Origin: a virus
Direction: 5' to 3' (one strand)
IMG/VR virus record: IMGVR_UViG_3300030110_004955
Location: 1 to 53,117 of that record
DNA: 53,117 nucleotides
Both the position numbers and the translations under genes were made by a program. A model generated the notes under the pieces. The model was not told the origin of the DNA, searched no databases, and saw only the letters and a list, made by a program, of their open reading frames with translations. Numbering within the stretch: the first letter of the stretch is position 1; each line of letters opens with the position of its first letter. This document shows positions 1-53,117 of the stretch, in pieces.

Positions 1-2686
1 GCAGAAGATCGAGCAGGGTATTGCTACGGAAGGCGACAAGCGTGCTTTGGCTGATGCCAAGAACCAGTTGGAGTACTACAAGGCCGAGACGAACGCGTTG
101 GTTAAGTTGAGGGGCATCGAACGAAAAAGTTTAGACGACCGGCTTAAGATTCGTGCGGATATCTATCGTACGTTTATCGATGCTGAGCAGCGGTACAACA
201 ACAAGGTTCGATCAACCGATACGAAACTAGTCTTTTCTGCGTTGGATGGTTTTTCGAATCCTGTAGGCCAGGACCCACTTTTAGCCGGGTTCAATGCTTT
301 GTACCCAACGGATAAGATTACGGGAATTAAAAAGCCTGCAATTGCTTTGGATAGCCCTCAATACATACCGACTATTCGTGCCATCTTAGACGGCATGAAC
401 GATAAAAATATAAAAGATTTATTTATCTTTACGCCTGACGGTAGGGTTGATGTTGAGGCATCAAAAGCCGCGATTAAGGGTGATCAAGGTACGCGAGACC
501 TTGGTAGTCTTGACTTTAATCGAATCTTTGAGTTTGTTGATCAATACAACCAGAATCTTACCCGACGTATAGCGTATGAAACTCAACGCAGAACGGAGGG
601 TACAAACGCGGTAAAGCTGTATGAGCGAGCCCAACAAGCGGCAGACGCAGGTAATGACGCAGAAGCTGAACGTTTCTTAGAGGAAGCTAATGAGTCATTT
701 GTACTGAAGCAGCTTGGATTCAGATCTTATAATCAACTTGGTGACCCAGATGACCTGAAGGCCCGTGTAGCCGATGCACGTATGCGTCAGCAATCACACC
801 AGTTTGCAGAAGAATATGTAGAGAAACTTCGCGCTCAGATCATGGGTGGTGAGACCAGCGACAGTGTAAGGTCGGGTATCGCAAAGGGTATTGCCGATCC
901 GGTTTTCCGCGCTTGGGCTGCTGACTACGGTTGGGATCGCCTCGGTAGAGTTTCAATGAATGAGGATGGCACCCCTGACTACTCAACCTACGTTGCTGGC
1001 GGTGACGATATTGCGGCTCTGCTTGCTTGGGAGCGCCAATCGAAGCGTGCGGCGGGTAACTATGGGTTGAGGGGTATCGATACTGGCGAGGTTTTGCGTA
1101 TCGAGTTTACGGACGGCACAGCGATTACTGGTAAGCGCCTTCGTCGTCATGCGGCTGATCCCAAGGGCGTCATTCGTATCGTAACTCCTGAGGGTGCGCG
1201 GCAGGTTTACCCTGGTGAGGTTAAGCGGGCGATCTATCTTGAGAAGCCTGCACCTGATGTCACTCGAATCGACCGTCGTGCGAAGCGTATCTATGAGCGT
1301 GAGATAGGCAATTATAGTCGATTAGAAACTGACGCAGTTTTAATGGCGGATCAGACTCCCCTTGCTCGGGTGGGTGACGATGTTTTGGAGGATGCCGAGG
1401 GTAACCTCGTTGCTGAAGATGCTTTGAAAGAAGCACAAGATAATCGCTTACGTGAGACGGCTTATCACTACATTAGTACTGATGGAACACGAACAGCAGC
1501 CTATGTTGAAGGTGACGCTATTTCACCGGAGTTACTGGCAGCTAATCCTCAATTAGGTGTGCAACTGCATCATGTTGTGTCGCCTGAGGGCGATGTTTAT
1601 GAAATCGATGGAGAGGGTAACTTAATTCAGCTTGATGATGAGCAAGCTAGCGGTGTCTTAAGTTTAGCTGCAGAAGAACCCGGAAATCGTAATTATATGT
1701 TTGTTGAGGATGAAGCTGGTGGTCTGAAGATGTTTTCTGGCGACGATTTTCAGTCAGCACTTACGTCAGGTAACATAAAGTTTCATGCGAAAATGCCCAC
1801 CGACTCACAAGAAGAAATTGCTGCTTTAGACGCGGCAACAGCCGCGCACATCAATCCGGGTGTTTTTGGTTATAAGGCTGTACCCGATGAGGGTTTGTTT
1901 GGGCCACGTAGTCTTCAAGGTAGCGCGTTCATTGATGAGTACGGTTCAAAAGGTATTGATCCCGAAGATTTGATACCAACTGATTCTGAACTACCTGAAG
2001 ATCTTGAAAAGTCACCTGATCCTGTGGAGAAAGCGAAAAATGAGGCTTTTGCTGCGGCAATAAATCTTGACGAAGATCATCCGGGTAAGATCCCAGGCAC
2101 TCCCCCGCGCGATCCTGACGCACCTGGCGCATTGCCTAGAGTAGACTCAGAAGAAAGCGCTCGCGAGGAAACAGACAGTCAGGCGGACGAGTTTATCGTT
2201 GGTGGTGGTGAGCCTTCTAAAGAAGACGTTAAGGAGGCGAAAAAAGGTACGCGTAAAAGCTTTGGTGAGCGTCGGAAGATGACGGGTAAGAAAACGCCTA
2301 AGTCTCTTAAAACGCAAGAGGATATTGCTGGTCGCATGTTCTTAAATATTAACCCTGAAGTATTTGCTCCAGCGACTGAAGTACCCGAAGAAGAAAAGAC
2401 TTCGGGTGAGTTACCGGAACCCACAGGTGACATGGGAATAGGTCAATTGTTTGGTCCTGGTAGTCTATTTGCTAAGATGATGGAGCGTCGGAAAAAGAAG
2501 AAAGAAGACCGCCAATCGAAGAAAGCACGAAAAAATCAAGACGCTAATGACGACGCAAAAAAGTCAGATATGACCGTACTTGGGCAGGGCGGACAACCTA
2601 ATCTTAAAACGCAGATTTCTGCGGAAACACTCCATGCAGGTTTCCCGCCCGACAAAGACGATAAGCAAGGACAAAACAATGAGTAA
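1..2686 (+). CDS. Large virion-type protein, 5' end outside window
   Basis: The frame is open from base 2, so the N-terminus lies upstream of the window; the TTG at 47 is internal and not a credible start. At least 894 residues are visible. The N-terminal visible part is helical and charged, the middle has several short beta-rich stretches with repeated 'EGD/PEG' turns, and the last ~200 residues are low-complexity, rich in Asp, Glu, Pro and Lys, ending with a lysine/arginine-rich run (about codons at 2485-2560). No enzyme motif was recognised. It is followed by an overlapping small gene and then by other virion-type genes, so a structural or internal virion role is inferred. The frame is in phase with the open frame that leaves the right end of the window, so the two could be one protein of about 1361 residues if the molecule is circular. 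Confidence 0.75.
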   Translation, partial: QKIEQGIATEGDKRALADAKNQLEYYKAETNALVKLRGIERKSLDDRLKIRADIYRTFIDAEQRYNNKVRSTDTKLVFSALDGFSNPVGQDPLLAGFNALYPTDKITGIKKPAIALDSPQYIPTIRAILDGMNDKNIKDLFIFTPDGRVDVEASKAAIKGDQGTRDLGSLDFNRIFEFVDQYNQNLTRRIAYETQRRTEGTNAVKLYERAQQAADAGNDAEAERFLEEANESFVLKQLGFRSYNQLGDPDDLKARVADARMRQQSHQFAEEYVEKLRAQIMGGETSDSVRSGIAKGIADPVFRAWAADYGWDRLGRVSMNEDGTPDYSTYVAGGDDIAALLAWERQSKRAAGNYGLRGIDTGEVLRIEFTDGTAITGKRLRRHAADPKGVIRIVTPEGARQVYPGEVKRAIYLEKPAPDVTRIDRRAKRIYEREIGNYSRLETDAVLMADQTPLARVGDDVLEDAEGNLVAEDALKEAQDNRLRETAYHYISTDGTRTAAYVEGDAISPELLAANPQLGVQLHHVVSPEGDVYEIDGEGNLIQLDDEQASGVLSLAAEEPGNRNYMFVEDEAGGLKMFSGDDFQSALTSGNIKFHAKMPTDSQEEIAALDAATAAHINPGVFGYKAVPDEGLFGPRSLQGSAFIDEYGSKGIDPEDLIPTDSELPEDLEKSPDPVEKAKNEAFAAAINLDEDHPGKIPGTPPRDPDAPGALPRVDSEESAREETDSQADEFIVGGGEPSKEDVKEAKKGTRKSFGERRKMTGKKTPKSLKTQEDIAGRMFLNINPEVFAPATEVPEEEKTSGELPEPTGDMGIGQLFGPGSLFAKMMERRKKKKEDRQSKKARKNQDANDDAKKSDMTVLGQGGQPNLKTQISAETLHAGFPPDKDDKQGQNNE

Positions 2687-3038
2687 GTTTGAGGGACTTG
2701 ATACACCTGAGTTTAAAGTCAAACCAAAATCAGAGGGGTTTTATCAGGCACCAAAGCCTGAGTTGTCGATCAAAAAACCTAAGGAAGATGAGTTTGATCT
2801 GATGAAGGACGTACCCGGTACACCAAAGAAGACTAGTTCGAAAGCCGATAAAAAGATCGATCGTTACGCGAAGTTTAAGAAGAACCAGCCGAAGGCCCAA
2901 GCGGTTGCGGGTGTCCTTGGTGGTATGGGTAAGAAAGACTCGACAAATGGTCAGCGTTACAAGCCCGCAAGTGATGGTGTTGATGCGGCTTTTGATAGAA
3001 TCATCGATACACTAACGATGCGTAGAAGTGCGAAGTAG
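2679..3038 (+). CDS. Small basic protein of the virion block, unknown function
   Basis: A 119-residue lysine- and proline-rich protein. I chose the ATG at 2679 because it has an AAGGA site 7 bases upstream and overlaps the end of the preceding gene by 8 bases, typical of translational coupling; an earlier TTG has no such site. The N-terminal half is likely disordered (repeated KPK and PEL/PEF segments), the C-terminal half has a short glycine patch and a predicted helix. No family recognised. Position between two virion-type genes suggests a minor structural or assembly protein. Confidence 0.7.
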   Translation: MSKFEGLDTPEFKVKPKSEGFYQAPKPELSIKKPKEDEFDLMKDVPGTPKKTSSKADKKIDRYAKFKKNQPKAQAVAGVLGGMGKKDSTNGQRYKPASDGVDAAFDRIIDTLTMRRSAK

Positions 3039-3047
3039 AGGTGTTTA

Positions 3048-4283
3048 ATGGGCGTTCTTGACTTCGGACAAGCAACACGGAAAGTAGTACAAGCGGCGGC
3101 AACTCCTGGAGCACAAGACGTTGCGGCGACTGCCGTTACACCACCTGCGGCTGCTGCTCCACCACCTGCGGCTGCTGCTCCACCACCTGTTGCACCGCCC
3201 GCAATTCCGTCTGAACCCGATCCAGTTGAGCCGCCACCAGTTGAGCCCACACCTGAGCCAGAGCCAGAGCCTGTGGCTGTCGAGGGTGATCTGGACGAGT
3301 TGAACAAGCGTGCCGATGCTCTTGAATTAGAAATTAAAAACCTTCAGTCTTCGGTTCGTGGTCAGGCTCCGGTCAAACTTCGTGCGACGATTGAAGAACG
3401 TGAAATGGCTCAGTTGGAAAAAGACGAAGCCACGCAATTACTTTCAGCGAAAAGAGGTGAGTTGCGTCAGGTTTTAGAGCAAATAGAGTCTCTTTCTGGT
3501 GTGGCTGAGCCCGCTAAAGCACCTTCGGCTCCCCCTCCTGGCGTTGAGTTTGACGAGAAACGCGGCCCTGTGTACCCAGGTAGATCGAGAGAGCGGTCAC
3601 AAGAAAAGTTGATTGAAGCCGAGACTGGGGCGAGAACGATTGAGCAAACTCAACCCGGTATTTATGAGTACTTTAGTTCCGGTCCAGAGATGCGTGAAGT
3701 TGAGTTACCCATCGAAGGAGAAGAACCTCGAGTGTACGCTCGTTCTCGTAAGAGACAAGCGATGAAACAGTTGTTCGATCCTCGGACTGGTGGCGTTGCT
3801 TTAAACAACCCTTTGGGAGAGGCACTAATAAAATCTCCTGCGAGGTTGGGTATTGCTGCAGGTCAATCAGTTTATGACCAAACATTGGGCAGCGGCGACA
3901 AACCGACGGCAGACAGTATTTCTCCTGAGTCACTAAGGGCTCCGTTTTCGAGTGGTGTGATGTTTGCTCCGCGAGCACCAATGGGTCAACAGTTTGACGC
4001 GGATAAAACCGGCGAGAAATTGAGCGTAGAAATTTTGTCGCGTAAAAGAAATATCCGTGGTGCAAATTCGAGACTAACAGAGCTTCAAGATAGTATCGGT
4101 GACACGAGTCGACCTGGTGATATTTACGCTGAGATCGAGGCGTTGAAAGATGAGAAAGAGCAAATGCAAGCTGAGTTGAATCAATTGCTTCGCATAAAAG
4201 ACGTTACAATACCTCGACGAGAGGCAGAAGAAGAATCAGAGCCAGAGAAACATCTTTTGGGTGATTTTGCGTCTCAGTTTTAA
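3048..4283 (+). CDS. Coiled-coil protein with Pro/Ala-rich linker, virion block
   Basis: A 411-residue protein starting at an ATG with an AGAGG site. Residues ~25-80 are a Pro/Ala/Glu linker with PPAAAAP repeats and an EPEPEPEP run. Residues ~83-150 look like an alpha-helical coiled coil (heptad-like Leu/Ile spacing in the segment after DELNKRADALELEIK), and a second charged helical segment lies near residues 345-390. The middle (~165-330) is mixed. No catalytic motif seen. Its location directly before the giant virion protein suggests a structural or scaffold-like role, but this is an inference. Confidence 0.7.
   Translation: MGVLDFGQATRKVVQAAATPGAQDVAATAVTPPAAAAPPPAAAAPPPVAPPAIPSEPDPVEPPPVEPTPEPEPEPVAVEGDLDELNKRADALELEIKNLQSSVRGQAPVKLRATIEEREMAQLEKDEATQLLSAKRGELRQVLEQIESLSGVAEPAKAPSAPPPGVEFDEKRGPVYPGRSRERSQEKLIEAETGARTIEQTQPGIYEYFSSGPEMREVELPIEGEEPRVYARSRKRQAMKQLFDPRTGGVALNNPLGEALIKSPARLGIAAGQSVYDQTLGSGDKPTADSISPESLRAPFSSGVMFAPRAPMGQQFDADKTGEKLSVEILSRKRNIRGANSRLTELQDSIGDTSRPGDIYAEIEALKDEKEQMQAELNQLLRIKDVTIPRREAEEESEPEKHLLGDFASQF
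3141..3189 (+). repeat. Tandem 21-bp coding repeat (PPAAAAP)
   Basis: Two exact copies of a 21-base unit (3141-3161 and 3162-3182) followed by a partial third copy (3183-3189). It encodes the PPAAAAP units of the linker in the overlapping gene. In-frame length means copy number can change without breaking the gene. Confidence 0.9.
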
Positions 4284-4295
4284 TCGGGGATTGTC

Positions 4296-7200
4296 GTGGC
4301 TAAGGAAGAGCAAGGTACCAAAATTGTTGAGGAAGAAACCCTTGCCGTCGATGCTGAGCAACCTGAAGTTAAACAGCCTGAGGTTACACAGTTTGATAAG
4401 GAAAAATTAGGTAAGCTGACGAAAGACTTGAAGATCGAGCGGCTGGGTCTGATCATTGCTGAGTACGCAGAAACAGAGCGTTCATACGACCCTAAAGCTG
4501 TTGAGAAGCGTAAAGCAGAAGAAGCGCCAACGTTTAACTACGAAGATGCTCTGAGCGAAGTCACAGATTTTACGGGGCTGACGCCGACAGAATACAAAGA
4601 AGCAGCAACGTATCAGAATATTCCACTCGACGACCTGTTTACGCGGGTGGCGGAAAAGGGTGAGCCGGTCAGTGATGTAGTTAAGTCTTTCAAACTTCAG
4701 AGAGAGCAGGCTGGCGAGACCAAAGAGAAGCGTGAGGTAAAGCAACGGGGAACAGACATTGCTTTGTCAGGACTTAAGCGCCTTCAAACAGGTAAGAAAA
4801 AGCTACCAAAGAAAGAGCGTGAGGCGGCACAACGGCGAATACTCTCACGCTTTGATCCTCGAGAACAACCACCGATAATCTTCGACGGCAACACGGAAGG
4901 TGAGGCCGAGGATGCGATTATCCGTGTCGGTCAACCTGGGTGGGATCAACTTGATAAGATGGGTGAGTTGATCATCAATGACAAAGTGGCGGAAGACCCT
5001 GAACGAGCCAAGCTTTGGCAACAACAGCTACAGAGTTTGGGTACTCCATCTTCCGGTAAAATGATTCGCGACGTCCTGGCGGACAGTAAGTTTCGAGACA
5101 TTATCGGGAACATCGCTACGTATGACCTCAACAAGATGTCCAAGAAAGAGGGTATCGGTCGAGGTCAGATCCGAGAGGACGGTGTTTCGTACGAAGATTT
5201 GAAAGACAAAGCAATGAAGAACGCTTTGTATGATGCAACACTTCTCCGTACACTGAACAAGTTTTATCTTCCGGCTTTCATTTCATACGACTTGATTGAC
5301 CCACTCAAGAAGATTCCAAACACAGAAAACGAAGACGACAAGAGTTGGTTTTCGAAAGCGTGGAACAATGCGAGTGAGGTTCGTGTAGAAGTTATTGGCT
5401 TAGACGCGAAAAACAAAGCACCGGTTTACCGTCTTGACTCACCTACATGGCACCTCTTTGAGTTGATGGATGCACCTCAAGCTGCCTTCACAGGTGCGGT
5501 AGAGAGACTCGCCAAAGGGCCTGAGGGTGAATCGTTTCTCGACGCTATCTCAGAAGGATCACTTGAAGGTATTAAAGACCGTAGGGATCTCATAAAAGCT
5601 GCGCTATCCACTGAGGCGGCTGAGTCTGACGGCCTTACTGCAGTTGCTTTGGGTATGCTTGGCTTGGGTGGTGCTATTGTTTTCCCCGATGCATTTATTG
5701 GTGCCGCTGCTGCCGCACGCATAACAAAGAAGTTGGGCACATCTGCCGCAGACGTGGCTCGACTTAGAAAGCTTGCCCCAGGTTTAACGGGCAGCTTGGG
5801 TGATGGTGCAGAGTCTTTGGCCAAAGCCGAAGAGATTCTGAGTGATGGTGTGGCTGATGCTATTCTTGCAGGTAACTACGATGAGGCTCTGCGTTTGCTT
5901 GATGAAGCACAGGAGTTTGCAAAGAAGTCTGATGCATCGATATCCGAGGCACGCGGATTAGATAGAAACGCAGCAACCGTTGTTGATGAGTTAGATACGG
6001 AAATTGCCCGTAAGCTGAGTAAAGAAACACCTGAAATGGCTGGTGGTGAAGGCAACCGATTGGCCTCAATCATACCTGGTTCATTTGGTTTCATTGAGCA
6101 GAATATCCATCAGGGTTTACGACGTAAACTTCTTCGTGGTGACATGGATGAGCAGACCGTCGGTTTCGGTGAATTACTCAGTATGAGTGAGTCGATCGAG
6201 CATCTAAAAGACTCTGTTCGTGTGTTGAAAGAGGGCAACATTAACGAACAGCTTTTGAGTGCTAATCGACAAGAAGCGTCTAGCTTTCTATCGAAAGTAC
6301 GAGACTTCATGCGTGAGATCAATGTCGGTACAGCTAATCCAGATTTGACTACAGATCAGCGTCAACTATCAATCGACCTTGTTCGTTACTTGGAGTCTGC
6401 TGAGTCGATTAAACTACTTCGTGATGATCCGAATGCTTGGAAACTTCGGGTAACGGAGTTGGCGCAGAAACTTCCGTTTGATCCTGAGAAGTTGACCGAT
6501 ACGAATATCTTTCTTTCTAAGCTAAACAAAGAAATGTCTACCACGGTGACTTCGATGAAGAAGACTCGTGCAGCATTGAAAACCAAGGTTACACCTGAGA
6601 TTGCGGCAAGTGCTACGGCAAAAGGCGTCAAAGCTATTCGCGGTCAGTTTGAGTCTCGTGCAGCGGCCATGGCGTTTACGCGTGAGAAAATAGCGGAAAA
6701 AGCAGGTCTGTCCGTTGATCCATTGATTGTTTCAATCACAGAGAAGCACAAAGCTGTTGGTCGCTCAGGTTTGTCTCCTGATGGATTGGCTTTTTTAGAT
6801 CAGCTTCAAGAAGCTGCACCGAATATTTCAGCCGATGAAGCGCTTAGAATTACGAAGAATGTAGACAACCAAGCAAAGAAGTGGGCGAAGCAGAACGAGC
6901 GTACTGTACAGGCTTTCTACGACGAGACTTTTGAGGCAATTGTTGGTGCGCCATCACCGAGACCTCGGCCCCGTGGTCTTGCTCCTGATGCACCGCCTAA
7001 GGCTCCGACACCTGAGGCGCCTACACCGAAAGATGTAGAGACACCGCCTACAGCGAAGGCACTTGACGAGTATCCGCCTGCGGGTCCAATGGAGGAAAAG
7101 CTACCTACAGGTCTTCGAGAAGCTTTGACGGGGCTTGATGAGTCTGTCTTTAAGCCTAAGGTAGCGGGTAAGGCTGCTCGTGGGGCGTTTGAGGGTCCTG

Positions 7201-10200
7201 TAGCTACGGCACCAAAACAGAAACCATTGCCAGATATTGAACCGTCTACACCTCGTGGTTTGTTTGTTGGTTGGTTTCAACGTAGCGAACCTGTGGGCAG
7301 TTTGTCCGCTGAAGATCTTTACAACCATCTACGTCAATTTGAGGGACCAGGTGAAGGCGCAAAGGTTGTTGAGTTTTTGGCGAACCATGCAGCGTTGCCT
7401 GCTACCAGAGCAATTGCACGACGCATCTTACCGACAATCAGAAGAAACGCTCCTTCGTTTAAGATTGTTGACGGTCGTGAAATTGATACGACTGGAATGA
7501 ATAACAGCTATGGTCAGTATTCGAGTATTTTAAACGAGGTACGAATTCGGGGTATTGCTGGTGCCTTGCGAACGGGCTTGGATGAAGAGACAATCCTGCA
7601 TGAGTTTATTCATGCTGCAACATCAATTTTTATTGATGCATCTCCTAATAACGCTACGATTAAAAACTTAGAGGATCTATCCGACGAGACGCTTACTGCT
7701 TTACGTAATTACCGAAACACACAAGATTTGACTGAAGATGTCGCAGTAAAAATCGACGCCATGTTAATGGGCTGGGACTATTTCGGTTCGACGAAAGAGT
7801 TTCTTGCTTGGAGTTTAAGTAGTTCGAGTTTTCAACGGATGCTCCAAACTTTAGAGATTGGACCAAAAACTACTTTGTGGAACAAGTTTACGCGTTTAAT
7901 CGCTAAGTTGTTTGGTATTACGGCAGAGGACGAGACCGGTGCTTTGGCTCAAGTATTGGTGGCAAACGATCGGCTGTTAACGGCGGCATCTAAGTTTGAT
8001 CCCCGCGTTGTTTCTGATGCTGAACCTATCGTGACTGTATCCGAAGGCGGCACAAAAGTTACATCACCGGTTTTAGTTACAATTTACAGGCGACAAATTA
8101 AAAAGTCTGATGAACGACCTAAGTTAAAAAAATATGATGAACCTTTGGGTGAAATACTTTTCCGCGAGAACAAAGTTTTTGGTTCAAGAGTCTTTCAGGT
8201 AGACTCTGTTGAGGTTCCAGCATCTCTGCGGCGTAAGGGGCTTGGAACAGATTTATATCTTAGGGCACTCAAGCACGCGCAGAATGAGGGTGTGGGCTTT
8301 GTTAGTGATTTAACGCCTACGGAAGATGCTGTTCGTGTCTACAACAAGTTACAGAATTTAGGGGTCAAGTTTCAGCGTAAACCTTTACCTGATGCACAAG
8401 GCGAATTGACCGATGTCTATTTTATTAGCTCGCGTAACTTGGCTAAATTAGACTTGGATAAAATTGCAATTGAACACGGAAAGAGATTTTCGCTTGATTA
8501 CCTTTATGCTCTCGTCAACGAGGGTTCTGTTAGTCGCTTTGCTGCCCGTGGTGATGACTTTGTAGCTAACCCTGTGGTTGTAGACTTCATGGAGGATGGC
8601 CGTGCCGTTATCCGTGCTTTGACGGAGACCGCAACGGCAGATGATTTCATGCTGGCAATCGGTCGGGTGACTCGTCGAAACTTTGATGACTCGGATATGA
8701 AGGCTTTGGTTACCTGGCTGGGAACCAAGGGCATTAAGGTTGGTCATCGTGGTTCAGTGCTCACAGCAGACGATGCTTCTGTCGTAGAAGCCGCTGAACA
8801 AGAATTTGCGAGGGCGTTCCTACATTACGTGAAGTCAGGTCAGGCTGATCAACCAGAAATTCAAGGGGCTTTGAGTAAGGCAAATGAGTGGCTTAAAGAT
8901 ACATATACCTCAATCACAAGTCGTAGTGCTGGCGGACCACTGCCAGGAACAGACCCCGGACTCACACGATCATTGGACAAGCTTTTGCGGACGCGCTCTG
9001 AACGGGTTGCGCTTCCGAATATCTTTAAGCTTACGAAAGATGCGATGCTGTCTACTGCGAAGAAAGAGGGTACGAAGTTTGATGTCTTGGACGAGATCTA
9101 CCGAGAGTTGTATCGCTTGGGCAATCCGGTATCAAAAGCAGATCTTGAGAAGCAATGGGCTGATGCGCTAAAAAGATACGATCCAAATAAGCCCGATGCC
9201 GCAGTACTGAAATTTCCCGTCGCGATTAAACTCGGCGGTGCTTTAGGTAAACCAAAAGATCAGTTTACTTTGACTGATTTGGCGAAGGCTCAGAGGCAGC
9301 TTGAGGATGCTCGGTTGTTTGAGATACAGCCGAAGAAAACTGTGCCTTTGCCTATTGGTGGTGCTGAGAAAGCAATCGAAGAGCGTTCAGCCGCAGAGTT
9401 AACTGACCAGGCGATGCTTAATAGACCATTGGGTCGGGTATTTCGCAACATATTCCTCGGTGGTGATGCGTACGCTGACATGCGCCATCTACCTCCTGCG
9501 ATTCGAGAATCGGTCAAAGCGGGTGAGCGGCTGGTTCAGCAAGCTATTGGTGACGCGATTACGCTTGTTGTCGAAGGTGACATCAATAATTTGATGCGGT
9601 ACCTGACGGGTACCAAGACTGTTCAGTTTGCCAAGGGTGGTCGGTCAGCGATGAGTGCTGGTCATGACTCAGTGACTTCTGTTGTGAAGAGTATGGAGAA
9701 GTACTTCAAAGCAATGGCGACCGAGGAAGTAGGGAAGATTCAAATAGAGATTCTTCAAACGTACGCGGCTCTTGTAAGGCAAAATAACTCAGCCTCAGAA
9801 GCTTTGAAAACAATCACCCAGATGAAAGTCGGGGGCGAGGATATCACCCAAAAGCAGATCATCGAAGCGTTTAATGCTGTGGTGAAGGGTGATAAATCAA
9901 ACCGGTTTATCAAAGAAGCGTTTGAGGCAGCGGGGTACAAGTCATCTGAGTTTTACCCTCAGTTTTTGACACAACCAAAAGGTGCTACTGAAGCCGGTGG
10001 GTTGCTCGAAGCGTTTATGTATTACGCAAACTTAGTCGAGCGTGTCGATCCTGCGGATAACAAAAGCAAACTGTACTCCACGATGATGTCTGATGCCGGT
10101 ATTGTTGACGTACCTCAAAACACATTTATTCGTTTGTATGATGAGATTTCGACGCTATTCCCTGAAGATAACAAAGTTGCGAACCGTGTAGCTATTCTGG

Positions 10201-12620
10201 TAGCAGGTCATGGTGTGGCTCATAAGGCCCGTCTTAACTGGGTTAAGCTTGGTATTGCTGCCGATGAAGAACTTGCAAGCGCCGTCAATATGTACCTGGT
10301 CGGTGAGAAAGTATCTGATGAGCAATTGGTCCAGGTCAAACGTTTCGTAGATCTTATGGGGTACAACCCCCGTATGGTTGACGTGTTCAGTTTGGACGGC
10401 GTCACAATGTATCTTCCAAACGCGGCACGCAACCGTCTTGCGATGGCTATGTCTCAGGCGAATGATCCAACCATCATAAAGTCACTTAACGGCGACCTAT
10501 TTGATGCGATGCATACTGTGATGGCGGCTGGTGAGGACGTGATCTCAAAAGGTACGAACACAACGACCAAGTTGAATATGGCGTTGATCTATCGGTACCT
10601 CAAAACACGTATGGTTCGTGGTCACTTTGTCTTGAAGTCTCGATACTTTTGGATGAATACATTCGATCACTTCAACCAAACAGCCCTTCGTGCGGGATAC
10701 GGAACAGCATTTGTCTCAACCACTCGAATGTTTACTCAGAATGTGTTGTCGAATCCGATAGGTCAAGCTGCTGTATTCGCTGCACGTCGAGCCGGTAAGG
10801 GTGAAGAAGTTGAGGCATTTCGACGCGTGCTGCAGTCCGGTGGTGATAAGGCGGCACAGTGGGCGAAGAAATTTAGCCGTGGTTCTAAGTGGCACATCAA
10901 TGTTAATGACGTAATTCGTGGCGGTGATGAGATTATTCTCTTGGGTGGTAAGCCCTATGTGATGAGCGATCTGCGTCAGATATTTCTGGAAGCAGGTGTC
11001 TTCGCCTCATTCGACACCAGTCAATTGGGTACGAAGATTGAGAATGTCGGAAACTTGTTTTTGATGGAGCAGCAGAAAAAAGGGAATTTGTCTCAAGCGG
11101 GCAAAGATATTCTTGGTGATCTCAAAGGCGCATCAGAAGATATTGCAGAAGCTTGGGCTGAGCGAGAGCGCGCAGGTCTTGCAATCACTTTGATTGAAGG
11201 CGGCATGGACCCCAAAACTGCGGCACGTATCGCAGTTGAAGCGCTCTATGACTACGCAGGCAGCATGTCTAAGGGCGATCGAAACTTCCTGGTCAACCTA
11301 TTCTTCCCTTTCTGGGCTTTCCAAAAGAACGCAAACCGCCAGATGTTTGACGTCTTATTCAGCCCCGAAGGCGCGTACAGGCTGGGTGTTATGCGTCGAG
11401 CCTATGATAAGGGTAGCGATGCTCTCAGTGAGCTTGTTTACGCGGCATCTGTTGATGAAAACGGAATCTATGTGGATGGACTGCCAGATGATTTGAGGCA
11501 AAGCTACTTTGCTTTGAAGAAAGAAATCTATGGTCGGTACGAAGTTGATGGTCGTATCCCACCAATCGTTCGAGAAGAATTACGTTTGTTTGTTTCGGGT
11601 TCAGTTGTTCGCGCATCTTTGGGTCAATTGCGACAAACAACAGAGCTTACAGAAGAATTTGTCGATATTGCTCGTGGCTTGAAAGACGAAGAGGGTAAAC
11701 CTTTGTTGGTGGATCGTCGTTCTCTGGCAGCATTTTATGTACCGAGAACAGATCGTTCCTCAATGCCTAATTACTTACACGATAGAATTTCTCTGAGGCT
11801 TCCGTACCTACCAGAGCGTGCAGTTGACGTGTCAATTGACCCCGAAATTCCTGGTGAGTTTAAACAAACGATGAAAACTTGGACGGATTTGTATCGACAA
11901 AATCGTCCAGATGCGCCGTACATGGGGCTGTTTTTACCTGACCCAACCTACAATGCTGCAATGAATCACTTTACGTATTTGGCTTCTACGATGCTGCTGG
12001 CAATAGGTGAGGTTGAAGAGTTGGGTGATGCCTGGTTTACGGATGAAGATGATGGATCGGATGCAATTAGTCCGATCACACCACTAAATGCTTTGTTGAA
12101 CACAGAAAGAACAATTGGTGTGTCTGATGCAATGGCGTCTTTAGGTATTGGTGGATCTCAAATACCGAGAAAGGTGCATCCTGCTTTTGCTTTTTTTGCT
12201 GATTACTCAGGATTAGATGTACTTGAATTAGACGAAAGAGATGACCCATATTCTTTGTTGATTGAGCGTAAAAAAGACATTGATGCGGGGAAAGATGTAG
12301 ATCCTTTGCCCCTTAAACGGCCTGGGGTAGAAACTAAACAAGATAAAGTCTATTACCTGATGCCCGGTGTCATGCAGTTGGCATTTAATAACAGTCCTTT
12401 TGGTGAGGTAAATGACATCTTGTTGAAGATGGAGAAGACGTCGCCTGAAAAAGCTGCGGGTATGCGGGGCAATCTTCAAGTTGCGATACGTACAGCGTTG
12501 GGTCTTGATATGCGTGACATTACTCGTGAAAGAACCGCGTCAGCCGCAAAATATCAAGCTGAAGAAGACAGTAGTCGTTTGGTTCAGAAAAAAGCTAAGC
12601 CAGGGCAGAGGTTAAAGTAG
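4296..12620 (+). CDS. Giant polyvalent internal virion protein (HExxH peptidase-like and GNAT domains)
   Basis: A 2774-residue protein, GTG start with GGGGA upstream. Visible parts: a charged N-terminus; a Gly/Ala-rich hydrophobic stretch around residues 450-480; a Pro-rich linker at ~887-935; a metallopeptidase-like motif HEFIH at 1102-1106 with a candidate third ligand Glu in KEFLAW near 1168; a GNAT acetyltransferase-like domain at ~1260-1380 with the acetyl-CoA loop RRKGLGTDLY; and, near 2318-2355, the motif ALYDYAGSMSKGDRNF followed by FFPFWAFQKN, which resembles a motif seen in many very large phage virion proteins (helical, amphipathic, 'F-P-F-W' core). Such proteins are typically packaged in the capsid and ejected with DNA. 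I infer an internal/ejected protein combining structural and enzymatic roles. No T7/N4-type RNA polymerase motif was recognised. Frame is intact over the whole length. Confidence 0.8.
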   Translation: MAKEEQGTKIVEEETLAVDAEQPEVKQPEVTQFDKEKLGKLTKDLKIERLGLIIAEYAETERSYDPKAVEKRKAEEAPTFNYEDALSEVTDFTGLTPTEYKEAATYQNIPLDDLFTRVAEKGEPVSDVVKSFKLQREQAGETKEKREVKQRGTDIALSGLKRLQTGKKKLPKKEREAAQRRILSRFDPREQPPIIFDGNTEGEAEDAIIRVGQPGWDQLDKMGELIINDKVAEDPERAKLWQQQLQSLGTPSSGKMIRDVLADSKFRDIIGNIATYDLNKMSKKEGIGRGQIREDGVSYEDLKDKAMKNALYDATLLRTLNKFYLPAFISYDLIDPLKKIPNTENEDDKSWFSKAWNNASEVRVEVIGLDAKNKAPVYRLDSPTWHLFELMDAPQAAFTGAVERLAKGPEGESFLDAISEGSLEGIKDRRDLIKAALSTEAAESDGLTAVALGMLGLGGAIVFPDAFIGAAAAARITKKLGTSAADVARLRKLAPGLTGSLGDGAESLAKAEEILSDGVADAILAGNYDEALRLLDEAQEFAKKSDASISEARGLDRNAATVVDELDTEIARKLSKETPEMAGGEGNRLASIIPGSFGFIEQNIHQGLRRKLLRGDMDEQTVGFGELLSMSESIEHLKDSVRVLKEGNINEQLLSANRQEASSFLSKVRDFMREINVGTANPDLTTDQRQLSIDLVRYLESAESIKLLRDDPNAWKLRVTELAQKLPFDPEKLTDTNIFLSKLNKEMSTTVTSMKKTRAALKTKVTPEIAASATAKGVKAIRGQFESRAAAMAFTREKIAEKAGLSVDPLIVSITEKHKAVGRSGLSPDGLAFLDQLQEAAPNISADEALRITKNVDNQAKKWAKQNERTVQAFYDETFEAIVGAPSPRPRPRGLAPDAPPKAPTPEAPTPKDVETPPTAKALDEYPPAGPMEEKLPTGLREALTGLDESVFKPKVAGKAARGAFEGPVATAPKQKPLPDIEPSTPRGLFVGWFQRSEPVGSLSAEDLYNHLRQFEGPGEGAKVVEFLANHAALPATRAIARRILPTIRRNAPSFKIVDGREIDTTGMNNSYGQYSSILNEVRIRGIAGALRTGLDEETILHEFIHAATSIFIDASPNNATIKNLEDLSDETLTALRNYRNTQDLTEDVAVKIDAMLMGWDYFGSTKEFLAWSLSSSSFQRMLQTLEIGPKTTLWNKFTRLIAKLFGITAEDETGALAQVLVANDRLLTAASKFDPRVVSDAEPIVTVSEGGTKVTSPVLVTIYRRQIKKSDERPKLKKYDEPLGEILFRENKVFGSRVFQVDSVEVPASLRRKGLGTDLYLRALKHAQNEGVGFVSDLTPTEDAVRVYNKLQNLGVKFQRKPLPDAQGELTDVYFISSRNLAKLDLDKIAIEHGKRFSLDYLYALVNEGSVSRFAARGDDFVANPVVVDFMEDGRAVIRALTETATADDFMLAIGRVTRRNFDDSDMKALVTWLGTKGIKVGHRGSVLTADDASVVEAAEQEFARAFLHYVKSGQADQPEIQGALSKANEWLKDTYTSITSRSAGGPLPGTDPGLTRSLDKLLRTRSERVALPNIFKLTKDAMLSTAKKEGTKFDVLDEIYRELYRLGNPVSKADLEKQWADALKRYDPNKPDAAVLKFPVAIKLGGALGKPKDQFTLTDLAKAQRQLEDARLFEIQPKKTVPLPIGGAEKAIEERSAAELTDQAMLNRPLGRVFRNIFLGGDAYADMRHLPPAIRESVKAGERLVQQAIGDAITLVVEGDINNLMRYLTGTKTVQFAKGGRSAMSAGHDSVTSVVKSMEKYFKAMATEEVGKIQIEILQTYAALVRQNNSASEALKTITQMKVGGEDITQKQIIEAFNAVVKGDKSNRFIKEAFEAAGYKSSEFYPQFLTQPKGATEAGGLLEAFMYYANLVERVDPADNKSKLYSTMMSDAGIVDVPQNTFIRLYDEISTLFPEDNKVANRVAILVAGHGVAHKARLNWVKLGIAADEELASAVNMYLVGEKVSDEQLVQVKRFVDLMGYNPRMVDVFSLDGVTMYLPNAARNRLAMAMSQANDPTIIKSLNGDLFDAMHTVMAAGEDVISKGTNTTTKLNMALIYRYLKTRMVRGHFVLKSRYFWMNTFDHFNQTALRAGYGTAFVSTTRMFTQNVLSNPIGQAAVFAARRAGKGEEVEAFRRVLQSGGDKAAQWAKKFSRGSKWHINVNDVIRGGDEIILLGGKPYVMSDLRQIFLEAGVFASFDTSQLGTKIENVGNLFLMEQQKKGNLSQAGKDILGDLKGASEDIAEAWAERERAGLAITLIEGGMDPKTAARIAVEALYDYAGSMSKGDRNFLVNLFFPFWAFQKNANRQMFDVLFSPEGAYRLGVMRRAYDKGSDALSELVYAASVDENGIYVDGLPDDLRQSYFALKKEIYGRYEVDGRIPPIVREELRLFVSGSVVRASLGQLRQTTELTEEFVDIARGLKDEEGKPLLVDRRSLAAFYVPRTDRSSMPNYLHDRISLRLPYLPERAVDVSIDPEIPGEFKQTMKTWTDLYRQNRPDAPYMGLFLPDPTYNAAMNHFTYLASTMLLAIGEVEELGDAWFTDEDDGSDAISPITPLNALLNTERTIGVSDAMASLGIGGSQIPRKVHPAFAFFADYSGLDVLELDERDDPYSLLIERKKDIDAGKDVDPLPLKRPGVETKQDKVYYLMPGVMQLAFNNSPFGEVNDILLKMEKTSPEKAAGMRGNLQVAIRTALGLDMRDITRERTASAAKYQAEEDSSRLVQKKAKPGQRLK

Positions 12621-12660
12621 ATATCAATTTGTATCTCAGTACCGCGTATTGAGGTTTTAG

Positions 12661-12669
12661 TGTTACACT
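12661..12669 (+). promoter_or_regulatory. Putative extended -10 promoter (TGTTACACT)
   Basis: In the 79-base gap before the 12700 gene, TGTTACACT fits an extended -10 element (TGnTANANT). It would start transcription near 12675, ahead of an AGGAG site at about 12687. No good -35 element is seen at the usual distance. It would separately drive the fibre block. Confidence 0.35.
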
Positions 12670-12699
12670 AGTCGCAGATTTGCGTCAGGAGTCTCAGAG

Positions 12700-13131
12700 A
12701 TGATTCAACAATTCACGAAGTACGGTTACTCATGCTCGGCTGTAGATGTTGCTATCGGTACAACTTATTCAGTCACTGCGATCACAAATTTAGCTGCGAA
12801 TAATAAGTCTGGTGTCGTGCCTGACGATTGTTTTCTTGAGTCTATCGAATTTGAGCTTAGCGCGATTGCTACAGGGGATACAATTACGATGTATCTTTCT
12901 CGTGATTCTAACGGTCATGTTCCACTGACGTCGGATCAATTGGGTGGTGCCACTCAAGCTGTGACAAAAGTCAGTAACGCAGCAAGCACTGGTGGCGTTT
13001 CTTTTACGGTTGGTAAAGATTATCATTACGACACAACAGCTTCTAATGCTGCGAGCGGCACTATTTATGTTGTGGCAAAAGCTAACGCAGCATGTGTGGC
13101 TGAAAACATTCGGCTCAACTGGAGAGCGTAA
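12700..13131 (+). CDS. Small beta-rich virion/tail protein
   Basis: A 143-residue protein with a good AGGAG site. The composition (Thr, Ser, Ala, Val, alternating hydrophobics) and the phrase TITMYLSRDSNG point to an all-beta sandwich fold like those in phage tail or decoration proteins. Its general character resembles the small beta-rich proteins at 16863-18583. Its stop overlaps the start of the fibre gene (TAATG), so the two are probably co-expressed. Specific function unknown. Confidence 0.65.
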   Translation: MIQQFTKYGYSCSAVDVAIGTTYSVTAITNLAANNKSGVVPDDCFLESIEFELSAIATGDTITMYLSRDSNGHVPLTSDQLGGATQAVTKVSNAASTGGVSFTVGKDYHYDTTASNAASGTIYVVAKANAACVAENIRLNWRA

Positions 13132-15698
13132 TGAGTACTTCAAGTAACGTAGTTGGAAATGTTTTTGATTCATCCGTTACGACTACGGCTGATGGAAGTG
13201 TCGTCGTCAAGGGTGATTTGACTGTTGAGGGTACAACTACGACGGTCGAAAGTACTTCTGTTCTCGTCGAAGATAAAATTATGGAGTTGGCTCACGGTAC
13301 CTCAGGCACACCATCTGGTGATGCGGGTATTATTGTAGAGCGTGGTACTTCAACAAACTCAGCGCTTATCTGGGATGAGAGTGCTGATGAATGGGTAATC
13401 GCCACCACCAGTGCAACTGGCGCTAGTTCGGGCGACCTGACCCTAACAGATGCAAATTTGCGTTTGGCGAATGTGGCTATCTCTGGTGACATTACTCTTG
13501 ATGATGGTGGGTCAATCAAAGAAGCCGGTGGGACTGCTGCGATTACTATTGATGCTTCTGGCCACGTTACAAAGATTGGCCAAGATTCTCCGAGTAGCGC
13601 GGACGTTCTTACATACGATGGTGCGAAGTGGGTGGCTGAAGCACCTACTACTGGTGATATTACTGGTGTTACTGCAGGTGATGGTCTTTCCGGTGGTGGT
13701 AATACTGGGGGTGTTACTCTTGCGGTTGACCTCAATGGACTTTCTACCGCTACAGTAGCAGTAGCAAGTGATAGTATTGCAATCATTGATGCTGATGACA
13801 GTAATGCATCCAAGAAGGAAACCATTACTGATTTAGTTAGTGGTATCGCGGGATCTTCTGCAACAACAGGTCTTACTGCTAGCAATGGAACGTTGGTTGT
13901 TTCTGACCTTCATCCTGTAGGTGTTAGCGGAGCGAATAACCAGATTCTAACTGACGATGGTGATGGGACAGTTACCTCAGAGTCTAAGCTTACCTTTGAC
14001 GGTACAACGCTTCTTGTGGATTCAGATGTCACAGCGACAACAAACCACACAACCGTTGGCGCACATATCGACTACGATGCAACAGGCATTATTGCTTCGG
14101 GTCAAACTGGTAATAATGTTGGCTTCGACTTGGACATTAACTCCAATAGCCCCACGATGGTTGGTACAGTCAACAACACTGGTTTAGACATTGATCTTAC
14201 TGGTGGAACATCTGGTACTCAGAAAAATGTGGGTATTGATGTCAATGTGACGGGCGCAGACACCAACTACGCGGCACTATTTAGTGGTGGCAACGTTGGT
14301 GTTGGGACAACCGCTCCAAGTAATTTGCTTCATGTTGCGGGCGCAGATGCGTACATTACACTACAAAACACCACAGATGAAAATGGTGAAGGTGGGGCAG
14401 AGACTCGCGTTCTTTTTGGTGACCATAGCGGTGCTGGCTTGGCGATGATCGAAGGCAGTCACAGTGGAACAGCCAATGATACCAAAGGTAAGTTTAGTGT
14501 TGCTACGAATAACGGTAGTTCAATAGCGACCGCATTGACGATTGATGACACGCGCAAGTCGACATTCACAACCACGTCAACCGACGGCATTGTAATTGAT
14601 CAAGATTACAGTGTTACCGCAGATTCAACGCTTACCGGCCTAACCATTGACATTGATAAAACTGGTGCGAGTGAGGGCGCCAATACAATGTATGGCATCA
14701 ACATTGACATGGACAATACAACCGCGATTGCCGGGTCAAACACAATGACGGGGATTAAGGTTACCCCGACGTGTACTCATCCGTCAGGGTCAGGAACGGT
14801 AACCGTAAGAGGTATGGAAGTTGTTGCTACAGGATCAACAAGTCCAGAGACGAGCACTGTCCGCGCTTTGGATTTGACCGCCAGTGGTGGAGACTACAAC
14901 CAGGGCATCTATATGCAGATTGCTGATGGTGGACCTGACATTAAGATGGTTAGTTCTGCCGATGCGGGCGACTATGCAACAATTGCTGTTGGGGCTGCAG
15001 GTTTAACGACAATTCAAACTGTTGATGACGATGGGGCCGCTGCTCACCTGAAACTAGAGCCTGACGGGAATGTCATTATTGGCTCAAATGGAGCAACACC
15101 GAAGCTTGTGATCGGTGACGCTGTTGCAGAAGACACCATGCTTGCTTTTGACGGAAATGCCCAGGATTATCGAATGGGTATTGTTGACTCGTCGGATACT
15201 TTCGAGATCGGTATTGGTCAAACGCACGGCACAACGCCTACTATGATTCTCGATCCTGCCCAGAACATTGACATTTTTGGAATGTTGACCATTGATACTG
15301 CCATTGCAGATGAAAAGTGCTCGGGTATCACGGCGGCTTTTACCGCAGGTGAGTCGCTTGTTCGCGGTGACGTAGTATACTTTAAGGCAGGTGACTCTAA
15401 GATGCACAAGGTCAACATGACCGCAGGCAACTCAGAAGCTATTCCGGCTGTTGCTATGGCTGCAGAAGATATTTCAGCCGATGCTGTGGGTAAGTTTTTG
15501 ATGCAGGGTGTCATTCACGATGCGGGAACATTCCCATCCTTTACTGTTGCAGGGCGTCTTTACGCGCCCGAAGCGGAAGGCCCACCAACTCAAACAAAAC
15601 CATCCACAGACGGTGATCTGGTTCAAGTAATTGGTTGGGCGATCACAGCAGATAAAATCTATTTCAACCCAAGTCCAGACTACATTGAGGTTGCTTGA
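13131..15698 (+). CDS. Long tail fibre / receptor-binding protein
   Basis: An 855-residue Gly/Thr/Ser/Asp-rich protein made of repeated short beta segments, typical of trimeric phage fibres. The N-terminus (about 30-110) contains the segment VVKGDLTVEGTTTTVEST and later ALIWDESADEWVI, features seen in fibres of T4-like and cyanophage-like phages. A long repeat-rich shaft follows (~110-710), and a C-terminal domain (~715-855) with the phrases GDVVYFKAG and GVIHDAGTFPSF looks like a globular tip. Stop/start overlaps with both neighbours place it in an operon. Likely role: host recognition. Receptor specificity cannot be read from the sequence. Confidence 0.85.
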   Translation: MSTSSNVVGNVFDSSVTTTADGSVVVKGDLTVEGTTTTVESTSVLVEDKIMELAHGTSGTPSGDAGIIVERGTSTNSALIWDESADEWVIATTSATGASSGDLTLTDANLRLANVAISGDITLDDGGSIKEAGGTAAITIDASGHVTKIGQDSPSSADVLTYDGAKWVAEAPTTGDITGVTAGDGLSGGGNTGGVTLAVDLNGLSTATVAVASDSIAIIDADDSNASKKETITDLVSGIAGSSATTGLTASNGTLVVSDLHPVGVSGANNQILTDDGDGTVTSESKLTFDGTTLLVDSDVTATTNHTTVGAHIDYDATGIIASGQTGNNVGFDLDINSNSPTMVGTVNNTGLDIDLTGGTSGTQKNVGIDVNVTGADTNYAALFSGGNVGVGTTAPSNLLHVAGADAYITLQNTTDENGEGGAETRVLFGDHSGAGLAMIEGSHSGTANDTKGKFSVATNNGSSIATALTIDDTRKSTFTTTSTDGIVIDQDYSVTADSTLTGLTIDIDKTGASEGANTMYGINIDMDNTTAIAGSNTMTGIKVTPTCTHPSGSGTVTVRGMEVVATGSTSPETSTVRALDLTASGGDYNQGIYMQIADGGPDIKMVSSADAGDYATIAVGAAGLTTIQTVDDDGAAAHLKLEPDGNVIIGSNGATPKLVIGDAVAEDTMLAFDGNAQDYRMGIVDSSDTFEIGIGQTHGTTPTMILDPAQNIDIFGMLTIDTAIADEKCSGITAAFTAGESLVRGDVVYFKAGDSKMHKVNMTAGNSEAIPAVAMAAEDISADAVGKFLMQGVIHDAGTFPSFTVAGRLYAPEAEGPPTQTKPSTDGDLVQVIGWAITADKIYFNPSPDYIEVA

Positions 15699-16852
15699 TG
15701 GGTGACTTTGAAAAAGTCAACGATGTTGCTGCTGCTGACATTGAAAAGGTGAATGATATTGCGAAAAGCAGTATTCAGAACATCAATGGTGTTGATACGC
15801 CTTCATCCGGTCAAGTTGCAACCCGTTGGGTAATGGGTCACGATGGGAACGGGTCCAATTGGTATATTTCTTACTGCGCTCACAGTGATCGTACATCATG
15901 GACAGGTACAACGGCTCAATCCTCAACTCCCGATGTTTACGACATCGCGTATGGAAAGGACGGCAGCGGAAATCCTTTATGGGCTACGGTTAACAACTCT
16001 GGCAGTATGGAAATTGCTCACGACGGAAACAATGACATTACCGATTCGAGCACTTGGACCAAAGTAAACGTGTCCAAAAAATGTAGGACTATCGAATGGG
16101 GTAACAATGTTTGGATTGCCATGGGCCACATGGATGCCTCGAATAGAGAGTTATACCGCAGCACAGATGGTTCATCTTGGTCTGAAGTTGACTTGTCTGG
16201 AGTGTCTGGTATTCAAAACGCTGTTACTGTCTTTGGTTTAGCAAGCGATGGCGCAGGAAGCTGGATGTTCGGCCAGGGCTCAAATATCTTTGCCAGCACA
16301 GACAATGGAAGCACCTGGGCTGAAATGACTTCTTATCCAGGCGCAAACGTCTGCGATATTGGTTTTACAAACAACACTTGGGTTGTTCTTGATGCCGGAA
16401 CGCCAGGACAGCTAAATACTGTTGGCGCGTCTGCATTTGCTACAGAAATGGGTGGCGGCTCAAATGCTACGTGGGGCACACAAGAATTGACCTCTGGTGG
16501 CGACAGCATCACAACTGCAGATTCTGGGGCGCAAAGAACCGTTATAGCGTGTGGTGACGGTGTAGTTATTGCGGCACACTCGGAATATACAATGTCGTTC
16601 GATGTCAACGGCACTTCAATTTCTATAAGATCGCCAGGTAGAAAGACTGTTGGTGAAGGCGAAATAGTTGAGGGTGATATTGAAACTATTGCGACTGATG
16701 GAAATGGAACTTGGCTTATTGGTTCGTTTGGCGGCGACATTGCTGAAAGCACAGATAACGGTGCCAATTGGACTCAGATTGTGGATAACTTCAGTTTCAA
16801 TGGCGAAAGAGAAAACCTAGCACTTCGCGCAAATGTATACTTACCAGTTTAG
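15698..16852 (+). CDS. Beta-propeller (BNR/Asp-box) tail protein
   Basis: A 384-residue protein. I chose ATG 15698 because it overlaps the fibre stop (TGATG). Residues ~4-28 contain two EKVND(V/I)A repeats, an N-terminal helical anchor that phages often use to attach tail proteins. The rest shows Asp-box motifs (SxDxGxxW-like) in RSTDGSSW, ASTDNGSTW and ESTDNGANW, plus several GNxxW blades, so a sialidase-like beta-propeller is likely. The catalytic residues of a true sialidase were not identified, so a carbohydrate-binding role is as likely as an enzymatic one. Position after the fibre suggests adhesion or depolymerisation at the tail. Confidence 0.75.
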   Translation: MGDFEKVNDVAAADIEKVNDIAKSSIQNINGVDTPSSGQVATRWVMGHDGNGSNWYISYCAHSDRTSWTGTTAQSSTPDVYDIAYGKDGSGNPLWATVNNSGSMEIAHDGNNDITDSSTWTKVNVSKKCRTIEWGNNVWIAMGHMDASNRELYRSTDGSSWSEVDLSGVSGIQNAVTVFGLASDGAGSWMFGQGSNIFASTDNGSTWAEMTSYPGANVCDIGFTNNTWVVLDAGTPGQLNTVGASAFATEMGGGSNATWGTQELTSGGDSITTADSGAQRTVIACGDGVVIAAHSEYTMSFDVNGTSISIRSPGRKTVGEGEIVEGDIETIATDGNGTWLIGSFGGDIAESTDNGANWTQIVDNFSFNGERENLALRANVYLPV

Positions 16853-16862
16853 AGGATAGAAA

Positions 16863-17243
16863 ATGGCACTTAAAACCGCAAATTTTGACTCATCTGTACT
16901 TCAATACAAATTAGTCTCGGAAGATTCACTAAGCACACCGATTGTTGATGTGACTCAATCAAGTGGTAGTTTGTACTACATAAAGTTGGATGCCGTTACA
17001 GGAATCTCAAATGATTACTATGTAAAGTTTTGTTTTACTGAATCAGAAATAACTGTTGGTACTACGTCCGCCGATATGATTCTGTATTTGAAGCAGGCCA
17101 CAGATTTGTGCGTGTCTATCCCAGGCGGAATTCCATTCACAAAATTGAGTGTTTGGACTGTAGATGGTCCGAAAGATAGCATCAGTGCGAGAACAACATC
17201 AGGTAACTCATCAACCGTTAAACTTACAATGGTCACATCTTAG
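16863..17243 (+). CDS. Small beta-rich protein, family A copy 1
   Basis: A 126-residue protein with an AGAGGA site (gttTAGAGGATAG before the ATG). It looks paralogous to the 17846 protein: both share the pattern V(D/N)VT(Q/E)S(S/A)G(S/T)LY followed by a second beta region and a C-terminal hydrophobic strand (VKLTMVTS / VSVTLICS). All-beta, no enzyme motif. Lies downstream of the propeller gene; likely a small virion or fibre-associated protein. Confidence 0.7.
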   Translation: MALKTANFDSSVLQYKLVSEDSLSTPIVDVTQSSGSLYYIKLDAVTGISNDYYVKFCFTESEITVGTTSADMILYLKQATDLCVSIPGGIPFTKLSVWTVDGPKDSISARTTSGNSSTVKLTMVTS

Positions 17244-17252
17244 GAGTTTATC

Positions 17253-17642
17253 ATGGCAGTAACAGTATCAAAAATTGCAGATAGACTGGCCGAGACGCTA
17301 ATTCTCGACACGACTACAAATGCGACAAGTGAAACAAATATTTTTACGGGCACAAGCTTGGCGACAAAAGTGTGGATGGTTGAAATTACAAACACACAAA
17401 ATGGTGTCGCTACATACGTAAAGGCCCAAACATCTACAAATGCATATGCTGTAGGGACAGGCCCGTCATTTTGTCAGCTTTATGCACCATCGGGCGCCTC
17501 AATTCGTTATCTGTTTCCACACGGATATACTTTTGCTACCGGATTAAGTGTTGTTGGTTCCTCACTTAGAGCCAATGATGGTTCTACGGCAGAAGTCGAT
17601 CCATCTAAATCCGTCTCATTAAAAATTCTCGGGGGAACATGA
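17253..17642 (+). CDS. Small beta-rich protein, family B copy 1
   Basis: A 129-residue protein with an AGGAG site. It appears paralogous to the 18212 protein: both have a K(V/L)(W/Y)(M/L)V(E/D)I(T/D)NT segment, a central Gly/Ser turn and a (H/E)G(Y/H)(T/D)(F/Y)(A/S)TGL segment near the C-terminus. All-beta. Stop overlaps the following ATG (ATGA). Probably a structural or tail-associated protein. Confidence 0.7.
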   Translation: MAVTVSKIADRLAETLILDTTTNATSETNIFTGTSLATKVWMVEITNTQNGVATYVKAQTSTNAYAVGTGPSFCQLYAPSGASIRYLFPHGYTFATGLSVVGSSLRANDGSTAEVDPSKSVSLKILGGT

Positions 17643-17842
17643 TTATGAAAAATTTTATCAACCAACTTTTTTGTTCGCAGAAGCGCGTTTCTTGGCGTCG
17701 GCTCGCAGTTTTGGTACTTGGTACCGGCCTACTCATTTCTGGTATGCTGGACTCTGAGAAGTGGCTTTACTTGGCTTTGGCTTACATTGCTGGTGACAGT
17801 GCTGAAAAGGCAATGGCTGCAATTGGTATCGGGAAAAAGTAA
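17639..17842 (+). CDS. Small two-helix membrane protein, holin-like
   Basis: A 67-residue protein with two likely transmembrane stretches (about residues 22-38, LAVLVLGTGLLISGML, and 42-58, KWLYLALAYIAGDSAEK region), a positively charged N-terminus and a short basic tail, all consistent with a holin-type protein. ATG 17639 overlaps the preceding stop; a second in-frame ATG at 17645 is also possible, giving the dual-start arrangement known in some holins. It sits upstream of the lysis enzyme by ~1.9 kb but inside the same gene series. Holin function is an inference from size and topology. Confidence 0.55.
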   Translation: MIMKNFINQLFCSQKRVSWRRLAVLVLGTGLLISGMLDSEKWLYLALAYIAGDSAEKAMAAIGIGKK

Positions 17843-17845
17843 TAG

Positions 17846-18205
17846 ATGGCTGCGTCACTTACAATTACCGGTTTTCATGATTCTATTGATTACAAAGTAG
17901 TTAATTGTACTTCAATTGAAGACGCAACTGTATTTGTGAATGTCACAGAAAGCGCGGGCACACTTTACGCAGCTTATATTAATTCGGCTAACTGTAATGC
18001 TAATGTGTCATTACATATTCTCGACGGAAAAGATCAGTCAAACTCGGAGATAGTAATTAAGGGCGTGGCAACTGAGATTAGGTCACTTCAAATACCAAAA
18101 GGATTCGCATTTGACATGCTTAACTTTCGGGTGAGCGCTAACAGTGCTGAAGATGACACAACAGATTTTGCGGGTACAGTTAGCGTTACCTTGATTTGTA
18201 GTTGA
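17846..18205 (+). CDS. Small beta-rich protein, family A copy 2
   Basis: A 119-residue protein; the site upstream is weak (GGGAAAAAG), so it may rely on coupling to the preceding gene. It resembles the 16863 protein across a central VNVTESAGTLY segment and the C-terminal strand. Two conserved-looking cysteines are visible (NCTSIED and SANCNAN). Likely virion- or fibre-associated. Confidence 0.65.
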   Translation: MAASLTITGFHDSIDYKVVNCTSIEDATVFVNVTESAGTLYAAYINSANCNANVSLHILDGKDQSNSEIVIKGVATEIRSLQIPKGFAFDMLNFRVSANSAEDDTTDFAGTVSVTLICS

Positions 18206-18211
18206 GGCGAT

Positions 18212-18583
18212 ATGGCTTTTACAAAAACAACAGAAACGACTAAAGTTGGTAGCCTCATCATTGACTTTGATGCAGACTCGTCTGTTGAGGCTCATGTCAC
18301 AGGCAATACTTCCGGTAAGCTTTATCTCGTTGATATCGACAATACTGCAAATGCATCATCGTCGGCTTATCTGAGAATTAAAGACGCGCAATCAGCAGGT
18401 TCGGCAGGGACCCTTGTGCCCTGGTGGTTGTTCGTTGCTGGTCCAGGGGCAAAGGCGTCATATGTTTTAAGTGAGGGTCATGATTATTCAACTGGGCTTA
18501 CTTTATGGTGTTCGACTTCAAACACACCAGAAAATACCTCTTCACCCTCCGAAAGTGTAATCGTTAAAATTATAGCGACTTAG
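18212..18583 (+). CDS. Small beta-rich protein, family B copy 2
   Basis: A 123-residue protein resembling the 17253 protein (LYLVDIDNT, then a segment ending EGHDYSTGLTLW). With the 17846 gene it forms the second copy of an A-B gene pair. All-beta composition; no enzymatic motif. Likely structural. Confidence 0.65.
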   Translation: MAFTKTTETTKVGSLIIDFDADSSVEAHVTGNTSGKLYLVDIDNTANASSSAYLRIKDAQSAGSAGTLVPWWLFVAGPGAKASYVLSEGHDYSTGLTLWCSTSNTPENTSSPSESVIVKIIAT

Positions 18584-18591
18584 GTTATTTC

Positions 18592-18834
18592 ATGGTTGAG
18601 ACAACGAGTATATTGTTAGCTGCAATCGTCGCATTAATCGCGACGATTTTTGGTATTAAGCGCGACAAGAAGAAAGAAAAAGAACAGCGACCACCAAAAA
18701 ATAAAGTGGCGGACAAGGCGAGAGAAATCTCAAATGAAGAGTTTCAAAAGAATCTTGAAGCTATCAAGGGAGATTTAGAGGGTAAGTCACCTGCAGATGA
18801 TCTAGCATCCAGAGGGAATGCGAGGCGTCGATGA
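18592..18834 (+). CDS. Small membrane protein with charged tail, lysis block
   Basis: An 80-residue protein: an N-terminal transmembrane stretch (about 5-22, TSILLAAIVALIATIFGI) followed by a long Lys/Glu-rich cytoplasmic-type tail. Stop overlaps the next start (ATGA). The single N-terminal membrane anchor and location upstream of the murein enzyme fit an inner-membrane spanin or holin/antiholin partner; which one cannot be told from sequence. Confidence 0.55.
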   Translation: MVETTSILLAAIVALIATIFGIKRDKKKEKEQRPPKNKVADKAREISNEEFQKNLEAIKGDLEGKSPADDLASRGNARRR

Positions 18835-19271
18835 TACTGCTTTTGCTATCACAGTTGGCTTTTGCCGCAGATGCGCCGGAAAGACCCGAACCACCAAAGC
18901 CGGTAGCTGGTCAATGCGAAAGGGTTTATGGTATCAACGAGGGGCAGCAGTTGCCCACTTCCCTTGTTGTTGATCCCGGCTTCGCCGCCTGTTCTGCAGT
19001 TGCTGTCCCTCTTTCTGATTACGCGGATCTTTTGGCGACGGAAGAATGGGCGAAGCATGTTGCACAAAGATACGAAATCGACACAGCGTCTCTTGAGAGG
19101 GACTTAGATTGGTATAAAGCGAAGTTAGACGAGGCAAATAAGCCGGTGCCTTGGATGGAAAAACCCTCTACACAGCGTTGGTTTGGTAGAATAGAGACAC
19201 TGGCGGTCGTCGTGGTTGTCAGTGCCGGGTTAGGGGCTACATATTACTACTCGTCAGGGGCAGGAAAATGA
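18831..19271 (+). CDS. Secreted or membrane-anchored protein, lysis block
   Basis: A 146-residue protein. It begins with a signal peptide-like stretch (MILLLLSQLAFA, possible cleavage AFA|AD), continues with a Pro-rich part and a helix (~70-100), and ends with a transmembrane segment (about 122-140, ETLAVVVVVSAGLGATYY). Two cysteines at CERVYG and AACSAV may form a disulphide after export. Start overlaps the preceding stop, and its stop overlaps the next start, so it belongs to the lysis operon. A spanin-related role is possible but not proven. Confidence 0.55.
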   Translation: MILLLLSQLAFAADAPERPEPPKPVAGQCERVYGINEGQQLPTSLVVDPGFAACSAVAVPLSDYADLLATEEWAKHVAQRYEIDTASLERDLDWYKAKLDEANKPVPWMEKPSTQRWFGRIETLAVVVVVSAGLGATYYYSSGAGK

Positions 19272-19555
19272 ATACAAAAGAATGGGTGGTTCCCGGCATT
19301 ACTGTAGTTTTTGCAGCAGGCATTTCTTTCGCGTCTTTTGAGTCAGCGGCTCAAGATGTAGAAGAGATTGATCAGCGTGTCGAAGTCCTTGAGTCTAAAT
19401 CAGGAAAGCAAGAGTTGGTTGACCTCAAGATTGAGGGTGTTGAGAAACGCCTCGATAAGATGGAAGACCTAATGGCTAAGATGCTTGAAGTGCAGCAACA
19501 GCAAGCCATTAACCAAGCCAAGATTTGCTCTGCCACTAACGCGGACTGTGACTGA
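19268..19555 (+). CDS. Membrane-anchored coiled-coil protein, lysis block
   Basis: A 95-residue protein: a hydrophobic stretch at ~8-24 followed by a helical, coiled-coil-like body (repeated Leu/Val/Met heptads from QDVEEIDQRVEVLE to about residue 82) and two cysteines near the C-terminus (KICSAT, ADCD). Overlapping starts and stops with both neighbours. The architecture is that of an inner-membrane spanin-like protein, though this is only topology. Confidence 0.5.
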   Translation: MNTKEWVVPGITVVFAAGISFASFESAAQDVEEIDQRVEVLESKSGKQELVDLKIEGVEKRLDKMEDLMAKMLEVQQQQAINQAKICSATNADCD

Positions 19556-20130
19556 TGCGCCCTGTTCTCTTAGATTATGTAGCTTCGTTAGGGTACACGG
19601 TCTTTGAGAGAGGCGAGTACAACCTGAACATCATCGGCATCCGTAGCAAGGATCACCAAGCCAACAGCTTTGACGACCGCATGTGTGTCGTGTTCCGTGA
19701 TGAGCAGGGCTGGATCACTCGCACTTGGGAATGTACTACTGAGCCTGGAAAATACTGGCTTGAGAACCCCACTCGCGTCGAAGGGACTGCTATTCTTGTA
19801 CCTGGACAATATCGATCTGTTTGGAAGATTGATAAGCATCAGGGAAAATATGACGCGCTCTGCCAGAGGAACGGTACGGTTAAAACTTACCGGGATAGCA
19901 ATAAAGACGACGTTATTGATCTTGATGTACAGTCTATTACTGAAGGCTATTATGGAATCAACATCCACAAAGCGGGCTCAGCATCGACGCAAGTAGATAA
20001 GTGGTCTGCTGGATGTCAGGTATTCAGTCACAGCAAGGACTTTGAAGAATTTATGTCCATCTGCTACGCGGCCAGGGATAAGTGGGGCAATAGCTTCAGC
20101 TATACTCTGATCGACGAACCGGAGTTTTAA
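19555..20130 (+). CDS. L,D-transpeptidase-fold murein enzyme, probable endolysin
   Basis: A 191-residue protein. Near the C-terminus it carries GINIHKAG (His ~142) followed about 15 residues later by WSAGCQVF (Cys near 158), matching the His...(S/T)xGC signature of YkuD-like L,D-transpeptidase-fold proteins. Some phages use this fold as a lysis enzyme, and the surrounding genes encode small membrane proteins, so endolysin is the most likely role. No signal peptide is seen, so release would depend on a holin. The exact bond cut is not deducible. Start overlaps the preceding stop (TGATG). Confidence 0.75.
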   Translation: MRPVLLDYVASLGYTVFERGEYNLNIIGIRSKDHQANSFDDRMCVVFRDEQGWITRTWECTTEPGKYWLENPTRVEGTAILVPGQYRSVWKIDKHQGKYDALCQRNGTVKTYRDSNKDDVIDLDVQSITEGYYGINIHKAGSASTQVDKWSAGCQVFSHSKDFEEFMSICYAARDKWGNSFSYTLIDEPEF

Positions 20131-20435
20131 TGGAAGCCCTGGTAGACACACTGCTATCAGGGGGTCACTTAGGCGTTTTCGCGGCGTTCTTGGTGTATCA
20201 GTTTATGGCTATGCAAAAGCGCCTTGATAAACTAGTAGAGGGTTTTCAAGAACAGCTTGATGAGATTCGTAAAGAGTATGAGGCTCGGTCTGAAAAAATG
20301 CGTGAGCGGTACGATCGAGTAATCCAAGAGTATCGTTCTACTGCAGACAATCAATCTAAAGACTTTTTGATCACACGCACAAAAGTCCACAACGATATTG
20401 TTGCAAAGCTTGATCGACTTCTGGACAAAAAATAA
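20130..20435 (+). CDS. Membrane-anchored coiled-coil protein, end of lysis block
   Basis: A 101-residue protein with a transmembrane stretch at ~11-28 followed by a strongly charged coiled coil (residues ~30-75, repeated EEI/RxE/MRERY patterns). Start overlaps the lysis enzyme's stop (TAATG). It is the last gene of the plus-strand virion/lysis block. The layout is similar in kind to the 19268 and 49614 proteins, although no sequence relationship is claimed. Possible spanin or holin accessory. Confidence 0.55.
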   Translation: MEALVDTLLSGGHLGVFAAFLVYQFMAMQKRLDKLVEGFQEQLDEIRKEYEARSEKMRERYDRVIQEYRSTADNQSKDFLITRTKVHNDIVAKLDRLLDKK

Positions 20436-20464
20436 ACCCACCTGAGTCGTGACACTCAGATGGG
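20427..20464 (-). terminator. Intrinsic terminator, minus strand
   Basis: Arms CCCACCTGAGT (20437-20447) and ACTCAGATGGG (20454-20464) pair over 11 bases with one mismatch (G-U on the minus transcript) and a 6-base loop. On the minus strand the hairpin is followed by TTTATTTTTT, so it would stop transcripts of the 20589 gene. The plus-strand side is not U-rich. Confidence 0.7.
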
Positions 20465-20588
20465 CTCAGCTTTAATCCACGGGATTAGATAAGTCTCAGA
20501 CCATCCGAGACTTGTGAACACCACCGTTAAGTGGACTAGTCACTAATGTGACCAAAGATCCTAACCAGGTTGTGTCTGATTACAAGAT

Positions 20589-20849
20589 TTATGACTCTGG
20601 TGTGTCGTGATAAAAAAGATCAGCTACGCGATCAAGTAGGTTTTCAGATGCTTCAAGTGCATCATCACCGATACCAATCGCAATTTGTTCGCCGCTGATT
20701 GTAAGTGCAAATCCGTCTTCAATCGGCAGCACATCAATATCGTCGTAGCCTAAGTCTTCGAGAGCATCGATTAACTTTGTCGAATTCAGAGAAGCTAGGG
20801 CGATTGAAGCAAGATCTGGTGTCATTGGAATAAATGTATTGTAACTCAT
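20589..20849 (-). CDS. Small acidic protein downstream of the Xre regulator
   Basis: An 86-residue acidic protein, start overlapping the stop of the regulator gene (ATGA), so the two are translated together. It has alternating helices and short strands (DVLPIEDGFALTISG) and an acidic C-terminus. No family recognised. Being the partner of a repressor-like gene, it might be an antitoxin-type or regulatory partner, but nothing specific is visible. Confidence 0.6.
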   Translation of the reverse strand: MSYNTFIPMTPDLASIALASLNSTKLIDALEDLGYDDIDVLPIEDGFALTISGEQIAIGIGDDALEASENLLDRVADLFYHDTPES

Positions 20850-21145
20850 CTTTTAGACCATCTTCCAGGTCCACTACGAGCATCTATTCTTGCACGTTCA
20901 CCTAAGTCAACAAGGTGTGCCACCCAACTTTCGTATCTAACGGGCTCATTCTCCCCTATTTTTGGTGAGGAAGAAAAAGCTTCAGCCAATCCCTTAACGT
21001 GGCGCATTGTAGGTAAGCGTGTACCAGATTCAATCCGACTGACTTCTGATTGACTTAAACCTGAAGCACGAGAAAGATCTGCAAGCGTCCACTTCCGAGA
21101 CTCACGGGACTTTCGCATAAAACGAGAAAATGAACTAACAGACAT
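20846..21145 (-). CDS. Xre-family transcriptional regulator
   Basis: A 99-residue protein starting at the ATG 21145 with an AGGAG site. Residues ~10-60 form a classic Xre/Cro helix-turn-helix (WTLADLSRASGLSQSEVSRIESGTRLP, then a third helix). It sits divergent from the replication operon, with operator-like palindromes between them, so it likely represses its own promoter and that of the helicase gene. A lysogeny repressor would also fit, yet no integrase is seen in this window, so a lytic-phase regulator is equally possible. Confidence 0.8.
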   Translation of the reverse strand: MSVSSFSRFMRKSRESRKWTLADLSRASGLSQSEVSRIESGTRLPTMRHVKGLAEAFSSSPKIGENEPVRYESWVAHLVDLGERARIDARSGPGRWSKR

Positions 21146-21203
21146 AAAATCTCCTAAGCACCGTAACGGTAGCCTAAAAAACACACTACGTCAACTTTTA
21201 GTC

Positions 21204-21218
21204 TTGACACCCTGTCAA
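21204..21218. promoter_or_regulatory. Operator-like palindrome TTGACAcccTGTCAA overlapping a -35 element
   Basis: A perfect 6+6 inverted repeat with a 3-base centre. TTGACA is also a consensus -35 for the plus strand; a weak -10 (TACGCT, 21227-21232) lies 17 bases on. A third GTCAA half-site is at 21190-21194, and another short palindrome (ACCGTAACGGT, 21160-21170) sits between it and the regulator gene. This is the expected binding region for the neighbouring Xre protein. Confidence 0.5.
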
Positions 21219-21220
21219 CG

Positions 21221-23161
21221 ATGCTTTACGCTCAGAACATGACCCCACAACCCCACATACTTTATCGAGTCCCTGGTCAGTGTAATTTTGACCTGCTCCA
21301 AAGTTTCGAAGCATTGATCCCTGGTACACTTGTTTATGGGAAACGATCGTATGGGCGTCGGTTCCGATTGAAGAATGCGACGGACGATGAAAAGCGGGAG
21401 ATCGTGACATGCGAAATTTACGCACCACTACACGCCGCATGGCTCGTGGAATCTTCACTCGCACACAACTCATTGGCCTTTACTTTCTCGGCTACGGACA
21501 TCGACGGTATCACGGGATGGTCAAACGAAGAAAATCAAAGAAGTCTTTTCGAAGACGTAGGTAGACAATCGTCCAACCAGTCAGTTTTGTCTGGTGAATT
21601 ACGCGAGCACGTGCTTGAGATAGCCACTCCGTATCAATTTATGGGTGTAGCCTGGGCTCAGAAGCGACCGTGGGTCATGAATGTCTGGGCTTGTGGTTCA
21701 GGTAAAACCCTTGGCGCTATTATGGCGTCTCTTAGTCGTCCTGGTCCCGTCGTTGTGGTTTGTCCCGCTAAAGCGAGGCACGTATGGTGGAGTCAAGTAC
21801 AAGAGTACACGCACATAAAACCCTACCGTGTTCGACCAAGCTCTGAGAAACGCAAGAAACACCAGACGTTTGAAGATTACTTAGATGAGTGCCGTCGCGA
21901 GAGTCAAAGACCCTTTGTGGTTGTCGGTGCAGAAGCATTGGTAGACAACATAAGTATTGTGCGCGACCTAAAACCGAAGATATTGATTCTCGATGAAATC
22001 CACACACACGGGAGCCGCAAACGTTGGACAGCTATACAGGAGGCAGACGGTAGCGTCTCGTTCGAGAGGCGCAAAACTGCAGCCAGTAACCGGGCTAACT
22101 CTGCGATTAACCGCGAGAACCGTGCTGTTGCTGCGATGGATCTCAGCAGGCTTCGCAGTCTTGATTTGCGCATTGGTCTAACAGCAACGCCGTTGGATGA
22201 CGGTCGTCCTCGCAGGCTCTGGTCTCAGCTAGACTTGCTTGCTCCTGGCGGCTTCTCACACAGCTATTCTAATTTTGCTCATCGCTACTGTGCTGCAAGG
22301 CCCGGTCAATATGGTGGGCTCGATGACACTGGTGCGAGTAACCTTGCTGAATTGAAAGCCCGTTGTTCTTTTCTGGTTCACGAGGTTCCATACTCTGAGT
22401 CGCACGCTGCGTTGCCTGATACTCGAGTACAGGTTGTGTACCTTAGCTCAACAGAGTTGAATCGAGCCGAGCGTTGGAGTGACGAACACACATTTGGTCA
22501 AGCCATGAAAGGTTTTGTGAAGGAAGCACGTGCAAATCCCCTGGCACGTGAGCGGGTAGTGGAGGCACGATTAGCCGAAGCTTGTAGTAGAAAGCGGAAA
22601 TACGTTGTGGGTGAAGCCCTTGAAGGTTTAAAGGGCGGGGGTAAGGTAGTAATCTTCACCGCGCGTCGGCGTGAAACGGAGTTGTGGGAGCACGATTTAC
22701 GTCGCGCGCTAAAGCGTGGGGATGAAGCCTTAGGCGAGGTTCCGGTTTGGATGGCACACGGCGGTGTCCCTGAATCTGAACGGGATATCATGGTTGACGC
22801 GTTCAGGGAATCGAAGGGGCCCTGCTGTCTTGTTGCTACAGGACAGAGCGTTGGCACTGGTGTTGATGGTATGCAGACTGCGGACCTCGCCATTTTTGCT
22901 ATGCTTCCTTGGAAACCAGGCGACTTCGTTCAGTGGAAGGGTCGGTTTGACCGACTGGGCGGTAGTGCCACACTATTGAAAGTCGTGGTTGCCCAAGGAA
23001 CCTACGATGAACGTGTAGTTGAGATCCTTGTCGAGAAGTTTGGGCCTATCGAAAGCTTCTTGAAAGCAGATGAGCTTGACGGATTGGGTGACAAACTACT
23101 CGGAATGGAAGACGAGGGTGCTCTTGTCAGCAGCATCATTAGTAAGTTGGAGGTTGCATGA
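21221..23161 (+). CDS. SF2 (SNF2-like) DNA helicase/translocase
   Basis: A 646-residue protein. Motifs seen: Walker A ACGSGKT (Lys162), DEIH Walker B at ~258-261, GLTATPLDD (motif III-like), VVIFTARR (motif IV), VATGQSVGTGVDG (motif V) and QWKGRFDRLGG (motif VI, ~571-581). This matches SF2 helicases of the SNF2/ComF-like kind found in phage replication blocks. It opens the replication operon and overlaps the nuclease gene by 4 bases. Neither ATG 21221 nor ATG 21239 has a Shine-Dalgarno site; the putative -10 would start RNA near 21239, so leaderless translation is possible and the start is uncertain. Likely unwinds DNA during replication or recombination. Confidence 0.85.
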   Translation: MLYAQNMTPQPHILYRVPGQCNFDLLQSFEALIPGTLVYGKRSYGRRFRLKNATDDEKREIVTCEIYAPLHAAWLVESSLAHNSLAFTFSATDIDGITGWSNEENQRSLFEDVGRQSSNQSVLSGELREHVLEIATPYQFMGVAWAQKRPWVMNVWACGSGKTLGAIMASLSRPGPVVVVCPAKARHVWWSQVQEYTHIKPYRVRPSSEKRKKHQTFEDYLDECRRESQRPFVVVGAEALVDNISIVRDLKPKILILDEIHTHGSRKRWTAIQEADGSVSFERRKTAASNRANSAINRENRAVAAMDLSRLRSLDLRIGLTATPLDDGRPRRLWSQLDLLAPGGFSHSYSNFAHRYCAARPGQYGGLDDTGASNLAELKARCSFLVHEVPYSESHAALPDTRVQVVYLSSTELNRAERWSDEHTFGQAMKGFVKEARANPLARERVVEARLAEACSRKRKYVVGEALEGLKGGGKVVIFTARRRETELWEHDLRRALKRGDEALGEVPVWMAHGGVPESERDIMVDAFRESKGPCCLVATGQSVGTGVDGMQTADLAIFAMLPWKPGDFVQWKGRFDRLGGSATLLKVVVAQGTYDERVVEILVEKFGPIESFLKADELDGLGDKLLGMEDEGALVSSIISKLEVA

Positions 23162-24147
23162 CGGAAAAAATACTGATCGATGCGGGACGTAGTAGCCGTG
23201 GTTGGTCGCGGATTGGTTCATTCTTCCGTTGCCCCCAACTGTTTGCTTACCAAAACCGGTTGGACATGAGTCTTATTCCTGCGGGCGCTTTGACCCGAGG
23301 GAGTATGGGACACATCGTCCAGGCGCACCAACATGCTATTTGGGGGGCGCGTTCCCGTGAAGGTGTGTGGGTTGATGAGACAAGGTACGATGACCCCAAT
23401 GTCTTTTTCGAACCTGAAGAAGCCGTACGTATCTGGTGCGATACCAATGGTGGGCATGAGTATCTTGATCGTATGATTGAAACGTTTCATCGTTATATGG
23501 AAGCGTATCCAGAGTGCCCCGGTGAGGTTGTTGCTGTAGAGTACCCGATCACCGCAGTCTTAGGTACGAAGGACAATAAATGGGGTTTGTGGGTTGTTCA
23601 CCCAGAAGAGCAGCATTTTAATCGTAGGGCTGCATCAGTGAAGGCGTGGGACGGATCAAAGATTATTCCGTCACCGCTTAATTGCCCAGGCCACCCTGAC
23701 TCTGGTTCTGCTGTGGTGCTCACACGTAGGCTGGACTTAGTTATTCGTGACCGTGCCGGTAAGATTTACATCTGGGACCACAAACACCAAGCGCGAGTTT
23801 CACCGAATAAAAGCGTGGATGGCTACGCTGTTGATGGTGGTTTTGCGGCCTTTCGAATCATGGGCAAGCAGCTTTACGGTAGTAGCTTCGGCGGTGTAGC
23901 CCTCAACCTTATTCAAACACAGGCGCCGTGGAAGGTTGCACGTCCAATGGTTCCCGCAACGCCGCACAGAGATCAGCACTTTGCCGATATGTTATGGCGA
24001 GCGGAACACAATCTTGCACGTCTCGACTTAGACCTACCTAAGTTTTGGGACTGGCCAAAGGTACAACATGAGACCACCTGTGTGGGTCGATACGGTTCGT
24101 GCCCCGCTATCAAGATGTGTTTCTATGGCGAAGCTGCCACAATTTGA
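23158..24147 (+). CDS. Cas4/RecB-like PD-(D/E)XK nuclease with Fe-S cysteines
   Basis: A 329-residue protein. The N-terminus has FFRCPQLF (Cys25), and the C-terminus TTCVGRYGSCPAIKMC (Cys308, 315, 321), the four-cysteine pattern that binds an iron-sulphur cluster in Cas4/AddB-type nucleases. The nuclease core is visible as RRLDLVIRD (Asp193) and IWDHKHQ (Asp207-x-Lys209). It follows the helicase with a 4-base overlap and precedes a Sak4-like ATPase, so it probably trims DNA ends in replication-linked recombination. No CRISPR array is present, so a phage replication/recombination exonuclease is preferred over an adaptation function. Confidence 0.8.
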   Translation: MTEKILIDAGRSSRGWSRIGSFFRCPQLFAYQNRLDMSLIPAGALTRGSMGHIVQAHQHAIWGARSREGVWVDETRYDDPNVFFEPEEAVRIWCDTNGGHEYLDRMIETFHRYMEAYPECPGEVVAVEYPITAVLGTKDNKWGLWVVHPEEQHFNRRAASVKAWDGSKIIPSPLNCPGHPDSGSAVVLTRRLDLVIRDRAGKIYIWDHKHQARVSPNKSVDGYAVDGGFAAFRIMGKQLYGSSFGGVALNLIQTQAPWKVARPMVPATPHRDQHFADMLWRAEHNLARLDLDLPKFWDWPKVQHETTCVGRYGSCPAIKMCFYGEAATI

Positions 24148-24212
24148 CCGGTTTAACAGAGTCGCATCTGTTACCCTCTATGACCCAAAGCTTAAACAAC
24201 CTGGAGAATCGA

Positions 24213-25193
24213 ATGACATCAGACACTTTGTTGCCCACCGTAATGATTACGGTGTACGGCAAGCCGAAACAGAAAAAGACCAGTGACGCACTGGCCACGT
24301 TTCCTACGGCACTGTTCCTGGGTGTGCCCTCGGCCATCACGCTTGTGGCGCAAAATGAATTAGGGTTCACTCCCTCAGTCCACCCCAACTCACCGAAGAC
24401 ATTACCTGAGTTGGTGAATCTTCTGCAGTCTCTCGCAGACAGTGGTGAGGCGCTAAAGTACGGTGCAATTGTCGTCGATGACTTGAGCCACCTGTGTCAG
24501 CGTTCGATGCTTGAGTGGGCTGAAGCAGCGCCTACAGGCAGGAGTGGAAAGAAAGACCGCTTTTACCCCTACCAGCAACTCAATCATTACTTGCTCGAGA
24601 TCGCGCACTTGTCTCGTCATGTAGGTGTTCACTTGCTGATGACCTTCCATGAACGGACTCCAGGCACCAATGCTGACGGACGATTCTGTCCTGGCGGTCC
24701 CGATGTTCCAAGTCGCAACCAAGTTGAGACATTGCCCTCTTGGTGTGACATTAATGTTCGAGCAATGGTCGACCCTAACTATCCAGACCCGTGGTTCCCG
24801 AGTATCTACTACTGTGACCCAACCAACCCAGAATGGGTGACGGGTGATCGCACAGGTGTCTGTACTCAGAAGACACCTGGTAACCTTCGAGAGATTTTAC
24901 GTGCGAGCGAAAGCAACTATCGTCTAAGTAGACTACCTGAATTAGAGTGGCAAGATGAGGTAGCTGATCTTGTTGCTGCAGGTATGGTTTCCGGGTCACC
25001 TGTACAAGAAGCTATTCAATCTGCTGTAGCAGGTCGCTCAGATAATCCACTGCATCTTCGTTGGGCTTGCCAAGACGGAATTGCCCGAGGTGTATTGGCT
25101 CAACAAGCGAAGCAATCTTTGTTTGATTTCACCGAGAAAGAAGAACGTGTAAGCAATTCACCAACATTGCCGCCACCACCGCCTTCGTCATAG
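24213..25193 (+). CDS. Sak4-like RecA-fold ATPase (recombination mediator)
   Basis: A 326-residue protein. I chose ATG 24213 for its GGAG site (6-base spacing); an upstream start would overlap the nuclease gene heavily. The Walker A is degenerate (GKPKQKKTSD, residues 16-25, lacking the usual Gly before Lys-Thr), and Walker B is GAIVVDD (Asp89-Asp90). Size and order resemble phage Sak4/AAA-type annealing proteins next to a nuclease and an SSB-like protein. The C-terminus is Pro-rich. Likely ATP-driven strand annealing or loading; the unusual Walker A is noted. Confidence 0.7.
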   Translation: MTSDTLLPTVMITVYGKPKQKKTSDALATFPTALFLGVPSAITLVAQNELGFTPSVHPNSPKTLPELVNLLQSLADSGEALKYGAIVVDDLSHLCQRSMLEWAEAAPTGRSGKKDRFYPYQQLNHYLLEIAHLSRHVGVHLLMTFHERTPGTNADGRFCPGGPDVPSRNQVETLPSWCDINVRAMVDPNYPDPWFPSIYYCDPTNPEWVTGDRTGVCTQKTPGNLREILRASESNYRLSRLPELEWQDEVADLVAAGMVSGSPVQEAIQSAVAGRSDNPLHLRWACQDGIARGVLAQQAKQSLFDFTEKEERVSNSPTLPPPPPSS

Positions 25194-25241
25194 TTTTAAC
25201 CCCCGGTCTTTTGACCATCAACATCAACAACGGAGCCAACA

Positions 25242-25850
25242 ATGGCTATTAAAATCGCAGGTAACGCGTTCCAAGGTATTAGTTCCTTGGGTTCATCCAC
25301 ACCAGAAGAAGGGTTTTATCCCGTCACTATCGTTAACATTGAAACCGGTCCAAACGATAAGCCTGGTACTCGACGGTTTCACGTTCAGTTTGAAGCTGGA
25401 TTCAAGATGTTCACGTTTGTGAGTCTACCTTATGACGAAGGCGGCAATATGCTGCCTGGTCTTTCGGACAAGCAGGTTCGTGGTCGCATGGCTGCTCTTC
25501 GCACCATTCTTGAGTCTCTTGGATACACCAAGGAAAACATTGAAACCGCTCAAGAGATTAATGACTCTTGGTTCTTGTCGAGCATGAACAATGGTCGTCA
25601 GGCTTATGTCGAGTTTGTCCCTGGTCAAAAGGGTGTTTCCGGTTCTTACAATGAGATCCGTAAATTCTTGACGAAGGTTCAGTACGAAGCCCTGAAGTCT
25701 TCAGGTGAGTCGGCTCCAGTACAAGAAAGTCCTGTGGTTCAAGCAGCACCAGTAACACCAGCAGCACCACCAACGAACGGTGCTCCAGTCCCTTCTGCCG
25801 GTGTTTCCCTACCACCAGCCGTAAGCGCTGCACAAAACATTGTGAGTTAA
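25242..25850 (+). CDS. Replication-block protein, probable ssDNA-binding type (DUF669-like)
   Basis: A 202-residue protein with a GGAG site. The first ~140 residues form a beta-rich domain (EEGFYPVTIVNIETG, RRFHVQFEAGFKMFTFVS) of the general kind found in phage single-strand-binding or DUF669-type proteins; the last ~50 residues are a disordered Ala/Pro/Val tail, often seen in such proteins as an interaction tail. It lies directly between the Sak4-like ATPase and DNA polymerase. A separate true SSB is encoded at 42756, so this one may serve a different step. Identity is a family-level guess. Confidence 0.5.
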   Translation: MAIKIAGNAFQGISSLGSSTPEEGFYPVTIVNIETGPNDKPGTRRFHVQFEAGFKMFTFVSLPYDEGGNMLPGLSDKQVRGRMAALRTILESLGYTKENIETAQEINDSWFLSSMNNGRQAYVEFVPGQKGVSGSYNEIRKFLTKVQYEALKSSGESAPVQESPVVQAAPVTPAAPPTNGAPVPSAGVSLPPAVSAAQNIVS

Positions 25851-25853
25851 ATA

Positions 25854-28634
25854 GTGCCGTCCTTTAACCCTAAGAGTTGTGGCGCTCAGTGCGACATATG
25901 TCCTTTAGGGCCAGAGGGACCACTACGTAAAGATGAGTGGAAGCCCGTCGGTGGAGAGTTTCATCGGGGGGCTTCCGTCATCGCTATTGCTGAATCACCT
26001 AGTTCCGATGAGGTTCAGCACGGTCGACCCTTGGTTGGTCGGTCAGGTGGAGAATGGAACAACACACTTACAGCTATAGGTAAGCGCAGGATTGAGGTTG
26101 ATTTAGACCACGTAATTTCGTGTCGACCTACAGGACAAGAATCTGGTGCGTGGCGGCGAATGGATAAGAGTCTTGATCGCCTCAACCGTAAGCGAATCAA
26201 GGAAGGTGATGAACCATATCCTCATCCCGCTACGTGTTGTCGCCCCCGTCTACTACAGGTCGTGTCGAAGTACCGCAACATCATTACCTTAGGTAAGACC
26301 GCAACTTCAGCCTTGACGGGTCAATCAAGCAGTATCCAGTCAATGCGAGGCGGACCCATGCTTATTGATGACGAGTGGGATTGGGTTGGTGAGAATGGGA
26401 CACGGAAGCTTTTACCTACGCTACATCCATCATTCATCCTTCGCGCACCAAGTTGGCGGCATGTCTTACATTCTGACGTAGCCAAAGCGTTTCGTTGGTT
26501 CAATGGGTGTCTGCGATGGACTGAACCGGATTCAGTTATTAATCCTACGCCAGAAGAATTGGAAGAATGGTTGGCTCAGCCTGCGCCGTTTTGGACGTAC
26601 GATGTTGAGACGGATGGTATTGAGCCGCTTGAATGTAAGCTTAGAACCATAGCTATTGCGATACCTGACCTCGACGAGAACGGTAAGGCAGCACGAAATA
26701 TCGTACATCAAAAGGCACGGGCAATCGGTATTGGTATCCTTTCAACCGATGGTGTTTCTCGTATCTACCCGAGAGACCAGGAGGAAAAGATACTTGATAT
26801 TTTACGTCGAGCATTCACAGATGGTCGCACGTGGGTAGGTCATAACGCTGGTTACTACGACCGTATGGTGGTTGAAGCCCAGTGGGGTGTGACACCTACA
26901 CCCCTGGTTGACACACTGTTTCACGCCCGCTTCCGAGCACCCGATCTACCGAAAGGTTTGAAGACAATTGGTTCAGTGCTCACTGACGTTGAACGCTGGG
27001 AGACAACTGAAAAAGGGACGAAGATCTCAACAGGTAGTCAGGATGACGCAGAGCTTCTTCGATACAACATCGTGGATTCAACTGTAAACGCCCGCATTGT
27101 GGTCCCTTTGATAGACGCATCGAGAATCGCAGGCGCCTTCAACCCAGCGAACGAAGAATTAAAACCATCAGGTTGGCCGACTAATCGTGCCTGGAACCTG
27201 AACGAAGTTGATCATGCAACACAAGAAATGTGCGTTGGGATGCATAAGTCAGGTGTTTGGATTGACCAGAAGCTTCGTAGTGATCTTGAGTTGGAGTATG
27301 AGATCTCAGTTAAGAAACGCTACAAGAACCTACAATCATTGGCACAAGAGATCGGCATTAAGAGCCTTGATTCAGACTCGGTGAATGAGTTGAACCCTGG
27401 CAGTGCGGATCAGATTCGACGACTTTTGTACGATCGGTGGGGTCTGGGCATTCCGGCTTCGATGGATGCGCGTGAGTTTTATACTGAGACAGGTGCTCCA
27501 GGTACAGGTGACGCAGTAATACGCGGGCACTTAGCATCGGGTCGGCTGGACAAAAACCAAGAATCATTTTTAAAAGAGCTTCGCTTATATAGAAGAGAGA
27601 AAAACAAAATCCTCGGTACCGTTCTTATTCCTCTGCGTCGACGAGACGTAGATGAGAAGAAAGGGTTGGTACATGAAGACGGTAGGGTTCGATCTACCTG
27701 GAATGCTCATGTAACGAGTGTCGGTAGATTATCCAGTAGTGGGCCCAACCTACAAAACATTGGAAACCGAAAGGGTCAGGGTAGACTAAAGAAGGTGTTT
27801 GCCGCACCTCCTGGCCGCATTCTAGTGGGCGCGGACTTAGACCAGGCGCATCTTAGAATCACTGCTTGCTACTGGCAGATACCCCGTCTTCTCGAATGCT
27901 TTGACACAGGCAAAGATCCTCACAACTTACTAGCCTATGACGTGTTTGGTAAAGACTTTAAGAATGCCACAGGCTGGGGTCCTGACGGTTTCAGTCTGGA
28001 CCGTAAACCAACTGGTGGCGAGGCGAAAGCAATGCGTGATGTGATGAAGACATTTCGTTACGCATCAATATATTGGGCTGATCCGACGACAGTTTGGCAG
28101 GTATTGACAAGCACCGAGACGGATGATGGTCGTATGCCTTACCTCAAATTTGAGACACGAGAAGTCAGGCACTTTCACAACAAGTGGTTGGAAGCTGAGC
28201 CCGAATGGGAGAATGCTTGGAAGCAGATGATCAGTATGTACAACGGCCAGGGATATATGGAAGAGCCTGTGCTCGGTCGACGTTCAGGCCCACTATCTGA
28301 TGGAAAGAAAAACGAAGTAGTAAACTACCCAATACTCGCAGCAGAATCATCAATCATGCGGTTGGCTGAACAAGAAATCATCAACGCGTTTCCGTTTGAT
28401 TTTGCCGGTAAGGGAACCGGGATGATTCATCAATGCCATGATTCAATCGCTGTAGAGATTCCACTACCTGATGGGGTACCACCTAACTGGGAACCAACCC
28501 GAGGTGAAGATATGCACCCTGCTTTGAAAGATGCTCAACAGCTTGTCGAGCAATGTATGACCGTAACAATCCCTGGTTGGGAAGTAACTATGACTGCAGA
28601 AGCTGATGTGGGTCGTAGTCTAAAAGATATTTAG
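25854..28634 (+). CDS. Uracil-DNA glycosylase-like / family A DNA polymerase fusion
   Basis: A 926-residue GTG-start protein. Residues ~1-215 resemble family 4 uracil-DNA glycosylase: clustered Cys (9, 13, 16, then 90 and 128/129), a motif AESPSSDEVQHGRPLVGRSG at 46-65 and HPSFILR at 191. Residues ~240-420 are a 3'-5' exonuclease with DxE (Asp250/Glu252), NAGYYD (Asp336) and YNIVD (Asp408). Residues ~440-926 are Pol I-like: motif A DLDQAHLR (Asp661), motif B R728-x3-K732-x3-Y736-x3-Y740, motif C QCHDS (Asp863). Tyr736 aligns with E. coli Phe762. Motif A has His where Glu is usual, and motif C has Ser where Glu is usual. This is the replicative polymerase of the phage; whether the glycosylase part is active or only binds DNA or uracil is unknown. 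Confidence 0.9.
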   Translation: MPSFNPKSCGAQCDICPLGPEGPLRKDEWKPVGGEFHRGASVIAIAESPSSDEVQHGRPLVGRSGGEWNNTLTAIGKRRIEVDLDHVISCRPTGQESGAWRRMDKSLDRLNRKRIKEGDEPYPHPATCCRPRLLQVVSKYRNIITLGKTATSALTGQSSSIQSMRGGPMLIDDEWDWVGENGTRKLLPTLHPSFILRAPSWRHVLHSDVAKAFRWFNGCLRWTEPDSVINPTPEELEEWLAQPAPFWTYDVETDGIEPLECKLRTIAIAIPDLDENGKAARNIVHQKARAIGIGILSTDGVSRIYPRDQEEKILDILRRAFTDGRTWVGHNAGYYDRMVVEAQWGVTPTPLVDTLFHARFRAPDLPKGLKTIGSVLTDVERWETTEKGTKISTGSQDDAELLRYNIVDSTVNARIVVPLIDASRIAGAFNPANEELKPSGWPTNRAWNLNEVDHATQEMCVGMHKSGVWIDQKLRSDLELEYEISVKKRYKNLQSLAQEIGIKSLDSDSVNELNPGSADQIRRLLYDRWGLGIPASMDAREFYTETGAPGTGDAVIRGHLASGRLDKNQESFLKELRLYRREKNKILGTVLIPLRRRDVDEKKGLVHEDGRVRSTWNAHVTSVGRLSSSGPNLQNIGNRKGQGRLKKVFAAPPGRILVGADLDQAHLRITACYWQIPRLLECFDTGKDPHNLLAYDVFGKDFKNATGWGPDGFSLDRKPTGGEAKAMRDVMKTFRYASIYWADPTTVWQVLTSTETDDGRMPYLKFETREVRHFHNKWLEAEPEWENAWKQMISMYNGQGYMEEPVLGRRSGPLSDGKKNEVVNYPILAAESSIMRLAEQEIINAFPFDFAGKGTGMIHQCHDSIAVEIPLPDGVPPNWEPTRGEDMHPALKDAQQLVEQCMTVTIPGWEVTMTAEADVGRSLKDI

Positions 28635-28641
28635 GTAAATC

Positions 28642-29073
28642 ATGTCAAGATCACAATGGTTTCTCGCGCACTCCAGACACGACCAACTCGAAGAAGTTGA
28701 GTGTTGGTGTAAGGATCTAGTAGAACAACTGAGCGGTGACGGCTGGAAAGCCACTGTAATCTCAGGTCGAGACGACTACGAAAATAGAGCCGCTGCATTG
28801 GGTGGTTGGAATGATTGGTGTCGCGATGTACCTTGTGGTACAGACTATACAGGCGCACCACTATACCACGGTGTCATAATACCAATAGATTCTCTTGACG
28901 AGTCACCAACTGTTGGTCGAGCAACAGCACAAATAATCAAAGGTTTTCTATCAGAATCGAAGCACGTCTACGCTTGGTGCCCGAATGAAAAGTCTTTTAG
29001 ATCTGTCGCAGATATCGTTCAACTACTTGAAGATAGTTGGACTTCATGGGCACGGTTAGAGTTTAATCCTTGA
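28642..29073 (+). CDS. Phage protein of unknown function, Rossmann-like
   Basis: A 143-residue protein with a weak site, 8 bases after the polymerase. The opening strand-helix (SQWFLAHSRHD), a repeated GW pattern, and the later TVGRATAQIIKGFL helix followed by the strand HVYAWCP suggest a small nucleotide- or sugar-binding Rossmann-like fold, such as the nucleoside deoxyribosyltransferase/TIR-type superfamily. The catalytic Glu of such families was not identified, so the assignment is weak. Its place among replication genes suggests DNA or nucleotide metabolism. Confidence 0.55.
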   Translation: MSRSQWFLAHSRHDQLEEVECWCKDLVEQLSGDGWKATVISGRDDYENRAAALGGWNDWCRDVPCGTDYTGAPLYHGVIIPIDSLDESPTVGRATAQIIKGFLSESKHVYAWCPNEKSFRSVADIVQLLEDSWTSWARLEFNP

Positions 29074-29134
29074 CCCTGTGGTATTTATCCGATAGTTTCT
29101 TGAGTAACCCAAAGCAAAAACCCCTGGAGGATAT

Positions 29135-31138
29135 ATGCGTCCGTTTGTAAATCGTATTTACAGTAATCTAAAGTCACCTAAGGATTCGGGAGAACCCTGG
29201 GATATTGAACTAGGTCAGCACACTTTGTTGGTTGGCTCAAACACAAGTCACAAAAGCAGTATTATTCAATCTGTAGAACTTTCAGTTGCTGGTTCTGCCG
29301 ATGATATTTTTGGTAGGAGCGCTGTTTCTGACGCAGCATTGCTGCTGACATTGGCTCCTGCTGATGAGTTAGGTATATCGAGTACACTTTCAAATGGTGC
29401 AACGGCATCGTTCAATGCTCGCCGTGAAGATGGGAAGACAAAGCGACCCACTCACTTGGGTCCTGGTTCCGATACGTTGGTTCATCGAGACGTGACTACC
29501 GCACTGTCAGGATCTCCTGCTTCGGCAAGAAAGGCATTTCTTTCTTGGTCAGGCGCTAAGGTAACTCTTGACGATGTGCTTTCGAACCTACCAGATAACC
29601 TACGTAACAAGTACGAAGACATTGCGGCTCATAAGGGTCGCGGAAAAACAGCCGTACAAACTCTACTCGAGGTTGTGACCTACGCAGGTCAACGTCAAAG
29701 AGAAGCCGCCAAGGAAGCCAAGGGTGCTGAGATCATTCTTGAAAGCATTGGTGATACCGTTGAGGCTCGACCGACAGAAGAAGATATGGGCAATATGAAG
29801 ATGGCCGTTGCTCAAGCCCGTGAGATACTTGATGTATCTATTCGTGCGTCAGGTTCTGGTGTCGGTATGTCTGGTGGTGAGAAGGCCGAAGCATTGAGAG
29901 AGGCAAATGAAAAGCTTAGCTTCTTCAAAAATGAGACCACAACGTCAGCAAATATCCTGGAAGAATTGCAAACCAGTTTGCCGAGTAAGGGCGAGAACGT
30001 AGACTACGCAATCAAGATTGTCGATGTAGCCATTCGTCACAGCCTTGAAGCATGTCCTGTGTGTAGCAGCCAGGTGGGATCAGAGCACCTCAAGAATTGT
30101 CAGTCGTTCTACCAGCAGCAGCAAACGCAATGGGAAGAGCAGTCCGCACAGAAGCTTGGGCAGATCACCAAGCTAAAGGCTGACATGGAGACGTGTGAGC
30201 GGCAGGTGAATCACTTCACTTCAGAAATTCGACGACTGGAAAACGTAAGGGTATCCACAACGGATAGTCGAGCGTTGCCTGTATCAGATGCTCAGTCTCG
30301 TCTGGAAGCTGCGATGGATGCACTTAGTAAGATGGAGATCGCAAACTCTCAGTGGGAGAACCTGGCTAATGCACGTGAGCGTGTCTTCAGTATGAAAGCT
30401 GAAGTGGACACGTATAAAGAATTGAAGCTTGCTTGTGAAGTTACCGTAGGTCGTCTGCTTTCGGAACAAGCAAAAGACTTTTCCGTCCGCGTACAGAAGT
30501 ACCTACCGAATCATTGGGACTTCAACATTGAATTGTTGGATGGGGTCAAAGAGGTTTTCCGTATGGGGATCATGCGGGATGGTAAGCTTCACGCGGCTTT
30601 GTCTGGTGCTGAATGGACTTCAGTAGTCACAGCAATCTCTATGGCTGTATCTGAGCGTTTGCCTAATGATGTGCCAGCGATTCTTATTCCAGAAGATCGT
30701 GCCTGGGATGGCAAGACTCTTAGTTCTGTGATGAAGGGCTTCTCTAACTTTGAAGGTCAGGTCATCATGGCAAGTACGATTCGTCCTACAGGTCGACCAC
30801 CTAAAGGCTGGACCATTATTGATATGGATCAAGTCAGCGAGTCGTGGTGTATGATTGATGCTACGGACGAAGAAGAACAGCCTGTAGAAGAAAAGCCAGT
30901 AAGTAAGACGAGTATCAACCATGCCAGTGGTGGGTTCCGTGTAACTAGTCGTAGCTCTTTGATTCTTGAAGAGACTGGTTTCGATACAGACATGATTCAG
31001 AAGATGTCACGGGACACAGTAGCTTCCATCATCAAAGATGGTTTGTCACCTGAGAATGTTTCAGTCAACGACGACGGTACCTACAACATCGTACGGAGTG
31101 CAAAGGTACTTCCGATGCCACCTGCACCGAATGTGTAA
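29135..31138 (+). CDS. SbcC/Rad50-like ATPase with zinc hook
   Basis: A 667-residue protein with a GGAGG site. An N-terminal Walker A GSNTSHKSS (Lys40, degenerate), a long coiled-coil-like middle with a zinc-hook motif CPVC (Cys307/310), an ABC signature-like LSGAEW near 490, and Walker B AILIPEDRAWD near 525 identify it as an SbcC/Rad50-like protein. A ~100-residue C-terminal tail extends beyond the ATPase. Rad50-type proteins act with an Mre11/SbcD nuclease, but none is seen here, so it may use a different nuclease (perhaps the Cas4-like one) or act alone. A weak promoter-like TTGACC at 29070 precedes it. Confidence 0.8.
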   Translation: MRPFVNRIYSNLKSPKDSGEPWDIELGQHTLLVGSNTSHKSSIIQSVELSVAGSADDIFGRSAVSDAALLLTLAPADELGISSTLSNGATASFNARREDGKTKRPTHLGPGSDTLVHRDVTTALSGSPASARKAFLSWSGAKVTLDDVLSNLPDNLRNKYEDIAAHKGRGKTAVQTLLEVVTYAGQRQREAAKEAKGAEIILESIGDTVEARPTEEDMGNMKMAVAQAREILDVSIRASGSGVGMSGGEKAEALREANEKLSFFKNETTTSANILEELQTSLPSKGENVDYAIKIVDVAIRHSLEACPVCSSQVGSEHLKNCQSFYQQQQTQWEEQSAQKLGQITKLKADMETCERQVNHFTSEIRRLENVRVSTTDSRALPVSDAQSRLEAAMDALSKMEIANSQWENLANARERVFSMKAEVDTYKELKLACEVTVGRLLSEQAKDFSVRVQKYLPNHWDFNIELLDGVKEVFRMGIMRDGKLHAALSGAEWTSVVTAISMAVSERLPNDVPAILIPEDRAWDGKTLSSVMKGFSNFEGQVIMASTIRPTGRPPKGWTIIDMDQVSESWCMIDATDEEEQPVEEKPVSKTSINHASGGFRVTSRSSLILEETGFDTDMIQKMSRDTVASIIKDGLSPENVSVNDDGTYNIVRSAKVLPMPPAPNV

Positions 31139-31146
31139 GACTTCTT

Positions 31147-31386
31147 ATGCGGTGTATGAAGTGCGGCCATAAAACAAAAGTTATCGATTCACGTAACAGC
31201 GAATCTAAAACAACGTTTGGTGGTCAGAAACGCATTGAGGACAGTGTCTCCTGGTACACCCAAGATTGGGTTTATCGAAGGAGACTCTGCCTCTCATGCT
31301 CTGAATCATTCATTACAATCGAGATCCCCGTAGATGATCTCGAAGATGGTTGGACACCAACCGATCACAACTCAGAGACTTTATAA
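31147..31386 (+). CDS. NrdR-like zinc ribbon protein
   Basis: A 79-residue protein. CMKC (Cys3/6) and CLSC (Cys48/51) form a four-cysteine zinc ribbon, with DSR after the first pair and an RRR-LCLSC-ESFIT segment that closely follows the N-terminal zinc ribbon of NrdR, the repressor of ribonucleotide reductase genes. The ATP-cone domain of full NrdR is missing, so it is a truncated or standalone ribbon. It may bind DNA or nucleic acids; regulatory action on the host is possible but unproven. Overlaps the convergent histone-like gene by 22 bases. Confidence 0.65.
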   Translation: MRCMKCGHKTKVIDSRNSESKTTFGGQKRIEDSVSWYTQDWVYRRRLCLSCSESFITIEIPVDDLEDGWTPTDHNSETL

Positions 31387-31730
31387 CTCTGGATTGTTTT
31401 AAACGAACACTTCTGACCGGGCGAAAAGATCGTTCGGTTAGTTGCTGACCTTGACCCACCTGATGTTGAAGGCGTCGACTTAACAATGGCCATTGCTGCT
31501 TCGAAAGTACTGTCATCCGTAAAGCTAAGCTTGTATGCGCCAGCATTTGTTTCAAGCTCAAGGATACGATGCTTGGGTGCAGGAGCCTTCGGCGCCGGAG
31601 CAGACACTTTAGGTGCCGCAGCTTTCTTTGGTGCTGCAGCTTTCTTTGGTGCTGACTTGGTTGCCTTTTTTGCCGTAGTCTTTTTCTTTGCGGCAGGCTT
31701 CTTTACTGTTGGTTTCTTCGCGGTTGGCAT
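31365..31730 (-). CDS. Histone H1-like Lys/Ala/Pro-rich DNA-binding protein
   Basis: A 121-residue protein; the ATG at 31730 has a strong AGGAGGA site, so I chose it over an earlier start. Residues ~1-55 are a lysine-alanine-proline tail with repeats such as KKPTVKKPAAKK, KKATKSAPKKAA and KKAAAPK, like the tails of bacterial histone H1-like proteins. The C-terminal ~65 residues form a beta-rich domain (HRILELETNAGAYKLSF) that may be a separate binding module. It lies alone on the minus strand inside the plus-strand replication block, with its own promoter-like TATACT. It probably compacts or coats phage DNA or binds host DNA. Confidence 0.75.
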   Translation of the reverse strand: MPTAKKPTVKKPAAKKKTTAKKATKSAPKKAAAPKKAAAPKVSAPAPKAPAPKHRILELETNAGAYKLSFTDDSTFEAAMAIVKSTPSTSGGSRSATNRTIFSPGQKCSFKTIQSYKVSEL

Positions 31731-31783
31731 GGGTCCTCCTAATACCTCAGTGGTTAGTATAACAGCATGTTGGGCTTTGGTGT

Positions 31784-31812
31784 TTGACACGAACCCAGGG
31801 TGCCCGATAGAG
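31784..31812 (+). promoter_or_regulatory. Sigma70-like promoter before the DUF927 gene
   Basis: TTGACA (31784-31789), a 17-base spacer and ATAGAG (31807-31812). It would transcribe rightward into the 31956 gene. A minus-strand TATACT (31756-31761) lies back-to-back with it and could serve the histone-like gene, though its -35 is poor. Confidence 0.45.
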
Positions 31813-31955
31813 TTGTTTAGTCTGAGTCATTATCCCCCAGGTAAATGTTTCGGGCTTTGGGTTGTGCCGTCTGGATTTTCGGGTCCAGGCGGTGCGTTCC
31901 TGTGTAGTTGATTTTCGAATTATTCTTTTTGGACTTTGATTTTTAGGCGGTGACA

Positions 31956-34076
31956 ATGGAAAGTGATGGCTCAGCGACGGTAGAAGAACCTCGCAGTGCA
32001 GATGAGGCTGAGCCCCAACAAACGGTTAGTGAGCAAGCAGAAGAAATACTGACGCGCTTATTGGCTTCTTTGCAGGAAGGTGGTCGTGATGACCATCGTG
32101 CCGCTTGGGTTGCAATACAAGATCCTGATGTAATGGCAACACTCGCAGATGGGTGGAGACAATCAGAGAGTAGTTTAAGTGCTTTGATCTCAATCCTTGA
32201 GACAATCCCTGGTCAGGTACAGCGCTCAAGAAACTTTCGTTCGGCAGTACGTAGGCTGGCAGAAGAGCGTAGTCGACGGGATGCAGAAGCACTGATCGAT
32301 CAACTGGAAGAACAGTTAGGCGAGCCAAACAATCTCGCCAGTCAGTTTGGTACAGGTGCTCCACCGCCTGCGGTTGTTGAGCATCAAACGTTGGAGAATC
32401 TACGCGTACCGCCCGGATACGATATTGATCTGATGGGTGTGTATCGTTTATCTGCAACGTTAGACGGTGCGATCAATCGTACAAGAATCGCATCAGCACC
32501 GATCTTTATTGGTGGTAGAACTGTTGACGTGTACACAGGAGAAGCTAAGCGCCAAGTCATCTGGCGTGGACCAAGCGGCTGGTGCTCACGTGTAATCGAG
32601 CGCCGTACTATTCTTGACGCGTCAAAGATTGTTCTACTTACAAACCTTGAGGCACCAATCAATTCAAACTCATCGGGTCAGATGGTTGCGTATCTGGCTG
32701 ACTTCGAAGCTGAGAACAATCACAGGTTTCCTGTCGTTCGTTCTGCTGCTCGTATGGGCTGGCAACCTGATGGAGGCTTTCTCCTACCCGATGTGTTCTA
32801 CGCTGCGAATGATGAGGCAAGCTCTAACTTTGCACTAACGCCACCAAGCGGACTCGAAACGTTATCATCGGGGTGGACAACCGCTGGGACCTGGGAAGAA
32901 TGGCTTGGTGCTATGGAGCTTGTCTCATCATTCCCTTACATGTACATCGCTATGTACGCTGGTGCTGCTGCACCACTTCTATCCATCCTGAAGGTGCCAG
33001 GTTTCGTTGTCGACTTCAGCGGTGAAACGAGTGGTGGTAAGACAACTGCACTACGATTTGCTTCGTCAGTATGGGGCCGACCATCAGAATCCTACCCGAC
33101 AGCCATGTACTCATGGGATGCAACAAAGGTTTGGATTGAACGAACAAGTGGGTTTCTCAATAACCTTCCACTGATACTCGATGAAACAAAGCGTGCCCGA
33201 CATCCTCGTATCGTACGAGACGTGATCTATGACTTCTGCCAAGGACAAGGACGGGGTCGTGGATCAGTCGAGGGAACCAGGCACACAGAATCGTGGCGCT
33301 CTATCCTGATCAGTAGTGGTGAGGGTGCTGCAACATCGTTCTCTCAAGACGCTGGTACGCGTGCTCGTGTACTCAGCCTAAAGGGGAAACCACTTGGTAC
33401 TGATGTCGACATCGGCTCAAGAGTAAGTGAGGAAGCACAGATCATATTGGCTGAAAACTATGGCCACTTGGGTAGACGGATAGCAGAGTACCTTGTAGCA
33501 AACCAAGCATCACACGAAGACATCCGGCAGATCTTTCAACGCGCGAGAGAGAAGTACGCTGGCATAGCAAAGACGGCTGTAGCACGACGGCACGCTGGTC
33601 ACCTTGCAGTCCTCGAAGTCATTGCAGCCATCACACATATACTGGGCGTTCCACAGCCTGATGTTGACCCCTTCGGTTACTTGATTGAATCGCAAGAGAT
33701 GGCTGGGCTGGATGCTGATCGTCCGTTGGCTGCACTGCAGGACCTACTATCTTGGTGTGCTACGCACCAAACAAGGTTTTGGGGTAGGGGCGACACTGAC
33801 TTTCATGGGCAAAGTAAAGCACCCACGTTGGGCTGGGCTGGTACTTGGGGTAGCGGTGACGATTGGGACTACATAGCAATTTCAGTCATCACATTTAAAC
33901 AAGTGATTAAAGAAATTGGTCATGATCCTGATGAGATAATCCAGCGATGGACAGCAAGAGGTTGGTTGAGTATTGGTAATGGCCGACACCGCAGTCGAGT
34001 CGTCCGAGTCGATGGTGCGCCAACTCGTTGCTACTGTATTGATAGAAGTGCATCTGACTTCGCGTTGAGGGTTTGA
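31956..34076 (+). CDS. DUF927 superfamily helicase-like protein
   Basis: A 706-residue protein. The ATG at 31956 has AGGCGG five bases upstream; the GTG two codons earlier is less likely. Near residues 345-480 are GETSGGKTT (Walker A, Lys362), LPLILDE (Walker B) and the phrases VIYDFCQGQGRGRG and SWRSILISSGE, all typical of DUF927 phage/plasmid proteins, which combine a helicase-like ATPase with an accessory domain. The N-terminal ~200 residues are a separate acidic/beta region. The C-terminal third may be a winged-helix-type domain. Likely works in phage replication initiation, although DUF927 proteins are poorly characterised. Confidence 0.75.
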   Translation: MESDGSATVEEPRSADEAEPQQTVSEQAEEILTRLLASLQEGGRDDHRAAWVAIQDPDVMATLADGWRQSESSLSALISILETIPGQVQRSRNFRSAVRRLAEERSRRDAEALIDQLEEQLGEPNNLASQFGTGAPPPAVVEHQTLENLRVPPGYDIDLMGVYRLSATLDGAINRTRIASAPIFIGGRTVDVYTGEAKRQVIWRGPSGWCSRVIERRTILDASKIVLLTNLEAPINSNSSGQMVAYLADFEAENNHRFPVVRSAARMGWQPDGGFLLPDVFYAANDEASSNFALTPPSGLETLSSGWTTAGTWEEWLGAMELVSSFPYMYIAMYAGAAAPLLSILKVPGFVVDFSGETSGGKTTALRFASSVWGRPSESYPTAMYSWDATKVWIERTSGFLNNLPLILDETKRARHPRIVRDVIYDFCQGQGRGRGSVEGTRHTESWRSILISSGEGAATSFSQDAGTRARVLSLKGKPLGTDVDIGSRVSEEAQIILAENYGHLGRRIAEYLVANQASHEDIRQIFQRAREKYAGIAKTAVARRHAGHLAVLEVIAAITHILGVPQPDVDPFGYLIESQEMAGLDADRPLAALQDLLSWCATHQTRFWGRGDTDFHGQSKAPTLGWAGTWGSGDDWDYIAISVITFKQVIKEIGHDPDEIIQRWTARGWLSIGNGRHRSRVVRVDGAPTRCYCIDRSASDFALRV

Positions 34077-34123
34077 ATGGTTGTCGAGTGGTGCCTTATG
34101 AATAAATCAGGTAGACTCCGAAT

Positions 34124-34681
34124 ATGAGTGACGAGTCAACAGTAGACCTACCGCCTGCACCAAACACAGGGGCAGCGCCAGCAAACCAACCACTACATCT
34201 TGTGCCTACCTCAGTAGTGCCTGCGGGAGAACAAGAGGTTGCGTCGATGCTTGCAGAGCAAGCAAGGTTCAACGATGAGCCGGAAATGAAAGCTGTCGCA
34301 AGTAGGCTTTTAGAGGCTGGGTATACCGTGCAAGCAACAGCGCGGCGTCTCGGCTTGAGGTCGTCGACGGTGTGGTCCTGGTCGAAGGAGCCTGTGATAT
34401 CGGGTGCCATTACGTCAGGTGCAGAGCGCAGACGTACAGTGCTTGGCCAAGGGTTGGAAGAAGCCGCAGAGCAAGCGCTTGGTGCATTGATCGAAGTGGC
34501 TAATGATGTGGGTGCGCAACCCAGGGATCGGGTCAAGGCATCAGAAGCAATACTTGATCGGTGTGGTATTACTCCGTCAACAGGGCAAACAGATGTGGCT
34601 GTTGGTGTCACGGTTGATGTGGACTTTGATGAGCGGTTGGCTCGCATCGTTGCTGGTGCGGCAACAAAGAGTGAGACCTAA
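34124..34681 (+). CDS. Terminase small subunit-like DNA-binding protein
   Basis: A 185-residue protein. A disordered Pro/Ala N-terminus (1-40), a helix-turn-helix (QATARRLGLRSSTVWSWSKEP, ~66-90), and a helical segment ending in ALGALIEVAND...DRVKASEAILDRCGIT, which matches the C-terminal helical part of phage small-terminase proteins. It would recognise packaging sites. The large terminase is not present nearby or elsewhere in this window, which is unusual; alternative reading as a general HTH regulator is possible. Confidence 0.65.
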   Translation: MSDESTVDLPPAPNTGAAPANQPLHLVPTSVVPAGEQEVASMLAEQARFNDEPEMKAVASRLLEAGYTVQATARRLGLRSSTVWSWSKEPVISGAITSGAERRRTVLGQGLEEAAEQALGALIEVANDVGAQPRDRVKASEAILDRCGITPSTGQTDVAVGVTVDVDFDERLARIVAGAATKSET

Positions 34682-34729
34682 CGGGCTCTATAGGATACAC
34701 TATTGGTACGGTAATCCGATGGAGGTCGT

Positions 34730-35083
34730 ATGCATGGTAGTGGTCCAGCGCTTTTGATCCTGGCGAAGCGTGAAGTTGCAGGAGATGAGTTGCCTGATTT
34801 TTCGGGTGACTCGATGGTTAAAGCGAAAAAGAAAATGTTGGATGGAGAATCCGAGTCGGCGGTACCGCAGTCCCACGACAAAGGGGAGGGGGAGAAGAAG
34901 TATTCGGAAGACCCGCATATGGCTATGAAGGAAATGGCGGAAGAGTTGTACAAGGCATCAAAGATGCACGCGGGGCAGGCGGATAAACTGATTGAGATTT
35001 GTGAGGACATGTACGGGAAAGAACATGGTGAGCACAAAGCGGCAGGGCATAATCCGCATGGTAAGGGTAAAGACCTTTATTGA
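34730..35083 (+). CDS. Small Lys/Glu-rich phage protein
   Basis: A 117-residue protein with a GGAGG site. It is charged and mostly helical (SEDPHMAMKEMAEELYKASKM region), with His/Gly/Lys-rich ends (HGEHKAAGHNPHGKGK). It lies after the small-terminase-like gene at the end of the plus-strand block. No family recognised; may be a structural or packaging accessory. Confidence 0.55.
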   Translation: MHGSGPALLILAKREVAGDELPDFSGDSMVKAKKKMLDGESESAVPQSHDKGEGEKKYSEDPHMAMKEMAEELYKASKMHAGQADKLIEICEDMYGKEHGEHKAAGHNPHGKGKDLY

Positions 35084-35104
35084 ATGCGTTGTGAATGCTG
35101 ACAT

Positions 35105-35146
35105 AAAAAAACGCCCAACCGGCGAAAGTGAAAACCGGAAGGGCGT
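35105..35146 (-). terminator. Intrinsic terminator of the long minus-strand operon
   Basis: The arms ACGCCCAACCGG (35111-35122) and CCGGAAGGGCGT (35135-35146) pair as two GC blocks of six and four bases with a small internal mismatch, and on the minus strand are followed by seven or so Ts (35105-35110). It converges with the end of the plus-strand block. Confidence 0.75.
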
Positions 35147-35227
35147 AAGGGGCTAAGCCCCAGGCTGATTTCGAATTGACCGTGAAGTCGAATAGTGGTT
35201 AACCAGGCGGTGGGTTGTGTGCCAGGG

Positions 35228-35929
35228 TCAATGACTGAGGAAGACGATGAGTGAACCGGCCTCGCCTGCGTAGCGAGAGATGCCTGTGTGCTTGGCATCG
35301 CATAAACCACAAGTGTTGCAGTTGACGCCTTGCTTATACTGGGCGGGACACACGATGCCTTTGCGGCCTTTGGGTGTGACGAACAGTGATTGACCATTCC
35401 ATTCGGGGAGGTGTTTGAGGTTGGGTCTACGTGAGCCGGGTACACGATACTGGTCGGTAACCATGGCAGTGCGCCACCCGGCATCGATGAGGTCGTCGGC
35501 TTCCTCGAGGGTATGTACGGAAGCCATGGCCAAACCTTTGAGGTGTTTGCCTTTGTCTTTGGCGAAGTGGGTGTAGAGAAGGAGACCGCGAAGGCCAGCG
35601 TTGCGGATCTGGTCGACCCAACCTTCCACGGTTTCGCGGGTGAATACCCATGGGTCACCACCTACTGCGCCCCGGACGTAGCGGGAGGAACGTATGGACT
35701 TGGTCAGCGCGGCGGACAAACTGTATTGGTCGGGATGGGTAGTGTACTTCTTTTGCATGGAGGAATGGCCCATGACGGCGGTACCTTGCCAATAGTAGCA
35801 TCCGTTGGTTCGCATTGGGCAGCCGTCGCATGAGGCGTTGGCCTGGGCTTTGGTGGCGCCTACATATCCCTGGGGGATGTCGCCGGTTTTTGAGTTTTTT
35901 GAACGACCGGTCCACAGCATTGTTGTCAT
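35228..35929 (-). CDS. Cysteine-rich phage protein (DUF7227-like)
   Basis: A 233-residue protein. I chose the ATG at 35929 because it overlaps the upstream stop (TGATG) and has GGAGG at a suitable distance. Cysteines cluster in ASCDGCPMRTNGCYYW (three Cys) and, at the C-terminus, CPAQYKQGVNCNTCGLCDAKH (four Cys), with several histidines. Many phages encode proteins of this kind (NSKTG..PQGYVG opening, then GTAVMGHSSM). Metal or Fe-S binding is likely; a radical-SAM or nuclease role was considered but no defining motif was found. Last gene of the minus-strand operon. Confidence 0.65.
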   Translation of the reverse strand: MTTMLWTGRSKNSKTGDIPQGYVGATKAQANASCDGCPMRTNGCYYWQGTAVMGHSSMQKKYTTHPDQYSLSAALTKSIRSSRYVRGAVGGDPWVFTRETVEGWVDQIRNAGLRGLLLYTHFAKDKGKHLKGLAMASVHTLEEADDLIDAGWRTAMVTDQYRVPGSRRPNLKHLPEWNGQSLFVTPKGRKGIVCPAQYKQGVNCNTCGLCDAKHTGISRYAGEAGSLIVFLSH

Positions 35930-36159
35930 CATTCCTCCAGGGCGAGTTGTTGGGCTTTGATAAGGTGGTAATTGTCCCACCGTTCTTTTGTACATTTCAT
36001 GCAGTTGCATAGATGATCAGGTTGCGCATCCCAATTGGGCAGTACGTTGTAAACCTTTTCGCCGCCTTCGATACGGTTGAGTTGGTTGGTCGTCACAGCT
36101 AGTGGTGTGGGTTCTGAGAGGGTGTAGGTTTCACCGTCGTCGAGTACATAGATGATCAT
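35929..36159 (-). CDS. Small phage protein, unknown
   Basis: A 76-residue protein. Begins with strand-like IIYVLDDGETYTL and has a CNCMKC cysteine cluster near residue 55. Overlaps both neighbours (ATGA with the upstream gene at 36156). Metal-binding via the cysteines is possible; function unknown. Confidence 0.55.
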   Translation of the reverse strand: MIIYVLDDGETYTLSEPTPLAVTTNQLNRIEGGEKVYNVLPNWDAQPDHLCNCMKCTKERWDNYHLIKAQQLALEE

Positions 36160-36431
36160 TGGTCTTCTCGAGGTGGTGGTCCGTTGGGAATAGATGGTTG
36201 GTTGACGTCATCGTTGATACTGAATGGATTGAATGGTGGGCGGGTGGCGTAGTCTTGCAGGATCATGTGAATGACTGACATCAACCCATCGAGGCGTAGT
36301 TGTTCCTCTTCGCGACAGGCGCGGACCTCGTCCATGGTAGCGTCGGCGGTGTTACAATAGACCTCGGTTTTGGTGCGAGATTCGACCGCGATGCGGTAGG
36401 CGTCTATTTGGTCGCGGATCATGTGGAGCAT
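36156..36431 (-). CDS. Small helical phage protein, unknown
   Basis: A 91-residue, mainly helical, acidic protein (first ~60 residues) with a Pro-rich tail. A second in-frame ATG lies three codons in (36422), so the start is uncertain. Overlaps the next gene. No family recognised. Confidence 0.55.
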   Translation of the reverse strand: MLHMIRDQIDAYRIAVESRTKTEVYCNTADATMDEVRACREEEQLRLDGLMSVIHMILQDYATRPPFNPFSINDDVNQPSIPNGPPPREDQ

Positions 36432-36435
36432 TGGG

Positions 36436-36639
36436 TCACCAGATAGGTTTGTAGTTTGGGATGGGTACGATGGAATCTTTACAGATGTTACGAGTGACGT
36501 TGTAGAACGGATCGTCCCAATCGTCAGGCAGGTGGTCTTGTGGGAAGACGGTGTGTATGATTGTAAGGGCGTCGGAAAACCACACGCCTTTAATTAGTAG
36601 GCGGGCCATGGCGGCTTGTAAGAAACTACTGCGTGGCAT
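36436..36639 (-). CDS. Small phage protein, unknown
   Basis: A 67-residue protein with a GAGG site. The opening ~30 residues are helical and hydrophobic (AAMARLLIKGVWFSDALTIIHTVF), perhaps a small fold rather than a membrane helix. Overlaps the upstream gene by 14 bases. Unknown function. Confidence 0.5.
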   Translation of the reverse strand: MPRSSFLQAAMARLLIKGVWFSDALTIIHTVFPQDHLPDDWDDPFYNVTRNICKDSIVPIPNYKPIW

Positions 36640-37012
36640 TGGTACCTCGTTGGGCTTTTTCTATGTGAAGGAAAACATCTTCGATTGTGCATAGGTCTGC
36701 GTCGAGCGCTTGTTGCATTATGACCTGGTGGCCGTGCTTGTCGTAGTCCATTGAATGATCATAGGTTGGGAAGTCGCGGATATCGAATTCAAAATAGGTA
36801 TGGTCGACATCGCTCATCGCGGGAGGGTGATTGGCGGGGTCGCCGTCGTGGAGCGTGTACCAGTAGCTTAGGCGTTCGTTGTAGTCGTCGTTTTTGTATG
36901 CGTGAAATACCTGGTAGATCCACAAACTAGCGCGTTCGGTTTTTGTGGTGGGTTTGAATTTGGTGACGGTGAATGCTAAATCAGGTTGAACCCATTCGTG
37001 TTTCCAAGGCAT
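36626..37012 (-). CDS. Small acidic phage protein, unknown
   Basis: A 128-residue protein; ATG 37012 overlaps the upstream stop by one base. Contains many aromatic and acidic residues (repeated Tyr/Asp, YFEFDIRDFP) and ends with a helical segment. Unknown function. Confidence 0.55.
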   Translation of the reverse strand: MPWKHEWVQPDLAFTVTKFKPTTKTERASLWIYQVFHAYKNDDYNERLSYWYTLHDGDPANHPPAMSDVDHTYFEFDIRDFPTYDHSMDYDKHGHQVIMQQALDADLCTIEDVFLHIEKAQRGTNATQ

Positions 37013-37260
37013 CAGTCTTCCTGGCCGTCGGTGGTATCGTCGACGGTACGGCGGGTCAGCTCGTTTGTGCAATTGGTAACGAGCCACTGAAGTTGGGCGT
37101 CGGTGAAGTCGTCGAGATCATCCGTGGATATACAGATACGAGCATCAGCTTCGAAGTCCTGGACCTCGATAGTCAAACATTCGTATTGCACTTCAATGTC
37201 GACATTCGCAATGGATATGTAGGCAGGCCAGTCGAGGGTTAAGGGTTCGGTGGTAGACAT
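37012..37260 (-). CDS. Small acidic phage protein, unknown
   Basis: An 82-residue, strongly acidic, Asp/Thr-rich protein, with a strand-like start (YISIANVDIEVQYE). Part of the dense minus-strand series. Unknown function. Confidence 0.5.
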   Translation of the reverse strand: MSTTEPLTLDWPAYISIANVDIEVQYECLTIEVQDFEADARICISTDDLDDFTDAQLQWLVTNCTNELTRRTVDDTTDGQED

Positions 37261-37270
37261 GGTAGGGCCT

Positions 37271-37714
37271 TTAGGAGTTGGATACGACGCGTAGTCCGCG
37301 TGCGATTTCGGGGATAGCGGGAGTGTTAGAGTCGACGTCTTCGAGGATCAACTCACCATCGAAACGGGTGCTGCCGGAACGGGGGCGTTCTTTGTACGGC
37401 ATGACAATGTCGAGGCGCGCTTCGTAGGTACGTTCGTTCTTATGTTCGAAGCGACCTTTACGGATGTCGTGTAGGTTTGCTACGAGGGCGTGGTATTCGG
37501 TAGCCGAAAGACGGTCGAGTAGATAGCGTACGATGTTTGCGCTACCACTGTCATCACGTCGGCGGGTTAATCCGGGTTTGCCCTTGCGAAGGACACCGAG
37601 CAGAGTTGCAGTGAATTGAATGTTGTATATGCCGGGTTGAATTTCGGCGGCAAAGTGCTCAGCGTTTTTGCCTTGGTTGAATTTTTGCAGGGCAACTTTG
37701 GTGATTGCGTCCAT
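37271..37714 (-). CDS. Small phage protein, unknown
   Basis: A 147-residue protein with a strong AGGAGG site. Mixed helix and strand, with an Arg-rich stretch (LTRRRDDSGSANIVRYLLDRLS) that may touch nucleic acid. No family recognised. Confidence 0.6.
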   Translation of the reverse strand: MDAITKVALQKFNQGKNAEHFAAEIQPGIYNIQFTATLLGVLRKGKPGLTRRRDDSGSANIVRYLLDRLSATEYHALVANLHDIRKGRFEHKNERTYEARLDIVMPYKERPRSGSTRFDGELILEDVDSNTPAIPEIARGLRVVSNS

Positions 37715-37722
37715 GTAACCTC

Positions 37723-38094
37723 CTATGGAATTGAGACGTTGGGGTTGTGGTGGTTTGTCGTGGCGTTGTACCGGGTGGTGAAGAGTGCGTAGGGCGCAGA
37801 GTTTACCGGGACAAGCGTTTCTGATTCGACGAATGTGGTGTGGTCGTATGGGTTGTATGTCACGCCACGGGAGATACCGGCGCGCAGGTCGTCAGCAACG
37901 TGGTAGACACGGTGACCGCGAGCAAACGCGTGGACATTCTTACGACGTTGATGGCGTACCCGAGCATTACCACCGGGTTGAACCACGAATTCAACATCCT
38001 CAAGGGCGATATAGGGTACGTGTTCAATGACCTTGCCTTTGTGCCGGACACTGAAACATTTTTTTCGAATGTTCCAATAGACGTCGACTTTCAT
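37723..38094 (-). CDS. Small phage protein, unknown
   Basis: A 123-residue protein with a strong AAGGAGG site. A strand-rich N-terminus (VDVYWNIRKKCFSVRHKG) followed by Arg/His-rich (RVRHQRRKNVHAFARGHR) segment suggests nucleic acid binding. Phage-like; function unknown. Overlaps the next gene by 4 bases. Confidence 0.6.
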   Translation of the reverse strand: MKVDVYWNIRKKCFSVRHKGKVIEHVPYIALEDVEFVVQPGGNARVRHQRRKNVHAFARGHRVYHVADDLRAGISRGVTYNPYDHTTFVESETLVPVNSAPYALFTTRYNATTNHHNPNVSIP

Positions 38095-38273
38095 GATTGA
38101 CCTCCTTCGAGTTTATAGGTTTCCCAAACGATGTGGGCTTGTTCGAATAGGGCATCCAGCTCGTCGTCATCGATATCCATCTCAAGGCACAGAGCATCGC
38201 AATCGAGGTGGGCTTGGGTTGCGTTGATCTCACAGATGAATCGGGCAAACTGGATTAGATTATTGTGTCGCAT
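38091..38273 (-). CDS. Small acidic helical protein
   Basis: A 60-residue protein with AGGAA upstream; mainly acidic and helical. A 16-codon frame between it and the preceding micro-gene could couple their translation. Function unknown. Confidence 0.5.
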   Translation of the reverse strand: MRHNNLIQFARFICEINATQAHLDCDALCLEMDIDDDELDALFEQAHIVWETYKLEGGQS

Positions 38274-38309
38274 GGGTCATTCCTGCTTGTAGGGGAAGGC
38301 GATCCGTCA

Positions 38310-38426
38310 TCACTCACCTTCCTGTCTGATGTTGGGAACCGGTATCAAATATCCCCACGGGTCCATCAACCATGCATATCCAATACAATCAATCCAATAT
38401 GTTTCATACTTGCGGTTTGGGTTCAT
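38310..38426 (-). CDS. Micro-gene, 38 residues
   Basis: An ATG at 38426 overlaps the stop of the upstream gene (TAATG) and opens a 38-residue frame to a TGA at 38310-38312. The product is aromatic-rich (KYETYWIDCIGYAW) and could be a small peptide. It fills what otherwise would be a 150-base gap in an operon where genes abut, which supports it. Function unknown. Confidence 0.5.
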   Translation of the reverse strand: MNPNRKYETYWIDCIGYAWLMDPWGYLIPVPNIRQEGE

Positions 38427-38608
38427 TACTCACCGCCGTTGGCGTCATCAGACTTGAACATGTTCAAGACTCCATGAGCGTTACACATGACGCGGTTCAA
38501 TGAGCCATCATCGTCGCCATCGTATAGGTTCGGGTCGGCCTCGAGGTAGTTGACCAGGAGTTGTAGAGCGTCGTACGCGCGTTGCAATTTGTAGATGTTG
38601 GTTTTCAT
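38426..38608 (-). CDS. Small helical phage protein
   Basis: A 60-residue protein; ATG 38608 overlaps the upstream stop (TAATG) and has an AGGAAGG site. Helical N-terminus (IYKLQRAYDALQLLVNYLEAD) then an acidic region. Unknown function. Confidence 0.55.
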   Translation of the reverse strand: MKTNIYKLQRAYDALQLLVNYLEADPNLYDGDDDGSLNRVMCNAHGVLNMFKSDDANGGE

Positions 38609-38970
38609 TACGCACCTTCCTGCATAGTCCAAGTGTATAGGCAGCCATTCGATCGATAGACGTCGTTACGCCAATCGGTCGCATACTCAGTGGTCGGGGG
38701 ATCGGCCTGCTGTATCAGAGAGACGGGACAGTCCCAATAGCAAGGTCCCATCGACTCATCGATAGCTTTGTATCCCCAGTCGCCTTGGTATGAAGACAAC
38801 CTGAATAGGCATACAAACGAGGGGCCTTGTTTGGGTTGGATGAGCATCCATAGGTGACGACCGAAGTTAGTAGCTTTCCGGTCAATGATGGTGAATATGT
38901 CGTTGCTGTACATTTTGACCAGCGTATCGACGACATCTTTGCGGCTGTAGAATCCTGTTGTTGTCCCCAT
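38608..38970 (-). CDS. Conserved-type small phage protein
   Basis: A 120-residue protein whose central segment (GYKAIDESMGPCYWDCPVSL) is of a kind I recall from many phage genomes, with paired cysteines in a CYWDC arrangement. Starts with TAATG coupling. Function unknown; a metal- or redox-linked role is possible. Confidence 0.6.
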   Translation of the reverse strand: MGTTTGFYSRKDVVDTLVKMYSNDIFTIIDRKATNFGRHLWMLIQPKQGPSFVCLFRLSSYQGDWGYKAIDESMGPCYWDCPVSLIQQADPPTTEYATDWRNDVYRSNGCLYTWTMQEGA

Positions 38971-39206
38971 TAATCACCGCCTTCATACGCGAGCCAACTA
39001 TGCACAAGGTTGTGTGCGTCGGGGTCAGTGTTGGGGGTCTCCTTAAAACAGTTGCGCAAGGTCCATCCAAGTCGCTTTGGAGAAGAGACGACTGATTGCC
39101 GGACATCGTCGAGCAGTGCATCCTTTGCGCGCTGTATAGCTTCGGGTGTGTTGGGTACTGTGTAGGTGTTGATCACCAGGGATACGTTTACGTGTTCGGG
39201 TTTCAT
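38970..39206 (-). CDS. Small phage protein, unknown
   Basis: A 78-residue protein; starts with a strand-like VNVSLVINTYTVPN and continues helical. Overlaps the upstream gene by 4 bases. Unknown function. Confidence 0.5.
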   Translation of the reverse strand: MKPEHVNVSLVINTYTVPNTPEAIQRAKDALLDDVRQSVVSSPKRLGWTLRNCFKETPNTDPDAHNLVHSWLAYEGGD

Positions 39207-39463
39207 CGGTTTCGCTCCATGCGTTCGAGTTTCCAGTCTTCATAGCGTCGGTCATCCTCGGCATCTTTGAGACCTTGGACGTGGTCGGCTGCACCCTGTT
39301 CGGTGACCTCTTCTTCTTCGTGGTCTTCGAGTTCGATGGGTTGTCCAGTCTCGCAGTTAATTGCCTTTAGGATTTCCATTTCGTCGTAGTCGGGGTAGAA
39401 GACGCAGTCGACTTCGATCTCTATGGTGCGGGTTATGTGGTAGGTGAAGTGTTGCTTACGCAT
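39203..39463 (-). CDS. Small acidic protein, start of its sub-operon
   Basis: An 86-residue protein with an AGGAG site: a beta-rich N-terminus (YHITRTIEIEVDCVFYPDY), then a very acidic middle (EDHEEEEVTEQG) and a basic C-terminus. It follows a ~185-base gap that carries one copy of a repeated motif. Unknown function. Confidence 0.55.
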   Translation of the reverse strand: MRKQHFTYHITRTIEIEVDCVFYPDYDEMEILKAINCETGQPIELEDHEEEEVTEQGAADHVQGLKDAEDDRRYEDWKLERMERNR

Positions 39464-39551
39464 GAAGACTCCTAAGAATGCGTGGCATGGAAAGTACTGG
39501 GCTGGTTAGGGCAGGATAGGAATGTGCTGCGTCGGCGCGGCGTGGGTAAAA

Positions 39552-39568
39552 ATGCGTGGTCTGGTGAG
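39552..39568. repeat. Intergenic repeat motif, copy 1 (ATGCGTGGTCTGGTGAG)
   Basis: Matches the copy at 40899-40915 at 15 of 17 positions. Both lie in gaps (39464-39648, 40806-41071) between minus-strand genes, and nearby sequence also shares TGGAAAGT and TACTGG fragments. Possibly a phage promoter or a binding site for a regulator. Confidence 0.5.
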
Positions 39569-39648
39569 AGGGGGGTGGGGCCAGAAACGGATAGGCGCGA
39601 CCTGGAATGATGAGGCACCTGTTCGCCGTGCCTCCCTGCGCGATATGA

Positions 39649-40269
39649 TTACTTGGCGGCGGCGCTGTTCATACGGTACTTGCCGTTTGAGTCAGCGACT
39701 GAGACGTCGAAGCGACCCCATCCCCAGCCACGGCTGGCACCGATACCGGTGTACATACCCGCGTCGGTGATGTACTTGATGATGGCGTCTTCATCCATTT
39801 CGTCCTGCATGTAGGTGATGGTGATCTCGGCGGACCAGTCATAGAATACAGCACGGGTTTTTGGAATCATCTTACCGTTGACCTTGACCAAAGATTCGTA
39901 GTGGAAACGGTCGTCTTTGAGTAGGCCTTTTAATGTTTTGGGTCCGTCGTAATCGAGGACAGCGTCACGCATAACGCTACAATAACGTTTACATGCGGCA
40001 CCACCTTTACTTAGTTTGGCGCCTTCGATGAGAGCAGCGCGAATGTTTTCGGCGGGGATTACTACCTTGCCTTTGTCGTTGAGGTAGAGGCACGCTTCGA
40101 ATTCGACAAGCGCCATCTGGTCAAGGATTGCATCAACGTCGGCGGTCTTGCCTTTCTTTTTTGTGTTGAGTTCCTTGAGACGGCGGGCGTATTTATTGCG
40201 TGGGTTCGCGGTCTGGTTGTTTTGCAGCATGAGGCGGTCGCCTTGCAGCAGGAAAGTTACGTCGGGCAT
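39649..40269 (-). CDS. RAMP/Cas7-like fold phage protein
   Basis: A 206-residue protein with AGGAC upstream. The opening strand (VTFLLQGDRLMLQNN), a helical middle, and a terminal strand-helix-strand ending in the glycine-rich loop YTGIGASRGWGWGRFDV look like the ferredoxin-like RAMP fold of Cas7/Cas5 proteins, though there is no CRISPR array. Similar standalone proteins occur in phages. RNA or DNA binding is likely by analogy. Start overlaps the upstream stop (TAATG). Confidence 0.55.
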   Translation of the reverse strand: MPDVTFLLQGDRLMLQNNQTANPRNKYARRLKELNTKKKGKTADVDAILDQMALVEFEACLYLNDKGKVVIPAENIRAALIEGAKLSKGGAACKRYCSVMRDAVLDYDGPKTLKGLLKDDRFHYESLVKVNGKMIPKTRAVFYDWSAEITITYMQDEMDEDAIIKYITDAGMYTGIGASRGWGWGRFDVSVADSNGKYRMNSAAAK

Positions 40270-40805
40270 TAGTTGTCCTGGGTTGGGGGGGTGTTGGTCG
40301 GTTGGACAGGAGCGTCCTGGTAGCGTTGAAGACGGTTGGCTTCTACTCGGGCACGTCGTACGTGACTTGCAAGTGCAGACATACGAGTCTGGGCGGCTTG
40401 TTTGCGGCGGCGATCTTCATCAGACAGGTCGCTGTTGCGCGTTAGGCGCAGGATCTTGCGTCCACGACCAATGGTTTTGCTGATGTCTTTGAGCACGTTG
40501 GTGTCAACGAAGGCAACGTTTTGGTCGGGCTCAAGAAGTTTGAAGCCTTCGCCCCATAATGTTTTCGGCCAACGGCCAGTGCGTTCGAGTACGATCATCC
40601 GAAACTCAGCGCGGAGAGTGAGCAGGGTGAGGTTCCATTGCTTGTGTAGATCGATGGGATCGGTGTTGGTAGGAGGGGCAAGTCCAGACCATTCAATCAA
40701 TTGTTCGGTCGTTATTAGATTGAATTCAGGGCTGGCTACGAGGATATCGTCGAGACGATCGGCTGCATGTTCGGCAGCTTTGAAGACTACGGGTGTAGGG
40801 TACAT
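40269..40805 (-). CDS. Helical phage protein upstream of the RAMP-like gene
   Basis: A 178-residue protein; I chose ATG 40805 with GGAGTGA upstream because the open frame beyond it has no better start. Mostly helical, with an Arg/Lys/Ala-rich C-terminal half (RRRKQAAQTRMSALASHVRR) that could bind nucleic acid and a Pro/Thr tail. Stop/start coupling to the RAMP-like gene suggests a functional pair. Not recognised. Confidence 0.6.
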   Translation of the reverse strand: MYPTPVVFKAAEHAADRLDDILVASPEFNLITTEQLIEWSGLAPPTNTDPIDLHKQWNLTLLTLRAEFRMIVLERTGRWPKTLWGEGFKLLEPDQNVAFVDTNVLKDISKTIGRGRKILRLTRNSDLSDEDRRRKQAAQTRMSALASHVRRARVEANRLQRYQDAPVQPTNTPPTQDN

Positions 40806-40898
40806 GGTCACTCCGGGTGGGGAAGATGCGCGGTTTGTAAGGGCACGGGTTGGTATGACGCGGAATGGAAAGTCGCGTACTGGTGAGAACAAATAAAT

Positions 40899-40915
40899 AT
40901 GCATGGTTTGGTGAG
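40899..40915. repeat. Intergenic repeat motif, copy 2 (ATGCATGGTTTGGTGAG)
   Basis: Second copy of the motif at 39552, 15 of 17 positions identical. It lies in a 266-base gap (40806-41071) with no supported gene, just upstream of the 40805 start, a plausible promoter position for the minus strand. Confidence 0.5.
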
Positions 40916-41071
40916 GCGCGCTGTGGTGCGGGCAGGAAAGGTCGGGTCGGACTGGGCCTGCTGCGTCGAGGACGGCTCTGGTTTGTGTCAGGTTTTTTGG
41001 TGGTGACTGACGAACCACAAAGGGGGGGATTTTGTTTCCGTTCACCGCAGATCCCGTACTGCGCGAAAGTG

Positions 41072-41260
41072 TTACCTGGCCTCCTGGCCGCAGATGGCAC
41101 AGGTCCAGATGTCATCGGCGTCTGGAGCGTGTAGTACCTGGCAGTCAGATTTTTTGGATAGTTCGATGAAGTTTCCGTGATGATCTATGACCCAGTCCTC
41201 AGTGACATGGGCCGTGGCTATGAAGCGATCATGTGTGGGATCGCTGGGGCATACTTTCAT
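41072..41260 (-). CDS. Small zinc-ribbon-like protein
   Basis: A 62-residue protein with cysteines in CPSDPTH near the N-terminus and a CAIC pair near the C-terminus, of the small zinc-finger type common in phages. ATGA overlap with the DUF932 gene upstream. Probable metal binding; function unknown. Confidence 0.6.
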   Translation of the reverse strand: MKVCPSDPTHDRFIATAHVTEDWVIDHHGNFIELSKKSDCQVLHAPDADDIWTCAICGQEAR

Positions 41261-42186
41261 TTGGCCTCGCCAACGTCTACGTACTCACGAATACTCAGGT
41301 CGAACGCAGGGATGTGCGCGTCGGTTACTGAACCACCAGCAAGGGCGATAGCCTTTGTCGCATGGTCAATGCCAGCGAAGTGACGGAAAGCTTGGTTGGG
41401 TGGGGTGCGTTGACCGGCGGCAGTGACAGCCTGGTATGCAGAGAACAAGTCATTGGTGCCGTGTTCACTGTGAAGATCACCGTTGTGGCAATCGTTCCAG
41501 TAACGGAAGGCAGCGGTAAACGAGTTGGGCTTGATCAAACCACGACTAAATAAGACACCCATGTATGCACCAAACAAATCGTTCTGTACTGGTATGTCCT
41601 TCCACCCTTCAATCATGCGAATACGTTCGAGGACTGGGGTGACTGCTGTGTCAGTAATGTCGTCCAACATATTACCGAGAGTGGAGAATACGTTGGTAGT
41701 ATGCTTGGCACTGACCATGTGTTCGCCAGAGAAACAACCGTTGGCACATACGAACGGAGCGCTACCAATAGCTATCTGGTTGGAGATAGTCTTGTCGTAG
41801 CTGGACCGTAGGGCAACGGTGATGGCCTGACCAGTGAGGCCGGAACCGAAACCAATCATGCCAAAGAGTTGGCTACCCTTTTTATTCAGGGCATAGGTTT
41901 CGAATAGGGGTTCAGCGTTGAGGACATTGGCCATTGCATCACGGGCACCGTCAATGAGGGACGCGTATGGTACAGGTTGGTAGCTGGCATTGCCTGAACG
42001 TGGATGCAATTCAGGCTCGGGCACAGGTACTTCGCACACGCTACGGTAGTCGGTACGATAGGCTTCGGGTGCACCGATGGTGCATATCTGTTGGCGTTTT
42101 AGTTGTGGGGGAGGAGCGACGGGAGCACGATTGATGCTTGTATTCAGACGCTCTACGGAGAGTGGTACGCAACTATGTTCTTGCAT
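41257..42186 (-). CDS. DUF932 family phage/plasmid-like protein
   Basis: A 309-residue protein. The core (QAITVALRSSYDKTISNQIAIGSAPFVCANGCFSGEH, split across 120-160) matches the DUF932 family by eye: the S-YDK motif, then FVC-NGCFSG. These proteins are carried by phages and plasmids and are of unknown biochemical role, often near recombination or DNA-binding genes. The N-terminus (~70 residues) is Pro-rich. SSB and small unknown genes are nearby. Confidence 0.8.
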   Translation of the reverse strand: MQEHSCVPLSVERLNTSINRAPVAPPPQLKRQQICTIGAPEAYRTDYRSVCEVPVPEPELHPRSGNASYQPVPYASLIDGARDAMANVLNAEPLFETYALNKKGSQLFGMIGFGSGLTGQAITVALRSSYDKTISNQIAIGSAPFVCANGCFSGEHMVSAKHTTNVFSTLGNMLDDITDTAVTPVLERIRMIEGWKDIPVQNDLFGAYMGVLFSRGLIKPNSFTAAFRYWNDCHNGDLHSEHGTNDLFSAYQAVTAAGQRTPPNQAFRHFAGIDHATKAIALAGGSVTDAHIPAFDLSIREYVDVGEAK

Positions 42187-42198
42187 TGGTATGTAGTC

Positions 42199-42483
42199 CT
42201 ATGAAGTACGGGGTTCTCGGGGTGGTAGCCAAAGCGCATCGTCGTCGAGGCAGGGAACCTGGAGACGCTCGGATTGGCCAGATGCTGGGTGGTACCGATG
42301 CCGAAACAAATGGTACCAATGGTGTTGAACAGGATTGGTGTATGGGTGAGATCCCATGTATTGCCAACGTTCAAAGGTTGTGACGGGGTGCTTGGCTGTG
42401 TGCGGTATTGGTGTACTAAACACAACAGCCCAGGCACGTTCCCATTCATCGCTATCTTTTTTCAGGCATTGGAAATCGGCCAT
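42199..42483 (-). CDS. Small phage protein, unknown
   Basis: A 94-residue protein; start overlaps the preceding gene by about 22 bases and has AAGGAA upstream. His/Trp/Pro-rich (FERWQYMGSHPY, VQHHWYHLFRHRYH). Unknown function; metal binding through the histidines is conceivable. Confidence 0.5.
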   Translation of the reverse strand: MADFQCLKKDSDEWERAWAVVFSTPIPHTAKHPVTTFERWQYMGSHPYTNPVQHHWYHLFRHRYHPASGQSERLQVPCLDDDALWLPPREPRTS

Positions 42484-42743
42484 GCTTTATCAGTTCCTTC
42501 TTTGCGTGGGTTACGCGGGAGGTCCTGAAGCAATAGATTCAAGTGCTGTTCAGGACTAAGTGGTAGCAGTCCATCGTATACAGCCAGGGACAATACAGCA
42601 GTTTGTTCCAACATAGGTTGTTGGTTTTTGCTGAAGTGAGTCCCGCCCTTCTTGATTACGGTTGCGGTGGGGGATGTCATTTGATTGAGGTAGTCAACGT
42701 AACGCTGACGGTGGGTACGAGTATCAGGTTTTCTTTTTGGCAT
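42462..42743 (-). CDS. Small basic phage protein, unknown
   Basis: A 93-residue protein with AGGAGG upstream. A basic N-terminus (PKRKPDTRTHRQRYVDYLNQM) could bind nucleic acid; the rest is helical. It lies directly downstream of SSB, so a replication accessory role is possible. Confidence 0.55.
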   Translation of the reverse strand: MPKRKPDTRTHRQRYVDYLNQMTSPTATVIKKGGTHFSKNQQPMLEQTAVLSLAVYDGLLPLSPEQHLNLLLQDLPRNPRKEGTDKAWPISNA

Positions 42744-42755
42744 GGCGCCTCCTGT

Positions 42756-43139
42756 TTAGAATGGGATGTCATCGTATGTGGATGACGGGTGGGATTGTGA
42801 CTGTCCGTTCATAGACTCAGCACGGGAGATAAACTCGACGCGGTCAGCAAGAATCTCGCGGGCGGTACGTTCTTGGTTGTCACGCGTCTTGTACTTACGA
42901 GTGCGAAGCTTACCCTCGACGATAACCTTGGAGCCTTTGGTCAGATACTTTCCGCAGGTCTCTGCCTGTTTGCCGAAGACGACAACCTGGTGCCATTCGG
43001 TATGGTCAGTGTATGTGCCGTCGGGTTGGCGGTTCCGTTCGTTGGTAGCGACACTAAGGTTGACTACCTTGGTACCGCTTTTGGTGTCCTTGACCTCGGG
43101 GTTGGCGCCAAGGTTGCCAGATATAAATACTCGGTTCAT
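42756..43139 (-). CDS. ssb: Single-stranded DNA-binding protein
   Basis: A 127-residue protein with a GAGGAA site. The OB-fold is plain (MNRVFISGNLGANPEVK, then VVNLSVATNE, WHQVVVFGKQAE, GSKVIVEGKLRTR) and the C-terminus ends in DDIPF, the acidic tip that recruits replication and repair partners. This is a canonical SSB; it would coat single-stranded DNA during phage replication. Encoded far from the polymerase and probably expressed with the minus-strand (early) genes. Confidence 0.95.
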   Translation of the reverse strand: MNRVFISGNLGANPEVKDTKSGTKVVNLSVATNERNRQPDGTYTDHTEWHQVVVFGKQAETCGKYLTKGSKVIVEGKLRTRKYKTRDNQERTAREILADRVEFISRAESMNGQSQSHPSSTYDDIPF

Positions 43140-43141
43140 GA

Positions 43142-43588
43142 TTATTCCTCGTTGGTTGGGGTGATCATACTGTTGTCACAAATGTAACGGAGTTCGTAGA
43201 GTCTGCGTTCAGATGTACGCATGAAGTTGTTGTCGGTATCAAGGCAGTTGAATGATACGGTTTGTTCGGTATCGATAAGTGTTGTAATTGCGTGAACGAT
43301 CGTGTCGATTAACTCGGACGTTCGGGAATCGGTTGGGAGGTTTGCTTCGTCGATGGTCAACACTAAGCCGTTGACATTACTTATCGTAAGACACAGGGAA
43401 GTGTCGGCACCAAGGCGGACAGAATCTGACCAGACAATCCATGGCGCACCGATGATATACTTACGGCCCCAGAGGTAGCCAGCGTAGAGTACCAGGTCCA
43501 TTGCAGTGCCACGCCAATGGGGCCAGTCGTGTATGCGTACGGCCTTTGGGTTGAGCATCGGGGATGCTATGTCAGAGCGTGTTGCCAT
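43142..43588 (-). CDS. Small phage protein, unknown
   Basis: A 148-residue protein with an AGGAG site. Strand-rich middle (SLCLTISNVNGLVLTIDEANLP) and helical segments (ELIDTIVHAITTLID). Upstream of SSB. No family recognised. Confidence 0.6.
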   Translation of the reverse strand: MATRSDIASPMLNPKAVRIHDWPHWRGTAMDLVLYAGYLWGRKYIIGAPWIVWSDSVRLGADTSLCLTISNVNGLVLTIDEANLPTDSRTSELIDTIVHAITTLIDTEQTVSFNCLDTDNNFMRTSERRLYELRYICDNSMITPTNEE

Positions 43589-43596
43589 GGTGTCTC

Positions 43597-43818
43597 CTAA
43601 AAGGGTTTGTCGAAATCGGGTGCGTCATCGGATGCGTAGTTGGATAGGAAGGAGATTGCGTTGCGGGCCCAGGCGACAGCTTCCTCGAATTCTTCTATGG
43701 CGTCGGGACCATCGGCAGGTGTGGGTGCAGATAGAAGTAAGTCCTGGAGGTCAGCCTCGAGAGACTTGATACGTTCGTATGCCTGCTTGGGTGTGATGGT
43801 ATTGGAATCGGTGGACAT
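43597..43818 (-). CDS. Small acidic helical protein
   Basis: A 73-residue acidic helical protein; weak site, perhaps coupled to the upstream micro-gene. Unknown function. Confidence 0.5.
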   Translation of the reverse strand: MSTDSNTITPKQAYERIKSLEADLQDLLLSAPTPADGPDAIEEFEEAVAWARNAISFLSNYASDDAPDFDKPF

Positions 43819-43821
43819 GGT

Positions 43822-43908
43822 TTACTTCATGAATAGGGTTGAGAAACAGAGTAGGTAGATGGCGCCGATGAATACGGCGGACACATTCCATATGAGAGTT
43901 GGGAACAT
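43822..43908 (-). CDS. Micro-gene, 28-residue membrane peptide
   Basis: ATG 43908 with an AGGAGT site opens a 28-residue frame ending at a TAA (43822-43824). The product is almost all hydrophobic (PTLIWNVSAVFIGAIYLL), a typical single-pass membrane peptide. It fits exactly between two genes. Small inner-membrane peptides in phages often act in superinfection exclusion or lysis control, but no function can be assigned. Confidence 0.65.
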   Translation of the reverse strand: MFPTLIWNVSAVFIGAIYLLCFSTLFMK

Positions 43909-43916
43909 AGGTACTC

Positions 43917-44267
43917 CTACCAGTCGGCGGTGTAGAAAAGTTTGTTGCCTTTGCGCAATGAGGCTTTGGCTTTTTTGATGAAGCTTGCAGTCGCCTGGTC
44001 ACTGTGGACTCCGGATGTACCGAAGAAGAAACCCGTGGTGTAAGGCAACTGGTCGTAGACTAATTCGAGGCGAATGATATCGTCCATTGTTAATTCCACA
44101 TCCTTACAGTTCATGCTGGCATCTTCCGGGGGGTTGGTCTTTATACGCCACAGTTGTTCCATCCAACCTTGTAGGTCAGCGTGCTTACGCCAGTAGAACA
44201 GTTCGTCGACTGGTTCATCGGGTGGGTGATTGGGTGGTACTTCGAAAACATATTGGTCAAGTCCCAT
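43917..44267 (-). CDS. Conserved-type phage protein (MGLD..YWRKH family)
   Basis: A 116-residue protein. Its start (MGLDQYVFEVPPN) and the segment ELFYWRKHADLQGWMEQ are of a widespread phage family; in some phages similar proteins carry inconsistent names. Helical with a central basic patch. Function unknown. Confidence 0.7.
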   Translation of the reverse strand: MGLDQYVFEVPPNHPPDEPVDELFYWRKHADLQGWMEQLWRIKTNPPEDASMNCKDVELTMDDIIRLELVYDQLPYTTGFFFGTSGVHSDQATASFIKKAKASLRKGNKLFYTADW

Positions 44268-44433
44268 GGGTATTCTCCTTAGAACGGGCGATGTCGGTTA
44301 CAGGCGTAGTCGTTGACTGTATTGTCTGACTACGCAGATAGTATTCGTGTTCACGCTCGATCCATTCCTGGTCCATGCGGTCTTGCATGATGGCGTCGGT
44401 GCGTTTGCGGATAGCGTCGAATGGATTGTCCAT
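44257..44433 (-). CDS. Small helical protein, 58 residues
   Basis: ATG 44433 overlaps the upstream stop by one base (TGATG) and has GGAGGA upstream, giving 58 residues ending in the next gene. Charged and helical (AIRKRTDAIMQDRMDQEWIE). Its existence fills a 165-base gap with the same overlap style as the 35929 junction. Function unknown. Confidence 0.6.
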   Translation of the reverse strand: MDNPFDAIRKRTDAIMQDRMDQEWIEREHEYYLRSQTIQSTTTPVTDIARSKENTHGT

Positions 44434-44939
44434 CATTCCTCCTGAGCGAGAGCATGTTGGCTCCAGAAGTTAGAAGCAGCACGAGCATCGCTGGACCATT
44501 GGTCGATGAGGGCAGAAGCTTCGGCGGGTGGTACAGCAGTAAGGTTTATAGGGGGAAGGTCCCACCATTCGCGGGGGCTGGGCGTGTCTGATTGGGTACC
44601 GTATGCAGTGAAGAGCATCAACGAACCGTCTTCTACACGCATACCAATGACAACCATGTTGCGGGCTGGACGCATGGGTGCATCGATTAAGCGGGAGGGT
44701 CCACGGCGTTTGGCACGTTGGACATAGGTGACCTGGTCGTCATCGATAGGTTCATCACCAACGCTCGGGCCGTACAGTGCGGAAGGTAGACTCTCGCATG
44801 TGTCTGGAAGCGACAGGACTTGGATGAGGAAGGAACCATCCCAGTCAGCGAGCGCTGTGTCGATGAATGAAAGGTGGTCAGCGTTGAGGCCGTGGTCATC
44901 GTGAGCGATGACGATTCCGTTTGGTGTTGTAGTTGGCAT
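44433..44939 (-). CDS. Phage protein, unknown
   Basis: A 168-residue protein. An N-terminal strand-like GIVIAHDDHGLNA, a helical middle with Lys/Arg-rich QRAKRRGPSR, then strands (NMVVIGMRVEDGSLMLF) and a helical C-terminus. A beta-alpha fold seems likely. Unknown function. Confidence 0.55.
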   Translation of the reverse strand: MPTTTPNGIVIAHDDHGLNADHLSFIDTALADWDGSFLIQVLSLPDTCESLPSALYGPSVGDEPIDDDQVTYVQRAKRRGPSRLIDAPMRPARNMVVIGMRVEDGSLMLFTAYGTQSDTPSPREWWDLPPINLTAVPPAEASALIDQWSSDARAASNFWSQHALAQEE

Positions 44940-44958
44940 GAGTTGGTAACCTCTTTGG

Positions 44959-45621
44959 TTATTTGGTTGTGGGTACAGGGCCTGTAGGAAACGCAGGGTA
45001 GTCGCAGTACGTGGAGTCAGGTGCGATCGTCAGGTTGTTGTACACGTATTCGAAGTTGAAGGTAATACAATCACGAGCGCGAGTAACAGTACTTTGCTGT
45101 TCGTGTAGCGGAGTGAAGGACAGGATGAGATCTTCGTACTCGGTCGTTGTGAGTGCGATGATCTTTCTTGTGGCTTCGTCTTCTGCGACGGTAGGGAAGG
45201 ACACTTGGATTTCCATTTTGAGACGTTCGTAACCTGCCAATGTGGTGTCGCAGTACGGATGATGTGTGTCAAACTCAGGGGTCCATACATGAACGAAGAG
45301 ATGTTCACGTAGATCATCGGGGTCGAAGGTAATATCTTCTAAGTGCTCAATGATTCTTTTGAGTTGAGATTTAAGCGACTGTTCAACGGTTTGGGTGACT
45401 GCGTGATTTCGGTTGTCACGCATGTTGCAGCAAGCTGCGAGAACCGGAGTGTACATATCCAGCAGTTTGTTGTTGAGGTCGTTGTACATTGCTTCAACAC
45501 GAGGCTTGAGTTCTTCGTACAGTTTGATTTGATCGCGCTCGCACTGATGTATGATTGTGTTCAGTGCACTATCAAACGGGATCGTTGGTTTGCTATCAGG
45601 TTTGGTTTTGGCTGATGACAT
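44959..45621 (-). CDS. First gene of the long minus-strand operon
   Basis: A 220-residue protein; ATG 45621 has an AGGAGT site and is preferred over an upstream start. A helical N-terminus with repeated Leu/Ile patterns (QIKLYEELKPRVEAMYNDLNN) and a later mixed region (RKIIALTTTEYEDLILSF). No family recognised. It is first downstream of the GTAACC repeat region, so it may be strongly expressed early and/or connected to that region. Confidence 0.65.
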   Translation of the reverse strand: MSSAKTKPDSKPTIPFDSALNTIIHQCERDQIKLYEELKPRVEAMYNDLNNKLLDMYTPVLAACCNMRDNRNHAVTQTVEQSLKSQLKRIIEHLEDITFDPDDLREHLFVHVWTPEFDTHHPYCDTTLAGYERLKMEIQVSFPTVAEDEATRKIIALTTTEYEDLILSFTPLHEQQSTVTRARDCITFNFEYVYNNLTIAPDSTYCDYPAFPTGPVPTTK

Positions 45622-45793
45622 GGGTTGACTCCTACTTACAAAGCTATGAAATGTTGGCACCCCCTATAGATGCTGCAACGTCACGGGGATGCCGGTTAAA
45701 TGACGCTGCTCGTTTGTGTTTGGTCAGGCACAAATTACCTGGCGTGATGGGTTCAGTTGGACATACAACGATGTAGACCATCAAGTCTTGGAG

Positions 45794-45809
45794 ACACTAC
45801 GGGTAGTGT
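45794..45809. repeat. Inverted repeat ACACTAC-GG-GTAGTGT
   Basis: A perfect 7+7 inverted repeat with a 2-base centre at the edge of the GTAACC array. It looks like a dimer operator and lies upstream of the minus-strand operon. Confidence 0.5.
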
Positions 45810-45820
45810 GTTGACACTGT

Positions 45821-46099
45821 GTAACCACCAAGATGCAGGTGGTAACGGGATAACCCAGTAACAACCTGACTTATCGAGGTGTAACCCAGTTACCCACTTT
45901 GGTAGAGTATGGATAGGTATACGCGAGCACCGGGCAAAAGGGCTTTAATACATATAAACGAAAGGATACGAGGAAGATTCACTCAGACTTTCTATGTATT
46001 CAATTATGTGGTTACAGTGGTTACACTTGTTTATATATAAGGATGAACCTTGAGTATGGTGTAACCCATGAGTGGTAACGCTTTGGGTAACTGGGTAAC
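45821..46099. repeat. Iteron-like GTAACC/GGTTAC array
   Basis: About ten copies of a GTAAC(C) core in two clusters, 45821-45895 and 46011-46099, in both orientations: forward starts at 45821, 45842, 45858, 45881, 46061, 46075, 46087 and 46095, inverted ones near 45889, 46011 and 46020. An exact 9-base tandem GTGGTTACA spans 46008-46025. The clusters flank a ~110-base AT-rich stretch. No gene is supported in 45622-46337. Best reading: replication origin iterons or a cooperative operator. Confidence 0.6.
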
Positions 46100-46100
46100 C

Positions 46101-46139
46101 GGAACAGAGTATAAATGGAAAGTGGAACAGAGTATAAAT
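46101..46139. repeat. 16-bp direct repeat GGAACAGAGTATAAAT
   Basis: Exact copies at 46101-46116 and 46124-46139 (7-base gap). Read on the minus strand each contains TATACT-like -10 elements, so they may mark promoters facing the minus-strand operon, next to the iteron-like array. Confidence 0.65.
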
Positions 46140-46276
46140 CTTTCCTGGTACCGCAGTCGAAAGTGCTCTTGCCTTACTCGACCACGCTGGAAGTGGGAGT
46201 GTATAGACTTTAAGAAAAGTTCTAAAGTGTCGACCAATGGAATAAAAGTATGTCGAAGACATTCCTTTTCACGGAG

Positions 46277-46313
46277 AAGAAAAAAGCCCCGAGTCACCGA
46301 AGTGACCCGAGGC
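46277..46313 (-). terminator. Intrinsic terminator with TTCG loop
   Basis: On the minus strand GCCTCGGGTCAC pairs with GTGACTCGGGGC (12 bases, one G-U wobble pair) around a TTCG tetraloop, followed by six Ts. It closes the 46338 transcript and insulates it from the iteron-like array. Confidence 0.9.
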
Positions 46314-46337
46314 AGAATAACGAGAGAAGCTTAGAGC

Positions 46338-47129
46338 CTACTCTCCGATTAAGTTACTCAACTTTTCGCGGACTTCGCGATTGTACTCCCTGGCTGTGGC
46401 ACGCTGCGCATCATCTGGATGGATCGTGTCATCAGGACCGTAAGACTCATCGACTTCGTCGACGGGACGAGCCCGGAAGCGAAGACCGAAAGCGTTGAAG
46501 TCTTCGGCGTCGTACGCCTTCTCCTGTACAGAGAATTCGTAGAAGTTGTAAGCAAACTGGGCTTGCTCTTTGGGCCAGTTGAACAAGAACGTCTTGCCAG
46601 TCTGCTCGTTGACACCTTCGTCGCGCCAGCAAGAGAACGTCTCAACGTGGCGAAGGACTCGATTGAGTGCCTTCAGACGCCGCATGTGTTGATGTTCGCT
46701 GAGTTGCTGAGGTTGCCGAGTCTTGACATCAAGCCCTTCGAGTCCCTTAATGACACGCTTAACAATCATGAGGAACGCGTCGAAGGAGACCAGAATGGCC
46801 AAGTGAGTCTCACCTTGGTACTCTTCACCAGAGGACAAGAAGTCATCAAGGTCAAAGTCCTGAGCCATGTCTACTTTCGGCGCATACATGAGTCGCAGAG
46901 CGTCGAAGGGTCTGACGTCGCCATTCTTATCAGGGTTAAGACGAGGACCGTACTTAGCTGACGCACCCTTCACCATAAGCTCAACCTTTGCTCGGTTGGC
47001 GGGAGTATCAGTGAGGTTACGCCAAGGCTCAGCAAGTAGACGCTTAAGGTGACCAGCAGTACGAGTCTGAAGGTCGACGATTCTCTTCTGTGTAGGAGTT
47101 AGCTTCGAGTTAGTTTTTTCAACAGTCAT
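46338..47129 (-). CDS. Helical phage protein at the origin-like region
   Basis: A 263-residue protein; ATG 47129 with GGAAGTG upstream is preferred over the frame's earlier start. It is largely helical and charged, with a Lys/Arg-rich part (AHMRRLKALNRVLRHVETF-like, positions about 145-165). No family recognised. It lies between the iteron-like array and the palindrome region and has its own terminator, so it could be an origin-binding or early regulatory protein; that is only context. Confidence 0.65.
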   Translation of the reverse strand: MTVEKTNSKLTPTQKRIVDLQTRTAGHLKRLLAEPWRNLTDTPANRAKVELMVKGASAKYGPRLNPDKNGDVRPFDALRLMYAPKVDMAQDFDLDDFLSSGEEYQGETHLAILVSFDAFLMIVKRVIKGLEGLDVKTRQPQQLSEHQHMRRLKALNRVLRHVETFSCWRDEGVNEQTGKTFLFNWPKEQAQFAYNFYEFSVQEKAYDAEDFNAFGLRFRARPVDEVDESYGPDDTIHPDDAQRATAREYNREVREKLSNLIGE

Positions 47130-47181
47130 TTTTTCACTTCCGTTATTGGTTATGACAGATTTACAAGGATGAACACCATGT

Positions 47182-47250
47182 TCACCCAACAAGAGAAAAG
47201 AAAACAAACAAACAAATAAACATAAACAAATAAAGTATTATGAAACTCAT
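47182..47250 (-). CDS. Micro-gene, 22-residue membrane peptide
   Basis: ATG 47250 with a perfect AAGGAGA site (7-base spacing) opens a 22-residue frame of nearly all hydrophobic residues (IILYLFMFICLF...), ending in TGA at 47182-47184. The coding strand is T-rich, so it could be read as an AT-rich tract. The ideal Shine-Dalgarno supports a real membrane peptide. Confidence 0.55.
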   Translation of the reverse strand: MSFIILYLFMFICLFVFFSLVG

Positions 47251-47434
47251 TTGATAATCTCCTTGTCTCACTTGCTGGACATGGAGATTATTGAGGGTGA
47301 TAGGGATTTAGTAGTAGTAGTTAAAACATTGGGTATGAAGCAAAAGCGTCGGCCCGCTCAGGGTCGACATCCAAGCAGCGTAGCGATTGCGGCCAATGTT
47401 TTAGCTGCACCCTTCCTGAAAAGGGGTCCATTAT

Positions 47435-47463
47435 GATTATATTTTTGGCATCAAAATATAATC
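47435..47463. repeat. Perfect 11-bp AT-rich inverted repeat
   Basis: GATTATATTTT (47435-47445), 7-base spacer, AAAATATAATC (47453-47463). Could be a cruciform or a DNA-binding site; AT-rich, easily melted. Confidence 0.8.
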
Positions 47464-47650
47464 TAGGTCATGGCCATGGAACATGGACAAGCGGCGCGGT
47501 GACCGAAACAAGGAGTAGTTATTAAGATTAAATAACTTGTTAGTTAATGTTAATAAATGCGACCAAGAAGCCCCCTTTTCCACTGGCCCATAGGCATAGT
47601 CGGCAAGGTCAGCGGGACATTCGGTGAGTGGAGAATCGCTGTGAACATGG

Positions 47651-47665
47651 ATCACGTATCGTGAT
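47651..47665. repeat. Palindrome ATCACG-TAT-CGTGAT, copy 1
   Basis: A 6+6 palindrome with a TAT centre, repeated exactly at 47822-47836. Two identical copies 171 bases apart suggest sites for one dimeric protein, perhaps the neighbouring ribbon-helix-helix protein. Confidence 0.8.
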
Positions 47666-47767
47666 TCTGCGATTATACACCTTGGCCCGAAGGGATCACC
47701 GGAAAGGAGTCGCACTTTACCTTAGAATAAAAACAAGAAGTAAAGTCCGGTCGACCATAAGACAGAG

Positions 47768-47797
47768 ATCAAAGCGAGCGAAGCTTACCGCTTTGAT
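47768..47797. repeat. 9-bp inverted repeat with 12-base spacer
   Basis: ATCAAAGCG (47768-47776) and CGCTTTGAT (47789-47797). Lies between the two copies of the palindrome above. Confidence 0.75.
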
Positions 47798-47819
47798 AAG
47801 TCCGTTCGTTCGCTACCGG

Positions 47820-47838
47820 CAATCACGTATCGTGATTG
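47820..47838. repeat. Palindrome CAATCACG-TAT-CGTGATTG, copy 2
   Basis: Contains the same 15-base core as 47651-47665 but with an 8-base arm, so it is the longer, probably stronger copy. Confidence 0.8.
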
Positions 47839-48230
47839 GGGCTGCGGGAGGGCAAGAACCGCGAGGGACGAGTGGAAGATTGACGATCCGCCAACGACTA
47901 TCCAATCCAATCCACCAATCCACCCACCAAGATCAATCCGCCCCCCCGCCGAGAGTAGGAGCGCCAACGTGATCTTACCGGAACGATCCGATCCGCCACC
48001 GGACCTTCTGTAGTATCTGTGATGTATATTGTCTCGCCGGACGAATACCCCAAGGGGGGGAGGCATACCCCTTTTACCGTAGTACCTCCCCTAATGCCGA
48101 GGACCCTTTCCCCGACCGGACATGTTTTCAAAACGCTTTACCGCTGTGGTATTCCTTTCTTGCTCCAAAACGCGTTACATGGTACGTTCCTGTGGTACTC
48201 AACTACGGAACCACTATGACAAGAGGCAAA

Positions 48231-48824
48231 ATGAACCCTATAAAGCTTACACTTGAAGAAGAGATGCTTAGTCGGTTGGACAATTTGGTCCCGATGGTCG
48301 GTGATTCGGCTGCAGCGAGGGAGTTTGGCATCAAAGTTGACCGCCATGTGGTCGCCAGGGTTGCACTTTTGCGCGGCTTGACTGCTATGGAGGCCGCAAT
48401 TCCCGCCGAGAAGCCGGAATCTGTGCCCGATTCGGTGGTTGCGCCCCCTCCGCCACTGACTTTGCCCGCTATTCCCGAGGAATCGCCGCCTTCAAAAGCC
48501 GATACGCCCGATTCTGGGGTGGCTGAAGACGTTGACGTAGGCGAAGATGGCCTGATTGTCCCTCCAGAGGGCTGGCACGCGTGGTCTTTGTCGGAAAAGG
48601 TGCCTATGGCGCACGAAAAGGTGGATGCTCACTACAAATCGGGGGGTTGGCGGCGTTATTGGGGCCATGCGGGGGAAGAAGTCATCGCATTTTACTGGAG
48701 CCCCGAAGAATCCTTGCAGGATTACCCCTCATACAAGCAATCTGACCATAATGGGCAGACAATTAAAGTACAATCCACGCCATATGGGCCTGGTCACATC
48801 ATTCCCCACGGATGGTCCGAATGA
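48231..48824 (+). CDS. Ribbon-helix-helix DNA-binding protein
   Basis: A 197-residue protein. ATG 48231 has AAGAGG upstream. Residues ~1-50 (IKLTLEEEMLSRLDNL, then VDRHVVARVALLRGLTAME) fit an RHH (Arc/MetJ-type) domain, though a ~20-residue insert separates the parts. A Pro-rich linker (60-110) joins a C-terminal domain (WHAWSLSEKVPM to HAGEEVIAFYW) that may carry a second function. It sits just downstream of the repeated palindromes, so autoregulation or control of the divergent genes is likely. Confidence 0.65.
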   Translation: MNPIKLTLEEEMLSRLDNLVPMVGDSAAAREFGIKVDRHVVARVALLRGLTAMEAAIPAEKPESVPDSVVAPPPPLTLPAIPEESPPSKADTPDSGVAEDVDVGEDGLIVPPEGWHAWSLSEKVPMAHEKVDAHYKSGGWRRYWGHAGEEVIAFYWSPEESLQDYPSYKQSDHNGQTIKVQSTPYGPGHIIPHGWSE

Positions 48825-49333
48825 AAATCGATATTGCTAAACCAGACGAGATTATCTCAGTTTTGGAAGAATGTAACCCCGAAGCAATCATGTATGATGA
48901 TTTAGACGACGCTCTTGTGGGTATAATTTCGCGTGCAGGCACTGAGCCTTTGGCGCTTTACGACCGTAATAAGATATTAGAGATATTTATCGCTGACGGT
49001 TTGACGCATGAGCAGGCTGAAGAGCACGTTTGTTTTAATGTTGAGGGTTGCTGGGCGGGGCCCCACACACCTTTCCTGGTTTCATTCAACCTTGACCCGA
49101 TAGGAATCCGCTATCCCGTAGAAGACCTGGGTGTCGTTACAAGCGACAGCGCTGAGGCGGAAATATTCTTTGGCACTCAAGTCGGCGGGGATATTCCTGT
49201 TGATTCTGCAGATATTGGGTCTGACCTCGTAGATGTCGCATCCGAAGCCGGGGGTCCCGTCGGGTCTAGTGATGGAGATGAGGTGTCCGCAGGAGCCGTC
49301 GTCGTTGATCGGGACGTTAAATCCAACGTCTAA
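48821..49333 (+). CDS. Conserved-type small phage protein with long overprinted tail
   Basis: ATG 48821 overlaps the upstream stop (ATGA). The first ~87 residues (VLEECNPEAIMYDDLDDALVG, then ALYDRNKIL and HVCFNVEGCWAG) resemble a widespread phage family normally of about 85-90 residues. The frame then continues ~83 more residues to 49333, antisense to the YkgJ-like gene at 49082-49426. The family-like part ends almost exactly where that gene ends, so the tail may be spurious, a frameshift, or overprinted coding sequence. A one-base shift would end it at a TGA near 49095. Confidence 0.6.
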   Translation: MKIDIAKPDEIISVLEECNPEAIMYDDLDDALVGIISRAGTEPLALYDRNKILEIFIADGLTHEQAEEHVCFNVEGCWAGPHTPFLVSFNLDPIGIRYPVEDLGVVTSDSAEAEIFFGTQVGGDIPVDSADIGSDLVDVASEAGGPVGSSDGDEVSAGAVVVDRDVKSNV

Positions 49334-49426
49334 GTCATTTTCTTCGCAGATTTGTTTGAAGTTTCCCGCTAATCTGCAGCACGCGCCACACATTGTACAG
49401 GGAAACTTTTCATTGGAGATACTCAT
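49082..49426 (-). CDS. YkgJ-family Cys-cluster protein
   Basis: A 114-residue protein with GAGGGG upstream. FPCTMCGACCR (CxxCGACC) and later Cys in GFGCDIYEVRPNICR are the signature of YkgJ-type zinc/iron-chelating proteins. Function of the family is not settled; metal binding or protein modification is suggested. It runs antisense to the end of the 48821 frame and starts one base from the 49428 gene (divergent). Confidence 0.8.
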   Translation of the reverse strand: MSISNEKFPCTMCGACCRLAGNFKQICEENDLDVGFNVPINDDGSCGHLISITRPDGTPGFGCDIYEVRPNICRINRNIPADLSAKEYFRLSAVACNDTQVFYGIADSYRVKVE

Positions 49427-49427
49427 T

Positions 49428-49613
49428 ATGCCCCTCTATGTTTTCGAGTGTAACGCTTGTGGTCGGATTTTGGAAACTTTGCAGAGTTTTGCTGCTCCTT
49501 GGCCTGATTGTCAGAAGTGCGACAAGCAGATGAAGAAAAAGCCAGCTTTAACCAGCTTTAAGCTTGAGGGAGAAGGTTGGGCTCGAGACAATTATGGTTT
49601 GAAAAGCTCTTAG
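49428..49613 (+). CDS. FmdB-like zinc ribbon protein
   Basis: A 61-residue protein with GGAGA upstream. It matches the FmdB-type zinc ribbon (MPLYVFECNACGRILE... CQKCDKQMKKK), with two CxxC pairs. Such small ribbons are found in bacteria and phages and probably bind metal and nucleic acid or protein; a regulatory role is inferred only. Divergent from the YkgJ-like gene. Confidence 0.8.
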   Translation: MPLYVFECNACGRILETLQSFAAPWPDCQKCDKQMKKKPALTSFKLEGEGWARDNYGLKSS

Positions 49614-49925
49614 TTATCGCATTGCTTCTATGCGGAATTTGAGCATTTCGTTCTCTTGTTTGAGGAATTTCACTTCTACTTTGAGTGCAGCCAACTCAGA
49701 CATCATGTCGATAATTTGTTCGAGGTGTTCGTCGCGTTCTTGCTCCAAGCGCTCGACTCTTTTGATGAGATCGTCTCTGTATAGAGTTTGTTCCGCCCTT
49801 TCTTCTTGTTGTGCTTCTCTTTTTTGCTTCAGAATAAACTCATAAAACTTAAACGCACCAGCACTGAACACGCCTGTAACGGCGGCAACGATCGCAGCGG
49901 TAGTAGTTGGTGACGGTTTATCCAC
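49614..49925 (-). CDS. Membrane-anchored coiled-coil protein
   Basis: A 103-residue protein: a transmembrane stretch at ~8-30 (TAAIVAAVTGVFSAGAFKFY) then a long charged coiled coil (about 33-100). Overlaps the 49918 gene by 8 bases. Similar in layout to the 19268 and 20130 lysis-block proteins. Possibly part of a second membrane or lysis-control pair with its neighbour. Confidence 0.65.
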   Translation of the reverse strand: MDKPSPTTTAAIVAAVTGVFSAGAFKFYEFILKQKREAQQEERAEQTLYRDDLIKRVERLEQERDEHLEQIIDMMSELAALKVEVKFLKQENEMLKFRIEAMR

Positions 49926-50337
49926 GGAGGTCCTTATGCACTATTTCCACACGCATTTTAACGTATATCCAAACCCACAGGGTAAAGTATACGCCAGTCA
50001 CAACAAGGCTACGCCCGACGTCGCCTGCGGCGAATTCGGGGTCATTGAGCACACTGATAAGGAATTTAGTTGTCGAAAAGACGTAGAGCAGCAAGTACGT
50101 ACCGACAAATCTGGAGCAGGATCGGATGTTGGGCAAACTGAACAACATGCCCAGGGCAACCACAAAGTACAGGCAGTATTGAAAGTAGGCCCACTCATTG
50201 CCCCCATCCAGGGCCTCGCCGTAGGACATCCAAAGCACGCGGTTGTTTGCGAGGTCAGCAACGTTCCAGAACAGCAGCAGGGGTCCGTAGTCGTGGTAGA
50301 CCAGGATGTCTCTGTATGCCTTGAAGAATCCTCTCAT
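49918..50337 (-). CDS. Multi-pass membrane protein
   Basis: A 139-residue protein with about four hydrophobic stretches (near 18-35, 48-68, 76-94, 108-128). Paired with the coiled-coil protein downstream. No family recognised; a holin or membrane transport/exclusion role is possible. Confidence 0.6.
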   Translation of the reverse strand: MRGFFKAYRDILVYHDYGPLLLFWNVADLANNRVLWMSYGEALDGGNEWAYFQYCLYFVVALGMLFSLPNIRSCSRFVGTYLLLYVFSTTKFLISVLNDPEFAAGDVGRSLVVTGVYFTLWVWIYVKMRVEIVHKDLRG

Positions 50338-50371
50338 TGAGTCACCTACCCCATCATAACGCGGAGATAAA

Positions 50372-50863
50372 ATGCCTGATCATTCTTTAGATGACATTGT
50401 TCATTCCATACAATCTGCTGTCGTTGCAGCTACCGATATGGCTGAGCGCCACGAATTAGATTCGATAATGAATCAGGAGTTTTGGGAGTTGAAAGTTGAT
50501 GATGAGGGGAACCCAGTCAAAGACGAGCATGGCAGAGACGTGTATTCTCCTAAGATGGTGACAATGGAAATCCCTATGTGGGAAGATGGTGTCCTAACAA
50601 AAAAGAATATTCCTGTGCCATTACAATCACTTACGACTGGTCAGAGTTTACGAGTAGATAAATTAGAAGTAGAAATGTCTGTTGAGATTTCCGGCTTGGA
50701 GTCGGGTAAGAAAAAAGGAAAGCTAATGGTACGGCCTTGTCCGACTACTTCTTGGTTTCAAAAAGAGAGTAATACTGCTAAACTAAAGCTGGTTTTCAAG
50801 GGCAGCGAGCCCCCTGAAGGTTATGCAAGAATCGATGATCAATTAATTAAACTACTTCCGTAG
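50372..50863 (+). CDS. DUF2589-like protein, copy 1
   Basis: A 163-residue protein with GGAG upstream. It shares the block order of its neighbour (VTMEIPMWEDG...VPLQSLTTGQSLRVDKLEVEMSVEI, then a GSEPPEG segment and a helical end), so the two look paralogous. The DUF2589 domain is present in many bacterial genomes, usually in pairs, without a firmly known role. Starts the right-end plus-strand block. Confidence 0.65.
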   Translation: MPDHSLDDIVHSIQSAVVAATDMAERHELDSIMNQEFWELKVDDEGNPVKDEHGRDVYSPKMVTMEIPMWEDGVLTKKNIPVPLQSLTTGQSLRVDKLEVEMSVEISGLESGKKKGKLMVRPCPTTSWFQKESNTAKLKLVFKGSEPPEGYARIDDQLIKLLP

Positions 50864-50872
50864 GAGGCCCCA

Positions 50873-51478
50873 GTGCCAGATCAACTCGTAAACATGTCAT
50901 CCCAGTTTGGTGGTCTTCCCATGGATCAGCTTATTGGTGGTCCTCTCAAGGCTGCTTGCTCAGCACAAACGCTGCTTGCTAAGGCATCTACGGATTTCAT
51001 TAAGGATGTAGGTCTCGATACAACAGGCACAACTGGGGCGATGTCTGCTCGCACGGTGGACTTTAGTTTCAACAAACCTGTTCAGGGTGCTGATGGTACC
51101 ACTACGATGGAAAAGGTGGATCTGCAGGTCCCGCTTCTTGCGATTGTCAACACACCATCGCTGTCGGTAAAAGAGGTTGATGTTAATTTCACGATGGAAG
51201 TGAAGTCTTCTACGTCGAGTAAGACCACTTCTGACACCAAGGCAGAGCTTACGGCACACGCTAAGTACAATGCGGGGCTATTTAGTTGTGATGTCACTAT
51301 TCACGGTTCTGTGGCCAACCACAGCGAGAATAGCCGTAAGAGCGACAACAGCGCCAAGTATGACGTGAAGGTGATTGCACGTGATGATGGTCCACCCGAA
51401 GGGCTTATGAAGGTTCTGGATATGCTTAACGATGCGATTGCGCCGACTCAGGGTGTACCTGCTCCAGCCAAGAAGTAG
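50873..51478 (+). CDS. DUF2589 family protein, copy 2
   Basis: A 201-residue protein, GTG start with AGGAGG upstream. The segments PLKAACSAQTLLAKASTDFIK, RTVDFSFNKPVQ, and EKVDLQVPLLAIVNTPSLSV...FTMEVKSS are diagnostic of DUF2589 by my recollection. The N-terminal helix followed by a beta-sandwich-like core ends with DGPPEGLMKVLD, the same block as in copy 1. Ten bases separate the two genes. Function unknown; in a phage virion block it may be a structural or accessory protein. Confidence 0.8.
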   Translation: MPDQLVNMSSQFGGLPMDQLIGGPLKAACSAQTLLAKASTDFIKDVGLDTTGTTGAMSARTVDFSFNKPVQGADGTTTMEKVDLQVPLLAIVNTPSLSVKEVDVNFTMEVKSSTSSKTTSDTKAELTAHAKYNAGLFSCDVTIHGSVANHSENSRKSDNSAKYDVKVIARDDGPPEGLMKVLDMLNDAIAPTQGVPAPAKK

Positions 51479-51486
51479 TTTTTATT

Positions 51487-51708
51487 GTGGAAAAGAGAAG
51501 AGCATCGGTATCAGGTTCTTTCGGTAAGCCGAAGTCGGCTTCGGGTGTGACCTCAATTGGCAGGCAAGATAAAGTCCATTCAGCTTTGGGCGCTATGACC
51601 GGTGGCATTGGTTACGGCATGTTTAGTGGTATTGCTGGCCCAAAAGGCCATTCATCTGCAGCCGTGGCGCGGTTACAGGATAGACGAAAAAATAAGTTGG
51701 CTAAGTAG
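51487..51708 (+). CDS. Small Gly/Ser-rich basic protein
   Basis: A 73-residue GTG-start protein with a weak AAGAAG site. Basic N- and C-termini and a Gly-rich middle (ALGAMTGGIGYGMFSGIAGPKG) that could be a membrane or structural loop. Directly before the last virion-type gene. Function unknown. Confidence 0.55.
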   Translation: MEKRRASVSGSFGKPKSASGVTSIGRQDKVHSALGAMTGGIGYGMFSGIAGPKGHSSAAVARLQDRRKNKLAK

Positions 51709-51717
51709 GAGTTTTAG

Positions 51718-53117
51718 ATGGCTACCCCAGAAAACATTGAGCGTTTGAAGACTCGTCGTAAGGATATTGCTGACGCAGAGGCTTTGGGTGAGGATGACGC
51801 TGTTGAAGGCTTTATGCCTGTGGAGCAATCAGAGTTTGAGTCTCGTGAAGATTATCGAGGCTACAAAATGCCGAAGGGTATGAGTCTTCCGCAAAGACGT
51901 GCGTATAAGAAAGCGATTGATGAGCGTGAGAATTTTCGCTCAAAAGCTGCACGTCAATTGCCCCGACAAGTAGAAGATTATATAAAAGAGCCGCTCAAGG
52001 ATTTTGGTCGTTCTGCAAAAGAAGTTGGTAAGGGTGTAGGTGAGTTTGCCGTTGATGCAGCCCTGACTGTTCCACGGGCTAAAGCTGCCATGTACACCGA
52101 TCCTGAGGGCTCAAAAGAGTTTATGGGTGCTGTTGCGTCTGGTGACCGTGAAGCACGTAAGCAGCTTGCTACAGGCGCATCTGAGTCAATGGTGGAGCCT
52201 GCCGCGACTATGGGTGACGCTGCGTTGACTAAGTATGCTGCCGAAGAGGGTGACTACGGTACTGCCGCTCTGTACGGTGCATCCGTTCTTTTGCCTTTTG
52301 TTTCGGTGGGTTGGTTGAAGGCCGCGTTGAAAGCAGGTGAGGTTCCCCCTGAGGCGGCGAAAAAGATTGCTGATCTAGAGAAGAGATACGAGGCTGGCGA
52401 CGTCACAGATGACATGCAGGTCCGACGTGAGTTGGCTCAGATCGAAGACGATCATGCATATGATTATCAGGCGTCGTTAGGTGAGCGCGACACAGACTTT
52501 GACTTTGAGTCAGTTAGCGGCAAGCCCCCAAGCGGTGGTCGTAGTATCGACGAGCGTTTAGCCGCAGAGGGTATTCCAGTCCGTTTTCCAGGGAGAACAG
52601 GTCCTCGTGATCCAGACTTCGAAATGCGCCGAGAAATTTCTACTCGAGACGCTTTTTATGGTGGTCAAGAAAGTGGTGGAAAACTGTTTCGTATTGGTGA
52701 TCGCTATATTGAAGCTGCTAATGTGGATGACGCGATTAGACTCGCGACAAACGAAGACGGTTTCGAGCACTATATAGCCGTACCGGACATACAGACAAGG
52801 TTTAATGTTCGGACTGAGGATGACTTGCGTCGTATTATAACTGAGGCTTCACCAGAAGAATCAGCGAAATATTTTGATATGAAAGGCGGCGGTCGTAGCA
52901 TTGACGATATTGAGGGACCGTCTGAGGCTGAGATCCAACAAATGGTCGAGACGAGCAAGTTTGGTGATCCTGAGGAATTAGAAATGATGAAAGAAGACAT
53001 GCGCCGTATGGCTGAGTTGGAACAGGGCGCTCAAATTGAAAGTGGTCGCGTTCGTCGTTCACGTACTCCTGGTGCTGCTGGTGCTTCCGGTAAGGTACCT
53101 GAGGGTACTTCTCGTGC
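51718..53117 (+). CDS. Large virion-type protein, 3' end outside window
   Basis: ATG 51718 with AGGAG upstream; the frame is open to the end of the window, giving at least 466 residues. A charged N-terminus is followed by a helical region with a hydrophobic patch (AALYGASVLLPFVSVGWL, near 180-200), and later two GRSID repeats (SGGRSIDERL and GGGRSIDDIE). No enzyme motif recognised. If the molecule is circular the frame continues in phase into the gene at 1-2686. Otherwise the two are separate virion proteins. Confidence 0.7.
   Translation, partial: MATPENIERLKTRRKDIADAEALGEDDAVEGFMPVEQSEFESREDYRGYKMPKGMSLPQRRAYKKAIDERENFRSKAARQLPRQVEDYIKEPLKDFGRSAKEVGKGVGEFAVDAALTVPRAKAAMYTDPEGSKEFMGAVASGDREARKQLATGASESMVEPAATMGDAALTKYAAEEGDYGTAALYGASVLLPFVSVGWLKAALKAGEVPPEAAKKIADLEKRYEAGDVTDDMQVRRELAQIEDDHAYDYQASLGERDTDFDFESVSGKPPSGGRSIDERLAAEGIPVRFPGRTGPRDPDFEMRREISTRDAFYGGQESGGKLFRIGDRYIEAANVDDAIRLATNEDGFEHYIAVPDIQTRFNVRTEDDLRRIITEASPEESAKYFDMKGGGRSIDDIEGPSEAEIQQMVETSKFGDPEELEMMKEDMRRMAELEQGAQIESGRVRRSRTPGAAGASGKVPEGTSR

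Follow-up and report, generated by a model that had tools for sequence, protein, structure and literature searches.

A mirrored GTAAC iteron array as the likely replication origin of a tailed phage encoding a DUF927 helicase

The window, by which we mean the whole 53,117-nt stretch analysed here, comes from an uncultured tailed phage represented by an IMG/VR contig. It is linear, has no end repeats and is incomplete, being devoid of the head and terminase genes present in relatives. Rightward replication genes occupy 21-34 kb and encode a SNF2-type helicase, an exonuclease-like protein, an AAA ATPase, a DNA polymerase, an SbcC-like protein and a DUF927 helicase. The polymerase belongs to family A (25854-28634) and carries an N-terminal uracil-DNA glycosylase domain (PF03167). 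An Xre-type protein is encoded at 20846-21184, and a small-terminase-like HTH protein at 34124-34681, beside the DUF927 helicase gene (rep). Four consecutive genes of cluster 8 at 16863-18583 seem to have arisen by tandem duplication of a gene for a small structural protein, and a DUF2589 protein (50873-51478, E 2e-45) has homologues in several relatives. An early operon that includes the SSB gene runs leftward from 45.66 kb, and the repeats described below lie in the gap upstream of it. The right edge of this gap is the terminator of the neighbouring gene, an intrinsic-terminator-like hairpin on the minus strand at 46286-46313 that belongs to the 46338-47207 gene and lies outside the array. 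An earlier sequence-only reading had given the gene-free gap as 716 bp, a length that holds when the left gene starts at its ATG and shrinks to 677 bp from an upstream GTG (45660). The proteins flanking the array, 44959 and 46338, had no family match and no IMG/VR relative in the protein search, a DNA similarity search of the array region against phage records returned nothing meaningful, and a search for relatives based on SSB gave distant loci only.

Scanning of the region 45600-46340 revealed 11 GTAAC/GTTAC sites within 279 bp (45821-46099), distributed in two clusters. The left iteron set (45821-45893) consists of GTAAC on the plus strand at 45821, 45842, 45858 and 45881 and GTTAC (minus) at 45889, the sites at 45881 and 45889 forming the innermost doublet. 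The right set (46011-46099) consists of GTTAC (minus) at 46011 and 46020 and GTAAC (plus) at 46061, 46075, 46087 and 46095. The sequence-only reading had counted about ten copies of GTAAC(C) in two clusters, which is right for the 5-base core but not for GTAACC, because only six of the 11 sites have the 6-base form GTAACC/GGTTAC. It had also held that the density is beyond chance and had proposed a genome-wide count of the motif. That count gave 87 other copies, which are dispersed over the 53-kb window with at most 3 per 346 bp, and no second comparable cluster. Third-order Markov simulation of 100 sequences as long as the window gave best clusters of on average 3.85 and at most 6 sites per 346 bp, and the Poisson tail of the array at the background rate was 3e-11 before correction for position. 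Furthermore, GTAAC was the top-ranked word for clustering in an unbiased scan of all 5-mers in the window.

Between the two sets lies a core of 117 bp (45894-46010), the proposed melting region, whose AT content of 60% is a modest enrichment over the 51% of the window. The core contains an imperfect dyad with arms at 45944-45958 and 45989-46003. The repeats pointed out in the sequence-only reading were found to be exact, namely the 9-base tandem GTGGTTACA at 46008-46025, the perfect inverted repeat ACACTACGGGTAGTGT (arms ACACTAC and GTAGTGT around GG) at 45794-45809, just outside the left set, and two copies of GGAACAGAGTATAAAT on the plus strand, 23 bp apart (starts 46101 and 46124; 46101-46139), adjoining the right set. 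The dyad ACACTACGGGTAGTGT is almost identical in five relatives (G004, G007, G008, G009 and L328) and may be an operator or a piece of the leftward promoter region. At the place equivalent to GGAACAGAGTATAAAT, G004, G007, G008 and G009 have an AT-rich, purine-rich stretch. Since site counts, simulations, 5-mer scan and exact repeats agree, the clustered GTAAC array first noticed from the sequence is confirmed as a real observation.

The proposed initiator (Rep) is the product of the gene at 31950-34076 on the plus strand, a DUF927 AAA+ helicase with a C-terminal HTH of the Cch type (HTH_56). Pfam searches with this protein gave DUF927 with E 1.8e-40 and HTH_56 with E 1.9e-5, the latter at 25.1 bits, just under the curated cut-off of 26.2. 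A profile of 34 relatives compared with the PDB matched 8tch (2.6e-70) and 5dgk (1.5e-42), which are the initiation-of-replication protein of SaPIBov1 and the Cch protein of SCCmec, respectively. In agreement with this, the same two structures were the best fold matches of an AlphaFold model of the helicase (mean pLDDT 83; E 2e-26 for 8tch). Of the 22 genome records in the comparison, 21 contain the DUF927 helicase, the relatives having been selected by this gene. By analogy with its solved homologues, this helicase is the likely reader of the GTAAC sites, and its binding to them is predicted. The sequence-only reading had suggested the 46338 protein and the Xre protein as binders. The former has no family match and occurs in only four of the 22 genomes, the window included, and the latter found no support, the widely shared candidate being the DUF927 helicase.

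The helicase has 35 IMG/VR relatives with 48-89% identity, and the records of 21 of them were examined. One dense GTAAC cluster of 6-13 sites per 346 bp was found in 15 of the 21; it is generally the sole one of its size, G012 having a smaller second cluster of 6. The genes that flank the cluster differ strongly between genomes, so that the cluster is apparently selected on its own and not together with its gene neighbourhood. Measured start to start and read outward from the core, site spacing proved to be conserved and mirror-symmetric, with doublets of 8-9 bp on either side of an AT-enriched core of ~106-123 bp. Both halves have offsets 0, 8, 49, 63 and 73 in G012, G015, G016 and G027, with an extra site at 83 in one half and at 126-127 in the other, and the offsets of G025 and G030 are within 2-3 bp of this pattern. 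The window, G004, G007, G008 and G009 have the standard offsets in one half and a related set (0, 8, 47, 68) in the other, which is partly missing in G008 and G009. In the window, the right half, with sites at 0, 9, 50, 64, 76 and 84 from the innermost one, matches the offsets of relatives (0, 8-9, 49-50, 63-64, 73-76, 83-84), and the left half (0, 8, 31, 47, 68) departs from the reference. The layout is looser, with other flanking bases, in G021, G022, G023, G028 and G029. Across the set the innermost sites are 101-129 bp apart, and the AT content of the core is above that of the genome in every record. A second, AGGTTGAACC-like motif lies in most halves within the 41-bp interval between inner and outer sites. 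Because this interval corresponds to about four helical turns, the inner doublet and the outer sites would be on one face of the DNA. Relative to rep, the array lies on the 3′ side, at a distance of about 12 kb in the window and of 3-12 kb in relatives. Separately, we observed dense clusters of CCGGA or CCGGC (11-14 per 350 bp) in G022 (63485), G023 (65324), G021 (~20-370) and G030 (39535), in three of the four records near the small-terminase-like gene and its neighbour.

Should the array be the origin used by helicases of the DUF927 type, similar arrays would be expected in unrelated carriers of such a helicase. In the Firmicutes phages THSA-485A, AC844P1, Jekyll and phiRg507T2_3, the intergenic gap immediately 3′ of the helicase gene or, in phiRg507T2_3, one small gene further on, has GTAAC sites in two sets that enclose a core of 87-121 bp. 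FP_Epona has GGTGAAAC arrays 3′ of the helicase in the same layout, with gaps of 47, 9, 107, 9 and 47. A broader survey took in 136 non-identical DUF927 loci, drawn from viral contigs as well as bacterial genomes. Here the 700 bp 3′ of the gene contained a mean of 5.74 GTAAC, compared to the 0.65 expected from the remainder of each locus. At least five sites were found there in 88 of the 136 loci, and many of the others have another clustered word at that place, for example CTAAC, CCTAA or ATAGG. Six or more sites occur in 80 loci, and in 78 of these the gap that forms the core measures 76-134 bp. The core is AT-rich in all of these 78 (mean 0.73 vs 0.56), the inner sites are oppositely oriented in 75 of them, and the inner doublets are mostly 8-9 bp apart; many loci are interrelated, so these counts are not independent events. 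VapE-like helicase loci treated alike as a control had at least five sites in only five of 71 cases, and GTAAC is therefore not typical of that family.

Mirrored GTAAC arrays were nevertheless seen in phages that lack DUF927, immediately 3′ of genes for VapE-like primase-helicases (PF05272), at L292 (2347-2660), L309 (1874-2050), L350 (1207-1440), L311 (2209-2500) and L394 (3′ of the helicase). In addition, the 125-kb contig L318 encodes a 612-aa protein without Pfam match (9852-11690), a possible unrecognised initiator, with a GTAAC array (11692-12040) beginning 2 bp further on. Since mirror arrays adjoin a few helicases of another family, the GTAAC word alone is not sufficient to identify its reader; that helicase families share the word must be due to a DNA-binding domain inherited in common, to exchange or to convergence. 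A reverse search with the doublet returned 85 contigs, 61 of them with dense clusters, and DUF927 was found in seven of the 39 records tested. Two hits of this search, L336 (2786-3180) and L304 (7207-7600), were discarded as false positives, since their 18-bp tandem repeats, apparently coding, mimic an array, and some of the other hits without DUF927 were VapE-like phages whose mirror arrays are genuine. Differences between helicase residues that might be coupled to the iteron word were present but confounded by phylogeny, and this line was set aside.

Taken together, these comparisons make it highly probable that the GTAAC array is the origin of replication of the phage, read by its own DUF927 helicase and giving a bidirectional start. 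An origin had already been proposed in the sequence-only reading, and the recurrence of the same word and mirror geometry beside DUF927 helicases strongly supports that proposal. The alternative offered there, a master operator, is unneeded. A multi-site operator through which a phage repressor or activator controls the leftward early operon, and perhaps the 46338 gene as well, would fit the position of the array upstream of that operon, the conserved dyad ACACTACGGGTAGTGT beside it and the presence of an Xre-type gene in the phage. We consider it very improbable, because the array persists through the replacement of its neighbours and is found elsewhere just 3′ of the helicase gene, away from the main early promoter. 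Moreover, a dozen mirror-spaced sites around an AT-rich core of 100 bp are unlike a simple operator, and the single promoter-like match in the region is at chance level. A side role of the array in regulating the flanking promoters is possible, as is autoregulation on top of origin function. It is more improbable still that the array is an origin served by a different initiator, which might be an unrecognised early protein responsible for recruiting the DUF927 helicase. Such an initiator could account for the 12 kb between array and rep, for the GTAAC arrays beside a few VapE-like helicases and the unclassified 612-aa protein, and for the second conserved AGGTTGAACC-like motif between inner and outer sites. 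However, the DUF927 helicase belongs to the core genes of the group and comes with a DNA-binding domain of its own, and GTAAC is enriched specifically beside this family when compared with the VapE-like control.

A packaging (pac/cos) site, recognised by the small subunit of the terminase, would be expected in or beside the small-terminase gene. A gene for a small-terminase-like HTH protein (cluster 12; the G004 homologue matches phrog_2538 with E 1.5e-7) does adjoin the array in five relatives (G021, G022, G023, G025 and G030). In the window and G004, however, this gene adjoins rep, some 11 kb from the array, the large terminase and portal of G004 are 7-11 kb away, and in the Firmicutes phages the array follows the helicase and not the terminase, which makes packaging extremely unlikely. 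Two repeat clusters around a core also recall the layouts of attP and parS, but neither a tyrosine integrase (PF00589) nor ParB_N (PF02195) was detected in the window and ten relatives, a search confined to the tyrosine type of integrase and, for the window, to an incomplete contig. An attachment site with arm sites for a recombinase, or a partition centromere, thus has a next to negligible probability. Gene turnover, the distance to the terminase, the lack of tyrosine integrase and ParB and, above all, the association with the helicase argue against operator, pac site, attP and centromere alike.

By analogy with work on SaPI and SCCmec, copies of the DUF927 helicase would bind the GTAAC iterons through their C-terminal winged-helix domain and form two oppositely oriented hexamers on the mirrored half-origins. 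The helicases would then open the AT-rich stretch that separates the inner doublets and self-load on the exposed single strands, giving two forks that move in opposite directions and are presumably served by the family A DNA polymerase, SSB and helicases of the phage. Some features speak against an origin: the GC skew steps down at the array without change of sign, rep is about 12 kb away, the AT enrichment of the core is modest and the left half deviates. Gene direction also flips at the array, which confounds the skew, and late concatemeric replication or transcription could mask a reversal, but the skew lends an origin no support. As a separate observation, the plus strand GC skew over the leftward early genes (34000-46000) is strongly positive (+0.1 to +0.24), the opposite of the usual coding-strand bias, and similar values were seen in G004, G008, G009 and G015.

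The greater interest of these results lies in the recurrence of one word and one geometry in many DUF927 replicons. The chances seem about even that self-loading DUF927 helicases in general use the mirrored GTAAC layout as their origin code, which the VapE type has occasionally adopted and which free-living large phages, prophages and, probably, satellites have in common. If so, origin specificity would be exchangeable between phages and satellites, and the origins of uncultured phages could be read from their sequence alone, the layout serving as a rule for finding them. It is found in a large-phage lineage with its own replication machinery and in many prophages, and its strictly conserved geometry suggests two helicase hexamers facing each other. 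Such minimal symmetric bacterial origins would offer material for the study of helicase self-loading, comparable to SV40 large T. A search of the open-access literature, with most subscription journals outside it, found no paper on such origins in phages.

Among known systems, the array is very probably a variant of the SaPI/PICI-type iteron origin, placed in a large phage and detached from the gene of its initiator. The closest solved structure is that of the SaPIBov1 initiator, likewise a self-loading AAA+ protein with a C-terminal DNA-binding domain. Two sets of iterons with an AT-rich region between them are a constant feature of PICI origins (PMC6092414) and are seen in the window as well; the comparison concerns initiator and layout, not the iteron word, and the SaPI record PT1028 gave a weak match. 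In contrast to the rep-adjacent origin of SaPI/PICI, the iterons of the window phage group lie 3-12 kb from rep, and because those of the window are not directly 3′ of this gene we class the array as a variant and not as a plain member. Its carrier, moreover, is no satellite but a tailed phage that has a polymerase, SSB and helicases of its own together with large structural genes. That the window is itself a PICI element was considered and rejected, given its length (>53 kb), the 65-76 kb of its relatives with portal, terminase and head genes, and the lack of a tyrosine integrase. The Cch protein of SCCmec has the DUF927 helicase fold in common with Rep (5dgk). According to the available part of its description, Cch2 binds short direct repeats 3′ of its own gene via its C-terminal domain, yet its iteron is AAGTG and its helicase family a different one, and a large mirrored array does not figure in that part (PMC7581432). 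The DUF927 prophages of Firmicutes (THSA-485A, AC844P1, Jekyll, phiRg507T2_3 and FP_Epona) are alike in mirror layout, with GTAAC in four of the five, but their helicases are 22-25% identical to that of the window, their arrays are beside rep and their cores are more AT-rich; the examined stretches of these five phage records have no origin annotation. In the origins of iteron plasmids and of the lambda O type, initiator-binding repeats also adjoin an AT-rich region. There the initiator recruits the helicase of the host, whereas in the window phage the protein that binds the iterons would itself be the helicase.
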